The position numbers and the translations under genes are program-made. A stretch of 45,758 nucleotides of DNA from Oscillatoriales cyanobacterium. Lineage in GTDB: Bacteria > Cyanobacteriota > Cyanobacteriia > Cyanobacteriales > Microcoleaceae. Under the pieces are notes generated by a model. It saw only the letters and a program-made list of their open reading frames with translations, was not told the DNA's origin and did not search any database. The stretch covers positions 39,236-84,993 of the forward strand of contig RDYN01000036.1 in NCBI GenBank assembly GCA_004293365.1, in the 5' to 3' direction. This document shows positions 1 to 45,758 of this stretch, piece by piece; the first letter of the stretch is position 1, and the number at the start of each line of letters is the position of its first letter.

Positions 1-27
1 GTTTTTGTGATTGACCGCCATAAGTAA

Positions 28-88
28 GGTTTGTAGTGCGGACTTCAGTCCGCTCTCAAGTGGCGGACTCAAGTCCGGACTACGAACC
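28..88. repeat. GGACTTYAGTCC hairpin repeat, copy 1
   Basis: An imperfect inverted repeat with arms resembling GGTTTGTAGTGCGGACTT and its complement. It belongs to a family seen at least eight more times in this window, always between genes. The surrounding 1-270 holds no gene I can support. A short direct repeat, GTTTTTGTGAT, lies at 1-11 and again at 89-99, close to the two sides of the element. Confidence 0.8.
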
Positions 89-270
89 GTTTTTGTGATA
101 GTAATTTACCGGACATGATACGATACACTCGCCTACAAATAAATAAGCTGGCGTTAAGTGTTGTCTAAAAAACTGTATTAGTTTCTAGCCACCTGTGGGT
201 ACACAATTGAGATTTGAGATTTTCCCTCGCCACAAACCAGAGAGGAAATCAATTTAATTGCCAGATACAT

Positions 271-645
271 TTAACCAGCTTTCACCTCGGCTGCTGCTGT
301 TTCTAAACTTGTCAGTTCGGCACTTTCTAACAAAGGTTGTTTAGCTTCTACCTCTGCTTTATAGCGTTCGATATCTTGTTGTAATTCCTGAATTTGCTGC
401 TCTTTTTCGCGAACTTGGCGGATTTCTTGGCGAGAGGCGAGGGTTCGCTGCATTCTCGACCACAAACTGAACAGCCACGCTAAAACAGCTCCCAATCCGG
501 TTGCTACAATGAGTTCTACGCACAGCGGAGCTTTAACTTGGACGCCTTTAATAATTTGAACGGTGGTCGGCTCTGTATTTTCGATGCTGAACAATACTAG
601 AGCCAAGCAAATCAGAAAGATGAAGAAGAAATTTAGCGATCGCAT
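271..645 (-). CDS. LapA-domain (DUF1049-like) inner-membrane protein
   Basis: This is a 124-residue membrane protein of the LapA type, a family linked in other bacteria to envelope or lipopolysaccharide assembly. Residues about 4-22 form a first hydrophobic segment and about 43-62 a second. They are followed by a charged, Gln/Glu-rich coiled coil (about 70-108) that would face the cytoplasm. The ATG at 645 is preceded by an AGGAAC-like ribosome-binding stretch. The length fits the family. Its role in cyanobacteria is not established. It stands alone, with about 200 bp to the next gene downstream of it on the map. Confidence 0.75.
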   Translation of the reverse strand: MRSLNFFFIFLICLALVLFSIENTEPTTVQIIKGVQVKAPLCVELIVATGLGAVLAWLFSLWSRMQRTLASRQEIRQVREKEQQIQELQQDIERYKAEVEAKQPLLESAELTSLETAAAEVKAG

Positions 646-845
646 TTTCTCTGTTCCTAATTCTCAATTCTGGTAAAGCAAATTGTTTGCTATTTGTCAA
701 CTATTTTTTGGCAGATGCTGCCTGTTGGTTTGATAATATCAAATCTGGTCAATTAATCATAATATCCGGGGAGGGGCGGGTTTGTGGGAACTCTGAGAGT
801 TTATTGAACATATTAGTCAACCCGCCCTTACAGGACATCTCCTTT

Positions 846-1673
846 TTAGGTTGGGCTGATGTTTTGCTGTTTTTTACCGATTCCCAAAGCTGGCAATATT
901 TGATATTTCACAGCAGTGCCCGCCGCCACAAATAAGGCAATAATCAGTGCTCCTATTCCTACGGGGCTCGGAATCCAGAATGTCGCCTCCAAATAGTTGA
1001 CTTCTCCGGGTTTCAGCTTCCACACTAACTGCTTTCCCTGCTGATAGCTTTGGGGAACCAGCGCACCGGCGACAGTAGTTGAAATATTTTCGGCGCCCCA
1101 AGGCGTGTTCAAGCTAAAGTCTAGCTCCAAAAGTCCCCCCGGATTCAGCAGAGGACTGCCGTTGGAGGAAACCAGAGCCAGAGAGCGCAAATCCAATTCC
1201 AAACTTAACCGATTTCGCAGCGCCAATAACAAATTATTTTGCTTGACGCTCAGGTGAGATTCAAACTTGGGCAAATCGGTTTCTAGGGGACTTGCGGCGC
1301 GAGATTTGGCGGTTTGTGCGATCGGATTGTAGAATTTGTTGAACTTGTCTTCTAACTCGGCGCCATTATTGAAAGGAATCGTCACTAGAACTTCTCTCTC
1401 GGAAAGCCGTTTAGTTTTTCCGTCGAGCAATCTCGCCCGCTTTTCTACGCTTTTCAACCAATCTGCAACAGTTTCGCTGCTGAAGCTGGTCAACCTTTCC
1501 CCCAGTTTAATGTGCTGCACGATTGCGCCGCGAGTTTGACTGTCAAAGTTGACTCCGACATCGTACTGAACGCATCCAGTCACTAGAGTTAAAAGGCAAA
1601 AAACCAAAGGCAAAAGAAAGAAAAAATGCTTTTTCTTCTTCCCAGTTCCATCCTTGAAATTTTGCTCTTTCAT
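846..1673 (-). CDS. DUF3153-family lipoprotein
   Basis: This is a cyanobacterial conserved protein with an N-terminal lipoprotein signal: a Lys-rich start, a hydrophobic stretch and the lipobox LVTGC, so the mature protein should be lipid-anchored at the Cys. The body carries the DUF3153-like segment around VQYDVGVNFDSQTRGAIVQH. A second hydrophobic helix (GIGALIIALFVAAGTAVKY) lies near the C-terminus. I chose the ATG at 1673 because AGGGG lies just upstream in the coding strand. An in-frame ATG at 1703 would add ten residues but has no such site. Function is unknown. DUF3153 membership is from memory. Confidence 0.75.
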   Translation of the reverse strand: MKEQNFKDGTGKKKKHFFFLLPLVFCLLTLVTGCVQYDVGVNFDSQTRGAIVQHIKLGERLTSFSSETVADWLKSVEKRARLLDGKTKRLSEREVLVTIPFNNGAELEDKFNKFYNPIAQTAKSRAASPLETDLPKFESHLSVKQNNLLLALRNRLSLELDLRSLALVSSNGSPLLNPGGLLELDFSLNTPWGAENISTTVAGALVPQSYQQGKQLVWKLKPGEVNYLEATFWIPSPVGIGALIIALFVAAGTAVKYQILPALGIGKKQQNISPT

Positions 1674-1719
1674 CTTTATTCCCCTGTTTTTTCCTATTTG
1701 CATGAATTAGCAAAGCCAC

Positions 1720-1892
1720 GTTTGTAGTGAGGACTTTAGTCCTCTGATTTTGCAGAGGACTAAAGTCCTCACTACAAACCTATTTTATAGCGCTCGATTC
1801 GTGACAGAAACAGTTTTTTTTTGCAAACCCAGGTTTGTAGTGAGGACTTTAGTCCTATCTAAATCAGAGGACTAAAGTCCTCACTACAAACC
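1720..1892. repeat. Two GGACTTTAGTCC hairpin repeats (1720-1780, 1832-1892)
   Basis: Two near-perfect inverted repeats, each about 61 bp, with arms GTTTGTAGTGAGGACTTTAG and the complement. Arms match the copies at 10992, 31131, 37775 and 45660. They lie between two minus-strand genes. Either may act as a transcription terminator hairpin, but no T-tract follows. Confidence 0.9.
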
Positions 1893-1958
1893 AAGAGGTG
1901 AGTATTAACATTTTGCTAGCAGCAGTGTCAGCCTCATCTAGCATTAACCGCACTGAAC

Positions 1959-3263
1959 TTATTGCCTGGAAGCTACACCCAACTGTTGAAACAGCATACT
2001 CGGCAAATATGCGCCACCGCCTACCCATTCGGCTTCGGTACTTAAATCTGCCAAATTTTTAAAGGCTTCAAAAATGCTGCCTGCCACCATTGTATTCTTG
2101 ACGCGACCGACAATTTTGCCTTTTTCTACTTTATAGCCTAAGTCCAAGTTGACCGAAAATTCGCCAGCTAACTGATTGGATTGACCGGCACCTAAAACTT
2201 GTTCTACTATGAGACCTTCGTCCATGCTAGCAATCAAGTCTTGGGTGCTGGTATTTCCTGGGGAAATGCAAAAGTTGGTCAAATCTGGGCCCGGGCGAGA
2301 CAATCCGCCGCGAAAACCGTTACCGGTCGATCGTACACCGGCGCGGGCGGCCCACCTGCGATCCCAATAAAATCCGGTGACAGTTCCTTTGTCAATCAAG
2401 GTTTTGCGGGTGGTGGGCGTACCTTCGTCGTCGAAGGGACAAGCGGAAGGGCCCAAAGTTGGGTCTTCAAAAAAGGTGAAGCGTTCGTCAAATAAGGTTT
2501 CGCCGATTTTGTCGGCTAGGGGAGAGGCTTTTTGAACTACTGTTTGACCTGAAAGGATTGTATCAAAGAGGCTCCCTAGGGTGCTGGCGGCGGCTCTGGG
2601 GGTAAATAATACTGGGTAGGAACCGCTGGTGATGGTGGCTGGATGTTCGGCGAGGCGGTATTTTTCGAGGAGGGATTTCAGGATGCTGTTGGTGTCCAGG
2701 GGTCGATCGCGCGCAACATCGTAACTGTATGCTTGCATAAAGTCTTCTCCTTTTACCAAGTTGCCCGCGATCGTCCCGCTGACGATTTGGCTGCACCTTT
2801 CGGCGTACACATCTCGCGTCGTGGCAATTTTCACGCGGCCGTGGCGGACGTGAAAGCCCACATCTACCATAATATCGGGATTGTAGGCGTGGACTTGCTC
2901 GATGAGGTTTTTGCCGTTTTCGACTAATTCTTGGGTTGTGGGCGGAGTGTAGGTGGTTTCCGGGCCTTTTAGATGGAAGTCGGAGGCGAGTTCAAATTCT
3001 GCGGGGTCGCCGATTTCGGCTGTTTGAATCGCTGCATCTACTAAGTCGTCTAGCCGCGTTAAGTCTGTGGAACTAGCAAAGCCGATTTTGCCTTTGTAAA
3101 TCAGCCGGAGTGCTACGCCTTGCAGTGCTTTGGTTTGCAGGGATTTGAGGCGATTGTTTTCAAATTCGATCGGCGTGTCTTGACTGGATAGATAATATAC
3201 TTCAGCAGCATCCGCGCGCCCAGATGCCAATTTCAAAATCTGTTCTATAGTGGAATCGCTCAC
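1959..3263 (-). CDS. TldD/PmbA-family protein (PmbA-like)
   Basis: A 434-residue protein of the TldD/PmbA family. In E. coli, TldD and PmbA (TldE) form a heterodimeric zinc protease that acts on unfolded peptides and matures some modified peptides. The family N-terminus is clear: AEVYYLSSQDTPIEFENNRL, then GVALRLIYKGKIGFASSTDL. The C-terminal half contains the conserved FAGG-type glycine-rich barrel region (GNGFRGGLSRPGPDLTNF) and GEFSVNLDLGY. I see no HExxxH metal motif, which places it with the non-catalytic PmbA/TldE partner rather than TldD. The start is GTG at 3263. No TldD partner is in this window, so it must be encoded elsewhere if the pair exists. Confidence 0.88.
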   Translation of the reverse strand: MSDSTIEQILKLASGRADAAEVYYLSSQDTPIEFENNRLKSLQTKALQGVALRLIYKGKIGFASSTDLTRLDDLVDAAIQTAEIGDPAEFELASDFHLKGPETTYTPPTTQELVENGKNLIEQVHAYNPDIMVDVGFHVRHGRVKIATTRDVYAERCSQIVSGTIAGNLVKGEDFMQAYSYDVARDRPLDTNSILKSLLEKYRLAEHPATITSGSYPVLFTPRAAASTLGSLFDTILSGQTVVQKASPLADKIGETLFDERFTFFEDPTLGPSACPFDDEGTPTTRKTLIDKGTVTGFYWDRRWAARAGVRSTGNGFRGGLSRPGPDLTNFCISPGNTSTQDLIASMDEGLIVEQVLGAGQSNQLAGEFSVNLDLGYKVEKGKIVGRVKNTMVAGSIFEAFKNLADLSTEAEWVGGGAYLPSMLFQQLGVASRQ

Positions 3264-3314
3264 AATAATCGCCTTTGAGGTTGGTCTTTGTTCTATTTTA
3301 GCGATTTTGGGTGT

Positions 3315-3547
3315 GGCCAGAAACCGGGTTTTTTCCCAGAATATCGATACACCACCAAAAAGCTGCGAAAAACCCGGTTTCCTTAGTTATATGCGTGGCC
3401 AGAAACCGGGTTTTTTCCGAGAATATCGATCCACCACCGAAAAACTGCGAAAAACCCGGTTTCTTTGATTTTGGGTGTGGCCAGAAACCGGGTTTCTACG
3501 AGATTTTACGCATCCTCACGAGATATTCGTGAGAAACCCGGTTTCTC
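3315..3547. repeat. Three AGAAACCGGGTTT hairpin repeats
   Basis: Three consecutive inverted repeats of about 72 bp (about 3315-3385, 3395-3467, 3476-3547). Each opens with GGCCAGAAACCGGGTTT and closes with AAACCCGGTTTC. The first two share a nearly identical loop containing GAATATCGAT and CACCACC. The third has a different loop with its own small stem. They fill the gap between the PmbA-like gene and the TPR gene. Small reading frames inside them are repeat-derived. Confidence 0.9.
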
Positions 3548-3563
3548 AATCCCGCGCGCAAAC

Positions 3564-5045
3564 TTACGATCGATCTCCAGCCATCTGCTGAACTATAGCA
3601 ATAATTTCTCTCACTGTCTCCGCGTCGGGCGATCGCAAATGCTGTAAAATCTCCAAAGATTGCTGTAAATAATTGAAAGCTTGGTCAAAATATCCCTGGG
3701 CTGCTAACAACTGTCCAAGCATTGCGAAAGTAGCAGCTTTCCCTTGAAGATTGCCAATTTTTTCCTCAAGTTCGAGTGATTCTTGATAAAAGGCGATCGC
3801 CTGTTCTACTTCCCCTCGATTCGCATAGATTCCTGCTAGTTGGTGCAAAGTAGCAGCTTTCCCTTGAACATCGCCAATTTTTTCCTTAAGTTCGAGTGAT
3901 TCTTGATAAAATGCGATCGCCTGTTCTACTTCTTCCCCTCGATCGGCATAGATTATTGCTAGTTGGTGCAAAGTAGCAGCTTTCATCTTAATATCGCCAA
4001 TTTTTTCGTGAAGTTCGAGAGATTGTTGATAAAATGCGATCGCCTGTTCTACTTCCCCTCGATCGGCATAGATTCCTGCTAGTTGGTGCAAAGTAGCAGC
4101 TTTCATCTTAATATCGCCGATGCGTTCAAAGATTTCCATAGCTTGCTGTTCTAAAGTAATTGCCTTTTCAATTTCGCCTAGATTGCGCTCAACAATTGCT
4201 AATTCATGTAAAATATTTGCCTTTACATCGCCTAAATTTTCATCATCCTTCGCCAAATTTAACGCTTGTTCTAGATAATATTTTGCTGTTTTATATTCAC
4301 TCCGACTGCGATAAGCAATCGCCAAATCATTCAAAACTCTGATGCGAGTTTTCAAATCCTCTTGAGTTTGCTCGCGCCCATTCGAGGGAGTATATTCAAT
4401 CAATAACCGTTTTAATAAATCGATCCGTTCCTGCTTTTCCGGTAACTCACAATTTGTAATTCCTTTACTAGCATCCAGAGTTTGAGAAATCGCATCATCT
4501 CTAGTATTTACAGGAGTTTTAAACACAAAAGTTCCCGAATTCCAGGCCCAGAAATCCGGCGCATAATTAGCAACTCGCGTAATCGCATAATCCGGCAAAC
4601 AAAACAGCATGAGATGCCGCACCATAACCGGATAAGCATCTCGCACCCAATTAAAATCTACCAGCATCGGCGGATATTCTCCCGTCATCCCGATCGCATT
4701 TTCCACTCCCCGCACCATGAAAACCAACTTTTTGTCTGGTTGAACCTTAACTGTTGGCAAAACCTTCAGAATTTCGTCCAGCAAAAACCGCATATCAGGA
4801 TCGGGAAAATCCCAAATCTCAAACTGCATCTCTTGACAATCGGGATGGTTAATCAATGCCTGAATAATCGCATCTCTATCCTTGGCAAAATTACTTTGGA
4901 TAAATCCCAAATCAAAGGCATCGTCGGGAACAATATCGACAAATGTCAGCAATTCGTCAAAAGATTGTTGATTGAGTTCAACAATCCTTTGTCGGTATGT
5001 TTCAGGGATTTCCTTGAATTGATCTAAGGGCTTGTTGGAAAGCAT
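3564..5045 (-). CDS. TPR protein with divergent NTPase-like N-terminal half
   Basis: A 493-residue two-part protein. Residues about 1-190 are not TPR. They contain KLVFMVRGVENAIG, then NWVRDAYPVMVR and LMLFCLPDYAITR, which read like the back half (Walker-B-like and sensor strands) of a NACHT/STAND-type NTPase with no P-loop. From about residue 245 to the end are tetratricopeptide units. Several 40-residue units are almost identical (ATLHQLAGIYADRGEVEQAI), and one carries an extra Glu (GEEVEQ) from a 3-bp insertion. Its start lies 44 bp inside the end of the upstream P-loop ATPase gene, so the two are probably translationally coupled and act together. It is likely a protein-binding or sensor partner. 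The exact function is unknown. Confidence 0.7.
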   Translation of the reverse strand: MLSNKPLDQFKEIPETYRQRIVELNQQSFDELLTFVDIVPDDAFDLGFIQSNFAKDRDAIIQALINHPDCQEMQFEIWDFPDPDMRFLLDEILKVLPTVKVQPDKKLVFMVRGVENAIGMTGEYPPMLVDFNWVRDAYPVMVRHLMLFCLPDYAITRVANYAPDFWAWNSGTFVFKTPVNTRDDAISQTLDASKGITNCELPEKQERIDLLKRLLIEYTPSNGREQTQEDLKTRIRVLNDLAIAYRSRSEYKTAKYYLEQALNLAKDDENLGDVKANILHELAIVERNLGEIEKAITLEQQAMEIFERIGDIKMKAATLHQLAGIYADRGEVEQAIAFYQQSLELHEKIGDIKMKAATLHQLAIIYADRGEEVEQAIAFYQESLELKEKIGDVQGKAATLHQLAGIYANRGEVEQAIAFYQESLELEEKIGNLQGKAATFAMLGQLLAAQGYFDQAFNYLQQSLEILQHLRSPDAETVREIIAIVQQMAGDRS

Positions 5046-6360
5046 AGCTTTGTTTTACGAGTGGGTTGACATAATTCCACCGACTACTTCCGTTGTACTC
5101 CAAAACGGAAAGATTGAATAATAACCTTTGTCCCATTGCATCTTTAGCAATATCTTTTTCGAGGCAAACCCGCGCTAAAGTTGTATAATATTCTGGTGTA
5201 GGAGTAGACCTTTCAAAGTCAAATTGCTGTTGATTTAAAGCGTAAGTGACATCTTCAGCCAAGATTTTAGCGTGTTTGCGAGTTGTAGCTGTCAGACAAG
5301 CCGATCGAGTTATTTGCATCAATTGTCGCACATGGCCACCACTGGCTTTTACCAAATCTAGCAACTGTTGTCGATCGGCAAATACCGCACTAACATCAAC
5401 TCGTTGCTCGATCAAACTGGCAACTCCATCTAATTTTTGTTGATTATGACCTAGATCGCACTGACTGCGGTTAAATTCATAAATATTCACCATTGGCACG
5501 ATGTTGAGATTGCTGTCAAACAAGTTGCTAACATTTTTGTCTGAATAAATCACCGAAATAGGCACTGTATAAATAATTGTAGAGTCTAGCCCTTGAATCT
5601 GACTGTTGTAATCAAAAAACAAATGGTTCCCAACTTCTGGACTAACCCGGTCTAAGTTATCAACAATTACCAAAAATCCCTTCTCATAGCGGTCTGGATA
5701 TTTGCGTCTGAGCTTATCAAAAGCGTCTTTAAACAACAGATTTATATCTGTCAGCAAGCGAGATGTATTGCGTTTAAGAGTTTCACGAATCACCTGTTTT
5801 TGTTGACTAGAACCTCGAATTTGACCGATCAATTTTGCGGTCAACTTAGAAATAAACGGAATTTCTGCACCTCCACTTGCTTCGGTTTCGATACTGACGG
5901 AAGATTGAACAGTTTCTTCTGTTTCTTTAGTGACTTCTTTAAACCACGATTCAAAACTTTTTAAGATTTCTGGGTCAAACTTCAACCGTAGTTTAGTTAA
6001 ATCATCGGTTAATTGTTTGATTAAAAGTAAATATAGATCGGTATATTCGGTATCATTAACATCTAGTTCCAGATCGAACTCTATATAAATCACCCGATAT
6101 TCATTTTCCCACCGCGACTGAATCCGTTTTAATTCTGTACTTTTGCCACATCCCCGATGTCCGGTAAACAAAATCGTGTTAAATTCCCCTGGATTTTGAA
6201 ACTCCAGTTTAGTGCTGACAAGTTCTATAGCTTCTGTGTTGCGTACTGCGGACAAATCCACATAATATCGCGCGATATCATCACCCATGAGAGGCTTGAC
6301 ATCGCAAGCGCGGTAAGCTTCTTTGAGTGTTTTGGCGCGGTTAGCTGGGAGTGAAGTCAT
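5002..6360 (-). CDS. P-loop ATPase (AAA/ORC- or STAND-like)
   Basis: From the ATG at 6360 this gives 452 residues. A Walker A motif, GHRGCGKST, is at about residues 67-75 and Walker B is LVIVDNLDRV. A C-terminal SGGHVRQLMQITR segment resembles the sensor-2/helical lid of ORC1-type and KAP-type AAA ATPases. The region between Walker A and B has a long charged insert. It contains no nuclease or membrane segment that I can identify. A longer start at 6426 is possible, but that extra stretch is made of HIP1 sequence and a TAGATTG tandem repeat, so I prefer 6360. The gene overlaps the downstream TPR gene by 44 bp and follows a PD-(D/E)XK-like gene on the same strand. It is probably the switch component of a three-protein module. 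Confidence 0.75.
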   Translation of the reverse strand: MTSLPANRAKTLKEAYRACDVKPLMGDDIARYYVDLSAVRNTEAIELVSTKLEFQNPGEFNTILFTGHRGCGKSTELKRIQSRWENEYRVIYIEFDLELDVNDTEYTDLYLLLIKQLTDDLTKLRLKFDPEILKSFESWFKEVTKETEETVQSSVSIETEASGGAEIPFISKLTAKLIGQIRGSSQQKQVIRETLKRNTSRLLTDINLLFKDAFDKLRRKYPDRYEKGFLVIVDNLDRVSPEVGNHLFFDYNSQIQGLDSTIIYTVPISVIYSDKNVSNLFDSNLNIVPMVNIYEFNRSQCDLGHNQQKLDGVASLIEQRVDVSAVFADRQQLLDLVKASGGHVRQLMQITRSACLTATTRKHAKILAEDVTYALNQQQFDFERSTPTPEYYTTLARVCLEKDIAKDAMGQRLLFNLSVLEYNGSSRWNYVNPLVKQSYAFQQALRSIQGNP

Positions 6361-6470
6361 CGGATTGTAGATTGTAGATTGTAGATGGAACTCACAGTCG
6401 GTTGCGATCGCGTGCGATCGAGACATGGAGCTTTTTAATTCCTATTGTAACTCATATCTCACACTATGCT

Positions 6471-7076
6471 CTATAATTGTAATTCGCACTGTTTAAAAAC
6501 ATAGTTAACGGCCGCAAACAGTCGCTCTAAATCCTGAATTGTGTAGAAAATTTTATTTTGAGTAAACATTTCTAATTTGAGCTTGCCAAACTGCCACATT
6601 GCTCCATTAGAAACAATCCCAAAGATGGTTTGTTCTGATTCATTGTTCAGTCGCTGTACGGCGATCATTTCTGCTAAACACTGTCCCCATCCTTCATCAA
6701 AGGCGCTCTCTTTCTTGGCTTCAACTAAGATGAAATAGGGCTTATCAAAAACTACAGTACCAAGGGTGGAACGCTTTGCCAATATATAATCTGGAATTCC
6801 TGACAGATTCTCGTTATAGACTAAGGTTTGGTGACTCCAGATGAGAAAATTACTGCGATAATTTTTCCAAACTTCTTTCAAAACTGGATAGATGATATTT
6901 TCACAAATGGCGATTTCTGAGTTGTCAAATACTCCTTCATTGAAAATCAATTCTAACTCATTCCGAAAAATATCGCTGACTGCAAGTTCTGTTTCGACAA
7001 TGAAGTTATCCCGCAGGTAATTAATCTGGAATTCCTTGGCGACAGCGCTGATACTTTTATGATCGATAAAAGCCAT
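6471..7076 (-). CDS. PD-(D/E)XK nuclease-like protein
   Basis: A 201-residue protein with a plausible PD-(D/E)XK active site. GIPDYILA supplies Asp96, and FILVEAKKES supplies Glu119 and Lys121 with the usual E-x-K spacing. WGQCLAEM (Gln132) fits the conserved Gln seen after the core in several restriction-type families. The N-terminal 80 residues are helical. No fused helicase or methylase is present. It sits 44-110 bp upstream of the P-loop ATPase gene on the same strand, depending on that gene's start, so co-transcription is likely. Related stand-alone proteins occur widely in cyanobacteria as hypothetical proteins. Nuclease activity is inferred from motifs only. Confidence 0.65.
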   Translation of the reverse strand: MAFIDHKSISAVAKEFQINYLRDNFIVETELAVSDIFRNELELIFNEGVFDNSEIAICENIIYPVLKEVWKNYRSNFLIWSHQTLVYNENLSGIPDYILAKRSTLGTVVFDKPYFILVEAKKESAFDEGWGQCLAEMIAVQRLNNESEQTIFGIVSNGAMWQFGKLKLEMFTQNKIFYTIQDLERLFAAVNYVFKQCELQL

Positions 7077-7130
7077 TGCTTAACTTCTCTCATTCCTGGA
7101 CGCAAAAAATGGTTTTATCCGCTATTGGTA

Positions 7131-7193
7131 AGGTGCGTATTGCGCACCCTACAGATAGAGTTTGTGCGCAATGCGCACCCTACAGATAGAGTT
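7131..7193. repeat. GTGCGCAATGCGCAC repeats
   Basis: A pair of short repeats containing GGTGCG(T)ATTGCGCACCCTA and GTGCGCAATGCGCACCCTAC, followed by the direct repeat CAGATAGAGTTTGT. The same palindromic family is expanded at 26440-26945. It lies between the nuclease-like gene and the small TPR gene. Confidence 0.75.
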
Positions 7194-7213
7194 TGTACGA
7201 ATGAAAAAAATGA

Positions 7214-7735
7214 TTAATAACTAATAAACAAGCCGCCTAAAATCAAAACTATTGCAATTAACGCCACCCAAATAAACCGATTATCCTTCGTATTAACCTG
7301 ACTCAAGTCCACAGGTTCGGCTACAACTGGCTTGGGTTTTGCGTACTTGATATCGGCGTTGGGATTGGCTTGAAAATTGATTGATTTATTGTCATCCAAA
7401 GCTGCTAAATCGGGGATTTTTACTGTCCATTCGTCAGGAATACTGAGTTTGGGGGCTTCGAGAATGAACAGCAGGCGCTTTGCTTGCTGGCGCGTTTCTT
7501 GGCGGGGATGGCGGGTGAGTTTGCGGCAAAGCTCGATCGCCCTTGCTGTATCGCCAGAGGCTTCGTAGGCTGTCACCAGCCACATCTGCACCTCGCCGCC
7601 CAGCCGGGAAGTGCGATCGACCAAACCTGTCGCCGTTTCTAAACTTTGGATAGCTTGACCGTAGCGGCCGCTCTCAAAAGCTACTCGACCAGCTTGGTAC
7701 TCAGTTTCAACTATTTCTAACTTTTCTGAAGTCAC
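7214..7735 (-). CDS. Small TPR protein with C-terminal membrane anchor
   Basis: A protein of about 173 residues. The N-terminal half has TPR-like helices (YQAGRVAFESGRYGQAIQSL and WLVTAYEASGDTARAIELC). The middle is a Pro-rich linker and the end is a single transmembrane helix (FIWVALIAIVLILGGLFISY) with almost no tail. It is therefore likely tail-anchored, with the TPRs in the cytoplasm. I prefer GTG at 7735, giving MTSEKLEIVE. A TTG at 7756 would add seven residues. The partner is unknown. It lies just downstream of ssb on the same strand, with a gap of about 50 bp, so the two may share a transcript. Confidence 0.7.
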   Translation of the reverse strand: MTSEKLEIVETEYQAGRVAFESGRYGQAIQSLETATGLVDRTSRLGGEVQMWLVTAYEASGDTARAIELCRKLTRHPRQETRQQAKRLLFILEAPKLSIPDEWTVKIPDLAALDDNKSINFQANPNADIKYAKPKPVVAEPVDLSQVNTKDNRFIWVALIAIVLILGGLFISY

Positions 7736-7783
7736 CAGCGCCCACCCAATTGACAAATATTATTTTCCCAAATTCCCCAAACC

Positions 7784-8143
7784 CTAGAATTCGCTGTTGT
7801 TTGACGACCTATTCGATTCTGCATCCCGTTTAGAATCCAATAGTTCAAATCGGTCTACTTTAATGATAGGGTTCGATCTGTTGGCTCCAGTGTTGCGATC
7901 TTGCCAGCGCTCGAACTTCAACGAACCCTTGACAGCAATCAACCTACCCTTGCGAATATAGTCAGCAGCTACTTGGGCATCCTTGCCCCACAGTTCCAAA
8001 TTGAACCAGTCTGGCTGATCGCCGTTCTTGGATGTGCGGTTGACTGCTAGCGTCAACTTGCACTTAACTGTACCAGACTGAAAATACTTCACGTCCGGGT
8101 CGCCGCCGACGCGGCCGACTAAAGTCACAACATTAAGACTCAT
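7784..8143 (-). CDS. ssb: Single-stranded DNA-binding protein
   Basis: A 119-residue OB-fold protein that binds single-stranded DNA during replication and repair. Family hallmarks are the opening MSLNVVTLVGRVGGDPDVKY, the strand WFNLELWGKDAQVAADYIRKG and the basic strand LKFERWQDRNTG. It is short and ends in SNRSSNNSEF, so it lacks the acidic DDDIPF tip that recruits partner proteins in most bacteria. Short cyanobacterial SSBs of this type are known. It is divergently transcribed from mreB across about 290 bp, which must hold both promoters. A second SSB elsewhere in the genome is possible. Confidence 0.93.
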   Translation of the reverse strand: MSLNVVTLVGRVGGDPDVKYFQSGTVKCKLTLAVNRTSKNGDQPDWFNLELWGKDAQVAADYIRKGRLIAVKGSLKFERWQDRNTGANRSNPIIKVDRFELLDSKRDAESNRSSNNSEF

Positions 8144-8437
8144 AAATTTTTTCGGGAATGTGCTCGATTGGTGATGTAGTTAAAATCTCCCTGAACGGCG
8201 AGATCCTCCAAAATTAACTTGGAACAGCGCGAATCAGGGCTTCATCCTGATTTTACACCCACTTACCAGAACATATTTATTGTGGATGATTGGCGAGCCT
8301 GAATTCAACATATGCTCGACAATGTACATTTCTGACTAGACTCAGGATGAAAAACGTAATAGAATCCACCTCGGTTACACTTTTGTAACAACATTATTGC
8401 ACACATTAGTATTTTAGTTTTGGGGGGGTACAAATCA

Positions 8438-9481
8438 GTGGGTCTTCTCAATCGATTTTCCTTATCTAGAGATATGGGTATCGACCTCGGTACTGCTAAC
8501 ACGCTTGTTTATGTATCCGGCAAAGGTATTGTTCTGCAAGAACCGTCCGTAGTGGCGATCGACCAAGACTTGAAAATACCGCTGGCTGTCGGAGAAGATG
8601 CTAAAAAAATGCTCGGGCGCACGCCCGGGAACGTCATAGCACTGCGCCCGCTGCGCGACGGGGTAATCGCCGACTTCGATACTGCCGAACTCATGCTCAA
8701 GACTTTTATCCGCAGGGTTCACGAAGGCAAAAGTTTGGTTTCGCCCAGGATCATTATTGGCATCCCCAGCGGTGTCACCGGAGTCGAGAGGCGGGCTGTC
8801 ATTGAGGCGGCTACTCAAGCCGGTGCTAGAGAAGTACGGTTAATTGATGAACCTATCGCGGCGGCGATCGGGGCTGGACTGCCTGTGGCTGAGGCGACGG
8901 GCAATATGATTATAGATATCGGTGGGGGTACGACGGAAGTTGCGGTTTTGAGTTTGCAAGGTACGGTGATCAGCGAGTCAGTCCGGGTAGCGGGCGACGA
9001 ACTCAATGAGGCGATCGTCCAATACATGAAAAAAGTTCACAATTTGGTCATCGGCGAACGCACTGCTGAAGAAATTAAGATTCAGGTGGGTTCTGCATAT
9101 CCAACTACCGAAGATGACGACGCGATCATGGAAGTGCGGGGCTTGCACTTGCTCTCCGGTCTGCCGCGAACTGTTACGATCAAAGGCCCTGAAATTCGCG
9201 AAAGTATGTCGGAACCGCTTTCAGTAATCGTGGAAGCCGTCAAGCGTACTTTGGAACGCACTCCCCCGGAATTAGCAGCAGATATTATTGACAGAGGAAT
9301 TATGCTGGCCGGCGGCGGGGCGCTGATGAAAGGTTTAGATACTCTGATCAGTCACGAAACAGGAATTGTCACTCACGTGGCCGCAGATCCTCTGTGCTGC
9401 GTGGTTTTGGGAACCGGTAGGGTCTTGGAAAACAAACAGTTGGAACGGGTTTTCAGCGGGCAGTCGTCGCGCAATATGTAG
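8438..9481 (+). CDS. mreB: Rod shape-determining protein MreB
   Basis: An actin-like ATPase that polymerises under the membrane and positions cell-wall elongation enzymes. The actin-fold phosphate-binding motifs are intact: MGIDLGTANTLVYV near the N-terminus, IDIGGGTTEVAVL in the middle and MLAGGGALMKGLD near the end. I chose GTG at 8438, giving MGLLNRFSLSRDMGIDLG as in cyanobacterial MreB, with a G-rich ribosome-binding stretch at 8422-8428. This gives 347 residues, normal for the family. An upstream TTG at 8420 is in frame but lies before the G-run. It is the first gene of mreBCD and diverges from ssb. Confidence 0.97.
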   Translation: MGLLNRFSLSRDMGIDLGTANTLVYVSGKGIVLQEPSVVAIDQDLKIPLAVGEDAKKMLGRTPGNVIALRPLRDGVIADFDTAELMLKTFIRRVHEGKSLVSPRIIIGIPSGVTGVERRAVIEAATQAGAREVRLIDEPIAAAIGAGLPVAEATGNMIIDIGGGTTEVAVLSLQGTVISESVRVAGDELNEAIVQYMKKVHNLVIGERTAEEIKIQVGSAYPTTEDDDAIMEVRGLHLLSGLPRTVTIKGPEIRESMSEPLSVIVEAVKRTLERTPPELAADIIDRGIMLAGGGALMKGLDTLISHETGIVTHVAADPLCCVVLGTGRVLENKQLERVFSGQSSRNM

Positions 9482-9568
9482 TTAACAAATTTGGGATTTT
9501 GGATTTAGAACTAGGGCTGCCATCTAAAATCTAAAATCCTGACATAACAATTTTACATTACTGAGATT

Positions 9569-10375
9569 ATGCTAAAAAACACACTCCGCAGGTGGTGGGA
9601 TCTGCGTCTACAAATTGCTCTTTTAGGTTTAGCTGTAACAGCCGCTTGGGGAGTTCGACAAACACAAGGTGCTGCACTATTTGAAGCTTACAATTGGGTG
9701 TCTCGTCCGTTTCACGCCAACGGCTCAGGGCAAGAGCAGCTCATCTCGGCGCGCACTCGAGAATTGCAAGCGCAGCTATTAGAATTAGAAACTCAAAATC
9801 AGAAGCTAAAAGAGCTTTTAGGTTACGTTTCTGCGAAGAAACCTAAAGGGATTGTCGCTCCTATTGTCGGCCGCAGTGCTGACCACTGGTGGCAGCAAGT
9901 AACTTTGGGGCGTGGCAGTAATGATGGCATCAAACCAGATTTTACTGTCATGGGCCCCGGCGGTTTGGTAGGTCGGGTTGTCAGCGTTACTCCTAATACT
10001 AGCTTGGTGCTGTTAGCTAGCGACCCTACGAGTAAATTGGGTGTGGGAATTACCCGCAGTCGCAACATGGGTTTTATGCACGGGAAAGGCGGAAATCAGG
10101 CTGTGATGGAGTTTTTTGATAATGTTCCCAATGTCAAGCCTGGAGATCTGGTTTCAACTTCTTCTTTCAGTCAGTTATTTCCTGCTGGTTTGCCGGTGGG
10201 AAAAGTGGTTTCGGTGGATCTGAATAAAACTCCGGCTCCGGAAGCTATTGTTGAGTTTTCTGCACCGATGAATTCTCTGGAATGGGGGGTGGTTTACCCC
10301 CACGATAAGCAAGCCGAACTCAAGGCTTCGCAGGGTGAATCTTCTGCACCGTCAGGGGGAGCAAAGCAGCAATGA
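9569..10375 (+). CDS. mreC: Rod shape-determining protein MreC
   Basis: A 268-residue bitopic membrane protein of the elongasome that links MreB to periplasmic wall synthesis. A hydrophobic segment at about residues 13-30 (LQIALLGLAVTAAWGV) is followed by a coiled coil (about 50-80, LQAQLLELETQNQKLKELLG). The paired beta-barrel MreC domain comes next, with GPGGLVGRVVSVTPNTSLVLL and GDLVSTSSFSQLFPAGLPVG. The tail is low-complexity (Ser/Gln). The gene starts 87 bp after mreB and its stop overlaps the mreD start (ATGA), which indicates coupled translation. Confidence 0.95.
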   Translation: MLKNTLRRWWDLRLQIALLGLAVTAAWGVRQTQGAALFEAYNWVSRPFHANGSGQEQLISARTRELQAQLLELETQNQKLKELLGYVSAKKPKGIVAPIVGRSADHWWQQVTLGRGSNDGIKPDFTVMGPGGLVGRVVSVTPNTSLVLLASDPTSKLGVGITRSRNMGFMHGKGGNQAVMEFFDNVPNVKPGDLVSTSSFSQLFPAGLPVGKVVSVDLNKTPAPEAIVEFSAPMNSLEWGVVYPHDKQAELKASQGESSAPSGGAKQQ

Positions 10376-10938
10376 AGCGTTTACCTCGGATGTCTTCGCG
10401 ATCGCGCCAATTTCTCAACTTCGGCGTTACATTTGTTTCTGTGATGCTCTGCATACTGATATTGCCCACCCGGATGCCGGGAATGGAATTGTTGGGAATT
10501 AGCCCGAATTGGCTGTTAATTTGGTTGGTAGCTTGGAGTATTAAGCGGAAGCGTACTGTTTGGGGAGCTGCTAGCATGGGTATGGCTTTGGGGTTTCTTC
10601 AAGATGCGATGACTGCTCCTCATCCCACCCACGCTGTCAGTCTAGTTGTTGTCGGTGTTTTAACTGTGGTTTTGCAGAAAAGCTGGTCGATTCCGGCTGA
10701 TATTGTTGAGAGAGATCCGATTCCGATCGCCTTAATTGTGTTTGGGATGGCGGTGGTGGCGGAAACGGTGATGGGGCTGCAATTTTTCGCTGTGGGCGAT
10801 CGGGCTTTACTGGAAATTTGGAGCTATCACCAGCGAGTGGCTTTGTGTTCTGCTATTCTCAGCAGTCTTTGGGCTCCAGTGATTTATTTTCCCCTGAATC
10901 GCTTGTGGGAAATGACCAGGAAATTAGAAAAATCTTAG
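10372..10938 (+). CDS. mreD: Rod shape-determining protein MreD
   Basis: A 188-residue polytopic membrane protein, mostly hydrophobic, with about five predicted transmembrane helices (for example FVSVMLCILILP and GISPNWLLIWLVAWS). It has the family region with GAASMGMALGFLQDAMT. MreD works with MreC in the elongasome. The start overlaps the mreC stop by four bases (ATGA). The length is close to the usual 160-190 residues. A hairpin repeat follows 50 bp after the stop. Confidence 0.92.
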   Translation: MKRLPRMSSRSRQFLNFGVTFVSVMLCILILPTRMPGMELLGISPNWLLIWLVAWSIKRKRTVWGAASMGMALGFLQDAMTAPHPTHAVSLVVVGVLTVVLQKSWSIPADIVERDPIPIALIVFGMAVVAETVMGLQFFAVGDRALLEIWSYHQRVALCSAILSSLWAPVIYFPLNRLWEMTRKLEKS

Positions 10939-10991
10939 TCAGTAGTCATCAGTTATTAGTTAGCTAATTGGGACTTACATACGGGTGGAAC

Positions 10992-11053
10992 GGTTTGTAG
11001 TGAGGACTTCAGTCCTCGGATTTTTATGAGGACTGAAGTCCTCACTACAAACC
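10992..11053. repeat. GGACTTCAGTCC hairpin repeat
   Basis: Inverted repeat with arms GGTTTGTAGTGAGGACTTCA and complement, same family as at 28, 1720 and 45660. It lies between the convergent mreD and HAD genes. It could serve as a bidirectional transcript end, but no T-run is present. Confidence 0.9.
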
Positions 11054-11109
11054 TTTTGAATGGTGGTCGTTCTAGCTGAAATGATATATTAGTTAACTCT
11101 GAATTGTAG

Positions 11110-11901
11110 TCAGTCAACTATCACTTGTTGCCCCGAACCTAATAAGTGATGAACGGCAATAATCAAGTCACTAAGAATGAAATTCGGCTGGTGCTTTTGC
11201 AGTTGATAGCGGCTGCGAATGCCGCAGGTAACGGCAATTGTAGGTATTCCCAATGCTTGTCCGGCGAGGATATCTGCTTCGGTATCTCCTATCATCCAAG
11301 CCGAGTTTAGGGATGACTCAAATTCTTCTGCAACTTCCGCCAACAATTCGGTTTTTAAGGCTGTATAGTTGTGATAGGCGGCATCTGTCATCTGAGTGCC
11401 GCGAATGCTGGTAAACAGTCTGGCTAAACCGTAATTTTGCAATAGTTGAACGGCTTGATTTCTCGGCCGCAAGGTGACTAAAATCAGCCGCACGCCGCGA
11501 GAATGCAAAAGTGCGATCGCCCACTGCACTCCCGGCTGGATGCGATCTAAGTGCAACAAGTCTGGCTGATTGACAATCCGACTCACGCATCCGAGAAAAA
11601 TGTGAATTTCTTCTCCCGACAAGCCGGAACTTTTCGCTATTTCAGTATCGGGCACTCGGTTTTGTTTCATTTGCCAAAACTGCTGTTTGCTGAGTATGTG
11701 GAGTTTGAGGTTGATTCCTCGCGCGTCGCAGGCTGCTTGGGTGTCGGCTAATCCCTGTTGGTAGGTTGTGTAGTAGCGATCGGACACATCGACGATCGGC
11801 CCGTCTAAATCGCAAAATACCGTCATCCGGGGGGACGAGTCAGCCTCTGATGGTAGCTTGTACTGAAGGTTTTCGGAGTCTGGGGCAACGGCAGTTAACA
11901 T
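11110..11901 (-). CDS. HAD-superfamily phosphatase (phosphoglycolate phosphatase-like)
   Basis: A 263-residue HAD hydrolase. Motif I is FCDLDGPIVD, with the nucleophile and acid-base aspartates. Motif II is LILVTLR, and motif IV is MIGDTEADILAGQALGIPTI. A helical cap lies between motifs I and II. The last part (VTCGIRSRYQLQKHQPNFILSD) matches the end of phosphoglycolate phosphatase-like proteins. The substrate cannot be read from sequence. Pyrophosphatase PpaX-like or phosphoglycolate phosphatase activity are both possible. The N-terminal 27 residues before motif I are longer than usual. The start ATG at 11901 has only a weak ribosome-binding site. Confidence 0.85.
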   Translation of the reverse strand: MLTAVAPDSENLQYKLPSEADSSPRMTVFCDLDGPIVDVSDRYYTTYQQGLADTQAACDARGINLKLHILSKQQFWQMKQNRVPDTEIAKSSGLSGEEIHIFLGCVSRIVNQPDLLHLDRIQPGVQWAIALLHSRGVRLILVTLRPRNQAVQLLQNYGLARLFTSIRGTQMTDAAYHNYTALKTELLAEVAEEFESSLNSAWMIGDTEADILAGQALGIPTIAVTCGIRSRYQLQKHQPNFILSDLIIAVHHLLGSGQQVIVD

Positions 11902-12152
11902 ATAAGGTTAAGTAAATCAAGGATAACGATACATTTCTTGACTTTACCAAGAATTCTATAAGTTATAATACAGAATTTCAAGCTAGATTATTAAAAAAAC
12001 CTATTAAGATTTTGATGAGAGATGTCGAAAAGGGCGATCGATCCGGCTGGCGCCTCCATAAAATCAACGCAAAAAGTGATTTTTGCCGCTGTTGATATGT
12101 GCTTTAGCCATTAAAGTTTAGAATTAAGTTTTTAGTCTTGTGTAATTTACCC

Positions 12153-13064
12153 ATGCTCAAACAAAGCGATTTTGTTAGGAATTCGGACACTAATCGAGTA
12201 GAAGTGCTTTCCGAAGCACTACCTTACATCCAACACTTTGCGGGCCGCACGATTGTGGTCAAATATGGCGGTGCGGCGATGAAAGATAGCAATCTCAAAG
12301 ACAAAGTTGTTCGGGATATTGTGCTGCTAGCTTGCGTGGGGATGCGTCCGGTTGTGGTTCACGGCGGCGGCCCGGAAATTAATATTTGGTTGGAAAAACT
12401 GGGAATAGAGCCGCAATTTAAGGATGGCTTGAGAGTGACTGATGCCGCGACGATGGAAGTCGTAGAAATGGTTTTGGTGGGAAAAGTAAATAAGGAAATT
12501 GTTTCGTTAATCAACCAAGCTGGTGGCAAAGCAGTGGGATTGTGCGGCAAGGATGCGAATCTAATTCAAGCTCGTCCTGATGGCCGGGAAGGAATTGGGT
12601 TTGTGGGTGAAGTTAGCGGCGTGAAAATCCAGATTTTGGAGTCTTTGGTGAACAGCGGTTATATTCCCGTCGTGTCGAGCGTGGCGGCGGATGAACACGG
12701 TCAATCTTACAACATTAATGCTGACACAGTGGCGGGGGAAATTGCGGCTGGTTTGGGAGCAGAAAAGTTGATTTTGATGACTGATACTGCGGGAATTTTG
12801 GAGGATTATCACAAGCCGGAAAGTCTGATTGCTAAGTTGGATATTCAGGAAGCGAGAGAGTTGGTTGAGTCGGGAATTGTGTCTGGGGGCATGATTCCAA
12901 AGGTTAATTGTTGCGTGCGGAGTTTGGCTCAGGGCGTGAAGGGCGCTCACATTATTGACGGGCGAATTCCTCATGCTTTGCTGCAAGAAATCTTCACGGA
13001 TGCGGGGATTGGCTCGATGATTGTTGCTTCTGAGTTTAGCGGGGCCAAGTTAAGGCATAAGTAA
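12153..13064 (+). CDS. argB: Acetylglutamate kinase
   Basis: Catalyses ATP-dependent phosphorylation of N-acetylglutamate, the second and regulated step of arginine synthesis. In cyanobacteria it is activated by the PII protein GlnB. Family motifs are VVKYGGAAM (ATP site), [13 protein letters not shown] (substrate loop), [17 protein letters not shown] and SGGMIPKV. The N-terminal helix and the C-terminal arginine-binding region ([20 protein letters not shown]) are present, as in arginine-inhibited hexameric enzymes. The ATG at 12153 gives 303 residues. A TTG at 12138 would add five. It is a single gene, not an operon here. Confidence 0.96.
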
Positions 13065-13082
13065 AGCGTAAATTTTATTTTG

Positions 13083-13123
13083 GGGCGGGTAAGTGAAGTC
13101 GTAAACCCTTGCTTTACCCGTCC
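13083..13123 (+). terminator. Possible argB transcription terminator hairpin
   Basis: A stem of about ten pairs, GGGCGGGTAA with TTACCCGTCC, around a 21-nt loop, starting 18 bp after the argB stop. There is no T-tract, so it may act as a weak terminator or only stabilise the mRNA end. Confidence 0.35.
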
Positions 13124-13137
13124 TAATAATCGCTTTT

Positions 13138-13299
13138 AAGTTTCCCAGTAGGACTTGTGGGCAATATTGTTGAAGTGTATGATACGGGAAAGGAATGTCA
13201 GTATTTAGTCGAGTTTGCTGATAGTCAAGATATTAAATATGGCTATTTTAAAAGCCGATGAAAGTTTTGTTCTGCAATATGAACTTGCAGTTGCTTAGG
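13138..13299 (+). pseudogene. Truncated, frameshifted copy of the DUF4926 gene
   Basis: This stretch is nearly identical in DNA to the 3' two thirds of the intact DUF4926-like gene at 14546-14809 (CCAGTAGGACTTGTGGG to the shared stop in GCAGTTGCTTAG). It lacks the 5' end and any start. It has lost five bases (GCTAT) in the segment encoding EYAMAIL, which shifts the frame. The downstream sequence, including the HIP1-rich repeat, is also duplicated, so this is the remnant of a segmental duplication and not an independent gene. Confidence 0.85.
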
Positions 13300-13323
13300 A
13301 ATGTGAGGGGAATAGAAGTTCGA

Positions 13324-13427
13324 TAAAGGCGATCGCACTTTCGGACAATAAGGGCGATCGCTCGTGTGAGATTTAGGATGGGATAGGGGCGATCGCGACC
13401 AAATAGTAAAATAAGCTTAACAATTGA
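13324..13427. repeat. HIP1-rich interspersed repeat plus shared leader
   Basis: Contains several GCGATCGC octamers within the unit ACTTTCGGACAATAAGGGCG, then GTGTGAGATTTAGGATGGGA and the leader AAATAGTAAAATAAGCTTAA ending CAATTGA. The last roughly 88 bp recur almost unchanged at 14101-14189 upstream of the DUF6883 gene. A variant of the leader occurs at 15401-15450. Confidence 0.85.
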
Positions 13428-13503
13428 AAAATGAAACTATAGGTTATGTTAAAATGTACTCAACAAGATCGCTTTTGCACCATACCGCACGGAACTCAGT
13501 GCC

Positions 13504-13980
13504 ATGTCTATTTCCAAACCTAAAAAGCAACAGTCTTTAAAACCGATTAATTCTGCCGATATTCAAATGCGGGCGATCGCCTACAGTTTAGATGCTTTAA
13601 TTCCAGGGCTCTACATTTGGCTGGGTGCGCTCAAAATTCGGATTGGGGGTAGTTTGGCAGAAGAAAGTTATCCGGGGACAATTCACAGTCCAATTGGCAT
13701 TGCTTTAGTATTTCCAGGCTACCGCATCTACAGCACTTACCAAGGTAGCTATGACCCTTGATAAGCATTGGATCTTGACGGCATCGCTCAAATTACTGCA
13801 AAAACTTTGCCTTCTACAGAATTTGAGTTACTTCTATTGACAGCAGGCTACGGTAAAATTGGTACGGCTCCGGCTCAAGGAAATCGACTAAAAGTGTGGT
13901 GGACTCATTCTACTTTTAGACGCATTGAAGCTATTTATAGTGCTGATGGAACTGTTGCTATTACTGCTTATCACGTTTAG
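13504..13980 (+). pseudogene. Conserved-looking hypothetical gene split by TGA-TAA
   Basis: Two open stretches in the same frame, residues 1-85 (13504-13761) and 13768-13980, are separated only by the adjacent stops TGA TAA. Reading through gives about 158 residues, with no frame change on either side. The first part contains DALIPGLYIWLGALKIRIGG and ends at STYQGSYDP. The second resumes with LDLDGIAQITAKTLPSTEFE and ends in TYRR-like FRRIEAIYSADGTVAITAYHV (stated here in part). This continuity suggests one gene recently inactivated by two neighbouring stops, or a short insertion. I do not recognise the family. Two independent small proteins are possible but less likely. Confidence 0.55.
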
Positions 13981-14029
13981 ACTTGTAGCTAAACAAGGCT
14001 AGAAGTTTTTATTGACTCTTTTGATAAGA

Positions 14030-14189
14030 GAGCGATCGCACTTTCGGACAAAAAGGGCGATCGTCCTTTGGGATTTGGGATGGGATAGGGGCGATCGCAC
14101 TTTCGGACAGTAAGGGCGATCGCTCGTGTGAGATTTAGGATGGGATAGGGGCGATCGCGACCAAATAGTAAAATAAGCTTAACAATTGA
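14030..14189. repeat. HIP1-rich interspersed repeat with duplicated leader
   Basis: Three units of the ACTTTCGGACA(A/G)(A/T)AAGGGCGATCG type, then the same GTGTGAGATTTAGGATGGGA block and AAATAGTAAAATAAGCTTAA leader as at 13339-13427. It separates the split gene from the DUF6883 gene, which starts 28 bp after the leader and so may be expressed from it. Confidence 0.85.
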
Positions 14190-14217
14190 GACTAATTAGA
14201 GGTGAGCAAGAGTTATA

Positions 14218-14562
14218 ATGAAACTACCCAATGGCGATCGGGCCGAAGTTTCTCTGCAAAAGCTGGTCGGCTACTGCTTAAATCCAGAGCATTCTCATGG
14301 AAAACACAAAGCTAGAGTCTTTGCATCGGTTTTGGGAATTACGGCTAATAATGCAGAAGTTTTGCGAGAGCTTATTCAAAAAGCAGCCATTGAAGGTGAA
14401 GTTGTCCAAGAAAATACTACTGATTTTGGGCAACAGTTTAAAGTTGATTGGACTGTACCCGATACAGCGGGGATTGAGCTTCGGACAATCTGGGAAATTA
14501 CTTCGACTAATTCTAACCCTCGTTTGATTTCAGATTTCTTAAACCATGATAAAAAACTTTAG
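14218..14562 (+). CDS. DUF6883-family protein
   Basis: A 114-residue protein. The opening KLPNGDRAEVSLQKLVGYCL, followed by NPEHSHGKHKARVFASVLG, matches what I recall of DUF6883. That domain is found alone and also at the C-terminus of polymorphic-toxin-like proteins, often beside a DUF4926 gene. The H-G-K-H-K-A-R-V-F core is the most conserved part and may form an active or binding site. The start ATG at 14218 has AGGTGAG upstream. The 3' end overlaps the next gene by 17 bp, so the pair is coupled like a toxin-antitoxin unit. Biochemical activity is unknown to me. Confidence 0.7.
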   Translation: MKLPNGDRAEVSLQKLVGYCLNPEHSHGKHKARVFASVLGITANNAEVLRELIQKAAIEGEVVQENTTDFGQQFKVDWTVPDTAGIELRTIWEITSTNSNPRLISDFLNHDKKL

Positions 14563-14809
14563 ACTTTTGGATTCTGTTGCGATTCTACAGCCTGTTTCAA
14601 ATACGCGATTAACGCTAGTGGAACCGGAATATGAATCTGTTTCTAGTTTGCCAGTAGGACTTGTGGGAACTATTGTTGAAGTGTATGATACGGGAAAGGA
14701 ATGTCAGTATTTAGTGGAGTTTGCTGATAGTCAAGGGATTGAATATGCTATGGCTATTTTGAAAGCAGATGAGATTTTAGTTCTGCAATATGAACTTGCA
14801 GTTGCTTAG
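14546..14809 (+). CDS. DUF4926-family protein
   Basis: An 87-residue protein with a small beta-barrel-like core, GLVGTIVEVYDTGKECQYLV then EFADSQGIEYAMAILKADEI, the DUF4926 pattern. It overlaps the DUF6883 gene by 17 bp and is likely its partner. By size and position it may be the antitoxin or chaperone-like member, which is inference. A decayed copy of this gene lies at 13138-13299. The N-terminus (IKNFRLLDSVAILQPVSNT) is typical of the family. Confidence 0.72.
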   Translation: MIKNFRLLDSVAILQPVSNTRLTLVEPEYESVSSLPVGLVGTIVEVYDTGKECQYLVEFADSQGIEYAMAILKADEILVLQYELAVA

Positions 14810-14837
14810 TAATGTGAGCGGAATACAAGTTCGATAA

Positions 14838-14940
14838 GGGCGATCGCACTTTCGGACAATAAGGGCTCTCGCCCGCGTGAGATTTAGGATGAGATAGGGG
14901 CGCGATCGCACTTTCGGACAAAAAGGGCGATCGCTCTTTA
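14838..14940. repeat. HIP1-rich interspersed repeat
   Basis: Copies of GCGATCGCACTTTCGGACAA(T/A)AAGGGC with the GTGAGATTTAGGATGAGAT block. The sequence just before it (after the DUF4926 stop) matches that after the truncated copy at 13300-13350, which shows that the duplication included this 3' flank. Confidence 0.85.
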
Positions 14941-14972
14941 ATAAAAGCAACAATTGCGCTACACCCAAAGCA

Positions 14973-15359
14973 TTATGAGACTGCTTTGAGATATTGCGTT
15001 ACAGGCTTCAAATCGATGTCATCATTGGAAGTCAGTATTTTAAATAGATGGCGTCCGATGCCGGCTGCAATCAAAGCTTCTAGATCGCGATCGAGCTTTA
15101 ACCAGTCCCCATAAATACCGACAAACTGAGTTACACAAGCTAAAGATTCATCTTTCGGGTCATTGACTCCCGTGTATTTGTACTGAATATCAAAACCTGC
15201 TTTTTCACCAATTTCTTCGATATCCCAGTCTACAAGATTAAGATCGATCGCTTCAACGGCCAGGGCAATATGACCGGGCGGTATGGGGTGAAGAGGTTCG
15301 CAGCACCAGCCCTCAGAATGATTCCAGACACTCTTACCAACTGATTCTCGAATTTTCAT
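14973..15359 (-). CDS. Hypothetical protein, 128 residues
   Basis: I do not recognise this family. It is a soluble-looking, acidic protein with GWCCEPLHPIPPGHIALAVE near the N-terminus and a Asp-rich middle (LVDWDIEEIGEKAGFDIQYK). It has no signal peptide or membrane helix. It is the only minus-strand gene in the 13-18.6 kb island and is bracketed by repeats on both sides, like the neighbouring cassettes. The reading frame is open with normal codon use. ATG at 15359 is the only reasonable long start. Confidence 0.55.
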   Translation of the reverse strand: MKIRESVGKSVWNHSEGWCCEPLHPIPPGHIALAVEAIDLNLVDWDIEEIGEKAGFDIQYKYTGVNDPKDESLACVTQFVGIYGDWLKLDRDLEALIAAGIGRHLFKILTSNDDIDLKPVTQYLKAVS

Positions 15360-15400
15360 GTATTTTCCCTCACTGAAAGTGGTAGCGAAACCAGGCTTTA

Positions 15401-15455
15401 TAGTTAAATAAGCTTAACATTTGAAAGGTGAAAATTAGGTTATGTTAAACTACAA
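15401..15455 (+). promoter_or_regulatory. Shared AAGCTTAACAWTTGA leader, third copy
   Basis: TAAATAAGCTTAACATTTGAAAGGTG... followed by TTAGGTTATGTTAAA matches the stretch at 13408-13454 upstream of the split gene, and its first half matches 14170-14189 upstream of DUF6883. In each case it sits 28-75 bp before a plus-strand cassette gene. It could be a promoter, with TTGAAA and TATGTTAAA as candidate boxes, or an operator. No start site is known. Confidence 0.45.
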
Positions 15456-15516
15456 CTAGCCAGATGGCGTTTTAGTGTAAGTTATACTCAAGATTAATGT
15501 GTCCGGTTAATTTCCC

Positions 15517-15809
15517 ATGACTACACAATCTGCTTCGCGTTATGTCGCACGTCACCCTGGAATCTTACAAGGGAACCAATTATCGCAGGAACGAGAACTT
15601 CTGTTCGTGCGATCGTGGAATTGTGGCGTTTAGGTATTACTCCTGAAGAAATCCCGATGCACTTACCTCATCTGAAATTAGCTCAAATTTTTGATGCACT
15701 GAGTTTTTATTTGGATAACCAGGAAGAAATAAATACTTATATTGAGCGCAATCGAATTCCCGAAGAATTGATTCATCCTGCTGTGAAAGCTGCCATGAAA
15801 AAACTGTGA
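15517..15809 (+). pseudogene. DUF433 antitoxin-family gene with a -1 frameshift
   Basis: ATG at 15517 opens with MTTQSASRYVARHPGILQG. One base then appears to be missing in the G-run at 15571-15573. Reading one frame over gives EPIIAGTRTSVRAIVELWRL and then GITPEEIPMHLPHLKLAQIF, the classic DUF433 body, through the stop at 15809. DUF433 proteins are usually antitoxins paired with a downstream DUF5615 PIN-like toxin. No such toxin follows here. Restoring one G would rebuild a protein of about 97 residues. A homopolymer sequencing error is the main alternative to real decay. A GTG at 15615 could start a short C-terminal product. Confidence 0.75.
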
Positions 15810-15860
15810 AACTATAATTTATTTGTTATACTTTAGGCATAATGCTAGTTTGTAAGTCAG

Positions 15861-16349
15861 ATGAACACGATCGCGATCGCCCTTTCAGATGAACGCCTAA
15901 TAAAATTACAACAAGTCGCGAACAACTTAAATGTCTCGATAGAAGAGTTAGTTTTAATAGGCATAGAAAACTTACTCGCACAGTCAGAAGTTTCTTCACA
16001 AAATACCGCTCTAAATATTCTCAACAAAAATGCTGAAATCTCCCCTGAGATAGTTGACAAATTTTATGCACTAGCCTCGGATTGGGAGGAAGATGTTGCT
16101 GGACTGTCTTCAACTGCCCAAATGTCTCAGCATCCTGCCTATCAGGAAATTATTAGTATGGGAACTCAAATCCTACCGCTGTTGCTATCAGAATTGAAAA
16201 AAAATCCTGTTTACTGGTTGTCGGCTTTGGGTGCAATTACGGGTGAAAATCCGATTAAACCAGAACAAAGGGGAAGGATAAAACAGATGGCTTCAGCTTG
16301 GATTGAGTGGGGTAGAAATCAAGGCTACGCGATTGAAGAGAATGTATAG
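15861..16349 (+). CDS. Antitoxin-like N-terminus fused to a conserved helical domain
   Basis: A 162-residue protein that looks composite. Residues 1-43 (IAIALSDERLIKLQQVANNL, then SIEELVLIGIENLLA) resemble a ribbon-helix-helix-type antitoxin DNA-binding segment. Residues about 85-160 (HPAYQEIISMGTQILPLLLS, NPVYWLSALGAITGENPI, MASAWIEWGRNQGY) form a helical domain that I recall as widespread and uncharacterised in bacteria. The stop overlaps the next start by eight bases, so the two products are coupled. I infer a two-component unit with this as the regulator or neutralising member. No function is established. Confidence 0.6.
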   Translation: MNTIAIALSDERLIKLQQVANNLNVSIEELVLIGIENLLAQSEVSSQNTALNILNKNAEISPEIVDKFYALASDWEEDVAGLSSTAQMSQHPAYQEIISMGTQILPLLLSELKKNPVYWLSALGAITGENPIKPEQRGRIKQMASAWIEWGRNQGYAIEENV

Positions 16350-16782
16350 AAGACCAGAATTTGAATTTAAGTGGCCGAATTTGTCTCGCACAGATTATCA
16401 AGTTACTAGCCCCAAATCTCAAGAATATAACTGCTTTGCATGGGCTGCTGGGGAAGACGATCGTTGGTGGCAACCTATACCAGGAGAGCAATTTTATTGG
16501 CCTGAAGGCGTGCCGCAAGAGGAGACTCTAGAAGCGTATATTCAGTCTTATCAAACCCTCAGATATGAAATTTGTATTGGCGATCGATTAGAAGTTGGAT
16601 ATCAGAAAATAGCAATATATGTTGATTCCAACGGTATTCCAACTCATGCAGCCAGACAATTAGCTAATGGTAAGTGGACAAGTAAACTTGGCTGGTTGGA
16701 AGATATCGAACACGAACTTGATGGATTGACAGGCGACAGGTATGGAGTTGTCGGTCAAATTCTCAAACGTGCGGTAAATTAG
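16342..16782 (+). CDS. DUF7689-like protein with conserved Cys and His
   Basis: A protein of about 146 residues from the ATG at 16342, which lies inside the end of the previous gene. Key blocks are EYNCFAWAAGEDDRWWQPIP, then PEGVPQEETLEAYI, then GIPTHAARQLANGKWTSKLG and DIEHEL. The Asn-Cys...Trp-Ala block and the later Thr-His-Ala-x-Arg block are the most conserved parts, as far as I recall. They are spaced like the Cys and His of papain/NlpC-type cysteine hydrolases. The enzymatic reading is inference. A TTG at 16303 is in frame, but the extra residues would run through the upstream gene. The family name is from memory. Confidence 0.6.
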   Translation: MYRRPEFEFKWPNLSRTDYQVTSPKSQEYNCFAWAAGEDDRWWQPIPGEQFYWPEGVPQEETLEAYIQSYQTLRYEICIGDRLEVGYQKIAIYVDSNGIPTHAARQLANGKWTSKLGWLEDIEHELDGLTGDRYGVVGQILKRAVN

Positions 16783-16789
16783 GAAAGCC

Positions 16790-16895
16790 CGATCGCACTT
16801 TCGGACAATAAGGGCGATCGCACTTTCGGAAAAAAAAGGCGATTCCTAGGGGATAGCTACCCTTCGGGAACGCTTCGCGAACTCACGCGCTTACT
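16790..16895. repeat. HIP1-rich repeat and GATAGCTACCCTTCGGG repeat
   Basis: Two GCGATCGCACTTTCGGA units, then GGGGATAGCTACCCTTCGGG and CGCTTCGCGAACTCACGCGC. The second part is related to the GAAGCGAAGCTATCCCGTAG repeat found at 24719. The tract separates the Cys/His-protein cassette from xisH. Confidence 0.75.
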
Positions 16896-16965
16896 TTGGT
16901 AGTAATGTCGGTAATTTCTTTGCTATACTTAAAGCATCGTCCTAGAGCGTTTAAAAGGAGCAACA

Positions 16966-17385
16966 GTGTCAGCAAAAGATTACTATCATCCAGTTGTGAA
17001 ACAGGCACTTGTTAAAGCTGGCTGGCAAGTTACTCACGATCCATTATTAGTGAAATGGGCCAAGCGAAAACTCTTTGTCGATCTCGGAGCCTAAAAACTG
17101 ATTGCTGCTGAAAATAATCAGTCTAAGATAGCTGTTGAAGTTAAAAGTTTTATCAGTGATTCTAAAATTTTAGATTTAGAGAAGGCTTTGGGACAATACA
17201 TTCTTTATCAGAAAATTTTAGAACAAACGGAACCGGAAAGAACGCTCTATCTTGCCATACCTGTGATGTCTTTTGAAGAGCTTTTTATTGAAGATAAATT
17301 TGCCGATATTTTATTGGTCGATAATAATTTGAAGTTGATTGTTTTTAATCCACAAACGGAGGAGATTGTGAAATGGATACAATAG
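16966..17385 (+). pseudogene. xisH: xisH-like gene interrupted by an in-frame TAA
   Basis: GTG at 16966, with AAAAGGAG just upstream, opens with MSAKDYYHPVVKQALVKAGW and reaches KLFVDLGA. There a TAA at 17092-17094 replaces the codon that is normally Glu in this family (DLGAE). The same frame continues KLIAAENNQSKIAVEVKSFI and ends IVFNPQTEEIVKWIQ, the full XisH length of about 139 residues. XisH is one of the factors needed for fdxN-element excision in Anabaena, but homologues are common outside that system and belong to the PD-(D/E)XK fold. The stop removes a likely active-site residue and truncates the protein to 42 residues. It overlaps xisI by 13 bp. Confidence 0.85.
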
Positions 17386-17744
17386 CAGATTGCCGCCAGA
17401 TTGTCAAAGGAATTATTAATGAATACTCAGGTTTTTTTGATTCTGAAAGTGAGGTACAAAGTCAAGTAATTTTCGATTTAGAAAACGATTGCTATATGTT
17501 ACTATCGATCGGATGGTTTCAGGGGAGAAGAATTCACGATTGCGTCATACACATGGATATTATCGACGGTCAAGTTTGGATTCAAGCGAATAATACCGAT
17601 CGCTCGATCGCTGAAGAATTAGTAGCGGCGGGCATTCCTCCTCAATTAATTGTTTTGGGACTTCAACCGCCAGAAGTAAGAGCTTATACAGCTTATGGTG
17701 TAGCAAATTCAATACACTCTCAAGAATTATTGCAAGTGAGTTAA
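17373..17744 (+). CDS. xisI: XisI family protein
   Basis: A 123-residue protein with the XisI pattern: VKGIINEYSGFFDSESEVQS, then RIHDCVIHMDIIDGQVWIQA, NNTDRSIAEELVAAGIPP and IVLGLQPPEVRAYTAYGVA. XisI acts with XisH as a fdxN-element excision controlling factor in Anabaena. The wider role of these paired genes in other cyanobacteria is unknown. The start ATG at 17373 has CGGAGGAG upstream and lies inside the end of xisH. With xisH interrupted, this copy may be an orphan. There is no fdxN-element border in view. Confidence 0.88.
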   Translation: MDTIADCRQIVKGIINEYSGFFDSESEVQSQVIFDLENDCYMLLSIGWFQGRRIHDCVIHMDIIDGQVWIQANNTDRSIAEELVAAGIPPQLIVLGLQPPEVRAYTAYGVANSIHSQELLQVS

Positions 17745-17757
17745 ATTTGGACGAAAA

Positions 17758-17885
17758 GAGCGATCGCACTTTTGGTTATTTGGGGAAAAGGGCGATCGCA
17801 CTTTGGGAAGAAAGAGATATCGCCCGCGTGAGATTTGGGATGAGATAGGGGCGCGAGATCACTTTCGGACAAAAAGGGCGATCGT
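17758..17885. repeat. HIP1-rich interspersed repeat
   Basis: GCGATCGCACTTTTGG, GCGATCGCACTTTGGG, a CGCCCGCGTGAGATTTGGGA block and ACTTTCGGACAAAAAGGGCG. Same family as the tracts at 13324, 14030, 14838, 16790 and 18600. It separates xisHI from vapBC. Confidence 0.85.
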
Positions 17886-17972
17886 ACTATTGATGGAGTT
17901 TCAGTGCTACACTAAAATTACAGCATTGTTCGGTGGCAATTGCGTCATACCCTACTTGCACGAGGAAAATAC

Positions 17973-18173
17973 ATGGTAACTACGCTCGAAATTGACAAAA
18001 CTCTTCTTCAAGAAGCCCTTGATTTGAGTAACCATCCAACACCTACTACATTAATCGAAGCGGCTTTACGCGAGTACATCCAACGTCGCAAACAATTAAA
18101 AATATTGGAATTGTTTGGTACTATTGAATACGATGAAGATTATAACTACAAGCAACAGCGACAAACAACATGA
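17973..18173 (+). CDS. VapB-family antitoxin
   Basis: A 66-residue protein from the ATG at 17973, with GAGGAAA upstream. The pattern TTLEIDKTLLQEALDLSNHP, followed by TLIEAALREYIQRRKQLKIL, is the DUF2191/VapB ribbon-helix-helix type. The acidic tail (FGTIEYDEDYNYKQ) is the part expected to block the VapC active site. The stop overlaps the toxin start (ATGA). An in-frame TTG at 17940 would add eleven residues without a ribosome-binding site. Autoregulation by the VapBC complex is expected from the family. Confidence 0.85.
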   Translation: MVTTLEIDKTLLQEALDLSNHPTPTTLIEAALREYIQRRKQLKILELFGTIEYDEDYNYKQQRQTT

Positions 18174-18568
18174 ATGTTCTTGTTGATAGTTCCGTTTGGT
18201 CGCTGGCCTTACGGCGCAACACGACAAATGATGCGATCGCGATCGTTAATGTGCTGCGCGATTTGATTGCAGACGGACGAGTTGTTTTACTGGGGGCGAT
18301 TCGTCAGGAGGTGCTTTCTGGGGTGCGTTACAAGGAACAGTTTGCTCGATTGCAAGAGTATCTTCGTGCTTTTCCTGATTTAGAGCTAACAACTGAAGAT
18401 TATGAGTTAGCCGCAGAGTTTTTCAATACCTGTCGCAGTAATGGTGTTCAGGGTTCAAATACTGATTTTCTGCTATGTGCTGTTGCTCATCGTCGCGGCT
18501 ACAGCATTTTGACTACTGATAAAGATTTTGAGAATTTCCGATCGCACATTCCTGTCGTATTGCTATGA
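18170..18568 (+). CDS. VapC-family PIN-domain toxin
   Basis: A 132-residue PIN-domain ribonuclease, the toxin of a VapBC pair. VapC toxins typically cleave tRNA or rRNA using Mg2+ or Mn2+ held by acidic residues. The quartet is visible: Asp6 (VLVDSSVW), Glu47 (IRQEVLSG), Asp99 (SNTDFLLC) and Asp117 (LTTDKDF). The gene is coupled to vapB by ATGA. It is intact, unlike several neighbours. The RNA target cannot be predicted. Confidence 0.9.
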   Translation: MNVLVDSSVWSLALRRNTTNDAIAIVNVLRDLIADGRVVLLGAIRQEVLSGVRYKEQFARLQEYLRAFPDLELTTEDYELAAEFFNTCRSNGVQGSNTDFLLCAVAHRRGYSILTTDKDFENFRSHIPVVLL

Positions 18569-18599
18569 GGGTGATTTCTCAGTTTATATCTTAACTTGG

Positions 18600-18785
18600 G
18601 GAATGCCGATCGCACTTTCGGACAGTAAGGGTGAGATCCCTTTGGGATTCGGGATGGGAAAGGCGATCGCACTTTTGGACAAAAAGGGCGATCGGACTTT
18701 TGGAATGAAAGGGATCTCGCCCGCGTGAGATTTGGGATGGGATAGGGGCGATCGCTTTTGGAATGTAAGGGCAGGCAAGATGCCA
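18600..18785. repeat. HIP1-rich interspersed repeat, end of the island
   Basis: Units CCGATCGCACTTTCGGACAG, GCGATCGCACTTTTGGACAA and GCGATCGCTTTTGGAATG with the CGCGTGAGATTTGGGATGGG block, then GGGCAGGCAAGATGCCAGCC. Small reading frames on both strands here consist only of this repeat. It marks the last cassette boundary before the RTX genes. Confidence 0.85.
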
Positions 18786-18802
18786 GCCCCACAACTCATA
18801 TT

Positions 18803-20296
18803 TTATCCAAAACGCAGGGATGAATCTGTAAGGGGAACGATGAATGTAGCGCTCTGAACAGTCGCTGGTGTCACATTGAGAACATTGCCTAAAATGTCGC
18901 CGTTTGCTAGTTGGATAACAGTGTTGACACCAACAGCATTAAAACGGAGTTCGCTTGAGGAAATGTTGCCTGCGATCGCAATTCTATCGCCTTGACTAAA
19001 ATCAGTAATTCGATCGGCTAAATTAAAATCACGTTTTCCCGCTTCAGAATTAGCGATCAGAATAAACGTATCCGATCCGCTACCGCCTGTGAGAGTATCT
19101 GAACCAATATCGCCTACCAGAATATCGTTCCCATCACCTCCAATTAAAATGTCATTGTCTCGGCCACCTCGCACAAAATCATTACCTGATCCACCTTCAA
19201 GGGTATCGCTGTCTCTACCACCGCTGAGGATGTCATTCCCATCCTCTCCAAAAATCCGATCTTCATCTTTGCCACCACGCAGCAAGTCATTGCCAGCAGC
19301 ACCTCTCAAACTATCTGCACCGGTGTTTCCGTTGACTACATCATTAGCAGATGAGCCGAGAATAGTATCATTTCCGTCCAAGGCAAGTACACCGCCGCTT
19401 GGACTTGTGGTCAAACTCGAAAGCGATAAATTTAGAAAATCATTGCCTGCGGTTAATCTCACTAGGTTTCCATTAGCTGCGCCTGCTGCTGCTGAGTTAG
19501 ATAGGCTATCAAAAGCGTTCAGCAAGCTAGACTCATTGATAATGAAACCAGTAGGAATAGATGTATCTCCTGGCACTGAATCTGGTGGTTCTGGCGCTAC
19601 TGGATCTGGGGGTTTTGGGGGTACTGGGGGTTTTGGGGGTACTGGGGGTTTTGGATCTGGCGGTGTAGGATCTTGAGGCGAGGGAACCCCTGGTGGCTGC
19701 GGTGCAGGTGTTCCCGGCGCTGGTGCTGGAGGTATCAGTTCAGGTATTGGTTGAGGTGTTGGTGTCGGTGTTGGTGTTGGTATAGAAGCACTGCTGATTG
19801 AGGGTTCGCCTGTAGGGTCGCTTTCCTCACCAACCCACATCACCGCGTATCCTTTATAGATGCCGACTCCTAAAGCCTTCCACTGCTTGTTTTGCCAAAT
19901 GTTTTGATTGAGGATAACGGCATTGTGTAAAGGACTATTTTTCCAAGCGTTTAAGGTATTTTCTGCTGTGGCGACAAACCCCCCAGAGCCTCCGAAAGCG
20001 TTTTCATAACCATTTCCCGGATAGCCAGTATTAAGCCGCTGGGGAGCTTTCCACATATTAGACCAAGTTTTGGAATCGTTGCCATCATAGGGAGCGTCAC
20101 TCCAGGAATGAGTGAGACTACCAATGTTTTCTGTTATGTCTTGGACGTGGCGATTAGCAACGGTAGTCAGTGCCTTGGATTTTGGTATGGGTGGCAGCCC
20201 ATTTTGAGCGCGGTATTGATTGATTAAGTTGATTAACTTAACTTCTTCTGACTCTAAACCGTCCTGCGGTGAAGAGGCGTAGATATTTACTGTCAT
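18803..20296 (-). CDS. CAP (SCP/PR1)-domain protein with RTX repeats
   Basis: A 497-residue protein in three parts. Residues about 15-155 form a CAP domain (LINLINQYRAQNGLPPIPKS, LTHSWSD, AENTLNAWKNSPLHNAVI, WKALGVGIYKGYAVMWVGEE). Then comes a Pro-rich linker (about 165-240). A hemolysin-type RTX block follows (about 270-430), with GGXGXDXL-like units such as LEGGSGNDFVRGGRDNDILI. There is no N-terminal signal peptide. RTX proteins usually leave by type I secretion through a C-terminal signal and fold on binding Ca2+ outside. ATG at 20296 is chosen over a TTG nine bases earlier. It is next to another RTX gene on the same strand. No ABC exporter is in view. Confidence 0.9.
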   Translation of the reverse strand: MTVNIYASSPQDGLESEEVKLINLINQYRAQNGLPPIPKSKALTTVANRHVQDITENIGSLTHSWSDAPYDGNDSKTWSNMWKAPQRLNTGYPGNGYENAFGGSGGFVATAENTLNAWKNSPLHNAVILNQNIWQNKQWKALGVGIYKGYAVMWVGEESDPTGEPSISSASIPTPTPTPTPQPIPELIPPAPAPGTPAPQPPGVPSPQDPTPPDPKPPVPPKPPVPPKPPDPVAPEPPDSVPGDTSIPTGFIINESSLLNAFDSLSNSAAAGAANGNLVRLTAGNDFLNLSLSSLTTSPSGGVLALDGNDTILGSSANDVVNGNTGADSLRGAAGNDLLRGGKDEDRIFGEDGNDILSGGRDSDTLEGGSGNDFVRGGRDNDILIGGDGNDILVGDIGSDTLTGGSGSDTFILIANSEAGKRDFNLADRITDFSQGDRIAIAGNISSSELRFNAVGVNTVIQLANGDILGNVLNVTPATVQSATFIVPLTDSSLRFG

Positions 20297-20538
20297 ATTG
20301 AACAAACCTACTTCTGTGTAATTTTTTTTGATAGTTCCTCTATTTAGGTGTCTTTAGCTCTGAGCCAAGATGTCTAAACTTCCAAACTGTCTATAGTTTT
20401 ATCGGTTCGATCCTGCGATTTTTATGCAAAATATCATTTGTTGTTACACAACTTTACTTTTCGGGTCTTGGGAGATGTCAATCTTGGGGATAATGAAGGT
20501 CGATCGCCCTTTATGTTGAGCGGGGCGATCGCTATTAA

Positions 20539-22698
20539 TTAAGGAAGGCTTCTGAAGAAAACATTTTCAGTTAGAACACTTTGAGCTACTCCAGAGACAA
20601 CTGCCAAATAGTTGTTACCCTGTTTAATAGCCGTAGAAGTGACAGGAGTATCCCCGTCAAGCCGTAAACTAACAGATTCAAACGTAAGAGTAGAAAATGT
20701 GATTCCTTCGGTCAAACCAAAGCTATCTCCAGAGCGGAAATCTGTAATGACATCGGCTTTATCGATCGAGGTAGCAGTCGAATCTAGTATTAAGAGAAAG
20801 GCATCATTGCCGTCGCCGCCTGTGAGAATGTCTTGACCGCGATCGCCATTGAGTACGTCGCTGCCAGCCCCGCCGATGAGGATATCATTTCCTTGACCGC
20901 CCAACATAACATCGTTACCATCTCCTCCAGTCAGAGTGTCGTTGTCATTGTTTCCTCTGAGGAAGTCGTTGCCAGCACCGCCATCAATGAAGTCTGAACC
21001 TTTGCCGCCCAAAAGGATATCGTTGCCGCCGAGTCCGATTAGTCGGTCTGCACCTTGATTGCCGTTAATGGTGTCAGCATCGTCTGTACCTGTGAGAGAG
21101 TCACTGCCAGAAAGACCTGAAATTCCTAAACCGATCGCAGCTCTTGGGATTGCCGTGTCAGAATTATCTGTTAACAAGTAAAATCCAGACCCGCTAAGAT
21201 TTTGGGGTAGCCCTGTCGGATTGCCATCGCCTGTAGCATTTGGTTTGGGTGTTGCGATCGATACTGGTGCCGGAGTTGGTGTCGGAGTCGGTACAGGCGC
21301 AGGTATTGGAGTTGGTGTCGGTGCTGGTGCTGGAGTTGGTGTCGGAGTCGGGACAGGGGCAGGTATTGGAGTTGGTGTCGGTGCTGGTGTCGGTACTGGT
21401 ACTGGAGTTGGTGTCGGAGTCGGGACAGGTGCAGGTATTGGAGTTGGTGTCGGTGCTGGTGTCGGCGCGGGTGCCGGACTAGGTGTAGGTATTGGTGCCG
21501 GAGTAGGTGTCGGTGTCGGATCTTGCGGTGTTGGCACGACCGGGGGTGGTGCTCCAGGGCCTGGTGATTTTATGGGTGGTGGTTCTGGTGGCAGTGAAAG
21601 AGATATTTCTGGAAGGGGTGCGACCACTGGAACGTTGTTGCTGAGACCCGTAGCAGAATCAGTTAATATCTGACGTACTTGCTGTGGAGTCAGGCTAGGA
21701 TTTGCACTCAGCATTAAGGCTGCAACACCTGCAACATGAGGTGCAGCCATTGATGTACCATTTTTTAAACCGTATTTTTCAGTAGGTTTAGTAGGTAAAG
21801 TTGAATAAACTTGTACTCCGGGCGCAACTACATACGCCATCTTGTTATCTGAGCCGGCCAGATTGGAAAAATTAGCAATCTCTTTGTTTATATTTACAGC
21901 ACCTACAGCGATGCCATATTGAGTGGCATAGCCCGCAGGAAACCCAGGCGAAGGTAGACCATTACCCTTCTCATCTCCATTTCCAGCACTACTGACAACA
22001 ACAACATTTTTACTAGCTGCATAGGCTATGGCTTCTTGCAATGCAGAATATCCTTCCCGACCCACACCCAGGCTCATATTGATGACATTGGCACCCATAT
22101 CAGCCGCGTAGCGGATTGCATCGGTTAAAGATCCAGCAGTTTCTGGCACAAACTTTGTTACAGGTTTTGTTCCTCCGTTAGGTTGTGGTTCGTCCGTGGT
22201 TATCGTGTCTGCCAACCTAATCGGCATGATTTTGGCATTATAGGCGACACCGCTGATACCTAAATTGTTATTTGCAGCGGCGATCGTACCAGCAACATGA
22301 GTGCCGTGAACTTGCCCACGATCATTAGTACCTGGTCTAACATCATTGTCACCTTTTGGGTTAAGGCGCTTACCAAAATTCCAACCGTTAATATCATCAA
22401 TTTTGTCATTACGATCATCATCAATGCCATTACCTGGAATTTCCTTGGTATTAATCCAAATATTATCTTTAAGGTCTTCGTGTTCGATGTCCACACCACT
22501 GTCAATGACAGCAACAACAATTCCCTTACCTGTAAATTCCCTTGCCCAAGCTTCGGGAGCCTTCACTAGATCGTTGCCCCAACTATTGCCGCCCAAGTCT
22601 GGGACATCTGGAAAGGTGGGTTGTCCAGTTGCACTGGCAACTGCTGTTGCTGCATTCACCAAGCCATAGCCAGAGGTCGTGTTAAACTGTGATGTCAT
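20539..22698 (-). CDS. Subtilisin-family (S8) serine protease with RTX repeats
   Basis: A 719-residue secreted protease. The catalytic triad is Asp66 ([10 protein letters not shown]), His131 ([10 protein letters not shown]) and Ser316 ([12 protein letters not shown]), with the oxyanion Asn240 ([10 protein letters not shown]). A Pro/Thr/Ala linker of about 130 residues (about 365-500) is encoded by tandemly repeated DNA. RTX Ca2+-binding units follow (about 540-650, for example [20 protein letters not shown]). There is no signal peptide or long prodomain, and the start resembles cyanobacterial RTX subtilases. Type I secretion is likely. The gene lies 242 bp from the CAP-RTX gene on the same strand, which suggests shared export or co-regulation. 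Confidence 0.93.
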
Positions 22699-22894
22699 TT
22701 TGTATCCTTAATTTTCTGCAAATAGTGGTTGGATGGCTTGATATGCCAGTTTTGTTCTATAACTGTTAGTAGAGCAAGGGTGCGATCGCACTTTCGTTAT
22801 TGAATTCCGGCGTGAAAAAATTAGACACGTTATTTCCTCGTGTTGAATCGGGACAAGTACAGAGACTTACCGCGTGTTTGCTGGTATTAAATAA

Positions 22895-23587
22895 ATGATT
22901 TCTTGTCAAAAACGATCGCGCCCATTACTGACTCTGAGTATTCCTACTCGGCGTCTCACCGCTTCAACAAACTCAACTATGCCTGATGTATGTAACAATA
23001 CAGTAAGTACAGCTAGCACACAACTAACAAACGCTAGCAATTTCGGTTATGCTAACGTTAGCCACATCTCACCGCACCCGAAAATGGCCTCAAAAGAAGA
23101 CTTATTTGCCGAAGCCGCGAAACACTGGGACTTAGAAAGGCTGTACCAAGCTTTTGCAGAAGCTAAACGGCAAATCTCTCCCCGATCGCGCAGAGGACTC
23201 ACAGACACTGAAAAGCTTTATCTCCGAGGACTGCTTTCCGGTTGCAGTCCCGCCGAAATAGCTAAAAAAATGTTTCAGACTCCGAAAAGTGCAGAGGTTT
23301 ATCTGTGTAAAACTTTATACCAATATGTTAAAAAACTCGCAGATTTACCCAACGAACCTGTGGGAAATTGGAGAAATGTTTGCGATCGGCTACAGGAAGC
23401 AGGATTTAAAACTTTGTCTTCTTCTGAATTTAAACTAAATAATTCTATACCTACAGAAGCATTAGTAAAAATAGTTGGTATAGGTGTGATTGAGAAAAAT
23501 ACAATATCAATTGATATTAATATTCGACTAGAATTCCCCTCAACTTCAGAAACTCCGAAAACCGAAGACTTGGATCAAAAAGACTAG
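22895..23587 (+). CDS. Protein with LuxR-like helix-turn-helix segment
   Basis: Up to 230 residues. The Ser/Thr/Asn-rich first 63 residues look like non-coding or linker sequence and contain the DNA palindromes GCTAGC, GCTAGC and GCTAACGTTAGC. The true start may therefore be the ATG at 23084 (MASKEDLFAEAAKHW). The core SRRGLTDTEKLYLRGLLSGC, followed by SPAEIAKKMFQTPKSAEVYL, reads as a LuxR/sigma-region-4-type HTH. Similar segments open many cyanobacterial signalling proteins. The C-terminal about 80 residues (VKIVGIGVIEKNTISIDINI) form a separate small domain of unknown role. It is divergent from the S8 protease gene by about 200 bp and could regulate it (inference). Confidence 0.6.
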   Translation: MISCQKRSRPLLTLSIPTRRLTASTNSTMPDVCNNTVSTASTQLTNASNFGYANVSHISPHPKMASKEDLFAEAAKHWDLERLYQAFAEAKRQISPRSRRGLTDTEKLYLRGLLSGCSPAEIAKKMFQTPKSAEVYLCKTLYQYVKKLADLPNEPVGNWRNVCDRLQEAGFKTLSSSEFKLNNSIPTEALVKIVGIGVIEKNTISIDINIRLEFPSTSETPKTEDLDQKD

Positions 23588-23641
23588 ATGCCCGATCGCC
23601 CAACCCAAACAAATCCCACAAACAAATCAACCCTCTCTTCT

Positions 23642-23710
23642 CTTCGTCCGCGCACCATCCGGACATCGTTTGTATCGCCGCGGTTTCAACCGCCGAGGCT
23701 TCCTCGATCT
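23642..23710. repeat. CGGTTTCAACCGCCG repeat
   Basis: Contains CCGGACATCGTTTGTATCGC and CGCGGTTTCAACCGCCGAGG, a family also present at 32921-33096. The small plus-strand frame that runs through it (23588-23836) is largely antisense to the DUF948 gene and is not called. Confidence 0.7.
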
Positions 23711-23724
23711 ACTATCAAAAAACA

Positions 23725-24303
23725 TCAAGAATCGCCCGATCGCACTTCCTCAAAATCTCCCGCATCCGCCGGCAAACCAGAACCCTCGCCATTCCTCAAC
23801 CTGGGCGATTCCCCATTACCCGCACTCGCAGCGTAACCCCCAGAATACCTGTCATCCAAACCCGAATCCCTCAGCGAAATCGCACCTCTTTGACTCGCCG
23901 ACAATCGATCGGATCGGCGATTTGTCCCAGAAATCGGCGGCTTCCGAGTTAAAGTTTTCCAAGCAGCCTTAATCCCCGTCACCACGCTGCGAGTTGTCAC
24001 CTGCACATTTTGCGCCTGCTTCTTCGCGCTACCAATACTGCGATCGACTTGCTTGACAACCTCCCCCGCACTTTGCACTCCATCGCTGACATCATCCGTC
24101 AACTCGCTAATTTCCAGCCCCGTCAACCGAATCGCCTCCAAAGTCGGCGGAAACTCGCGCGAAAGCGTGTCAGCGAGCTTTTCCACGCTGCGGGCTGCCC
24201 TTGCTAGCGCTTGCACCGCAGGTATTAAAGTCACTAAAACAGCAGTTAGGCTAACCGCCACTAGCAAAATCGAAAGTCCTAGCCAGAATATAGGATCGCT
24301 CAC
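23725..24303 (-). CDS. DUF948-domain protein
   Basis: A 192-residue protein with one N-terminal membrane helix (FWLGLSILLVAVSLTAVLVT). A long coiled-coil region with LARAARSVEKLADTLSREFP, ISELTDDVSDGVQSAGEVVK and QVDRSIGSAKKQAQNVQVTT is typical of DUF948. The C-terminus is Ser/Gly/Arg-rich and poorly conserved. The start is GTG at 24303. It is followed upstream in transcription order by a YtxH protein 33 bp away, and DUF948 and YtxH genes often travel together. A stress or envelope role has been suggested for related proteins, but the function is unproven. Confidence 0.82.
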   Translation of the reverse strand: MSDPIFWLGLSILLVAVSLTAVLVTLIPAVQALARAARSVEKLADTLSREFPPTLEAIRLTGLEISELTDDVSDGVQSAGEVVKQVDRSIGSAKKQAQNVQVTTRSVVTGIKAAWKTLTRKPPISGTNRRSDRLSASQRGAISLRDSGLDDRYSGGYAASAGNGESPRLRNGEGSGLPADAGDFEEVRSGDS

Positions 24304-24336
24304 TTGAATCTCGGATTTAGGGTTGGGGATTTCACG

Positions 24337-24678
24337 TCATTTAGCGGATGGGCGCAGCGGCGGACTCACTTCGGCTTCAGTTTCCGACAGTGTTTGACGT
24401 TCGCGCTGAGTCGCTTCTAAGCCCGCTGCGATCGCCTCCTTCAATCTAACCAAAGTTTCGTCCCAATTTCGCAGTGCAGTCTCCGAAAGTCGATCGGCTT
24501 GCAATTGGACGCTAGTCGATAAATCCTCCGCCAACTCCGGCAAAGCATCGGCAGATTTTTTCAATATCTGCCGCGTCTCCTTGCCCGTTCGCGGTGCCAT
24601 CAGCAACCCAGTCACGGCCCCGATCGCAGAACCCACCAACAGACCGCCAATAAATAATCCCGAACGTTTAGTTGACAT
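24337..24678 (-). CDS. YtxH-domain protein
   Basis: A 113-residue protein with an N-terminal glycine-rich membrane helix (SGLFIGGLLVGSAIGAVTGL) and the hallmark LLMAPRTGKETRQILKKSAD. A helical tail rich in Glu, Gln and Arg follows. YtxH proteins are small stress-associated membrane proteins of unknown mechanism. It lies between the DUF948 gene (33 bp) and a small membrane protein gene (35 bp), all on the minus strand, so one transcript is likely. Confidence 0.85.
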   Translation of the reverse strand: MSTKRSGLFIGGLLVGSAIGAVTGLLMAPRTGKETRQILKKSADALPELAEDLSTSVQLQADRLSETALRNWDETLVRLKEAIAAGLEATQRERQTLSETEAEVSPPLRPSAK

Positions 24679-24713
24679 TTTTATAACTTCTCTCCATACA
24701 ATTTTAGGATAGC

Positions 24714-25043
24714 TTACCTCAAAGGTCGTGAAGCGAAGCTATCCCGTAGGGAATCGCGCCTGCGCCAAAGCATCCGCCCCAAACCCAGCAATCCCAAAAG
24801 TTGCTGAACCTGTTGCAGTTGCAATTCCAGTTGTTGGTAATCCCGCCGTAATTGGTGAGCACCTTGCTGCCTTTTCGCAAAGAAATTCGGCGATTTTGCG
24901 AGGACATTGCTGCTACAGCGATCGATTGCTGCGATCCGAACTTCAAAACGCGCGATCGTCCGTCTGATTTTCCACACTCTCGCAGCTATATAAAAACCGA
25001 TCACAGATATCATTAAATTGATAATTACAACAGCCGTCAGCAT
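24714..25043 (-). CDS. Small conserved membrane protein with repeat-encoded C-terminus
   Basis: A 109-residue protein with an N-terminal membrane helix (LTAVVIINLMISVIGFYIAA) and a basic, Gln-rich helical region (LRRDYQQLELQLQQVQQLLG). The last stretch, RDSLRDSFASRPLR and the stop, is encoded by an interspersed repeat (GATTCCCTACGGGATAGCTT in the coding direction). The original C-terminus may therefore have been replaced. It is the first gene of the presumed operon with YtxH and DUF948. I recall similar proteins beside YtxH in other cyanobacteria. The function is unknown. Confidence 0.68.
   Translation of the reverse strand: MLTAVVIINLMISVIGFYIAARVWKIRRTIARFEVRIAAIDRCSSNVLAKSPNFFAKRQQGAHQLRRDYQQLELQLQQVQQLLGLLGLGRMLWRRRDSLRDSFASRPLR
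24719..24756. repeat. GAAGCGAAGCTATCCCGTAG repeat overlapping a gene end
   Basis: A short interspersed repeat typical of cyanobacterial genomes (GTCGTGAAGCGAAGCTATCC, CGTAGGGAATCGC). It overlaps the 3' end of the 24714-25043 gene. A relative is present at 16845-16885. Confidence 0.65.
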
Positions 25044-25180
25044 TTCTTACCTATTTTCAATTATTAACATATTCCGCTGTTTGTGGCGAAATTATAGCCC
25101 TATGTTGTAGCGACACAGCAGTGTTCATTAGTGTCAAATCAAGTCTGAAGCCTGAGAAATCTCGCTTTTATCTGAGGCAA

Positions 25181-25260
25181 GATCCCCCTAAATCCCCCTT
25201 AATAAGGGGGACTTTGATAACTTCCTGTCCCCCCCTTCTTAAGGGGGGCTAGGGGGGATC
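25181..25260. repeat. GATCCCCCTAAATCCCCC hairpin repeat
   Basis: An 80-bp inverted repeat: GATCCCCCTAAATCCCCCTT, an AATAAGGGGG inner stem, and the mirrored CTTAAGGGGGGCTAGGGGGG end. Same family as 29825-29904 and the copies inside rsmE. The 25044-25354 gap otherwise shows no gene. Confidence 0.9.
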
Positions 25261-25354
25261 AGGCCTTAATCGTCAGACAGCAAATCTGCACTACGTCTTA
25301 TCTTAAATTGACACCAACGAACATGATTGTGTCCCCATCAATCGGGATAAAACC

Positions 25355-26008
25355 TCAAGCCTGAGACATCGCCGGCAAACAAACCTTAGTACCGCCCAAA
25401 CCGCAATAACCGTTCGGGTTTTTAGCAAGATACTGCTGGTGATAGCTTTCCGCGTAATAAAACTCAGGAGCATCAATAATTTCAGTCGTAATCTTACCGT
25501 AACCAGCAGGCGTCAAAGCTGTCTGGTAAGCATCCCGCGAAGCCTCAGCTAGCTGCTTTTGGCTGGCTGAATACGTGTAAATGCCCGATCGATATTGAGT
25601 ACCCGAATCATTACCCTGCCGCATTCCCTGAGTCGGATTGTGGCTTTCCCAAAAAACCTTTAGCAGCGTTTCGTAACTAATTACTTTCGGATCGAACACA
25701 ACCAAAACAACTTCATTGTGTCCCGTCATCCCGCTGCAAACTTCATTGTAAGTAGGATTCGGAGTAATCCCCGCCGCGTAGCCAACCGCAGTCGAAAAAA
25801 CACCATTTTGCTGCCAAAATTTGCGTTCCGCGCCCCAAAAACAGCCCAGGCCAAACATCGCAGTCTCCATGCCGTTTGGAAACGGAGGCTTGAGGGGATT
25901 GCCGTTAACAAAGTGAGTTGCCGGTACCGGCATCAACTCTGCCCGTCCCGGCAATGCGTCTTGGGGAGAGGGCAGGCTCGACTTTTTGCCAAATCCAAAT
26001 AGCACCAT
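25355..26008 (-). CDS. msrA: Peptide-methionine (S)-S-oxide reductase MsrA
   Basis: Reduces the S-epimer of methionine sulfoxide in oxidised proteins with thioredoxin as donor. The catalytic motif GCFWGAER, with Cys56, is intact. So are [32 protein letters not shown], the substrate loop [13 protein letters not shown] and [16 protein letters not shown]. The C-terminal [11 protein letters not shown] supplies possible resolving cysteines. The 217-residue length, with about 45 residues before the core, is usual for cyanobacterial and plant-type MsrA. The start ATG is at 26008. It is a single gene. Confidence 0.96.
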
Positions 26009-26325
26009 AAATTTGTGAGGATATCTCTGATAAACGTCTTTACCTTACTTAATAATATCAGATTTTTGCGGAAAATACTTACCCTCTTGAAGGTAAAAGG
26101 TAAAGGGGACAAGGCAGAATTGTTTTTCGGAAGGCTTTTGGTGATACTGCTCACTGCACGGGCAGTTTTCAATCACATTAAGCCACTGCTCCCTGTCACC
26201 CAAGAATGCCTGAAAAATCACCTCTTGTTGAGGTAGAAATCACGCGGATTTTAGGCAAAACAGCCGATTATTAAAGGTATGGTGTTGTAGATTTATTTAA
26301 TAAAATTTATAGGGAGTGTGTAGAA

Positions 26326-26469
26326 ATGGCAGTCAAACCTTGCAGTAAGCCTTTAAAATCTAATCCGTTTATTACTTACCGCGACCCGATTACAGGCCAG
26401 TGGATTGTGGTGTATCAGGATTTGTTGAAAGTAGTTGAATTTGTAGGGCATGCACTGCGCACCGGTTGA
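26326..26469 (+). CDS. Small protein with PLKSNPFITYRDP motif
   Basis: A 47-residue frame starting at the ATG at 26326, with AGGGAG nine bases upstream. The first part, CSKPLKSNPFITYRDPITGQ, followed by WIVV, resembles small conserved cyanobacterial proteins that I recall as hypothetical. The remaining residues (DLLKVVEFVGHALRTG) run into the tandem-repeat zone, so the natural C-terminus is probably altered. Partial copies of its 3' half recur at 26586 and 26725 without starts. The preceding 26009-26325 holds only the presumed promoter. Below 60 residues, coding is supported mainly by the motif and the ribosome-binding site. Confidence 0.5.
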   Translation: MAVKPCSKPLKSNPFITYRDPITGQWIVVYQDLLKVVEFVGHALRTG

Positions 26470-26966
26470 ATTTGTATGGTGTGCACTGCGCACCGATTAT
26501 TTTACCACTTGACGCGCTACTTATATTCGGAAGGTGCGCATTGCGCACCCTACATACTTTGCACCAGACTTTTAAGCATTGCTCAGACCCGATTATAGGC
26601 AAGTGGATTGTGGTGTATTAGGATTTGTCGAAAGTAGTTGAATTTGTAGGGTGTGCACTGCGCACCGGTTGAATTTGTAGGGTGTACACTACATACTTTG
26701 CACCAGACTTTTAAGCATTGCTCAGACCCGATTATAGGCAAGTGGATTGTGGTGTATCAGGATTTGTCGAAAGTAGTTGAATTTGTAGGGTGTGCACTGC
26801 GCACCGGTTGAATTTGTAGGGTGTACACTGCGCACCGATTATTTTACCACTTTACGCGCTACTTATATTCGTAAAATGCGGATTGCGCACCCGACATAAT
26901 TACATATTCGGAAGGTGCGCATTGCGCACCCTACATACTTTGCACCTGACTTTTAAACATTGCTCA
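26384..26966. repeat. Three-copy tandem duplication with GTGCGCATTGCGCAC palindromes
   Basis: Three units begin at 26384, 26586 and 26725 with GACCCGATTA(C/T)AGGC, and end in ACTTTTAA(G/A)CATTGCTCA at 26585, 26724 and 26966. Each unit carries the 3' half of the small gene, TTGAATTTGTAGGGTGTGCA-type palindromes, and a copy of the last bases of the 26953-27873 gene. Units are 202, 139 and about 242 bp, so the inner copy is shortened. Confidence 0.8.
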
Positions 26967-27873
26967 TCTCTTTTCGCATTTCCAAGTACCGATAGAGATA
27001 TTCCGAAATTATGCCGTGCAAAAACAAGTCGCGCGCTGCATTAAACGGACTGTTTGGTGCTAGCGGGTGGCGGTTGACAATTACATGATTCCAGTCATGA
27101 TTTCCGATAATTTCACTGACGTACACTCCGAAGTTTTCGTCTAACTGAAGCGACAGCACGGCGCGCGCAAATTCATCGCTAGTTAAGCACAGAGAATAAA
27201 ATACTTTAAAAAGCTCGATCGCCGATTCTAAATCCAAAATCCTCAGCCACCTGCTTCTTTCAAAATCTATTGCAACTTCCACAGGTTGAATGCTATCATA
27301 ATTAATCCCCCGTTTTTTGACAAGCTGCAACCAGTTGGGATTTGTCAGTATGGCCTGGTTGTAGTCCCAGACAAAGTTATACAAAATTAAGTCGTGTTCG
27401 AGAAACGCATTGTCAGCTAAATCGCTAACAGTGCGCGGATAAAGTTTTGACTTTTCAATCTGGGTGTCCGGGCCGTTATCAATTAAGAAGTTGATAATGT
27501 TCGAGCCGATGCAGATGTGCCGCACAATTAAATAACAAGCTTCGGGCGAGACAAAGTTATTTAGGAAAAATGCAGCGGATTTGTGCATTAACGTGTAAGC
27601 GCGAAATTGAAACGGCAACAAACGCTTTGCTGTCATAATTACCGCCAGCAACAAGTTCGCAATTATTTTGATCGGGATGAGCAAATAACTGCGAGTCCAG
27701 TTTTGCAAATCCTTCATCATGTATGCTTTTGCTACTAAATCTACGGGAATCGAGCGATCGCAAAACAGGACATCCCAAACATTCGGATCTCGGCGGTTGT
27801 ACGGTTTGGTAGCGTAAGGGACTTTCTGCTCGTCGGGAAGAGTTTTGATATCTTGTTTTTGCAGCTTTTGCAT
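26953..27873 (-). CDS. Unrecognised protein coupled to the KAS III fusion gene
   Basis: A protein of about 306 residues from the ATG at 27873, which overlaps the stop of the upstream gene (TAATG), so translation is coupled. I do not recognise it with confidence. There is a hydrophobic stretch (YLLIPIKIIANLLLAVIMTA). His/Asp/Glu-rich blocks include AFLEHDLILYNFVWDYNQ and EIIGNHDWNHVIVNRHPLAP, which could hold a metal. It ends DLFLHGIISEYLYRYLEMRK. It may belong to an uncharacterised family (DUF6999 comes to mind, unverified). Its position makes it a likely partner of the ketoacyl synthase/metal-oxidase protein, perhaps membrane-associated. Confidence 0.6.
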   Translation of the reverse strand: MQKLQKQDIKTLPDEQKVPYATKPYNRRDPNVWDVLFCDRSIPVDLVAKAYMMKDLQNWTRSYLLIPIKIIANLLLAVIMTAKRLLPFQFRAYTLMHKSAAFFLNNFVSPEACYLIVRHICIGSNIINFLIDNGPDTQIEKSKLYPRTVSDLADNAFLEHDLILYNFVWDYNQAILTNPNWLQLVKKRGINYDSIQPVEVAIDFERSRWLRILDLESAIELFKVFYSLCLTSDEFARAVLSLQLDENFGVYVSEIIGNHDWNHVIVNRHPLAPNSPFNAARDLFLHGIISEYLYRYLEMRKEMSNV

Positions 27874-29741
27874 TAGCGGATTTCCTCCAATTGCAATAGA
27901 TATAAACGAGCAGTGACGCGGGCGGTTTTGACAATACGACGGGCGATGTCCTCTGTCATCCATTCTGCATTAATCAAATTTTCTAATTTGGCTAAATGCG
28001 ACTCGTCATTAGCTCCGTGATAAGCTAAAAATGATACTTGTTCGTCTTGCAAACCGAGAGTTTCTTTGATTTCTTTTGCCCACTTTCCCGCCAACCGATT
28101 TCCCAATCCTTCGATGATAAACATACTGCCAATTAAATCGACTGGATTTTCCCGCGATGCTTGGTGGAAGATAAAAGCTGACAGTGCTTCGCTGCCAATA
28201 TTCTTATCATATTCGACAATTTTTGACAACTCGCCTCCGACAGAAACATAATTTCGTTCTAACATTTGATAGTCGCGGTGTTCGTCTTGGGCGTGACCGA
28301 TAAAAGTCGATCGCAAACGGAAGTCAGTCATGTTAGATGCAGCCCGAGCAATCCAGCGCGCTCCCTCGACAACTTGCGGGCGGAGATTGCACAGCAAAGC
28401 TTGATAGTCTTCTATTGTAAACTCTCCCCGGTACAATTTGCGGACAATGGGTACGGAACGAATTTCGCGATCGAATCTCAGCCAAATCCAGGCTAACTCC
28501 CGCAACAAATAAGCTTGCGGAGAGTAAAACATTTCCGGTTTAACACTTTCTAGAGGCGAAGCTTCGGGAACATCAAGGGATTGAAAACTTTGAGAAGTCA
28601 TAGATTTATTAGTGTTTTCCACAACAGTTAACATCATGTATGCCGTTGTAAAGCGACCACTTTCCGGAACAAAACAAAATATTTTTTGTCCCGGCTGCAA
28701 TTTGCCAGAGTTGAACAATTCCTCTAACATTAAATAAATCGAGGCGCAGCCTGTATTTCCCCGACTGTACAAGTTAGTAAACCATTTTTCTTCGGGAATC
28801 ATGCAGCCTGCTTGTTCCAGAAGTTCGACAATTTGTCCCCGGAAAAAGTGAGAGGAATAGTGGCACAGCAGCCAGTCAATTTCCTGCGGACAAACTCTCC
28901 CATTTTTAATCAGGCTCAGCCAACCTTCAACGCCTAATTTCATTACATTGTCTAGCAAGCGAATATTTTGCCGCAAGTCAAAGGCTCCGGCTGTGGCTGC
29001 ATCGAGGTAGGATGAATAATCTAACCAGCTTTTTGTTGATGTTTCGCTGGCCAATCCTGAATACATACAAACTGGATAGGCGTTGGCGTGAGAAATTAGC
29101 TCAATCCATTCTATTTTTAAGCTAATTCCTGTTGCGTTGGGATGGTTTTGTAGCAAAAATGCTCCGGCGCCGTCGGATAGCATCCACCGCAGAAATTCTG
29201 TATCGAAAGGTAGGGGTTTTCCGGCTTGGACTGATGTTTCTGCTTCAAATTTACTATTTTTGAACAGGCGCGAGGGAAATTCGGAGGCGACGGCGATTGC
29301 TGTTTGTTTTTTGCCGAGTTCGAGTTGAGATGCGGCGTAATTTAAGGCGGTAACTCCTGCACAGCAAACTCCTTGAGTTGAAACTATTTCTAGGGGAGAT
29401 AATTCGGAAAGTTCCCCATGTACTGTGCTGGCAAATCCCGGTACTAATAAGTCTGGTAAAGTGGTGGCGCAGGCTAGTAAGTCGATCGCCCTTGGTTCCA
29501 AATTTGCAGAGGCGATCGCGTCCCGGACGGCAAAGGCTGCCATTTGGCTGTTAGAATACAGTGTTTGCTGCTGTTTGTCGATCGCGTAATAGCGCTGTTT
29601 AATCCCGTTGCTGTTGAGAATGCGCTGTCTGACTCTCGAAGGGCGATCGGCAATTTTGCCTAAATATTCCTCCATCTCATCATTATTAATCGCTTCCCCC
29701 GGCAAAAATTTTCCAATCCGATTGATATAAGCGCTGTGCAT
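27873..29741 (-). CDS. Ketoacyl-ACP synthase III fused to a heme-oxygenase-like metal-oxidase domain
   Basis: A 622-residue two-domain protein. Residues about 1-375 are a FabH/KAS III-like condensing enzyme with the full triad: Cys127 (GVCCAGVTAL), His294 (DWLLCHYSSH) and Asn329 (SRGNTGCAS). Residues about 405-590 are a helical domain of the iron-containing redox enzyme (heme-oxygenase-like) type. Glu544 (FIIEGLGNRL), His575, Asp579 and His582 (YHGANDESHLAKL) match the 4-then-3 spacing of family metal ligands. His488 (HAQDEHRDYQ) is a further candidate. The usual first-helix Glu is not obvious. The domains suggest acyl condensation, then oxidation or decarboxylation of the product in a small natural-product pathway (inference). 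No signal peptide. Coupled to the downstream gene. Confidence 0.8.
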   Translation of the reverse strand: MHSAYINRIGKFLPGEAINNDEMEEYLGKIADRPSRVRQRILNSNGIKQRYYAIDKQQQTLYSNSQMAAFAVRDAIASANLEPRAIDLLACATTLPDLLVPGFASTVHGELSELSPLEIVSTQGVCCAGVTALNYAASQLELGKKQTAIAVASEFPSRLFKNSKFEAETSVQAGKPLPFDTEFLRWMLSDGAGAFLLQNHPNATGISLKIEWIELISHANAYPVCMYSGLASETSTKSWLDYSSYLDAATAGAFDLRQNIRLLDNVMKLGVEGWLSLIKNGRVCPQEIDWLLCHYSSHFFRGQIVELLEQAGCMIPEEKWFTNLYSRGNTGCASIYLMLEELFNSGKLQPGQKIFCFVPESGRFTTAYMMLTVVENTNKSMTSQSFQSLDVPEASPLESVKPEMFYSPQAYLLRELAWIWLRFDREIRSVPIVRKLYRGEFTIEDYQALLCNLRPQVVEGARWIARAASNMTDFRLRSTFIGHAQDEHRDYQMLERNYVSVGGELSKIVEYDKNIGSEALSAFIFHQASRENPVDLIGSMFIIEGLGNRLAGKWAKEIKETLGLQDEQVSFLAYHGANDESHLAKLENLINAEWMTEDIARRIVKTARVTARLYLLQLEEIR

Positions 29742-29824
29742 ACCGTCAACCTCTCAAAATGCTAATTTAGTATGGCTGAAAATTAGTGCTTCGATCCCCT
29801 CTAGGGCGTGTTGTAAAACCCGAA

Positions 29825-29904
29825 GATCCCCCCTAGCCCCCCTTAATAAGGGGGGGACAAGAACACTCTTTCGTCCGCCTTTTTAAGGGGGATTTAGGGG
29901 GATC
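29825..29904. repeat. GATCCCCCCTAGCCCCCC hairpin repeat
   Basis: Mirror-oriented copy of the repeat at 25181-25260, between the divergent KAS III fusion gene and the 30095 gene. The rest of the 29742-30094 gap shows no gene; it must hold both promoters. Confidence 0.9.
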
Positions 29905-30094
29905 GGAAATGGTATAAAATTGATTGTGCTTTGCGGGGCAGCGAACTTGCAAGGAGCAACCAGTTGTATTGTAGAGTCAGGGGAAATCAGACAAGTTCAG
30001 CAACAGCGGCAACAAGTAACCTGAAGCAGGGTGAAGTTTTTGGGAAAATTAAGCCAATATATAACTAGAGTTCCTTCGCTGCTTCCCGACTGAA

Positions 30095-31114
30095 ATGGAT
30101 ATTGCTTCACTAGATGCTTGGTATTCTCAATCTCAGCGCCGCGCCGCTGTTTCGCTATTGATGAAACGAGTAGGCGTCACTCGCACTAGGGCTGAATGCT
30201 TTGTCAGGCTTTGGATTTACTTATCAGTGAAACAGCTTCAGGAAAGCCAGCCCCGCCTCAAACCACCGCTGGCTAAACTGGAATTGCTAGCAACAGAAGT
30301 GCAGTGCACTCACCGGGAAGCAGCAGAACTATTTTACTCGGATTCCGATCGCGGGAGCGATCGCGCCGCCGGAATGATGTTAGATAAACTAGAAGCACTC
30401 GGATTGATCGAAAAACACTTTGACGGAAACGCTACAGCAATTCAAATTCAACCCATCCCAGAAATTTTAGATCCCCGCAAGCCCGAAAATTCAGTCAAAC
30501 TCAAATTAGATGATTTTAACCCTCGGTGCGATGCAATTCCGGTAGCAAATTTACTAGCAACCAATTATAACTGGATGAACCGCAGCACTAACGCAGTTCC
30601 CTACCAAATTGCTAAAATTCTGCGGGTTTTGGCTGGCAAATATTCAAAAGGAATGGGAGTTTTGCGCCGCTGCGACAACCTAAATCCTGTCGGCTTTTTC
30701 TTACTGTATCCCACCGCAGCCGAATCAGAAGTTAATTTTTTTAACGCACCGAGTAAAAGCCTGCACTTAAGTTCTGTTTCTGCTGAGATCGATCCTTTTA
30801 CAATGGCACTTCCGGGAGATGAAAATTGCCAGTCAGTATTTGTCCGCAGTTGGATGATTGACCGGCAATATTTAGAAGAATACCGCATTGTTTTTCTCGA
30901 ACACATACAGCAAGTTTTAGTTGAAATGAAAAAAGATTTTCCGAATCTTTGCGATTTGTACACGCTAATGATTCACCCGATGTACGAAAAAATGAGCTTA
31001 GCTTTGGGGTTTCAAAAGACTAATAGTGACGCTCAGCTATCTCTTTATTGGATGTATTTAGCGTTGGATAGATTTTTGGCGCTGGATATCAAGGAAGCGC
31101 TAAAAAATTTGTGA
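30095..31114 (+). CDS. Conserved-looking hypothetical protein, 339 residues
   Basis: A soluble protein that I cannot assign to a named family. Residues about 15-110 are helical and resemble a winged-helix arrangement (LATEVQCTHREAAELFYSDS, then LDKLEALGLIEKHF). The rest is a mixed alpha/beta domain (VGFFLLYPTAAESEVNFFNA, RSWMIDRQYLEEYRIVFLEH) ending LYTLMIHPMYEKMSLALGFQ. That last block recalls the end of GNAT acetyltransferases, a weak resemblance. There are no membrane helices. It is divergent from the KAS III fusion gene. The open frame is long and has cyanobacterial codon use, so it is surely coding. Confidence 0.7.
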   Translation: MDIASLDAWYSQSQRRAAVSLLMKRVGVTRTRAECFVRLWIYLSVKQLQESQPRLKPPLAKLELLATEVQCTHREAAELFYSDSDRGSDRAAGMMLDKLEALGLIEKHFDGNATAIQIQPIPEILDPRKPENSVKLKLDDFNPRCDAIPVANLLATNYNWMNRSTNAVPYQIAKILRVLAGKYSKGMGVLRRCDNLNPVGFFLLYPTAAESEVNFFNAPSKSLHLSSVSAEIDPFTMALPGDENCQSVFVRSWMIDRQYLEEYRIVFLEHIQQVLVEMKKDFPNLCDLYTLMIHPMYEKMSLALGFQKTNSDAQLSLYWMYLALDRFLALDIKEALKNL

Positions 31115-31130
31115 GTAATATTAAATCTTT

Positions 31131-31266
31131 GTTTGTAATAAGGACTTTAGTCCTAATTCTTTCTAATAGGAGGACTAAAGTCCTTACTACGAACTACGTT
31201 TGTAATAAGGACTTTAGTCCTAATTCTTTCTAATAGGAGGACTAAAGTCCTCACTACGAACTACGT
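31131..31266. repeat. Tandem pair of GGACTTTAGTCC hairpin repeats
   Basis: Two 67-bp units (31131-31197 and 31198-31264) differ at one position (TCCTTACTAC against TCCTCACTAC). Each is an inverted repeat of the GTTTGTAATAAGGACTTTAG family. The second abuts the serS stop codon at 31267-31269, so it forms the 3' untranslated region of serS. Confidence 0.9.
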
Positions 31267-32547
31267 TTACAAAACCTCGCGACCGAGATAAGATTGCAGC
31301 ACTTCCGGCACTTTTACCGTCCCATCCGGCTGCTGGTAATTCTCCAAAATAGCCGCCATTGTCCGCCCCACAGCCAAACCAGAACCGTTGAGGGCGTGCA
31401 CGAATTGAGTGCCTTTTTTCCCCGCTTCTTTAAAACGAATATTCGCCCGCCGCGCCTGAAAATCTGCCACGTTGGAACAGCTCGAAATCTCCCGGTATTT
31501 GCCCGCAGAAGGCAGCCAGACCTCTAAATCGTAGGTTTTTGCCGCCGCGAAACCTAAGTCACCGGTACAAAGCTCGATCGCCCGATAAGGCAATTTCAGG
31601 GCCTGCAAAACTCCCTCGGCATCCTGCACTAACTTTTCGTGTTCTGCCTCGGAGGTGCTCGGATGCACCAGTTTTACCAATTCGACCTTATTAAATTGGT
31701 GCAACCGAATCAATCCCCGCGTATCCTTGCCGTAACTGCCAGCTTCCCGGCGAAAACAAGGAGTAAAAGAACAGTGATAAATTGGCAACTGTTCCGCTGT
31801 CAATATTTCACCTCGGTACAAATTGACCACCGGAACTTCGGAAGTAGGAATTAACCACAAATCATCTTCATCGCACTTAAAACTTTCTTCAGCAAATTTC
31901 GGCAATTGACCTGTAGCAGTGAGGGATTCGGTGTTAACTAAAAGTGGGGGAATTACTTCTACATAACCTGCTTTTGTATGGCGGTCGAGCATAAATTGAA
32001 TAATCGCTCTTTCCAGGGCTGCACCAGCGCCAACTAAGGCAACAAATCGGGGGGAGGCGATTTTTACTGCCCGTTCAAAGTTGAGAATTCCTAATTTTTC
32101 GCCGATTTCCCAGTGCGGCAAAATATCGGGATTTTGGGGAATGTATTCGTCTCCCCAGCGCCGGATTTCGATGTTTTCATCTTCATTTTTGCCCAGCGGA
32201 GTTGATTTACCGGGCAAGTTCGGCAAGGGTAACAATAAGGCTTCTATTTGAGCTTTTAAGTCTTTTTCCTGTGCCTGCAATTCGTTTGACTGAGTGCCGA
32301 CTTCGTTGCCTTCTGCTTGCAAAGTTTGAATTTCGGGAGATTCGAGGGGTAAACCCGATTTTCTTTTTTGCCCGATGAGTTTGGCTATTTCGTTGCTGCG
32401 GGCTTGCAGTTGCGATCGCTTGCCTTCCAACTCCCGCTGCTGTTTGTCTAATTGCAAAATCGGCTCGATTTCGTGATGGCCTCCGCGAGTGTTGAGGCTT
32501 TCTTGTACGGCTTGCGGGTTTTCTCGGATTAATTTGAGGTCTAGCAC
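31267..32547 (-). CDS. serS: Seryl-tRNA synthetase
   Basis: A 426-residue class II synthetase that charges tRNA-Ser (and tRNA-Sec where present). The N-terminal antiparallel coiled-coil arm that grips the tRNA (about 30-100, with [20 protein letters not shown]) is present. Motif 2 is seen in [20 protein letters not shown], and motif 3 is [20 protein letters not shown]. The serine-binding TSEVP loop is present as well. The start is GTG at 32547 ([11 protein letters not shown]), the normal beginning for the family. The gene stands alone, with a hairpin repeat immediately after its stop. Confidence 0.97.
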
Positions 32548-32763
32548 GGATTTATTCTAAATAATATAGGACTTGCCGATCGCCAACCCGATTTCTGGAA
32601 AAATATCGGCTTTCGCGAGCATAAATCTACCAATCTACAGGCTTTCTGAGGATTTTTGCGTCTGTCCTATCTTAGGTTAACAGCGACAATGCGATCGGAC
32701 TGACAAGCTTTGGCAATCATTAAGGGCTTCAATCATAACTTATTCTCATAAAAAATTCGCGTT

Positions 32764-32808
32764 GGTGTCACCCATGATGGGTGACACCCCACAAAAGGAT
32801 GCTATACT
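32764..32808 (+). promoter_or_regulatory. Palindromic operator and promoter for a putative small RNA
   Basis: A perfect palindrome with 11-bp arms, GGTGTCACCCA and TGGGTGACACC around TGA, lies at 32764-32788. GTGACA at 32781-32786 inside it matches a -35 box at five of six positions. TATACT at 32803-32808 is a good -10 box, with a 16-bp spacer. Transcription would begin near 32815. The palindrome centre would be at about -39, fitting a repressor overlapping -35 or a class II activator. The regulator is unknown. Confidence 0.5.
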
Positions 32809-32813
32809 AAGCA

Positions 32814-32878
32814 CATTAGTAGATGCACCCTGATAATTTTCTCCCCTAACCAGCGATGTTTAGGGGCTTTTTGTTTTT
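32814..32878 (+). ncRNA. Putative small RNA of about 60-65 nt
   Basis: Between a TATACT promoter and a strong terminator there is no open reading frame of note. The predicted transcript has a single-stranded C-rich 5' part (GATGCACCCTGATAATTTTC) and the terminator stem. This is the architecture of short cyanobacterial regulatory RNAs such as IsaR1 or NsiR4. I cannot assign it to either from memory. It lies in the 32548-33235 gap between serS and the glycosyltransferase gene. Confidence 0.5.
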
Positions 32879-32879
32879 T
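32843..32879 (+). terminator. Rho-independent terminator of the putative small RNA
   Basis: Stem CCCCTAA / TTAGGGG (7 bp) around the loop CCAGCGATGT, directly followed by CTTTTTGTTTTTTG. It is the only classical stem plus T-tract terminator I found in the window. Confidence 0.75.
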
Positions 32880-32920
32880 GGGCGACATGAAAGTTAGGGC
32901 CCAGATGAAAGTTAAGATAA

Positions 32921-33096
32921 GACGGCGGTTGAAACCGCGCCTAGACAAACGATGTCAGCCGGACGCCGAGTAAAGAGAATAACGTAATTTCAATCGCCGT
33001 GTCTTTTATCTTCAACCGCCGTCCGTGTACGCTGAGCGAAGTCGAAGTGCGGGTTTCGCTTGTATGGACGCGGTTTCAACCGCCGTGTCTTCTTAG
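32921..33096. repeat. GCGGTTGAAACCGC repeat cluster
   Basis: Several related elements: GACGGCGGTTGAAACCGCGC, AATCGCCGTGTCTTTTATCT, CAACCGCCGTCCGTGTACGC, TGAGCGAAGTCGAAGTG and ACGCGGTTTCAACCGCCGTG. The family recurs at 23642-23710. Non-coding, probably an eroded nest of interspersed repeats. Confidence 0.75.
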
Positions 33097-33132
33097 GATC
33101 GCTCCTGTCAATAACTTACAATTTTAATTATT

Positions 33133-33185
33133 GTGGGATGGGCGTCCCGCCCGTCCAGAAAGGGCGGGCGGGACGCCCACCCCAC
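33133..33185. repeat. GGGCGTCCCGCCCG hairpin repeat
   Basis: A 53-bp inverted repeat with arms GTGGGATGGGCGTCCCGCCC and the mirrored GGGCGGGACGCCCACCCCAC, about 50 bp upstream of the glycosyltransferase start. Very GC-rich against the local background. Confidence 0.9.
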
Positions 33186-33235
33186 AAGCTTGTGTACATT
33201 ATTTAATTTCCATTACTTATCAAATCTAAATAAAA

Positions 33236-34375
33236 ATGCGATCGACAAATCACCTATTCTGTTTCCTAGAAATATTTTCCAGCGAAGGTGGCATTCAATC
33301 CTACATTCAAGATATCCTGAAAGCTTACCTGTCACTAAGCGCAGCCAAAAACTTTCCGCCACAAGCAGAAGTTTTGCTGTTGCGAGATGCGCCAGATTGT
33401 CACAATCCCTTCGAGTCCAAAAATCTCAAATTCTCTTACCTAAAAACTGATCCCGCTTGGCTTGGCCGTTTTAAGTTTGCCGCCAAATTGCTAACTTGCT
33501 TGGTGCAAAAACGACCTCAACGGGTTTTCTGCGGTCACATCAAACTTGCACCGCTCATTAAAACTTTATGCCAGCCGCTGGGAATTCCCTACACGATTTT
33601 AACTTACGGCAAGGAAGTTTGGGAAACACTTGGGCTAAAATATCAAATAGCAATGAGACAGGCTGACAGCCTTTGGACGATTAGCAGGTACACGCGCGAT
33701 CGCACTTGCTGTAATAATCAATTAAATCCTGCAAAATTCCAGATAGCGCCTTGTGTCGTAAATAGTGATATATTTGCGATCGGCCCCAAACCGCTGCATT
33801 TATTAGAAAAGTACGATCTGACTGGTGCTAAAATAGTGATGACTGTAGCCAGATTGCGATCGCACGATAGTTACAAAGGCGTCGATGTCACAATTCAAGC
33901 TTTGCCGGAAATTGCCAAAAGTTTTCCCAATGTGAAATACTTGGTTATTGGACGCGGGGACGATCGCCCTAGATTAGCAAAACTCGCCACCGATTTGGGA
34001 GTTGCCGAAAGAGTTATATTTGCGGGTTTTGTACCCACAGCAGATTTAGCAGCACATTATCAGTTAGCCGATGCTTATGTAATGCCCTCCCAGGAAGGCT
34101 TCGGTATAGTGTATTTGGAAGCTCTAGCTTGCGGAATACCAGTGCTCGCCGGGGACGCGGACGGATCTGCCGATCCGCTGCAAGATGGTAAACTGGGATG
34201 GCGAGTTCCTCACCGAGATCCGGCAGCAGTAGCGGTTGCTTGTGTGGAAATGCTTCAAGGAAAAGATAAAAAGTGCGATCGGCCTTGGTTGAGGGAACAA
34301 ACCCTAGCAAGATTTAGTTTTGAATCGCTGTGTCAATCCTTAGAAGGGATTTTTCAACCTTCTGAGTCCGATTAA
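33236..34375 (+). CDS. Glycosyltransferase, GT4 family
   Basis: A 379-residue retaining GT-B enzyme that moves a sugar from a nucleotide donor to an unknown acceptor. The N-terminal domain has the SSEGGIQSYIQDILKAYL acceptor-side loop. The C-terminal domain has KIVMTVARLRSHDSYKGVDV, LVIGRGDDRPRLAKLATDLG and the donor-site signature MPSQEGFGIVYLEALACGIP with the E-x7-E pair. GDADGSADPLQDGKLGWRVP completes the GT4 pattern. There are no membrane helices. Neighbours do not reveal a polysaccharide cluster, so the product is unknown. The start ATG is at 33236. Confidence 0.92.
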   Translation: MRSTNHLFCFLEIFSSEGGIQSYIQDILKAYLSLSAAKNFPPQAEVLLLRDAPDCHNPFESKNLKFSYLKTDPAWLGRFKFAAKLLTCLVQKRPQRVFCGHIKLAPLIKTLCQPLGIPYTILTYGKEVWETLGLKYQIAMRQADSLWTISRYTRDRTCCNNQLNPAKFQIAPCVVNSDIFAIGPKPLHLLEKYDLTGAKIVMTVARLRSHDSYKGVDVTIQALPEIAKSFPNVKYLVIGRGDDRPRLAKLATDLGVAERVIFAGFVPTADLAAHYQLADAYVMPSQEGFGIVYLEALACGIPVLAGDADGSADPLQDGKLGWRVPHRDPAAVAVACVEMLQGKDKKCDRPWLREQTLARFSFESLCQSLEGIFQPSESD

Positions 34376-34493
34376 CTTGTAACGTAGAGAGCGGTTTCTG
34401 CCTGTACAATAGAAAGATTAACTCGATCGACCGCCTGAATTTCTGAGTAGGATAGAGTTATGCCTACCTGCAAAGACACCAAAGGAGACCACC

Positions 34494-34874
34494 GTGAACC
34501 AAGGCACCCCCAAAATCTCTTTAAACCTACCCCGTATTAGCAATTGGCTGATATTGCTGGGCATCGCCTGCGTGTTGGTGTCAATTGGTTTGGGTTGGGT
34601 AGTTAAATCATTGTTAATTGTAGTAGGTTTGTTGCTGCTGACACCTGTGGTAGGATTTTTCGCGCTTCAGTGGTGGTTGAAACGCAATTTAATTGAGGAC
34701 AAGTGTCCTGTTTGTCAGTACGAATTCACAGCTTTAAATCAAACTCAGTTTCAGTGTGCCAACTGCGGCGAACCTCTGAAAATAGAGGAAGGCCATTTTA
34801 GCCGTTTGACGCCGCCCGGTACGATCGATGTTACCGCCGTTGAAGTATCCTCCGTTCAACAGTTAGAAGATTAG
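34494..34874 (+). CDS. Membrane protein with C-terminal zinc ribbon
   Basis: A 126-residue protein. Two closely spaced hydrophobic helices (WLILLGIACVLVSIGLGWVV and SLLIVVGLLLLTPVVGFFAL) are followed by a zinc ribbon with KCPVCQYEF and QCANCGEPL, two CxxC pairs 17 residues apart. A short acidic tail follows. The ribbon should lie in the cytoplasm. It starts at GTG 34494, supported by AAAGGAG seven bases upstream. I recall similar small proteins in other cyanobacteria but no function. It may share a transcript with the glycosyltransferase 118 bp upstream. Confidence 0.75.
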   Translation: MNQGTPKISLNLPRISNWLILLGIACVLVSIGLGWVVKSLLIVVGLLLLTPVVGFFALQWWLKRNLIEDKCPVCQYEFTALNQTQFQCANCGEPLKIEEGHFSRLTPPGTIDVTAVEVSSVQQLED

Positions 34875-34893
34875 TTATTAATCATCAGTTATA

Positions 34894-35070
34894 GGTTCGT
34901 AGTCAGGACTTCAGTCCTTCTTTCTTGCGGACTAAAGTCCTCATTACAAACCTGGTTCGTTCAGAACTTCAGTCCTTCTTTCTTGCGGACTAAAGTCCTC
35001 ACTACAAACCTGGTTCGATCGTTCGGACTTCAGTCCTTATTTCTTGCGGACTAAAGTCCTCACTACAAAC
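34894..35070. repeat. Three GGACTTCAGTCC hairpin repeats in tandem
   Basis: Three successive copies of about 60 bp, each opening GGTTCG(T/A)...GACTTCAGTCCTT, with a loop of TTTCTTGCGGACT, and closing CTAAAGTCCTCA(C/T)TACAAAC. Arms are unequal (CTTCAG against CTAAAG). They lie between the zinc-ribbon gene and crr7, which converge. Confidence 0.88.
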
Positions 35071-35099
35071 GAATTTAATTGAGGTGATTTAAGATAAGA

Positions 35100-35348
35100 T
35101 TATTTTTCTAGACGCACTGCGTACCACTGCAAAAACTGTCCAGGGCCGACATCTAATTCACAATAAGTATCAATTAAATACTTAGCTTGTTCTTCCACAG
35201 AAGGAAATTTTAGCACGTCAGCCGGCAAATCTTCGTGTTCCCGGGCTAAAACCGCTTTCAGCTTTTCTAATAGTTCCGCCGCATTCAAAAACTGATCCGG
35301 CTGGTTTGTTTCTAACACCACAAAGGTGTCTTCGTCATACAGTGACAT
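35100..35348 (-). CDS. CRR7-like protein (NDH-1 assembly/accumulation)
   Basis: An 82-residue acidic soluble protein matching the cyanobacterial homologue of plant chlororespiratory reduction 7: YDEDTFVVLETNQPDQFLNA, LLEKLKAVLAREHEDLPADV and the highly conserved end LDVGPGQFLQWYAVRLEK. In Arabidopsis CRR7 is needed for chloroplast NDH complex assembly. The cyanobacterial role is inferred from homology. ATG at 35348. It is divergently transcribed from the sulfite reductase gene, with 287 bp between the starts. Confidence 0.85.
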   Translation of the reverse strand: MSLYDEDTFVVLETNQPDQFLNAAELLEKLKAVLAREHEDLPADVLKFPSVEEQAKYLIDTYCELDVGPGQFLQWYAVRLEK

Positions 35349-35512
35349 AGTTTTAAAGGTTGAGGTTAATTATTTCTAAAGTTTTGTTCGCTTAAGCGAT
35401 CGAAAGTATAAACTCTAAATTACAATTTTCGGGCCCGGGCTCGATCGTGTTAAAATAGAACAACATCAGAATTCCTACCGGATTACCGTTATTAACTTAG
35501 TTATGAACCGAG

Positions 35513-35590
35513 TTGTCAACAAATCCGACACAGCATTTCTGAGGAGATTTGTCAAGTGCAAATTTGTCAAGTGTCAAATTGTCAACAAAT
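35513..35590 (+). promoter_or_regulatory. TTGTCAA repeat cluster upstream of sulfite reductase
   Basis: TTGTCAA occurs at 35513, 35549, 35564 and 35579. The last three are spaced exactly 15 bp apart, and the first and last are both part of TTGTCAACAAAT. The cluster ends 46 bp before the sir start codon. It looks like an array of regulator sites or a local duplication. The regulator is unknown. Confidence 0.45.
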
Positions 35591-35635
35591 ATTCGATCGA
35601 CCTGTATCTAATTATAACTGGCACTACACATTCCC

Positions 35636-37624
35636 ATGATCACATCTTCAATTTCAACCCCTGCGACGCGCAAGCCCTCTAAATCAGAAGGTCTCAAAGA
35701 ACGCAGCAACTACTTGCGAGAACCCGTTGCGACTGAACTGTTACAAGACACAACCCACTTCACCGAAGAGGGGATTCAGATTCTCAAATTTCACGGCTCG
35801 TACCAGCAAGACAACCGGGACAATCGAGTCAAAGGACAAGAAAAAGACTATCAGTTCATGCTCCGCACCCGCAACCCAGGGGGATTTGTTCCGCCCGAGC
35901 TATTCTTAGCGTTAGACAAGCTATCAGAAGAATACGGCAACCACACGCTGCGCGTCACAACCCGGCAAGGTTTCCAAATTCACGGCGTGCTGAAAAAAAA
36001 TCTTAAAGCAGTGTTTTCCTCAATTATTAAAAATATGGGGTCAACCTTGGGAGCTTGCGGCGACTTGAACCGCAACGTCATGGCACCGCCAGCACCTTAC
36101 AAAAATCGCCCCGAATACCAGTATGCCCTGGAATATGCCAACAATGTAGCCGATTTGCTGACGCCGCAAACCGGCGCTTATTACGAAATTTGGTTGGATG
36201 GGGAAAAGGCCATTAGTGCTGAAGAAGATCCCGCAGTCAAGGCTGCCAGACAATCAAACGGGAATGGTACAACATTTCACGACAAAGAAGAGCCGATTTA
36301 CGGGCAGCACTATATGCCGCGTAAGTTCAAGTGTTCCGTGACAGTCCCTGGAGACAACTCAATTGACTTGTACTCTCAGGATTTGAGCTTGGTGGTAATT
36401 ACCAATGCTTCTGGCGAGTTGCAAGGTTTTGACGTGTTTGCCGGCGGCGGTTTGGGCCGCACTCACAATAAAGAAGAGACTTTTGCTCGCGTTGCGGACG
36501 AGATTTGCTATGTTGCCAAGGATGATGTTTACGATTTGGTCAAGGCAATTGTAGCAACCCAAAGAGATTGTGGCGATCGCACAGACAGACGGCACGCCCG
36601 ACTCAAGTACCTGATTAACGACAAAGGCGTCAAGTGGTTCAGCGAAAAAGTAGCCGAATATTTTGGCAAACCGCTAGAAGCCTTTAAACCGCTACCTGAG
36701 TGGAAGTATTTTGATTTCTTGGGCTGGCACGAACAAGGCGACGGCAAGCTGTTTGTCGGCATTTCCGTAGAAAACGGCCGGATTAAGGATGAAGGCTCGT
36801 TTCAGCTAAAAACGGCTTTGCGGGAAATCGTGCAGAAGTACAACTTGCCGCTGCTGGTGACACCGCACCAAAACGTGACGATTTACGATATTTCGCCGGA
36901 TATCAAATCAGAAATTCAGGGAATACTCGATCGCAGCGGCATTCAAGCGGAAACTGCGATCGACCCCTTAGTACGCTATTCTATGGCTTGTCCGGCCATG
37001 CCGACCTGCGGGCTGGCGATTACCGAATCCGAGCGCGTGATTCCCAGCATTTTAGAGCGGATTCGGGCGAGTTTGACCAAAGTTGGCTTAGAAGACGAGC
37101 ATTTTGTAGTGCGGATGACTGGTTGCCCCAATGGATGCGCCCGCCCTTATATGGCAGAATTGGGTTTTGTCGGGAGTTCCCCCGAATCCTACCAGATTTG
37201 GCTGGGCGGTTCTCCCTCGCAAACGCGGCTGGCAAAACCAATTGAGGAAAAGCTGCACGTCAATGATTTTGAAGCTTTTCTGGAGCCAATTTTTGTTTAT
37301 TTCAAGCAAAAACGGCAACAAAGCGAGAGTTTTGGCGATTTTTGCGATCGCGTTGGGTTAGAATCTATCCGTCAATTTGTAACCAATCACCAATCTGCTG
37401 ACTCGATGACAACTGAGATTAATGAATTAGATGTTACGTCTAGTAACGGCGAAGAAAACGAGACAGCCACTGCTGGCGGTGGCAAAGTCCGCCGTCGCAT
37501 CAGCGTCCGCGATGAAATCTACAACGAGCTCAAGGAAGAAGCAGCCCGTCAGGGCAAGCCTATCACGCAGCTAGCTACAGAGGCAATTTCCACTTATTTG
37601 AAGAAGATTAAGGAGGAAGGATAA
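35636..37624 (+). CDS. sir: Ferredoxin-sulfite reductase
   Basis: Six-electron reduction of sulfite to sulfide for cysteine synthesis, with electrons from ferredoxin. The siroheme and 4Fe-4S ligands are visible as [11 protein letters not shown] (C-x5-C) and [15 protein letters not shown] (C-x3-C). Substrate-binding residues lie in [20 protein letters not shown] and NRNVMAPP. The catalytic part ends near residue 580. Up to 662 there is an Asn/Thr/Glu-rich linker and a C-terminal block [20 protein letters not shown] that resembles a ribbon-helix-helix motif. Cyanobacterial SiRs are often 620-640 residues, so some C-terminal extension may be normal. ATG at 35636. Confidence 0.95.
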
Positions 37625-37685
37625 GCCGATTTTCGATTGTCAATTTTCGATCGCATCAGATAAAGTTCAGACCAAAGTAACCTAA

Positions 37686-37750
37686 GGGCAAAGCATTTGC
37701 AGAAAAAACCTTGAATTTGTCAAATAATTCCGGTTGTAAATGCTTTGCCT
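37686..37750. terminator. Long-loop hairpin after sulfite reductase
   Basis: GGCAAAGCATTT pairs with AAATGCTTTGCC (12 bp) across a 39-nt loop, followed by TTTATTG. It begins about 62 bp after the sir stop. It may end the sir transcript. It also resembles an interspersed hairpin repeat. Confidence 0.45.
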
Positions 37751-37774
37751 TTATTGTTTCTAAAATGCTTTCTT

Positions 37775-37911
37775 GGTTCGTAGTAAGGACTTTAGTCCTA
37801 ATTGACTAAAAGTCACACCCAGGATTGAAGTTCTCACTACAAACGGAAGAGAAAAAACTGAAATCCTCATTACAAACGGAGGAGAAAGGACTAAAGTCCT
37901 CACTACAAACC
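37775..37911. repeat. Degenerate GGACTTTAGTCC repeat cluster
   Basis: GGTTCGTAGTAAGGACTTTA and several partial arms (GAAGTTCTCACTACAAACGG, AAATCCTCATTACAAACGGA, CTAAAGTCCTCACTACAAAC), an eroded tandem of the family found at 1720. A CTCTGCGCC duplication follows at 37933-37955, upstream of rsmE. Confidence 0.8.
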
Positions 37912-38005
37912 AGAAAAATCTTCTTTTTCTCTTCCTCTGCGCCCTCTGCGCCCTCTGCGGTTAAATAAAAAAAAATCTCATAGAAAACGAGCAATCCAAA
38001 ACCCA

Positions 38006-38950
38006 ATGGCTCAACTACAAAGATTAGCAGTTACCGCAGCCCAAATTTGTGCCAACAAAATCGACTTAACGAAAGAACAGCAGCATTATTTAAATCGAGT
38101 GTTGCGGTTGCAAGCGGGCGATCGATTTATTGCCATGGACGGCTGCGGACATTGGTGGTCAGCAATTCTAGAAGTGCAGGAAACCGGGTTATTTGCCTCA
38201 ATAACAGAGGAGATTGCCGTTAACAGGGAGCTTCCCGTCGCAGTAACTTTGATGGCTGCTTTGCCTAAGGGAAATGCCTTTGACGAGGTTGTTCGGCAGG
38301 CGACGGAGTTGGGCGTAGCTAATATTGTACCCGTTACGAGCGATCGCACTTTGCTCAAACCAAGTCCTCAAAAAGTCGATCGCTGGAGAAGAATTGCTGC
38401 GGAGGCGGCGGAACAGTCAGAACGTCAAATTGTGCCGGCGGTTTGTGAGCCTGTTTCCTTTGATTTGGCTGTCAAAGATTGCCGTCAAAAACATCGATTT
38501 ATTTGTGTTGCTCGCGGAGACAATCGCTATTTGTGGGATTGTTTGAGCGGTTTAGAACCCCCCCAGCCTCCCTTGCTAAGGGGGGGGCAAGAACCGGAGG
38601 AATCGCATGGTTTGGCTGGTTTAGAACCCCCCTTTGTAGGGGCGGGCACGGGGGCACCGCCCCTACAAAGGGGGGAGCAAGAACCGGAGGAATTATCGAC
38701 TGTAATAAGCCGTTTCGATCCCCCCCAGCCTCCCTTAAGAAGGGGGGAGGAAGAGTTGGAATCGATCGCGATTGCGGTTGGCCCGGAGGGCGGCTGGACT
38801 GATGGAGAAGTGGAAAGGGCGATCGAGTTTGGTTTTGAACCTGTTTCTTTGGGTAGGAGAATCTTGAGGGCGGTAACAGCACCGATGGTGGCTTTATCTT
38901 TGGTGGGAGCCGCTTTTGAAAAGTGCCCGTCCCAAAAAATATCTCCCTGA
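38006..38950 (+). CDS. rsmE: 16S rRNA m3U1498 methyltransferase RsmE with repeat-derived insert
   Basis: A SPOUT methyltransferase that methylates U1498 of 16S rRNA. The N-terminal PUA-like domain has QQHYLNRVLRLQAGDRFIAM. The SPOUT core has LMAALPKGNAFDEVVRQATE, the knot motif IAVGPEGGWTDGEVERAIEF and SLGRRILRAVTAPMVALSLV. The protein has 314 residues, about 65 more than usual. The excess (about residues 183-248, LEPPQPPLLRGGQEPEE and similar) is encoded by three interspersed CCCCC...GGGGG hairpins in frame, just before the SAM-binding knot. All catalytic motifs remain, so the insert may be a tolerated surface loop. Confidence 0.93.
   Translation: MAQLQRLAVTAAQICANKIDLTKEQQHYLNRVLRLQAGDRFIAMDGCGHWWSAILEVQETGLFASITEEIAVNRELPVAVTLMAALPKGNAFDEVVRQATELGVANIVPVTSDRTLLKPSPQKVDRWRRIAAEAAEQSERQIVPAVCEPVSFDLAVKDCRQKHRFICVARGDNRYLWDCLSGLEPPQPPLLRGGQEPEESHGLAGLEPPFVGAGTGAPPLQRGEQEPEELSTVISRFDPPQPPLRRGEEELESIAIAVGPEGGWTDGEVERAIEFGFEPVSLGRRILRAVTAPMVALSLVGAAFEKCPSQKISP
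38553..38748. repeat. Hairpin repeats inserted within the rsmE coding sequence
   Basis: Three hairpins: 38557-38588 (CCCCCCCAGCCTCCC / GGGGGGG), about 38625-38676 (CCCCCCTTTGTAGGGGCGGG, mirrored) and about 38706-38740 (GATCCCCCCCAGCC / AAGGGGGG). The middle one contains a second, different repeat (GTAGGGGCGGGCACGGGGGC, mirrored) nested inside. The flank CAAGAACCGGAGGAAT occurs after both the first and second hairpins. Confidence 0.88.
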
Positions 38951-39009
38951 GGTGCTAGATATTGTAAAGGAAGCTAAAATGTCAATGAGTCATTAGGCAT
39001 AAAACTAAA

Positions 39010-39240
39010 ATGTTAAAATCAGTAAAGGGTATATATCGAGACGGCAAAGTTGTGTTATTGGAAACTCCGGGCGACTTAACGGAAGGGAAAGTTATCGTTA
39101 CTTTTCTGGCAGAATCAGGATTAGTAGAGCTGCAATCTCGCGGTATCGATCGACAACAAGCAGGAGATTTACGGGTAAGGTTGAGCAGGTTTACAGAGGA
39201 TTGGGAACAACCGGAAATGGATGCTTACGATGATTTATAG
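39010..39240 (+). CDS. Antitoxin of a MazF-type pair (DUF104-like)
   Basis: A 76-residue protein. The N-terminal SVKGIYRDGKVVLLETPGDL then TEGKVIVTFL resembles the beta-strand DUF104/AF2212-type antitoxin head. The acidic C-terminus (FTEDWEQPEMDAYDDL) is likely to wrap the toxin. It overlaps the MazF-like gene, which supports the role. Binding to its own promoter is expected from the family but no operator was identified. ATG at 39010. Confidence 0.75.
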   Translation: MLKSVKGIYRDGKVVLLETPGDLTEGKVIVTFLAESGLVELQSRGIDRQQAGDLRVRLSRFTEDWEQPEMDAYDDL

Positions 39241-39577
39241 GCGCGGTGATGTAGTGCTAGTTCTGTTTCCCAATGCAGATTTGCGTACAGCCAAGCGCCG
39301 CCCCGTTTTGATAGTTCAAGCAGATCATTTAGGGACTAATTTAGGGCAAAATATTACAGCAATGATTACTAGCAATTTAGCCCGCGCCAAACACCCAAGC
39401 CGGGTTTTAGTTTCCCTATCGACGCCGGAAGGACAGCAAACACGACTGTTAGCTGATTCGGTAATCATGACAGACAATCTTGTAACACTTTTAGAAGTTG
39501 AAATCGATCGCAAAATTGGTATTTGGTCAAATATGGCGGCAGTAGATGCAGCGCTAAAGCATACTTTAGGAATCTGA
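39230..39577 (+). CDS. MazF/PemK-family toxin
   Basis: A protein of about 115 residues, an SH3-like-barrel endoribonuclease by family. Markers are IYRRGDVVLVLFPNADLRTA, KRRPVLIVQAD, NITAMITSNL and DSVIMTDNLVTLLEVEIDRK. MazF toxins cut mRNA or rRNA at short sequence motifs, and the target cannot be predicted. I prefer the ATG at 39230, which overlaps the antitoxin stop region. An ATG at 39221 is in frame and adds three residues. The gene lies just downstream of rsmE and its repeats. Confidence 0.88.
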   Translation: MIYRRGDVVLVLFPNADLRTAKRRPVLIVQADHLGTNLGQNITAMITSNLARAKHPSRVLVSLSTPEGQQTRLLADSVIMTDNLVTLLEVEIDRKIGIWSNMAAVDAALKHTLGI

Positions 39578-39678
39578 AAAACAAGGCCGATCTCGCCAAA
39601 TATAAAAATAATCTTGAAATTACAGAAATCAAATCAGTCTTGTGTTATTTACATCCTCAAATAGATGGTTTAGGGACA

Positions 39679-40083
39679 ATGAAAATAAGTTTAAGGAAAA
39701 GCCGATCGCACTTTTGGTCAATCGCACTTTTGACAGTGTTAGCTACAACATCAGTTTTCGCACAATCTGAGCATTCTGCGATCGCTCAACAGATTAATTG
39801 CGATCGCCCGCAAGGAGATGCACAAGTCAGAAGTTGTATTAGATTGAGATATGAAGCCTCGGACAAACGGCTGAACGAGGTTTACAAGCAACTGGCTGCT
39901 AAATTGAGCGGCGAAGAGCGATCGCTCCTTGTGGAAGCCCAATTAGGATGGATTAAGTTGCGCGACAATAACTGCGAATTTGAAACCTATAAAAGTCGTG
40001 GCGGTACTGGCCATTCCGGTTTCCTCAATGAATGCTTGGATCGCATGACAAAAGCCCGCACTGCGGAGTTGGAAAAGTATTGA
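39679..40083 (+). CDS. LprI-like (DUF1311) secreted protein, copy 1
   Basis: A protein of about 134 residues from the ATG at 39679. It has an N-terminal signal peptide (WSIALLTVLATTSVFA, cleavage likely after it) and a lysozyme-inhibitor LprI-like/DUF1311 domain: CDRPQGDAQVRSCIRLRYEA, SDKRLNEVYKQLAAKLSGEE, LGWIKLRDNNCEFE and FLNECLDRMTKARTAELEK. The family has paired cysteines that would form disulfides in the periplasm. An in-frame GTG-like start at 39523 would fuse unrelated sequence to the signal peptide and is rejected. It is a close paralogue of the next gene. Function in cyanobacteria is unknown; LprI in Mycobacterium inhibits lysozyme. Confidence 0.82.
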   Translation: MKISLRKSRSHFWSIALLTVLATTSVFAQSEHSAIAQQINCDRPQGDAQVRSCIRLRYEASDKRLNEVYKQLAAKLSGEERSLLVEAQLGWIKLRDNNCEFETYKSRGGTGHSGFLNECLDRMTKARTAELEKY

Positions 40084-40325
40084 AATCGGTTTGATTTACT
40101 TTAAGCGCGATCGATCTCAACCCGCCCGGATATTCGTATCCAGCCAGATTTGGCAAAGTCATGTAAAGTTTTGTAATAAAACTCGATTTTTCGCATAAAT
40201 ATAGCGGAATCAGCCTGAAAGAAAGAGAACTATACATATATACAGGCTTTTGAGTATTGTTGTTGCGATTTACCAAGGCTGAGAATTTGCAACAACAAGA
40301 AAACTTATAACACAGAGGAAAACTT

Positions 40326-40754
40326 ATGAAAGGGATCTCGATTTTTAATGCAGTCGCAGGCTTAGTTATTGTTGGATTTACGTCTTCGCCAGTGTTTGCA
40401 GAGTACAAAGGGGCGATCGAAGTGGCACCAAATCTGATAGCTCAACAACAGTCTACTTGCGAAAACGCCACAACCACCATAGAGATTAACAGGTGTCTGC
40501 GCTTAAATTACGAGGCTTCAGATAAACGACTGAACAAGGTTTACAAACAACTGATGTCTAAATTGAGTCCCCAAGAGCGATCGACACTTATAATAATACA
40601 GCGACAATGGATTAAGTCACGGGATCGAGACTGCAATCTGGAAGTTTCAATCAATCGAGGCGGTACTGGTTATAGCGGTTTTCTCAATCAATGTTTAGAA
40701 AGAAAGACCACACAACGTACCGCTGAATTACAAAATCTTTTAGAAAAGAGATAA
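40326..40754 (+). CDS. LprI-like (DUF1311) secreted protein, copy 2
   Basis: A 142-residue paralogue of the preceding gene. It has a signal peptide (AVAGLVIVGFTSSPVFA) and the same core: CENATTTIEINRCLRLNYEA, SDKRLNKVYKQLMSKLSPQE, RQWIKSRDRDCNLEVSINRG and FLNQCLERKTTQRTAELQNL. The shared RGGTG(H/Y)SGFLN(E/Q)CL block shows a tandem duplication followed by divergence. The 240-bp spacer is large enough for its own promoter. ATG at 40326 follows CAGAGGAAAACTT. Confidence 0.82.
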   Translation: MKGISIFNAVAGLVIVGFTSSPVFAEYKGAIEVAPNLIAQQQSTCENATTTIEINRCLRLNYEASDKRLNKVYKQLMSKLSPQERSTLIIIQRQWIKSRDRDCNLEVSINRGGTGYSGFLNQCLERKTTQRTAELQNLLEKR

Positions 40755-40834
40755 AACAGGAAGTACACAGTCACAAAAATTGGTGTTTGTGGTGATGTTT
40801 GACGAATACCAAACTTAGCCCTAACCTGATGCAG

Positions 40835-40852
40835 GGTGCGCCGCAGCGCACC
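40835..40852. repeat. GGTGCGCCGCAGCGCACC hairpin
   Basis: GGTGCGC and GCGCACC around CGCA, a relative of the GTGCGCATTGCGCAC family at 7131 and 26384. It lies about 80 bp after the second LprI-like gene. Confidence 0.7.
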
Positions 40853-40980
40853 TTCCCCCTTCAATTAGCCCATCAAACCAATTTTTACCTTAGTCCTGCG
40901 ATCCTGTGAATGCTGACGAATTAGCCTGAATTTGTGTTATAAAAGAACGATCGCACAAAACAACTAAAAAAATCCTAAAA

Positions 40981-41427
40981 ATGCGATCGCAAATCCTACT
41001 CACTACCAGCCTGGCAATTCTCACTATTTGCCCCTTACCCATTGTAGCCCAACCCTCGCCGACACTGCAAAACCTACCAGACGGCAAATATTTTTATGGA
41101 GAAGTACCATTCGCCAACCGCATCGCCACTCAATACATGATTTTCCAGAAAACAGGAGAAAGCTTCACAGCCTTTGAATACCGCAGCAATACCAGCGACA
41201 ATAGCTGTTTGAAAGGTACAATTAGTCAGAACACCTTTAATATTCAAACAATAGCATCTCCTCCCGATCGAGGTTACGATCGCCCTAAATGGGAATACTC
41301 CTCCGGGAAACCCTTCGATTTCAGTAAATGGCACCAACTCAACATCAGCCAAATACCTGATTTTGGCGAAAAAAAACTCGCAGAATGTATCCGCGCATTC
41401 ACCACAAAGCCTGACAACAATCCCTAG
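40981..41427 (+). CDS. Secreted hypothetical protein
   Basis: A 148-residue protein with a clear signal peptide (ILLTTSLAILTICPLPIVAQ) and no recognised domain. The mature part has a conserved-looking start, LQNLPDGKYFYGEVPFANRI, and one pair of cysteines (SCLKGTI and AECIRAF) that may form a disulfide. It ends 11 bp before the next gene and both are secreted, so they probably form an operon. I recall similar proteins as hypothetical in other filamentous cyanobacteria. Confidence 0.65.
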   Translation: MRSQILLTTSLAILTICPLPIVAQPSPTLQNLPDGKYFYGEVPFANRIATQYMIFQKTGESFTAFEYRSNTSDNSCLKGTISQNTFNIQTIASPPDRGYDRPKWEYSSGKPFDFSKWHQLNISQIPDFGEKKLAECIRAFTTKPDNNP

Positions 41428-41438
41428 AAACTCGTTTT

Positions 41439-42203
41439 ATGAAAACCCTCTCCTTTAGCATTATCCTCATCTCAGCAGTTATAGCCACCATCACACCAGC
41501 GGTTTTCGCCCAAACACAGCCAGCCACCGAAATCTATATCGATAAAAATTGTCGCCCCAACCAAAAACTAACCCAACTGGAAAGATACACTATCTTCTTC
41601 AGAAACGAATTTACAACAAACGGTCAAAAATATTTATTTTACAGCGCCCGCTATCAAGATGGAGGCGTGGTTCTATGTATATCAAAACCAAATTTTAACC
41701 AACCAAAACCTTTAAATCAACCCAAAATACAAGCCAACTTTATTGACAAAATAGTTCCAGATACCCAAAACAAAACTGCCTTTATCATCACAGTCAGAGA
41801 AGGCAATGGTCTTGATACACCCATGACAAATTATGGCCTAGATTTCAAAAATGTCGATCGACCAAAACTCACATCCCTGTCCCTCCTACAGCAGCGCGGA
41901 ACCCTCAAAGAAGGCGACCCCAGCCTTCCCAACGGCAGCTTCTACCGCGAACACAGCTTCCAAGGACGTGCAAATCAATCCCTCACCATCGACCTCAAAA
42001 GCAGATCCTTCGAGCACTTCATCACACTCATCGCACCCAGCGGCAATAAAATTGTAGATATCAAAGCCGTTCGCGTCAACAACAGAGAATCCCAAATCAC
42101 CGTAAAATTGCCCAGCAACGGCACTTACAAAATAATTGTTCAAGGACTCGATCGCACCAGCAAAGGTTCCTACACCCTCAGCATTAATTCCAATCAACTT
42201 TAA
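41439..42203 (+). CDS. Secreted protein with C-terminal PPC-like domain
   Basis: A 254-residue protein with a signal peptide (LSFSIILISAVIATITPAVF) and an uncharacterised middle (about 40-150). A bacterial pre-peptidase C-terminal (PPC)-like domain follows (about 155-250). It is recognised from REHSFQGRANQSLTIDLKSR, HFITLIAPSGNKIVDIKAVR and LPSNGTYKIIVQGLDRTSKG then SYTLSIN. PPC domains are beta-sandwich modules on many secreted cyanobacterial proteins, often as adhesive or targeting units. No protease motif is present here. It follows the previous secreted protein by 11 bp. Confidence 0.75.
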   Translation: MKTLSFSIILISAVIATITPAVFAQTQPATEIYIDKNCRPNQKLTQLERYTIFFRNEFTTNGQKYLFYSARYQDGGVVLCISKPNFNQPKPLNQPKIQANFIDKIVPDTQNKTAFIITVREGNGLDTPMTNYGLDFKNVDRPKLTSLSLLQQRGTLKEGDPSLPNGSFYREHSFQGRANQSLTIDLKSRSFEHFITLIAPSGNKIVDIKAVRVNNRESQITVKLPSNGTYKIIVQGLDRTSKGSYTLSINSNQL

Positions 42204-42372
42204 CTAGATTTCAACCACATTCATCCGCGTTCATCTGCGGTTACAAAATCTAAATTTTATCCTTGCAAACAGCCAAAAATCACACACAAACATCAAAGCA
42301 AAACTTATCAATCACTAGCAGAACCAACCAAACATCAGCCAAGATAGAAACCAACCCATTCCCCCAACCGCC

Positions 42373-43527
42373 ATGACAGACATCAACCAAATAGCCGCCG
42401 CCCTAGAAAGCCAAGACTACAAAGGCGCCGCCCAACTCATCAAACAACTGCAAAAAGAATCCCCCGAAAACCCCTGGGTGCAATACTACATCGGCCGCTA
42501 CTACGAACTCACCAACAACCCCGAAAAAGCCCAAACAAGCTACAAACAAATACTCCGCGACATCACCAACCCAAAAATCGTCTCCCAAGCCCGCCAAGGC
42601 ATTCAACGCATTGAAACCGCACAACAAAACCTGCGCCAACAAGCGATCGCAACCGCCAAAAACGACCCCAGCAGCCTCGAACCCGGACTCCTCATCCTCG
42701 AACCCGTGAGTCCCGAAGACAAACCCGCAGCCGTACAAAATATCAGCAGAATCTTCAAAATCGACGCCTACACAACCCGAATGCAAATCCAAAGCCGCGG
42801 CTGGAGACTCTACAAAACCGGCCCCATCGCCGAACTCCGAATTTACGGCCAAGAACTTCTCAACGCCGGAATTCCCGTATTTTGGGCAACCCTAGCCGAC
42901 ATTAAAAAAATCCAAATTTTCCGAGTGCAACACTTCCAATCTCTCTCTTCTCCAGCAGTTGTTTGTAAAGATAACCTAGATCGACTCGGTTCCATAGAAT
43001 TTAACTGGTCAGAAATCAGCCAAAGAGTAGAAGGCTTATTGCCAATGTTCATGGAAATCATGGACTACTCCCCCAACCGCAGAACCGAGCAATTTCGCCA
43101 CAAAGAAATCACCCAAGATTACGCTCAAATCTGCGACTTGCACCTTCCCAGCAGAAACTGTATTCTGCGAATTTGCGACCAAAGTTACGAATTTAAAACA
43201 GGAGTGGACTTCACTCAAAGTTCAGCAGCTAGCGTAGTTTCACCGCCGTCAAAAAACAGAATATCGAGAGTCAAAAAATCCCCACAACTACCTCAAAGTA
43301 CCACCAGAATCAACTGGAATCACTTGCTGGAAATATTTGACCAACAGTTAGACGTTACAGTGTGGTCGGAATTTACTCCCTTTGCGGAGACAGTCCTCGA
43401 TTACACGCATATGTTAAGCAAGATTGACTCTCATGTAGAGGTAGAGCGCAAATCCGAAACTCCTTGGGATCCGGCGTTCCAGCTATACAGCGGATTAGCC
43501 TTTCTCAGAAACCAAGGAAATAAATAA
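42373..43527 (+). CDS. TPR-containing protein, 384 residues
   Basis: Residues about 1-75 contain two TPR-like units (YKGAAQLIKQLQKESPENPW, VQYYIGRYYELTNNPEKAQT). A larger domain of unknown type follows, with AYTTRMQIQSRGWRLYKTGP, ELLNAGIPVFWATLADIKKI and YAQICDLHLPSRNCILRICD, then a helical end (FDQQLDVTVWSEFTPFAETV). No membrane helix or catalytic motif is obvious. I recall related cyanobacterial TPR proteins without assigned function. GC-rich, Asn/Pro-rich codon use at the start matches the following lipase-like genes. ATG at 42373. Confidence 0.68.
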   Translation: MTDINQIAAALESQDYKGAAQLIKQLQKESPENPWVQYYIGRYYELTNNPEKAQTSYKQILRDITNPKIVSQARQGIQRIETAQQNLRQQAIATAKNDPSSLEPGLLILEPVSPEDKPAAVQNISRIFKIDAYTTRMQIQSRGWRLYKTGPIAELRIYGQELLNAGIPVFWATLADIKKIQIFRVQHFQSLSSPAVVCKDNLDRLGSIEFNWSEISQRVEGLLPMFMEIMDYSPNRRTEQFRHKEITQDYAQICDLHLPSRNCILRICDQSYEFKTGVDFTQSSAASVVSPPSKNRISRVKKSPQLPQSTTRINWNHLLEIFDQQLDVTVWSEFTPFAETVLDYTHMLSKIDSHVEVERKSETPWDPAFQLYSGLAFLRNQGNK

Positions 43528-43634
43528 CAAAAAAAGAGTTAAAAATTCAAAATGAGTAATCCCATTTTTAAATTTTTAACCTCAGCATTTGGAATTATCC
43601 AATCCCCTATTCACTATTGCGAATTCCCAATTTC

Positions 43635-44099
43635 CTACTTGGTTTTCACCTGACGCGCCATTTCCCGGAAATTGTTCATGCTTGGCCCTGGGCCCCGACG
43701 AGTTGCAGTTGGTGTCGGCATTAAATTATTAGGAGCAAAAGTCAGAACAGGTTGAGCTTGACTCGACACTTTGCCGTTAGTTGCACCAGCAGCAGGTACC
43801 TTAGCGGGTTCCGCAGTCTTAGCAGCAGCGCTAGCGACTGGTTCTTTTTCTTTCTTGGACTTTTTCTCTACCTTAGCTTTCTTTGCCGGTTCAGACTTCT
43901 CAGACTTAACAGGCTCAAAGGAAGCCGGTGCGGCCGCAACAGGCTCAGCCTTCTTGGCAGCCGCAGGCTCAGCCTTGGTAGGCTCAACTTTTGCCGGAGA
44001 TTCGCCCAAATCTAGGAAATATTCAGACTTGTTCAAGCCCAACAGTCCGGCGAAAAAGCCGAAAATACCGCCGAAGAAATTTTTGATAAAACCAAACAT
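43635..44099 (-). CDS. Ala/Lys/Pro-rich protein with amphipathic N-terminus
   Basis: A 154-residue protein. The first 22 residues (FGFIKNFFGGIFGFFAGLLG) form a hydrophobic or amphipathic helix. The centre (about 35-105) is a low-complexity Ala-Lys-Glu-Pro stretch. The C-terminus, TFAPNNLMPTPTATRRGPGP then SMNNFREMARQVK, is the most protein-like and, as I recall, conserved in other cyanobacteria. The design suggests a membrane-attached, disordered linker carrying a C-terminal binding motif. The function is unknown. It is convergent with the upstream TPR gene. Confidence 0.7.
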   Translation of the reverse strand: MFGFIKNFFGGIFGFFAGLLGLNKSEYFLDLGESPAKVEPTKAEPAAAKKAEPVAAAPASFEPVKSEKSEPAKKAKVEKKSKKEKEPVASAAAKTAEPAKVPAAGATNGKVSSQAQPVLTFAPNNLMPTPTATRRGPGPSMNNFREMARQVKTK

Positions 44100-44415
44100 T
44101 AGACTTACTCCTTTTGTTCTTTTAGAGAAATATGTACCAGTTTGTCAACAAAGTTAGATTACGAGCTAAGGCAACTTTTGTCTATATTTCTTAATCAAAA
44201 TTTACATTTCTTGATAAAAAATTCAGAGCTTCTAGTAATTTTTACTCAGTAATGCCAGTTTTAACTTTGCACTTATTTACGATTATCTCAGAATTTATGA
44301 CTGATTTGTTATTGGCCCGCGATACCTAGATCCGATTCGCTAGCTGTCCTAGTAGGGGTCAAACTCACGCCAGGGAGTGATTTATGCTGTAATCACTAAG
44401 CAATTTTCCAGTAAA

Positions 44416-45033
44416 ATGAACAGTTCGCTCGATCGCAATCCCGTCATCCTCATCCACGGCATCTGGGACACCAAAACCATATTCAGTCAAATGTCCGCCC
44501 GCCTCACCGAACTCGGATGGGCAGTTCACAGCCTCAACCTCACCCCCAACGACGGCAGCCTCGGCCTCGACTCCCTAGCCAAGCAACTCGCAGACTACAT
44601 CTCTGAGACGTTCGATCCAGAACAGACTTTAGACATAGTAGGCTACAGCATGGGAGGCATCGTCAGCCGCTACTACGTCCAGCGACTCGGAGGCATTAAC
44701 CGAGTCCAGCGTTTCATCACCATATCTTCCCCCCACAAAGGAACCCTCACCGCCTATTCCCTGCCCCTACCAGGATACCTGGATATGCGGCCGGATAGCG
44801 GCTTACTGCGCGATTTAAATCAAGATGTAACCGTGCTCAAACGCATAAACTTTACATCAATGTGGACGCCCTTTGACATCATGATTTTACCGTCGAACAG
44901 CTCCCAAATGCCAGTAGGCAAAGAAGTCAAACTCAACGTAATGTTGCACCGCCAAATGGTAACAGAAACCCAAAGCATTAACGCATTAATAGAAGAACTA
45001 AAAGCACCTATTAAAAATAAAGTTCCCACTTAA
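44416..45033 (+). CDS. Alpha/beta-hydrolase, lipase-like, copy 1
   Basis: A 205-residue hydrolase from the ATG at 44416. It has the oxyanion strand NPVILIHGIWD, the nucleophile elbow GYSMGG (Ser) and RVQRFITISSPHKGTLTAYS. A likely catalytic His is in VMLHRQMV, and the acid residue is less clear. The fold and motifs resemble small bacterial triacylglycerol lipases. There is no signal peptide, so it should act in the cytoplasm or at a membrane. A GTG at 44377 would add thirteen residues that look non-coding. It is two bases from its paralogue downstream. Confidence 0.85.
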   Translation: MNSSLDRNPVILIHGIWDTKTIFSQMSARLTELGWAVHSLNLTPNDGSLGLDSLAKQLADYISETFDPEQTLDIVGYSMGGIVSRYYVQRLGGINRVQRFITISSPHKGTLTAYSLPLPGYLDMRPDSGLLRDLNQDVTVLKRINFTSMWTPFDIMILPSNSSQMPVGKEVKLNVMLHRQMVTETQSINALIEELKAPIKNKVPT

Positions 45034-45035
45034 AA

Positions 45036-45644
45036 ATGAATAGCAAATTCAGCCGCAACCCAGTCTTGCTAATTCACGGAATCTTCAGAAAATCGGGGAT
45101 TTTCCACAAAATGTCTGCCTACCTCAGAGATTTAGGTTTGTCAGTCTACACCCTAGATCTCTCACCCCACTGGGGCAACGCCAGCATAAACGAATTAGCC
45201 CAACAAATGGCAGATTATATAGACAAAAATTTCGAGCCACAACAGCCTTTAGATATCGTAGGATTGAGCATGGGCGGTTTAGTAAGTCGCTATTACCTGC
45301 AAAGGTTAGGCGGAATTAACCGAGTGCAGCGCTTTATTGCCATATCTTCGCCTCACAGCGGTACTTGGACGGCCTACACTCTCTGGGGTCAAGGCTGCGT
45401 TCAAATGCGTCCTGGCAGTGCTTTTCTGGAAGATTTAAATCGAGATGCTGCGTTGTTGGAAAAGCTGAATTTTACTTCGATTTGGACAGATTGGGATTTC
45501 ATCATTGTCCCTGCTTCTAGTTCGCAAATATCGGTGGCAAAAGAAGTAAAATTGTCCGTGTTCGCCCATGGGATGATGGCGAGGCATTCCCGCAGTTTAA
45601 AAGCGGTTGCGGAGGCACTTTCAGAACCATTGAAAAATTATTAG
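45036..45644 (+). CDS. Alpha/beta-hydrolase, lipase-like, copy 2
   Basis: A 202-residue paralogue of the preceding gene: NPVLLIHGIFR, nucleophile elbow GLSMGG, RVQRFIAISSPHSGTWTAYT, and SVFAHGMMARHSRSL near the end with the probable His. The copies share most of the core but diverge around the DNQ/DLSP acidic loop. That suggests an old tandem duplication with some specialisation. It starts 2 bp after the first copy stops, so they are co-transcribed. The substrate is unknown. Confidence 0.85.
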   Translation: MNSKFSRNPVLLIHGIFRKSGIFHKMSAYLRDLGLSVYTLDLSPHWGNASINELAQQMADYIDKNFEPQQPLDIVGLSMGGLVSRYYLQRLGGINRVQRFIAISSPHSGTWTAYTLWGQGCVQMRPGSAFLEDLNRDAALLEKLNFTSIWTDWDFIIVPASSSQISVAKEVKLSVFAHGMMARHSRSLKAVAEALSEPLKNY

Positions 45645-45659
45645 TATGATGTCTCTTAA

Positions 45660-45758
45660 GTTTGTAGTGAGGACTTTAGTCCTTTTCAATATCGGAGGAC
45701 TTTAGTCCTCACTACGAACTATTTTGATTGCGGGTTTGTAGTGAGGACTTTAGTCCTT
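45660..45758. repeat. GGACTTTAGTCC hairpin repeat, plus a cut-off second copy
   Basis: GTTTGTAGTGAGGACTTTAG, with its complement ending CTCACTACGAACT at about 45719, then GGGTTTGTAGTGAGGACTTT as the start of another copy that runs off the window end. Same family as at 1720 and 10992. Confidence 0.88.

Follow-up and report, generated by a model that had tools for sequence, protein, structure and literature searches.

A ketosynthase fused to a heme-oxygenase-like domain and its DUF6999 partner: a candidate pathway to oxidised dialkyl rings in cyanobacteria

Introduction

Ketosynthases of the StlD/DarB type make 2,5-dialkyl-1,3-cyclohexanediones. OleA and PpyS are ketosynthases that give open-chain or pyrone-like two-acyl products. 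Cyanobacteria make dialkylresorcinols, the bartolosides for example, and their gene clusters hold DarA and DarB homologues, the DarB-type ketosynthase being fed from fatty-acid metabolism (PMC7081238, PMC8406957). In Photorhabdus asymbiotica, dialkylresorcinols serve as a signal (PMC4578411). A second family matters here, that of the heme-oxygenase-like oxidases (HDOs: UndA, CADD, SznF, BesC). In the sections consulted, their ligand sets consist of three histidines with three or four carboxylates, or of the FlcD set (PMC13108848, PMC11363339), and the part consulted of a review of HDOs mentions none that aromatises a cyclohexanedione.

The locus analysed here combines features of both families. 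It lies in a window of 45,758 nucleotides from an Oscillatoriales cyanobacterium (contig RDYN01000036.1), the window being the whole stretch of DNA that was analysed. It can be likened to the bartoloside-type clusters for its ketosynthase, but where these have DarB plus DarA, it has an attached heme-oxygenase-like domain and a protein of the DUF6999 family (PF22523), which has no described function. A literature search restricted to open-licence papers found none on a fusion of a ketosynthase with a heme-oxygenase-like domain, and none naming DUF6999.

Results

Two overlapping genes make up the locus (Table 1). The first codes for a protein that databases name 'beta-ketoacyl-ACP synthase III', and which the preliminary description had read as a condensing enzyme joined to a heme-oxygenase-like oxidase. 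This stands: PF08541 matches with 43 bits and PF14518 (Haem_oxygenas_2) with 35.9 bits, above its gathering cut-off of 28.9. The overlap with the next gene was likewise correctly described, the partner's ATG taking one base of the fusion's TAA stop (junction on the minus strand: CGCTAATGCA). The partner, P0002, is a nearly full-length member of DUF6999 (353.2 bits against a cut-off of 27, residues 26-300, profile positions 2-274 of 275). Compared with eight relatives, dN/dS is 0.077-0.113 for the ketosynthase, 0.015-0.079 for the oxidase domain and 0.082-0.141 for DUF6999, the linker being looser in seven of the eight. Because of these values and of the Pfam scores, neither gene can be seen as a product of chance.

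Table 1. Features of the locus (window coordinates).
Feature	Coordinates	Strand	Evidence
Fusion gene, 622 aa: StlD/DarB-type ketosynthase plus heme-oxygenase-like (PF14518) domain	27873..29741	minus	
Ketosynthase domain, residues 1-374	28620..29741	minus	NF005293 match 4-374; StlD alignment 3-374; triad in 121/121
Triad codons Cys127; His294; Asn329	29361-29363; 28860-28862; 28755-28757	minus	
Linker, residues 375-407	28521..28619	minus	Low model confidence; loose dN/dS; length varies among relatives
Heme-oxygenase-like domain, residues 408-622	27876..28520	minus	PF14518 match 493-614; 3dde profile match; conservation
Candidate ligand codons Glu487; Asp490; Glu544	28281-28283; 28272-28274; 28110-28112	minus	
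Candidate ligand codons His575; Asp579; His582	28017-28019; 28005-28007; 27996-27998	minus	
DUF6999 (PF22523) partner, 306 aa	26953..27873	minus	ATG start overlaps fusion's TAA stop

The condensing enzyme had been called a KAS III with an intact Cys-His-Asn triad. The triad is there, and none of its residues varies among the 121 fusion proteins compared (that of the window and 120 others listed). The type has to be changed: the nearest ketosynthase is StlD/DarB. Its top structure matches are those of StlD (5gk0, E 3.9e-88, and 5gk2), with which it shares the fold, the triad and 40% identity, as against about 20% with OleA or FabH. The SE motif of the fusions is also that of StlD, as is the HGEL motif, with Glu in 114 of the 121 and Ala in seven. 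Since it scores 445.6 bits (E 1.4e-133, full length) with NF005293, the StlD/DarB ketosynthase model, under the NCBI curated cut-off of 450, we call it StlD/DarB-like rather than a member. With NF053539, which describes DarB of dialkylresorcinol clusters, it reaches 396.8 bits for a cut-off of 550, a value that an oxidase-free cyanobacterial ketosynthase (L050, 506.2) does not attain either. Scoring under both cut-offs, it may make a product that differs from that of StlD/DarB.

The heme-oxygenase fold has seven helices. Here the heme-oxygenase-like domain (residues 408-622) is predicted to be all-helical; the fold matches listed for the model of the fusion all go to the ketosynthase. A profile of 26 such domains matches PDB 3dde (E 7.1e-10, profile positions 72-200). 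The helix-2 Glu and the His-x3-Asp-x2-His pattern of helix 3, both common to HDOs, are present as Glu544, His575, Asp579 and His582, so the ligand spacing proposed at the outset holds. It had also been said that the first-helix Glu was not obvious, and here the picture is another. Glu487 aligns with Glu84 of 3dde and is probably this residue; the odd position is that of the helix-1 His (His87 in 3dde), which seems, from the alignment, to be replaced by Asp490, invariant among the fusions. The helix-1 Glu plus His pair of the 3H/3C class is thus incomplete. His483 and His488 are invariant as well, and might substitute as ligands, so that the domain may still work like a 3H/3C oxidase; at residue 459, every one of the 121 fusions has Glu or Asp.

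Loss of the helix-1 His could also mean weak or no metal binding. The domain might then be no oxidase at all, either metal-free like PqqC or TenA, or an appendage with a structural or acyl-transfer role that positions the ketosynthase and DUF6999. About 9% of 150 HDO groups had no predictable metal motif (PMC11363339), and model confidence in the domain is lowest at residues 461-490 (56-65). Yet all 121 fusions, and all four of the separately encoded oxidases, have Glu487, Glu544, His575, Asp579 and His582, and the domain has the low dN/dS given above, so that we hold this alternative to be distinctly improbable.

DUF6999 and the fusion form a real unit, for DUF6999 and the ketosynthase occur together in 56 of 388 cyanobacterial genomes (59 have DUF6999, 59 the ketosynthase) and lie within 300 bp of each other in 48 of 52 measurable pairs; the neighbour had rightly been expected to be conserved. 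Ketosynthase, oxidase and DUF6999 are encoded by separate neighbouring genes in Pseudoalteromonas, where their order matches that of the cyanobacterial pair, and in a single cyanobacterial genus. A tree of 26 ketosynthases groups the fused forms (support 89/93, below the starred level) and leaves the separate-gene forms on long branches of unfixed placement. One genome (G389) keeps ketosynthase and DUF6999 with no oxidase domain detected. DUF6999 also occurs in gammaproteobacteria, among them Vibrio, Rheinheimera and Halomonas (gene context followed in one record), which may be a sign that the pathway reaches further.

Could the two genes be mere neighbours, brought together by a syntenic habit of cyanobacteria? 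Microcoleus neighbourhoods are largely syntenic, and three genomes have DUF6999, as partial matches only, with no ketosynthase match. This view is nonetheless highly improbable: the pair is retained in the other genera compared while flanking genes differ, Pseudoalteromonas keeps the order, the joint distribution is tight, and DUF6999 goes unmatched in the one genome whose fusion is broken. The downstream msrA and the divergent upstream gene (30095-31114) were set aside as partners because, among the loci compared, they adjoin the pair in those of Microcoleus type only; for the upstream gene, no Pfam or NCBIfam model gave a match with an E value of 1 or less. A link with phospholipids came from genome G433, where four lipid-type genes (PF01066, PF01148, PF01553, PF12147) stand between fusion and DUF6999. 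PF12147 is matched in 48 of the 388 genomes, 29 of them strongly (E 1e-38 or better), and the link was dropped because G433 alone among these 29 also has DUF6999.

The model of DUF6999 is all-helical, with one strongly hydrophobic helix, and a fold-match search gave no significant match. Some of its residues are invariant (His119, His160-Asp161, Asp214, Asp245, His286, Glu291), which suggests that the protein may itself carry a metal or hydrolytic site.

How, then, would a ring be completed? In two cyanobacteria and on three Streptomyces plasmids, DarB-like genes that lack the oxidase adjoin the gene of a flavodoxin-like protein. From where it lies and from its weak match to flavodoxin (E 0.059 and 0.008, no named family), we tentatively take this protein to be DarA-like. 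By contrast with these StlD/DarB systems, the fusion type has a heme-oxygenase-like domain attached or in the following gene, and a search with alignment A6 (three rows, with which a distant DarA could be missed) found no DarA-like protein, whether beside the ketosynthase, as in a darAB gene cluster, or elsewhere in the genome, in any of the 57 genomes searched that have the ketosynthase of oxidase-linked type (G000 and 56 others). From this exclusion pattern, whose cyanobacterial side consists of two genomes of one genus, we infer that the oxidase domain stands in for the DarA-type aromatase, so that the product would be an oxidised dialkyl ring and not a terminal alkene. DarA may, however, be missing where nothing has replaced it: three oxidase-free DarB-like genes of Bacteroidales plasmids (L044, L106, L107) showed no DarA-like neighbour either, over the 13-17 kb examined for each.

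Discussion

The preliminary description expected an acyl-derived metabolite, with a terminal alkene among its examples. The first part is supported as the likeliest output; the second is less favoured, since a StlD/DarB-type ketosynthase points to a dialkyl ring (cyclohexanedione or resorcinol). For an alkene, a ketone or a shortened chain, the ketosynthase would have to make an open-chain or pyrone-like product in the manner of OleA or PpyS, cleaved or decarboxylated in UndA fashion by the oxidase. With identity to StlD twice that to OleA or FabH, and with no flavodoxin-like aromatase candidate in the oxidase-linked genomes searched, which favours a replaced ring oxidation, such an outcome is unlikely.

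Alternatively, the oxidase might hydroxylate or otherwise tailor the ring, or a thioester-bound acyl chain, without aromatisation, leaving a cyclohexanedione or making a quinol. HDO chemistry is diverse (PMC13108848), and a changed reaction is plausible for a domain whose ligand set has Asp490 at the position of the helix-1 His; it also differs from HDOs in lying C-terminal to a ketosynthase. By itself, this would leave the failure to find a DarA-like protein in 57 genomes without explanation, and we consider it rather unlikely.

We lean, tentatively and at less than even chance, towards a compact pathway from fatty-acid intermediates in which the ketosynthase forms a dialkyl ring, the attached oxidase oxidises it and DUF6999 assists. 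Judging from its family, the ketosynthase domain would join two acyl thioesters and cyclise them to a 2,5-dialkyl-1,3-cyclohexanedione or a close relative. The fusion may hand this intermediate to the oxidase site, where a predicted two-metal centre would use O2 to oxidise the ring, most simply by dehydrogenation to the resorcinol, in place of a flavodoxin-like DarA-type aromatase. DUF6999, as near-obligate partner, might be a further enzyme acting on the product or a membrane-side handler. It is more doubtful that all of this amounts to a new route which needs O2 and leads to dialkyl aromatic or otherwise oxidised rings, where a covalently attached dimetal oxidase replaces the flavin aromatase, with a site of two histidines and four carboxylates that has so far not been described, and DUF6999 is an enzyme of new fold. 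Such a route would run in many cyanobacteria and, from separate genes, in one Pseudoalteromonas or more.

What is gained is that a family without described function and a fusion labelled 'beta-ketoacyl-ACP synthase III' become one testable pathway. Its product could be a signal, since dialkylresorcinols have this role in Photorhabdus asymbiotica. The changed oxidase site would probe how far the heme-oxygenase-like fold tolerates the loss of a His ligand and, if the proposal is true, cyanobacteria would have a second, oxygen-dependent way to finish a ring of the dialkylresorcinol kind.

The gene pair and its distribution

The fusion gene and its DUF6999 partner overlap by one A, shared by the TAA stop of the former and the ATG of the latter. 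The best NCBIfam model for the fusion is the StlD/DarB family beta-ketosynthase (residues 4-374, 445.6 bits, under the cut-off of 450), then DarB (396.8 bits, under the cut-off of 550), generic FabH models scoring far lower; a PDB search placed StlD first (E 3.9e-88), the next match after two StlD sequences having 1.6e-14. Pfam identified PF08541 (residues 283-356) and PF14518 (493-614; 35.9 bits, above the cut-off of 28.9) in the fusion, and DUF6999 in the partner (353 bits).

Features of the window and of related loci
Record	Positions	Strand	Feature
Window	27873-29741	minus	Fusion gene, 622 residues
Window	26953-27873	minus	DUF6999 partner gene, 306 residues, counted from ATG
Window	30095-31114	plus	339-aa protein, lying upstream of the fusion gene in 12 loci of Microcoleus type
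Window	26478-26930 and 7132-7179		Palindrome like GGTGCGCANTGCGCACC, eight copies, ≤2 mismatches
L042 (Pseudoalteromonas)	11439-11996 and 14643-16547		Hypothetical proteins on either side of the three-gene set
L113 (G433)	4583-10816	same for all	Four genes separating fusion and DUF6999: CDP-alcohol phosphatidyltransferase, CdsA-like, PlsC-like, Methyltransf_20
L114 (G394)	5819-8942		Insert of ~1.1 kb splitting the fusion gene shortly past the active-site Asn region
L115 (G389)	4297-6650		394-aa ketosynthase adjoining DUF6999, no oxidase-domain match

The preliminary description saw in the second gene a coupled partner, and searches across cyanobacteria bear this out. DUF6999 and the ketosynthase each occur in 59 of 388 genomes of a class scan, 56 having both (Fisher p 5e-60, kinship ignored). 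An overlapping phylum scan of 291 cyanobacterial genomes (ketosynthase threshold E 1e-40) found DUF6999 in seven and the ketosynthase in nine; the DUF6999 match in G119 (E 7.9e-4) is likely due to chance. Three genomes (G376, G500, G526) have DUF6999, always as a partial match, without the ketosynthase. Three others have the ketosynthase without DUF6999: in G074 and G091 it is 40-42% identical and carries no oxidase domain, and in G097, a relative from the same genus, the match is an incomplete fusion containing two stops. The oxidase domain was also matched in 54 of the 56 genomes, and not found in G389, where the ketosynthase lies beside DUF6999, or in G497, a contig-end fragment. Between ketosynthase and DUF6999 matches, the gap is at most 300 bp in 48 of the 52 genomes measured (G389 excluded, as were G414, G497 and G570, with parts on separate contigs); it reaches 643-794 in G058, G399 and G457, and 3448 in G433. 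All 14 named records retrieved with the DUF6999 query have the fusion directly upstream. Microcoleus-type loci share common surroundings; those of other genera differ, except for two mutually matching Kamptonema-type loci and two isolated gene pairs.

Against eight of the 14 named relatives, picked for equal length, the ketosynthase has a dN/dS of 0.077-0.113, the oxidase domain 0.015-0.079 and DUF6999 0.082-0.141; the linker gave 0.33-1.43 in seven, and zero replacement changes in L002.

Several side observations concern the loci themselves. The 339-aa protein matched nothing in Pfam or NCBIfam. The insert in L114 has a weak UPF0236 match (E 9e-4, under cut-off) and no Rfam match. The palindromes, REP-like, number eight copies against 0.01 expected from shuffling; six of the copies lie downstream of DUF6999.

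Separate genes exist as well. On a plasmid of Pseudoalteromonas sp. THAF3, ketosynthase (54% identity), 'iron-containing redox enzyme family protein' (50%) and DUF6999 (33%) are consecutive, an order identical in three genomes of a cyanobacterial genus, g184; a Pfam scan of one of these three showed a kinase-TPR protein and AnmK coming next. DUF6999 relatives include Vibrio, Rheinheimera, Halomonas and Endozoicomonas proteins (among the 120 of 798 matches listed), and the domain is present in Caulobacter vibrioides, a control.

The predicted metal site of the oxidase domain

Candidate ligands were assigned with the help of the UndA and CADD ligand numbers. A profile of 26 oxidase domains matched PDB 3dde (E 7.1e-10; chain-sequence numbering), Glu544, His575, Asp579 and His582 falling on Glu, His, Asp and His, Glu487 on Glu84, and Asp490 on His87. 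The own-genome CADD-family p-aminobenzoate synthase homologue (L033; TIGR04305 288 bits, PDB 1rcw E 1.1e-45) aligns its helix-1 Glu run, weakly, at the Glu487 region. Because of these two alignments, the first-helix Glu ligand is probably Glu487, and Asp490 probably replaces the helix-1 His, unless His483 or His488 substitutes. The four candidate ligands first described stand, invariant in 121 of 121 proteins; the Glu first described as not obvious probably exists, and it is the His position that seems to differ.

Those 121 fusion proteins (the window's and the 120 listed out of 6184 matches, hence close relatives) also keep His483, Glu487, His488 and Asp490, and the ketosynthase Cys127, His294 and Asn329, invariant; position 459 carries Glu in 112 of them and Asp in the other nine. 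The modelled oxidase domain is all-helical, with confidence of 56-65 at residues 461-490. For most heme-oxygenase-like dimetal oxidases the reported ligands are three His plus three carboxylates, with one more carboxylate in roughly a quarter (PMC13108848), and E-H-X-H-D/E-H is given for ~85% of 150 groups (PMC11363339).

A substitute for the aromatase?

In dialkylresorcinol synthesis, DarB is described as cyclase and DarA as aromatase (PMC3949708); a Chitinophaga pair with consecutive locus numbers yielded a dialkylresorcinol upon heterologous expression (PMC3992019), darA mutants of Pseudomonas chlororaphis made no product (PMC6403133), and homologues of both are reported in cyanobacterial dialkylresorcinol clusters (PMC8406957). 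In G074 and G091 the DarB-like gene adjoins one for a 311-residue protein that matches flavodoxin weakly (PF12682, E 0.059 and 0.008) and is 32% identical (E 2e-47) to that encoded after a DarB-like gene on a Streptomyces plasmid; two further Streptomyces plasmids show the same arrangement. We infer that it is a DarA relative. Searches for it matched both G074 and G091, none of 57 other genomes (the 56 with ketosynthase and DUF6999, plus G097), and nothing in 25.8 kb of the Pseudoalteromonas plasmid. Plasmids of Prevotella, Bacteroides and Phocaeicola each carry an oxidase-free DarB-like gene that has no such neighbour within 13-17 kb; the neighbour is therefore found at five of the eight oxidase-free genes examined, which counts against a replacement pattern. 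Weighing these exceptions against the lack of a match in the 57 genomes and its presence beside the G074, G091 and Streptomyces genes, we tentatively propose that the oxidase domain took over ring oxidation from a DarA-type aromatase.

In G074 and G091 (L050, L051), the oxidase-free gene clusters with the flavodoxin-like protein, a glycosyltransferase, a DevB/DevC exporter and an SBBP-repeat protein (read in L050), possibly a cyanobacterial glycosylated dialkylresorcinol cluster.

The DUF6999 protein

Twelve residues (Arg61, Arg118, His119, Asn133, His160, Asp161, Asp214, Asp245, Asn267, His286, Gly287, Glu291) are invariant in 244 of 244 DUF6999 proteins (121 cyanobacterial-like, 120 proteobacterial-like, three of g184). 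The AlphaFold model (pLDDT 84, pTM 0.84) consists almost wholly of helices, one of which (65-85) is hydrophobic, and structure searches gave no significant match to a fold. Judging from these residues and this model, DUF6999 probably acts as an enzyme or a binder whose polar core may hold metal, and it may associate with membranes.

The components of the pair were already known; their combination, the oxidase ligand set and the partner are undescribed in the literature found. The pair is a real, selected and recurring cassette, predicted to couple acyl condensation with oxidation, and no artefact.
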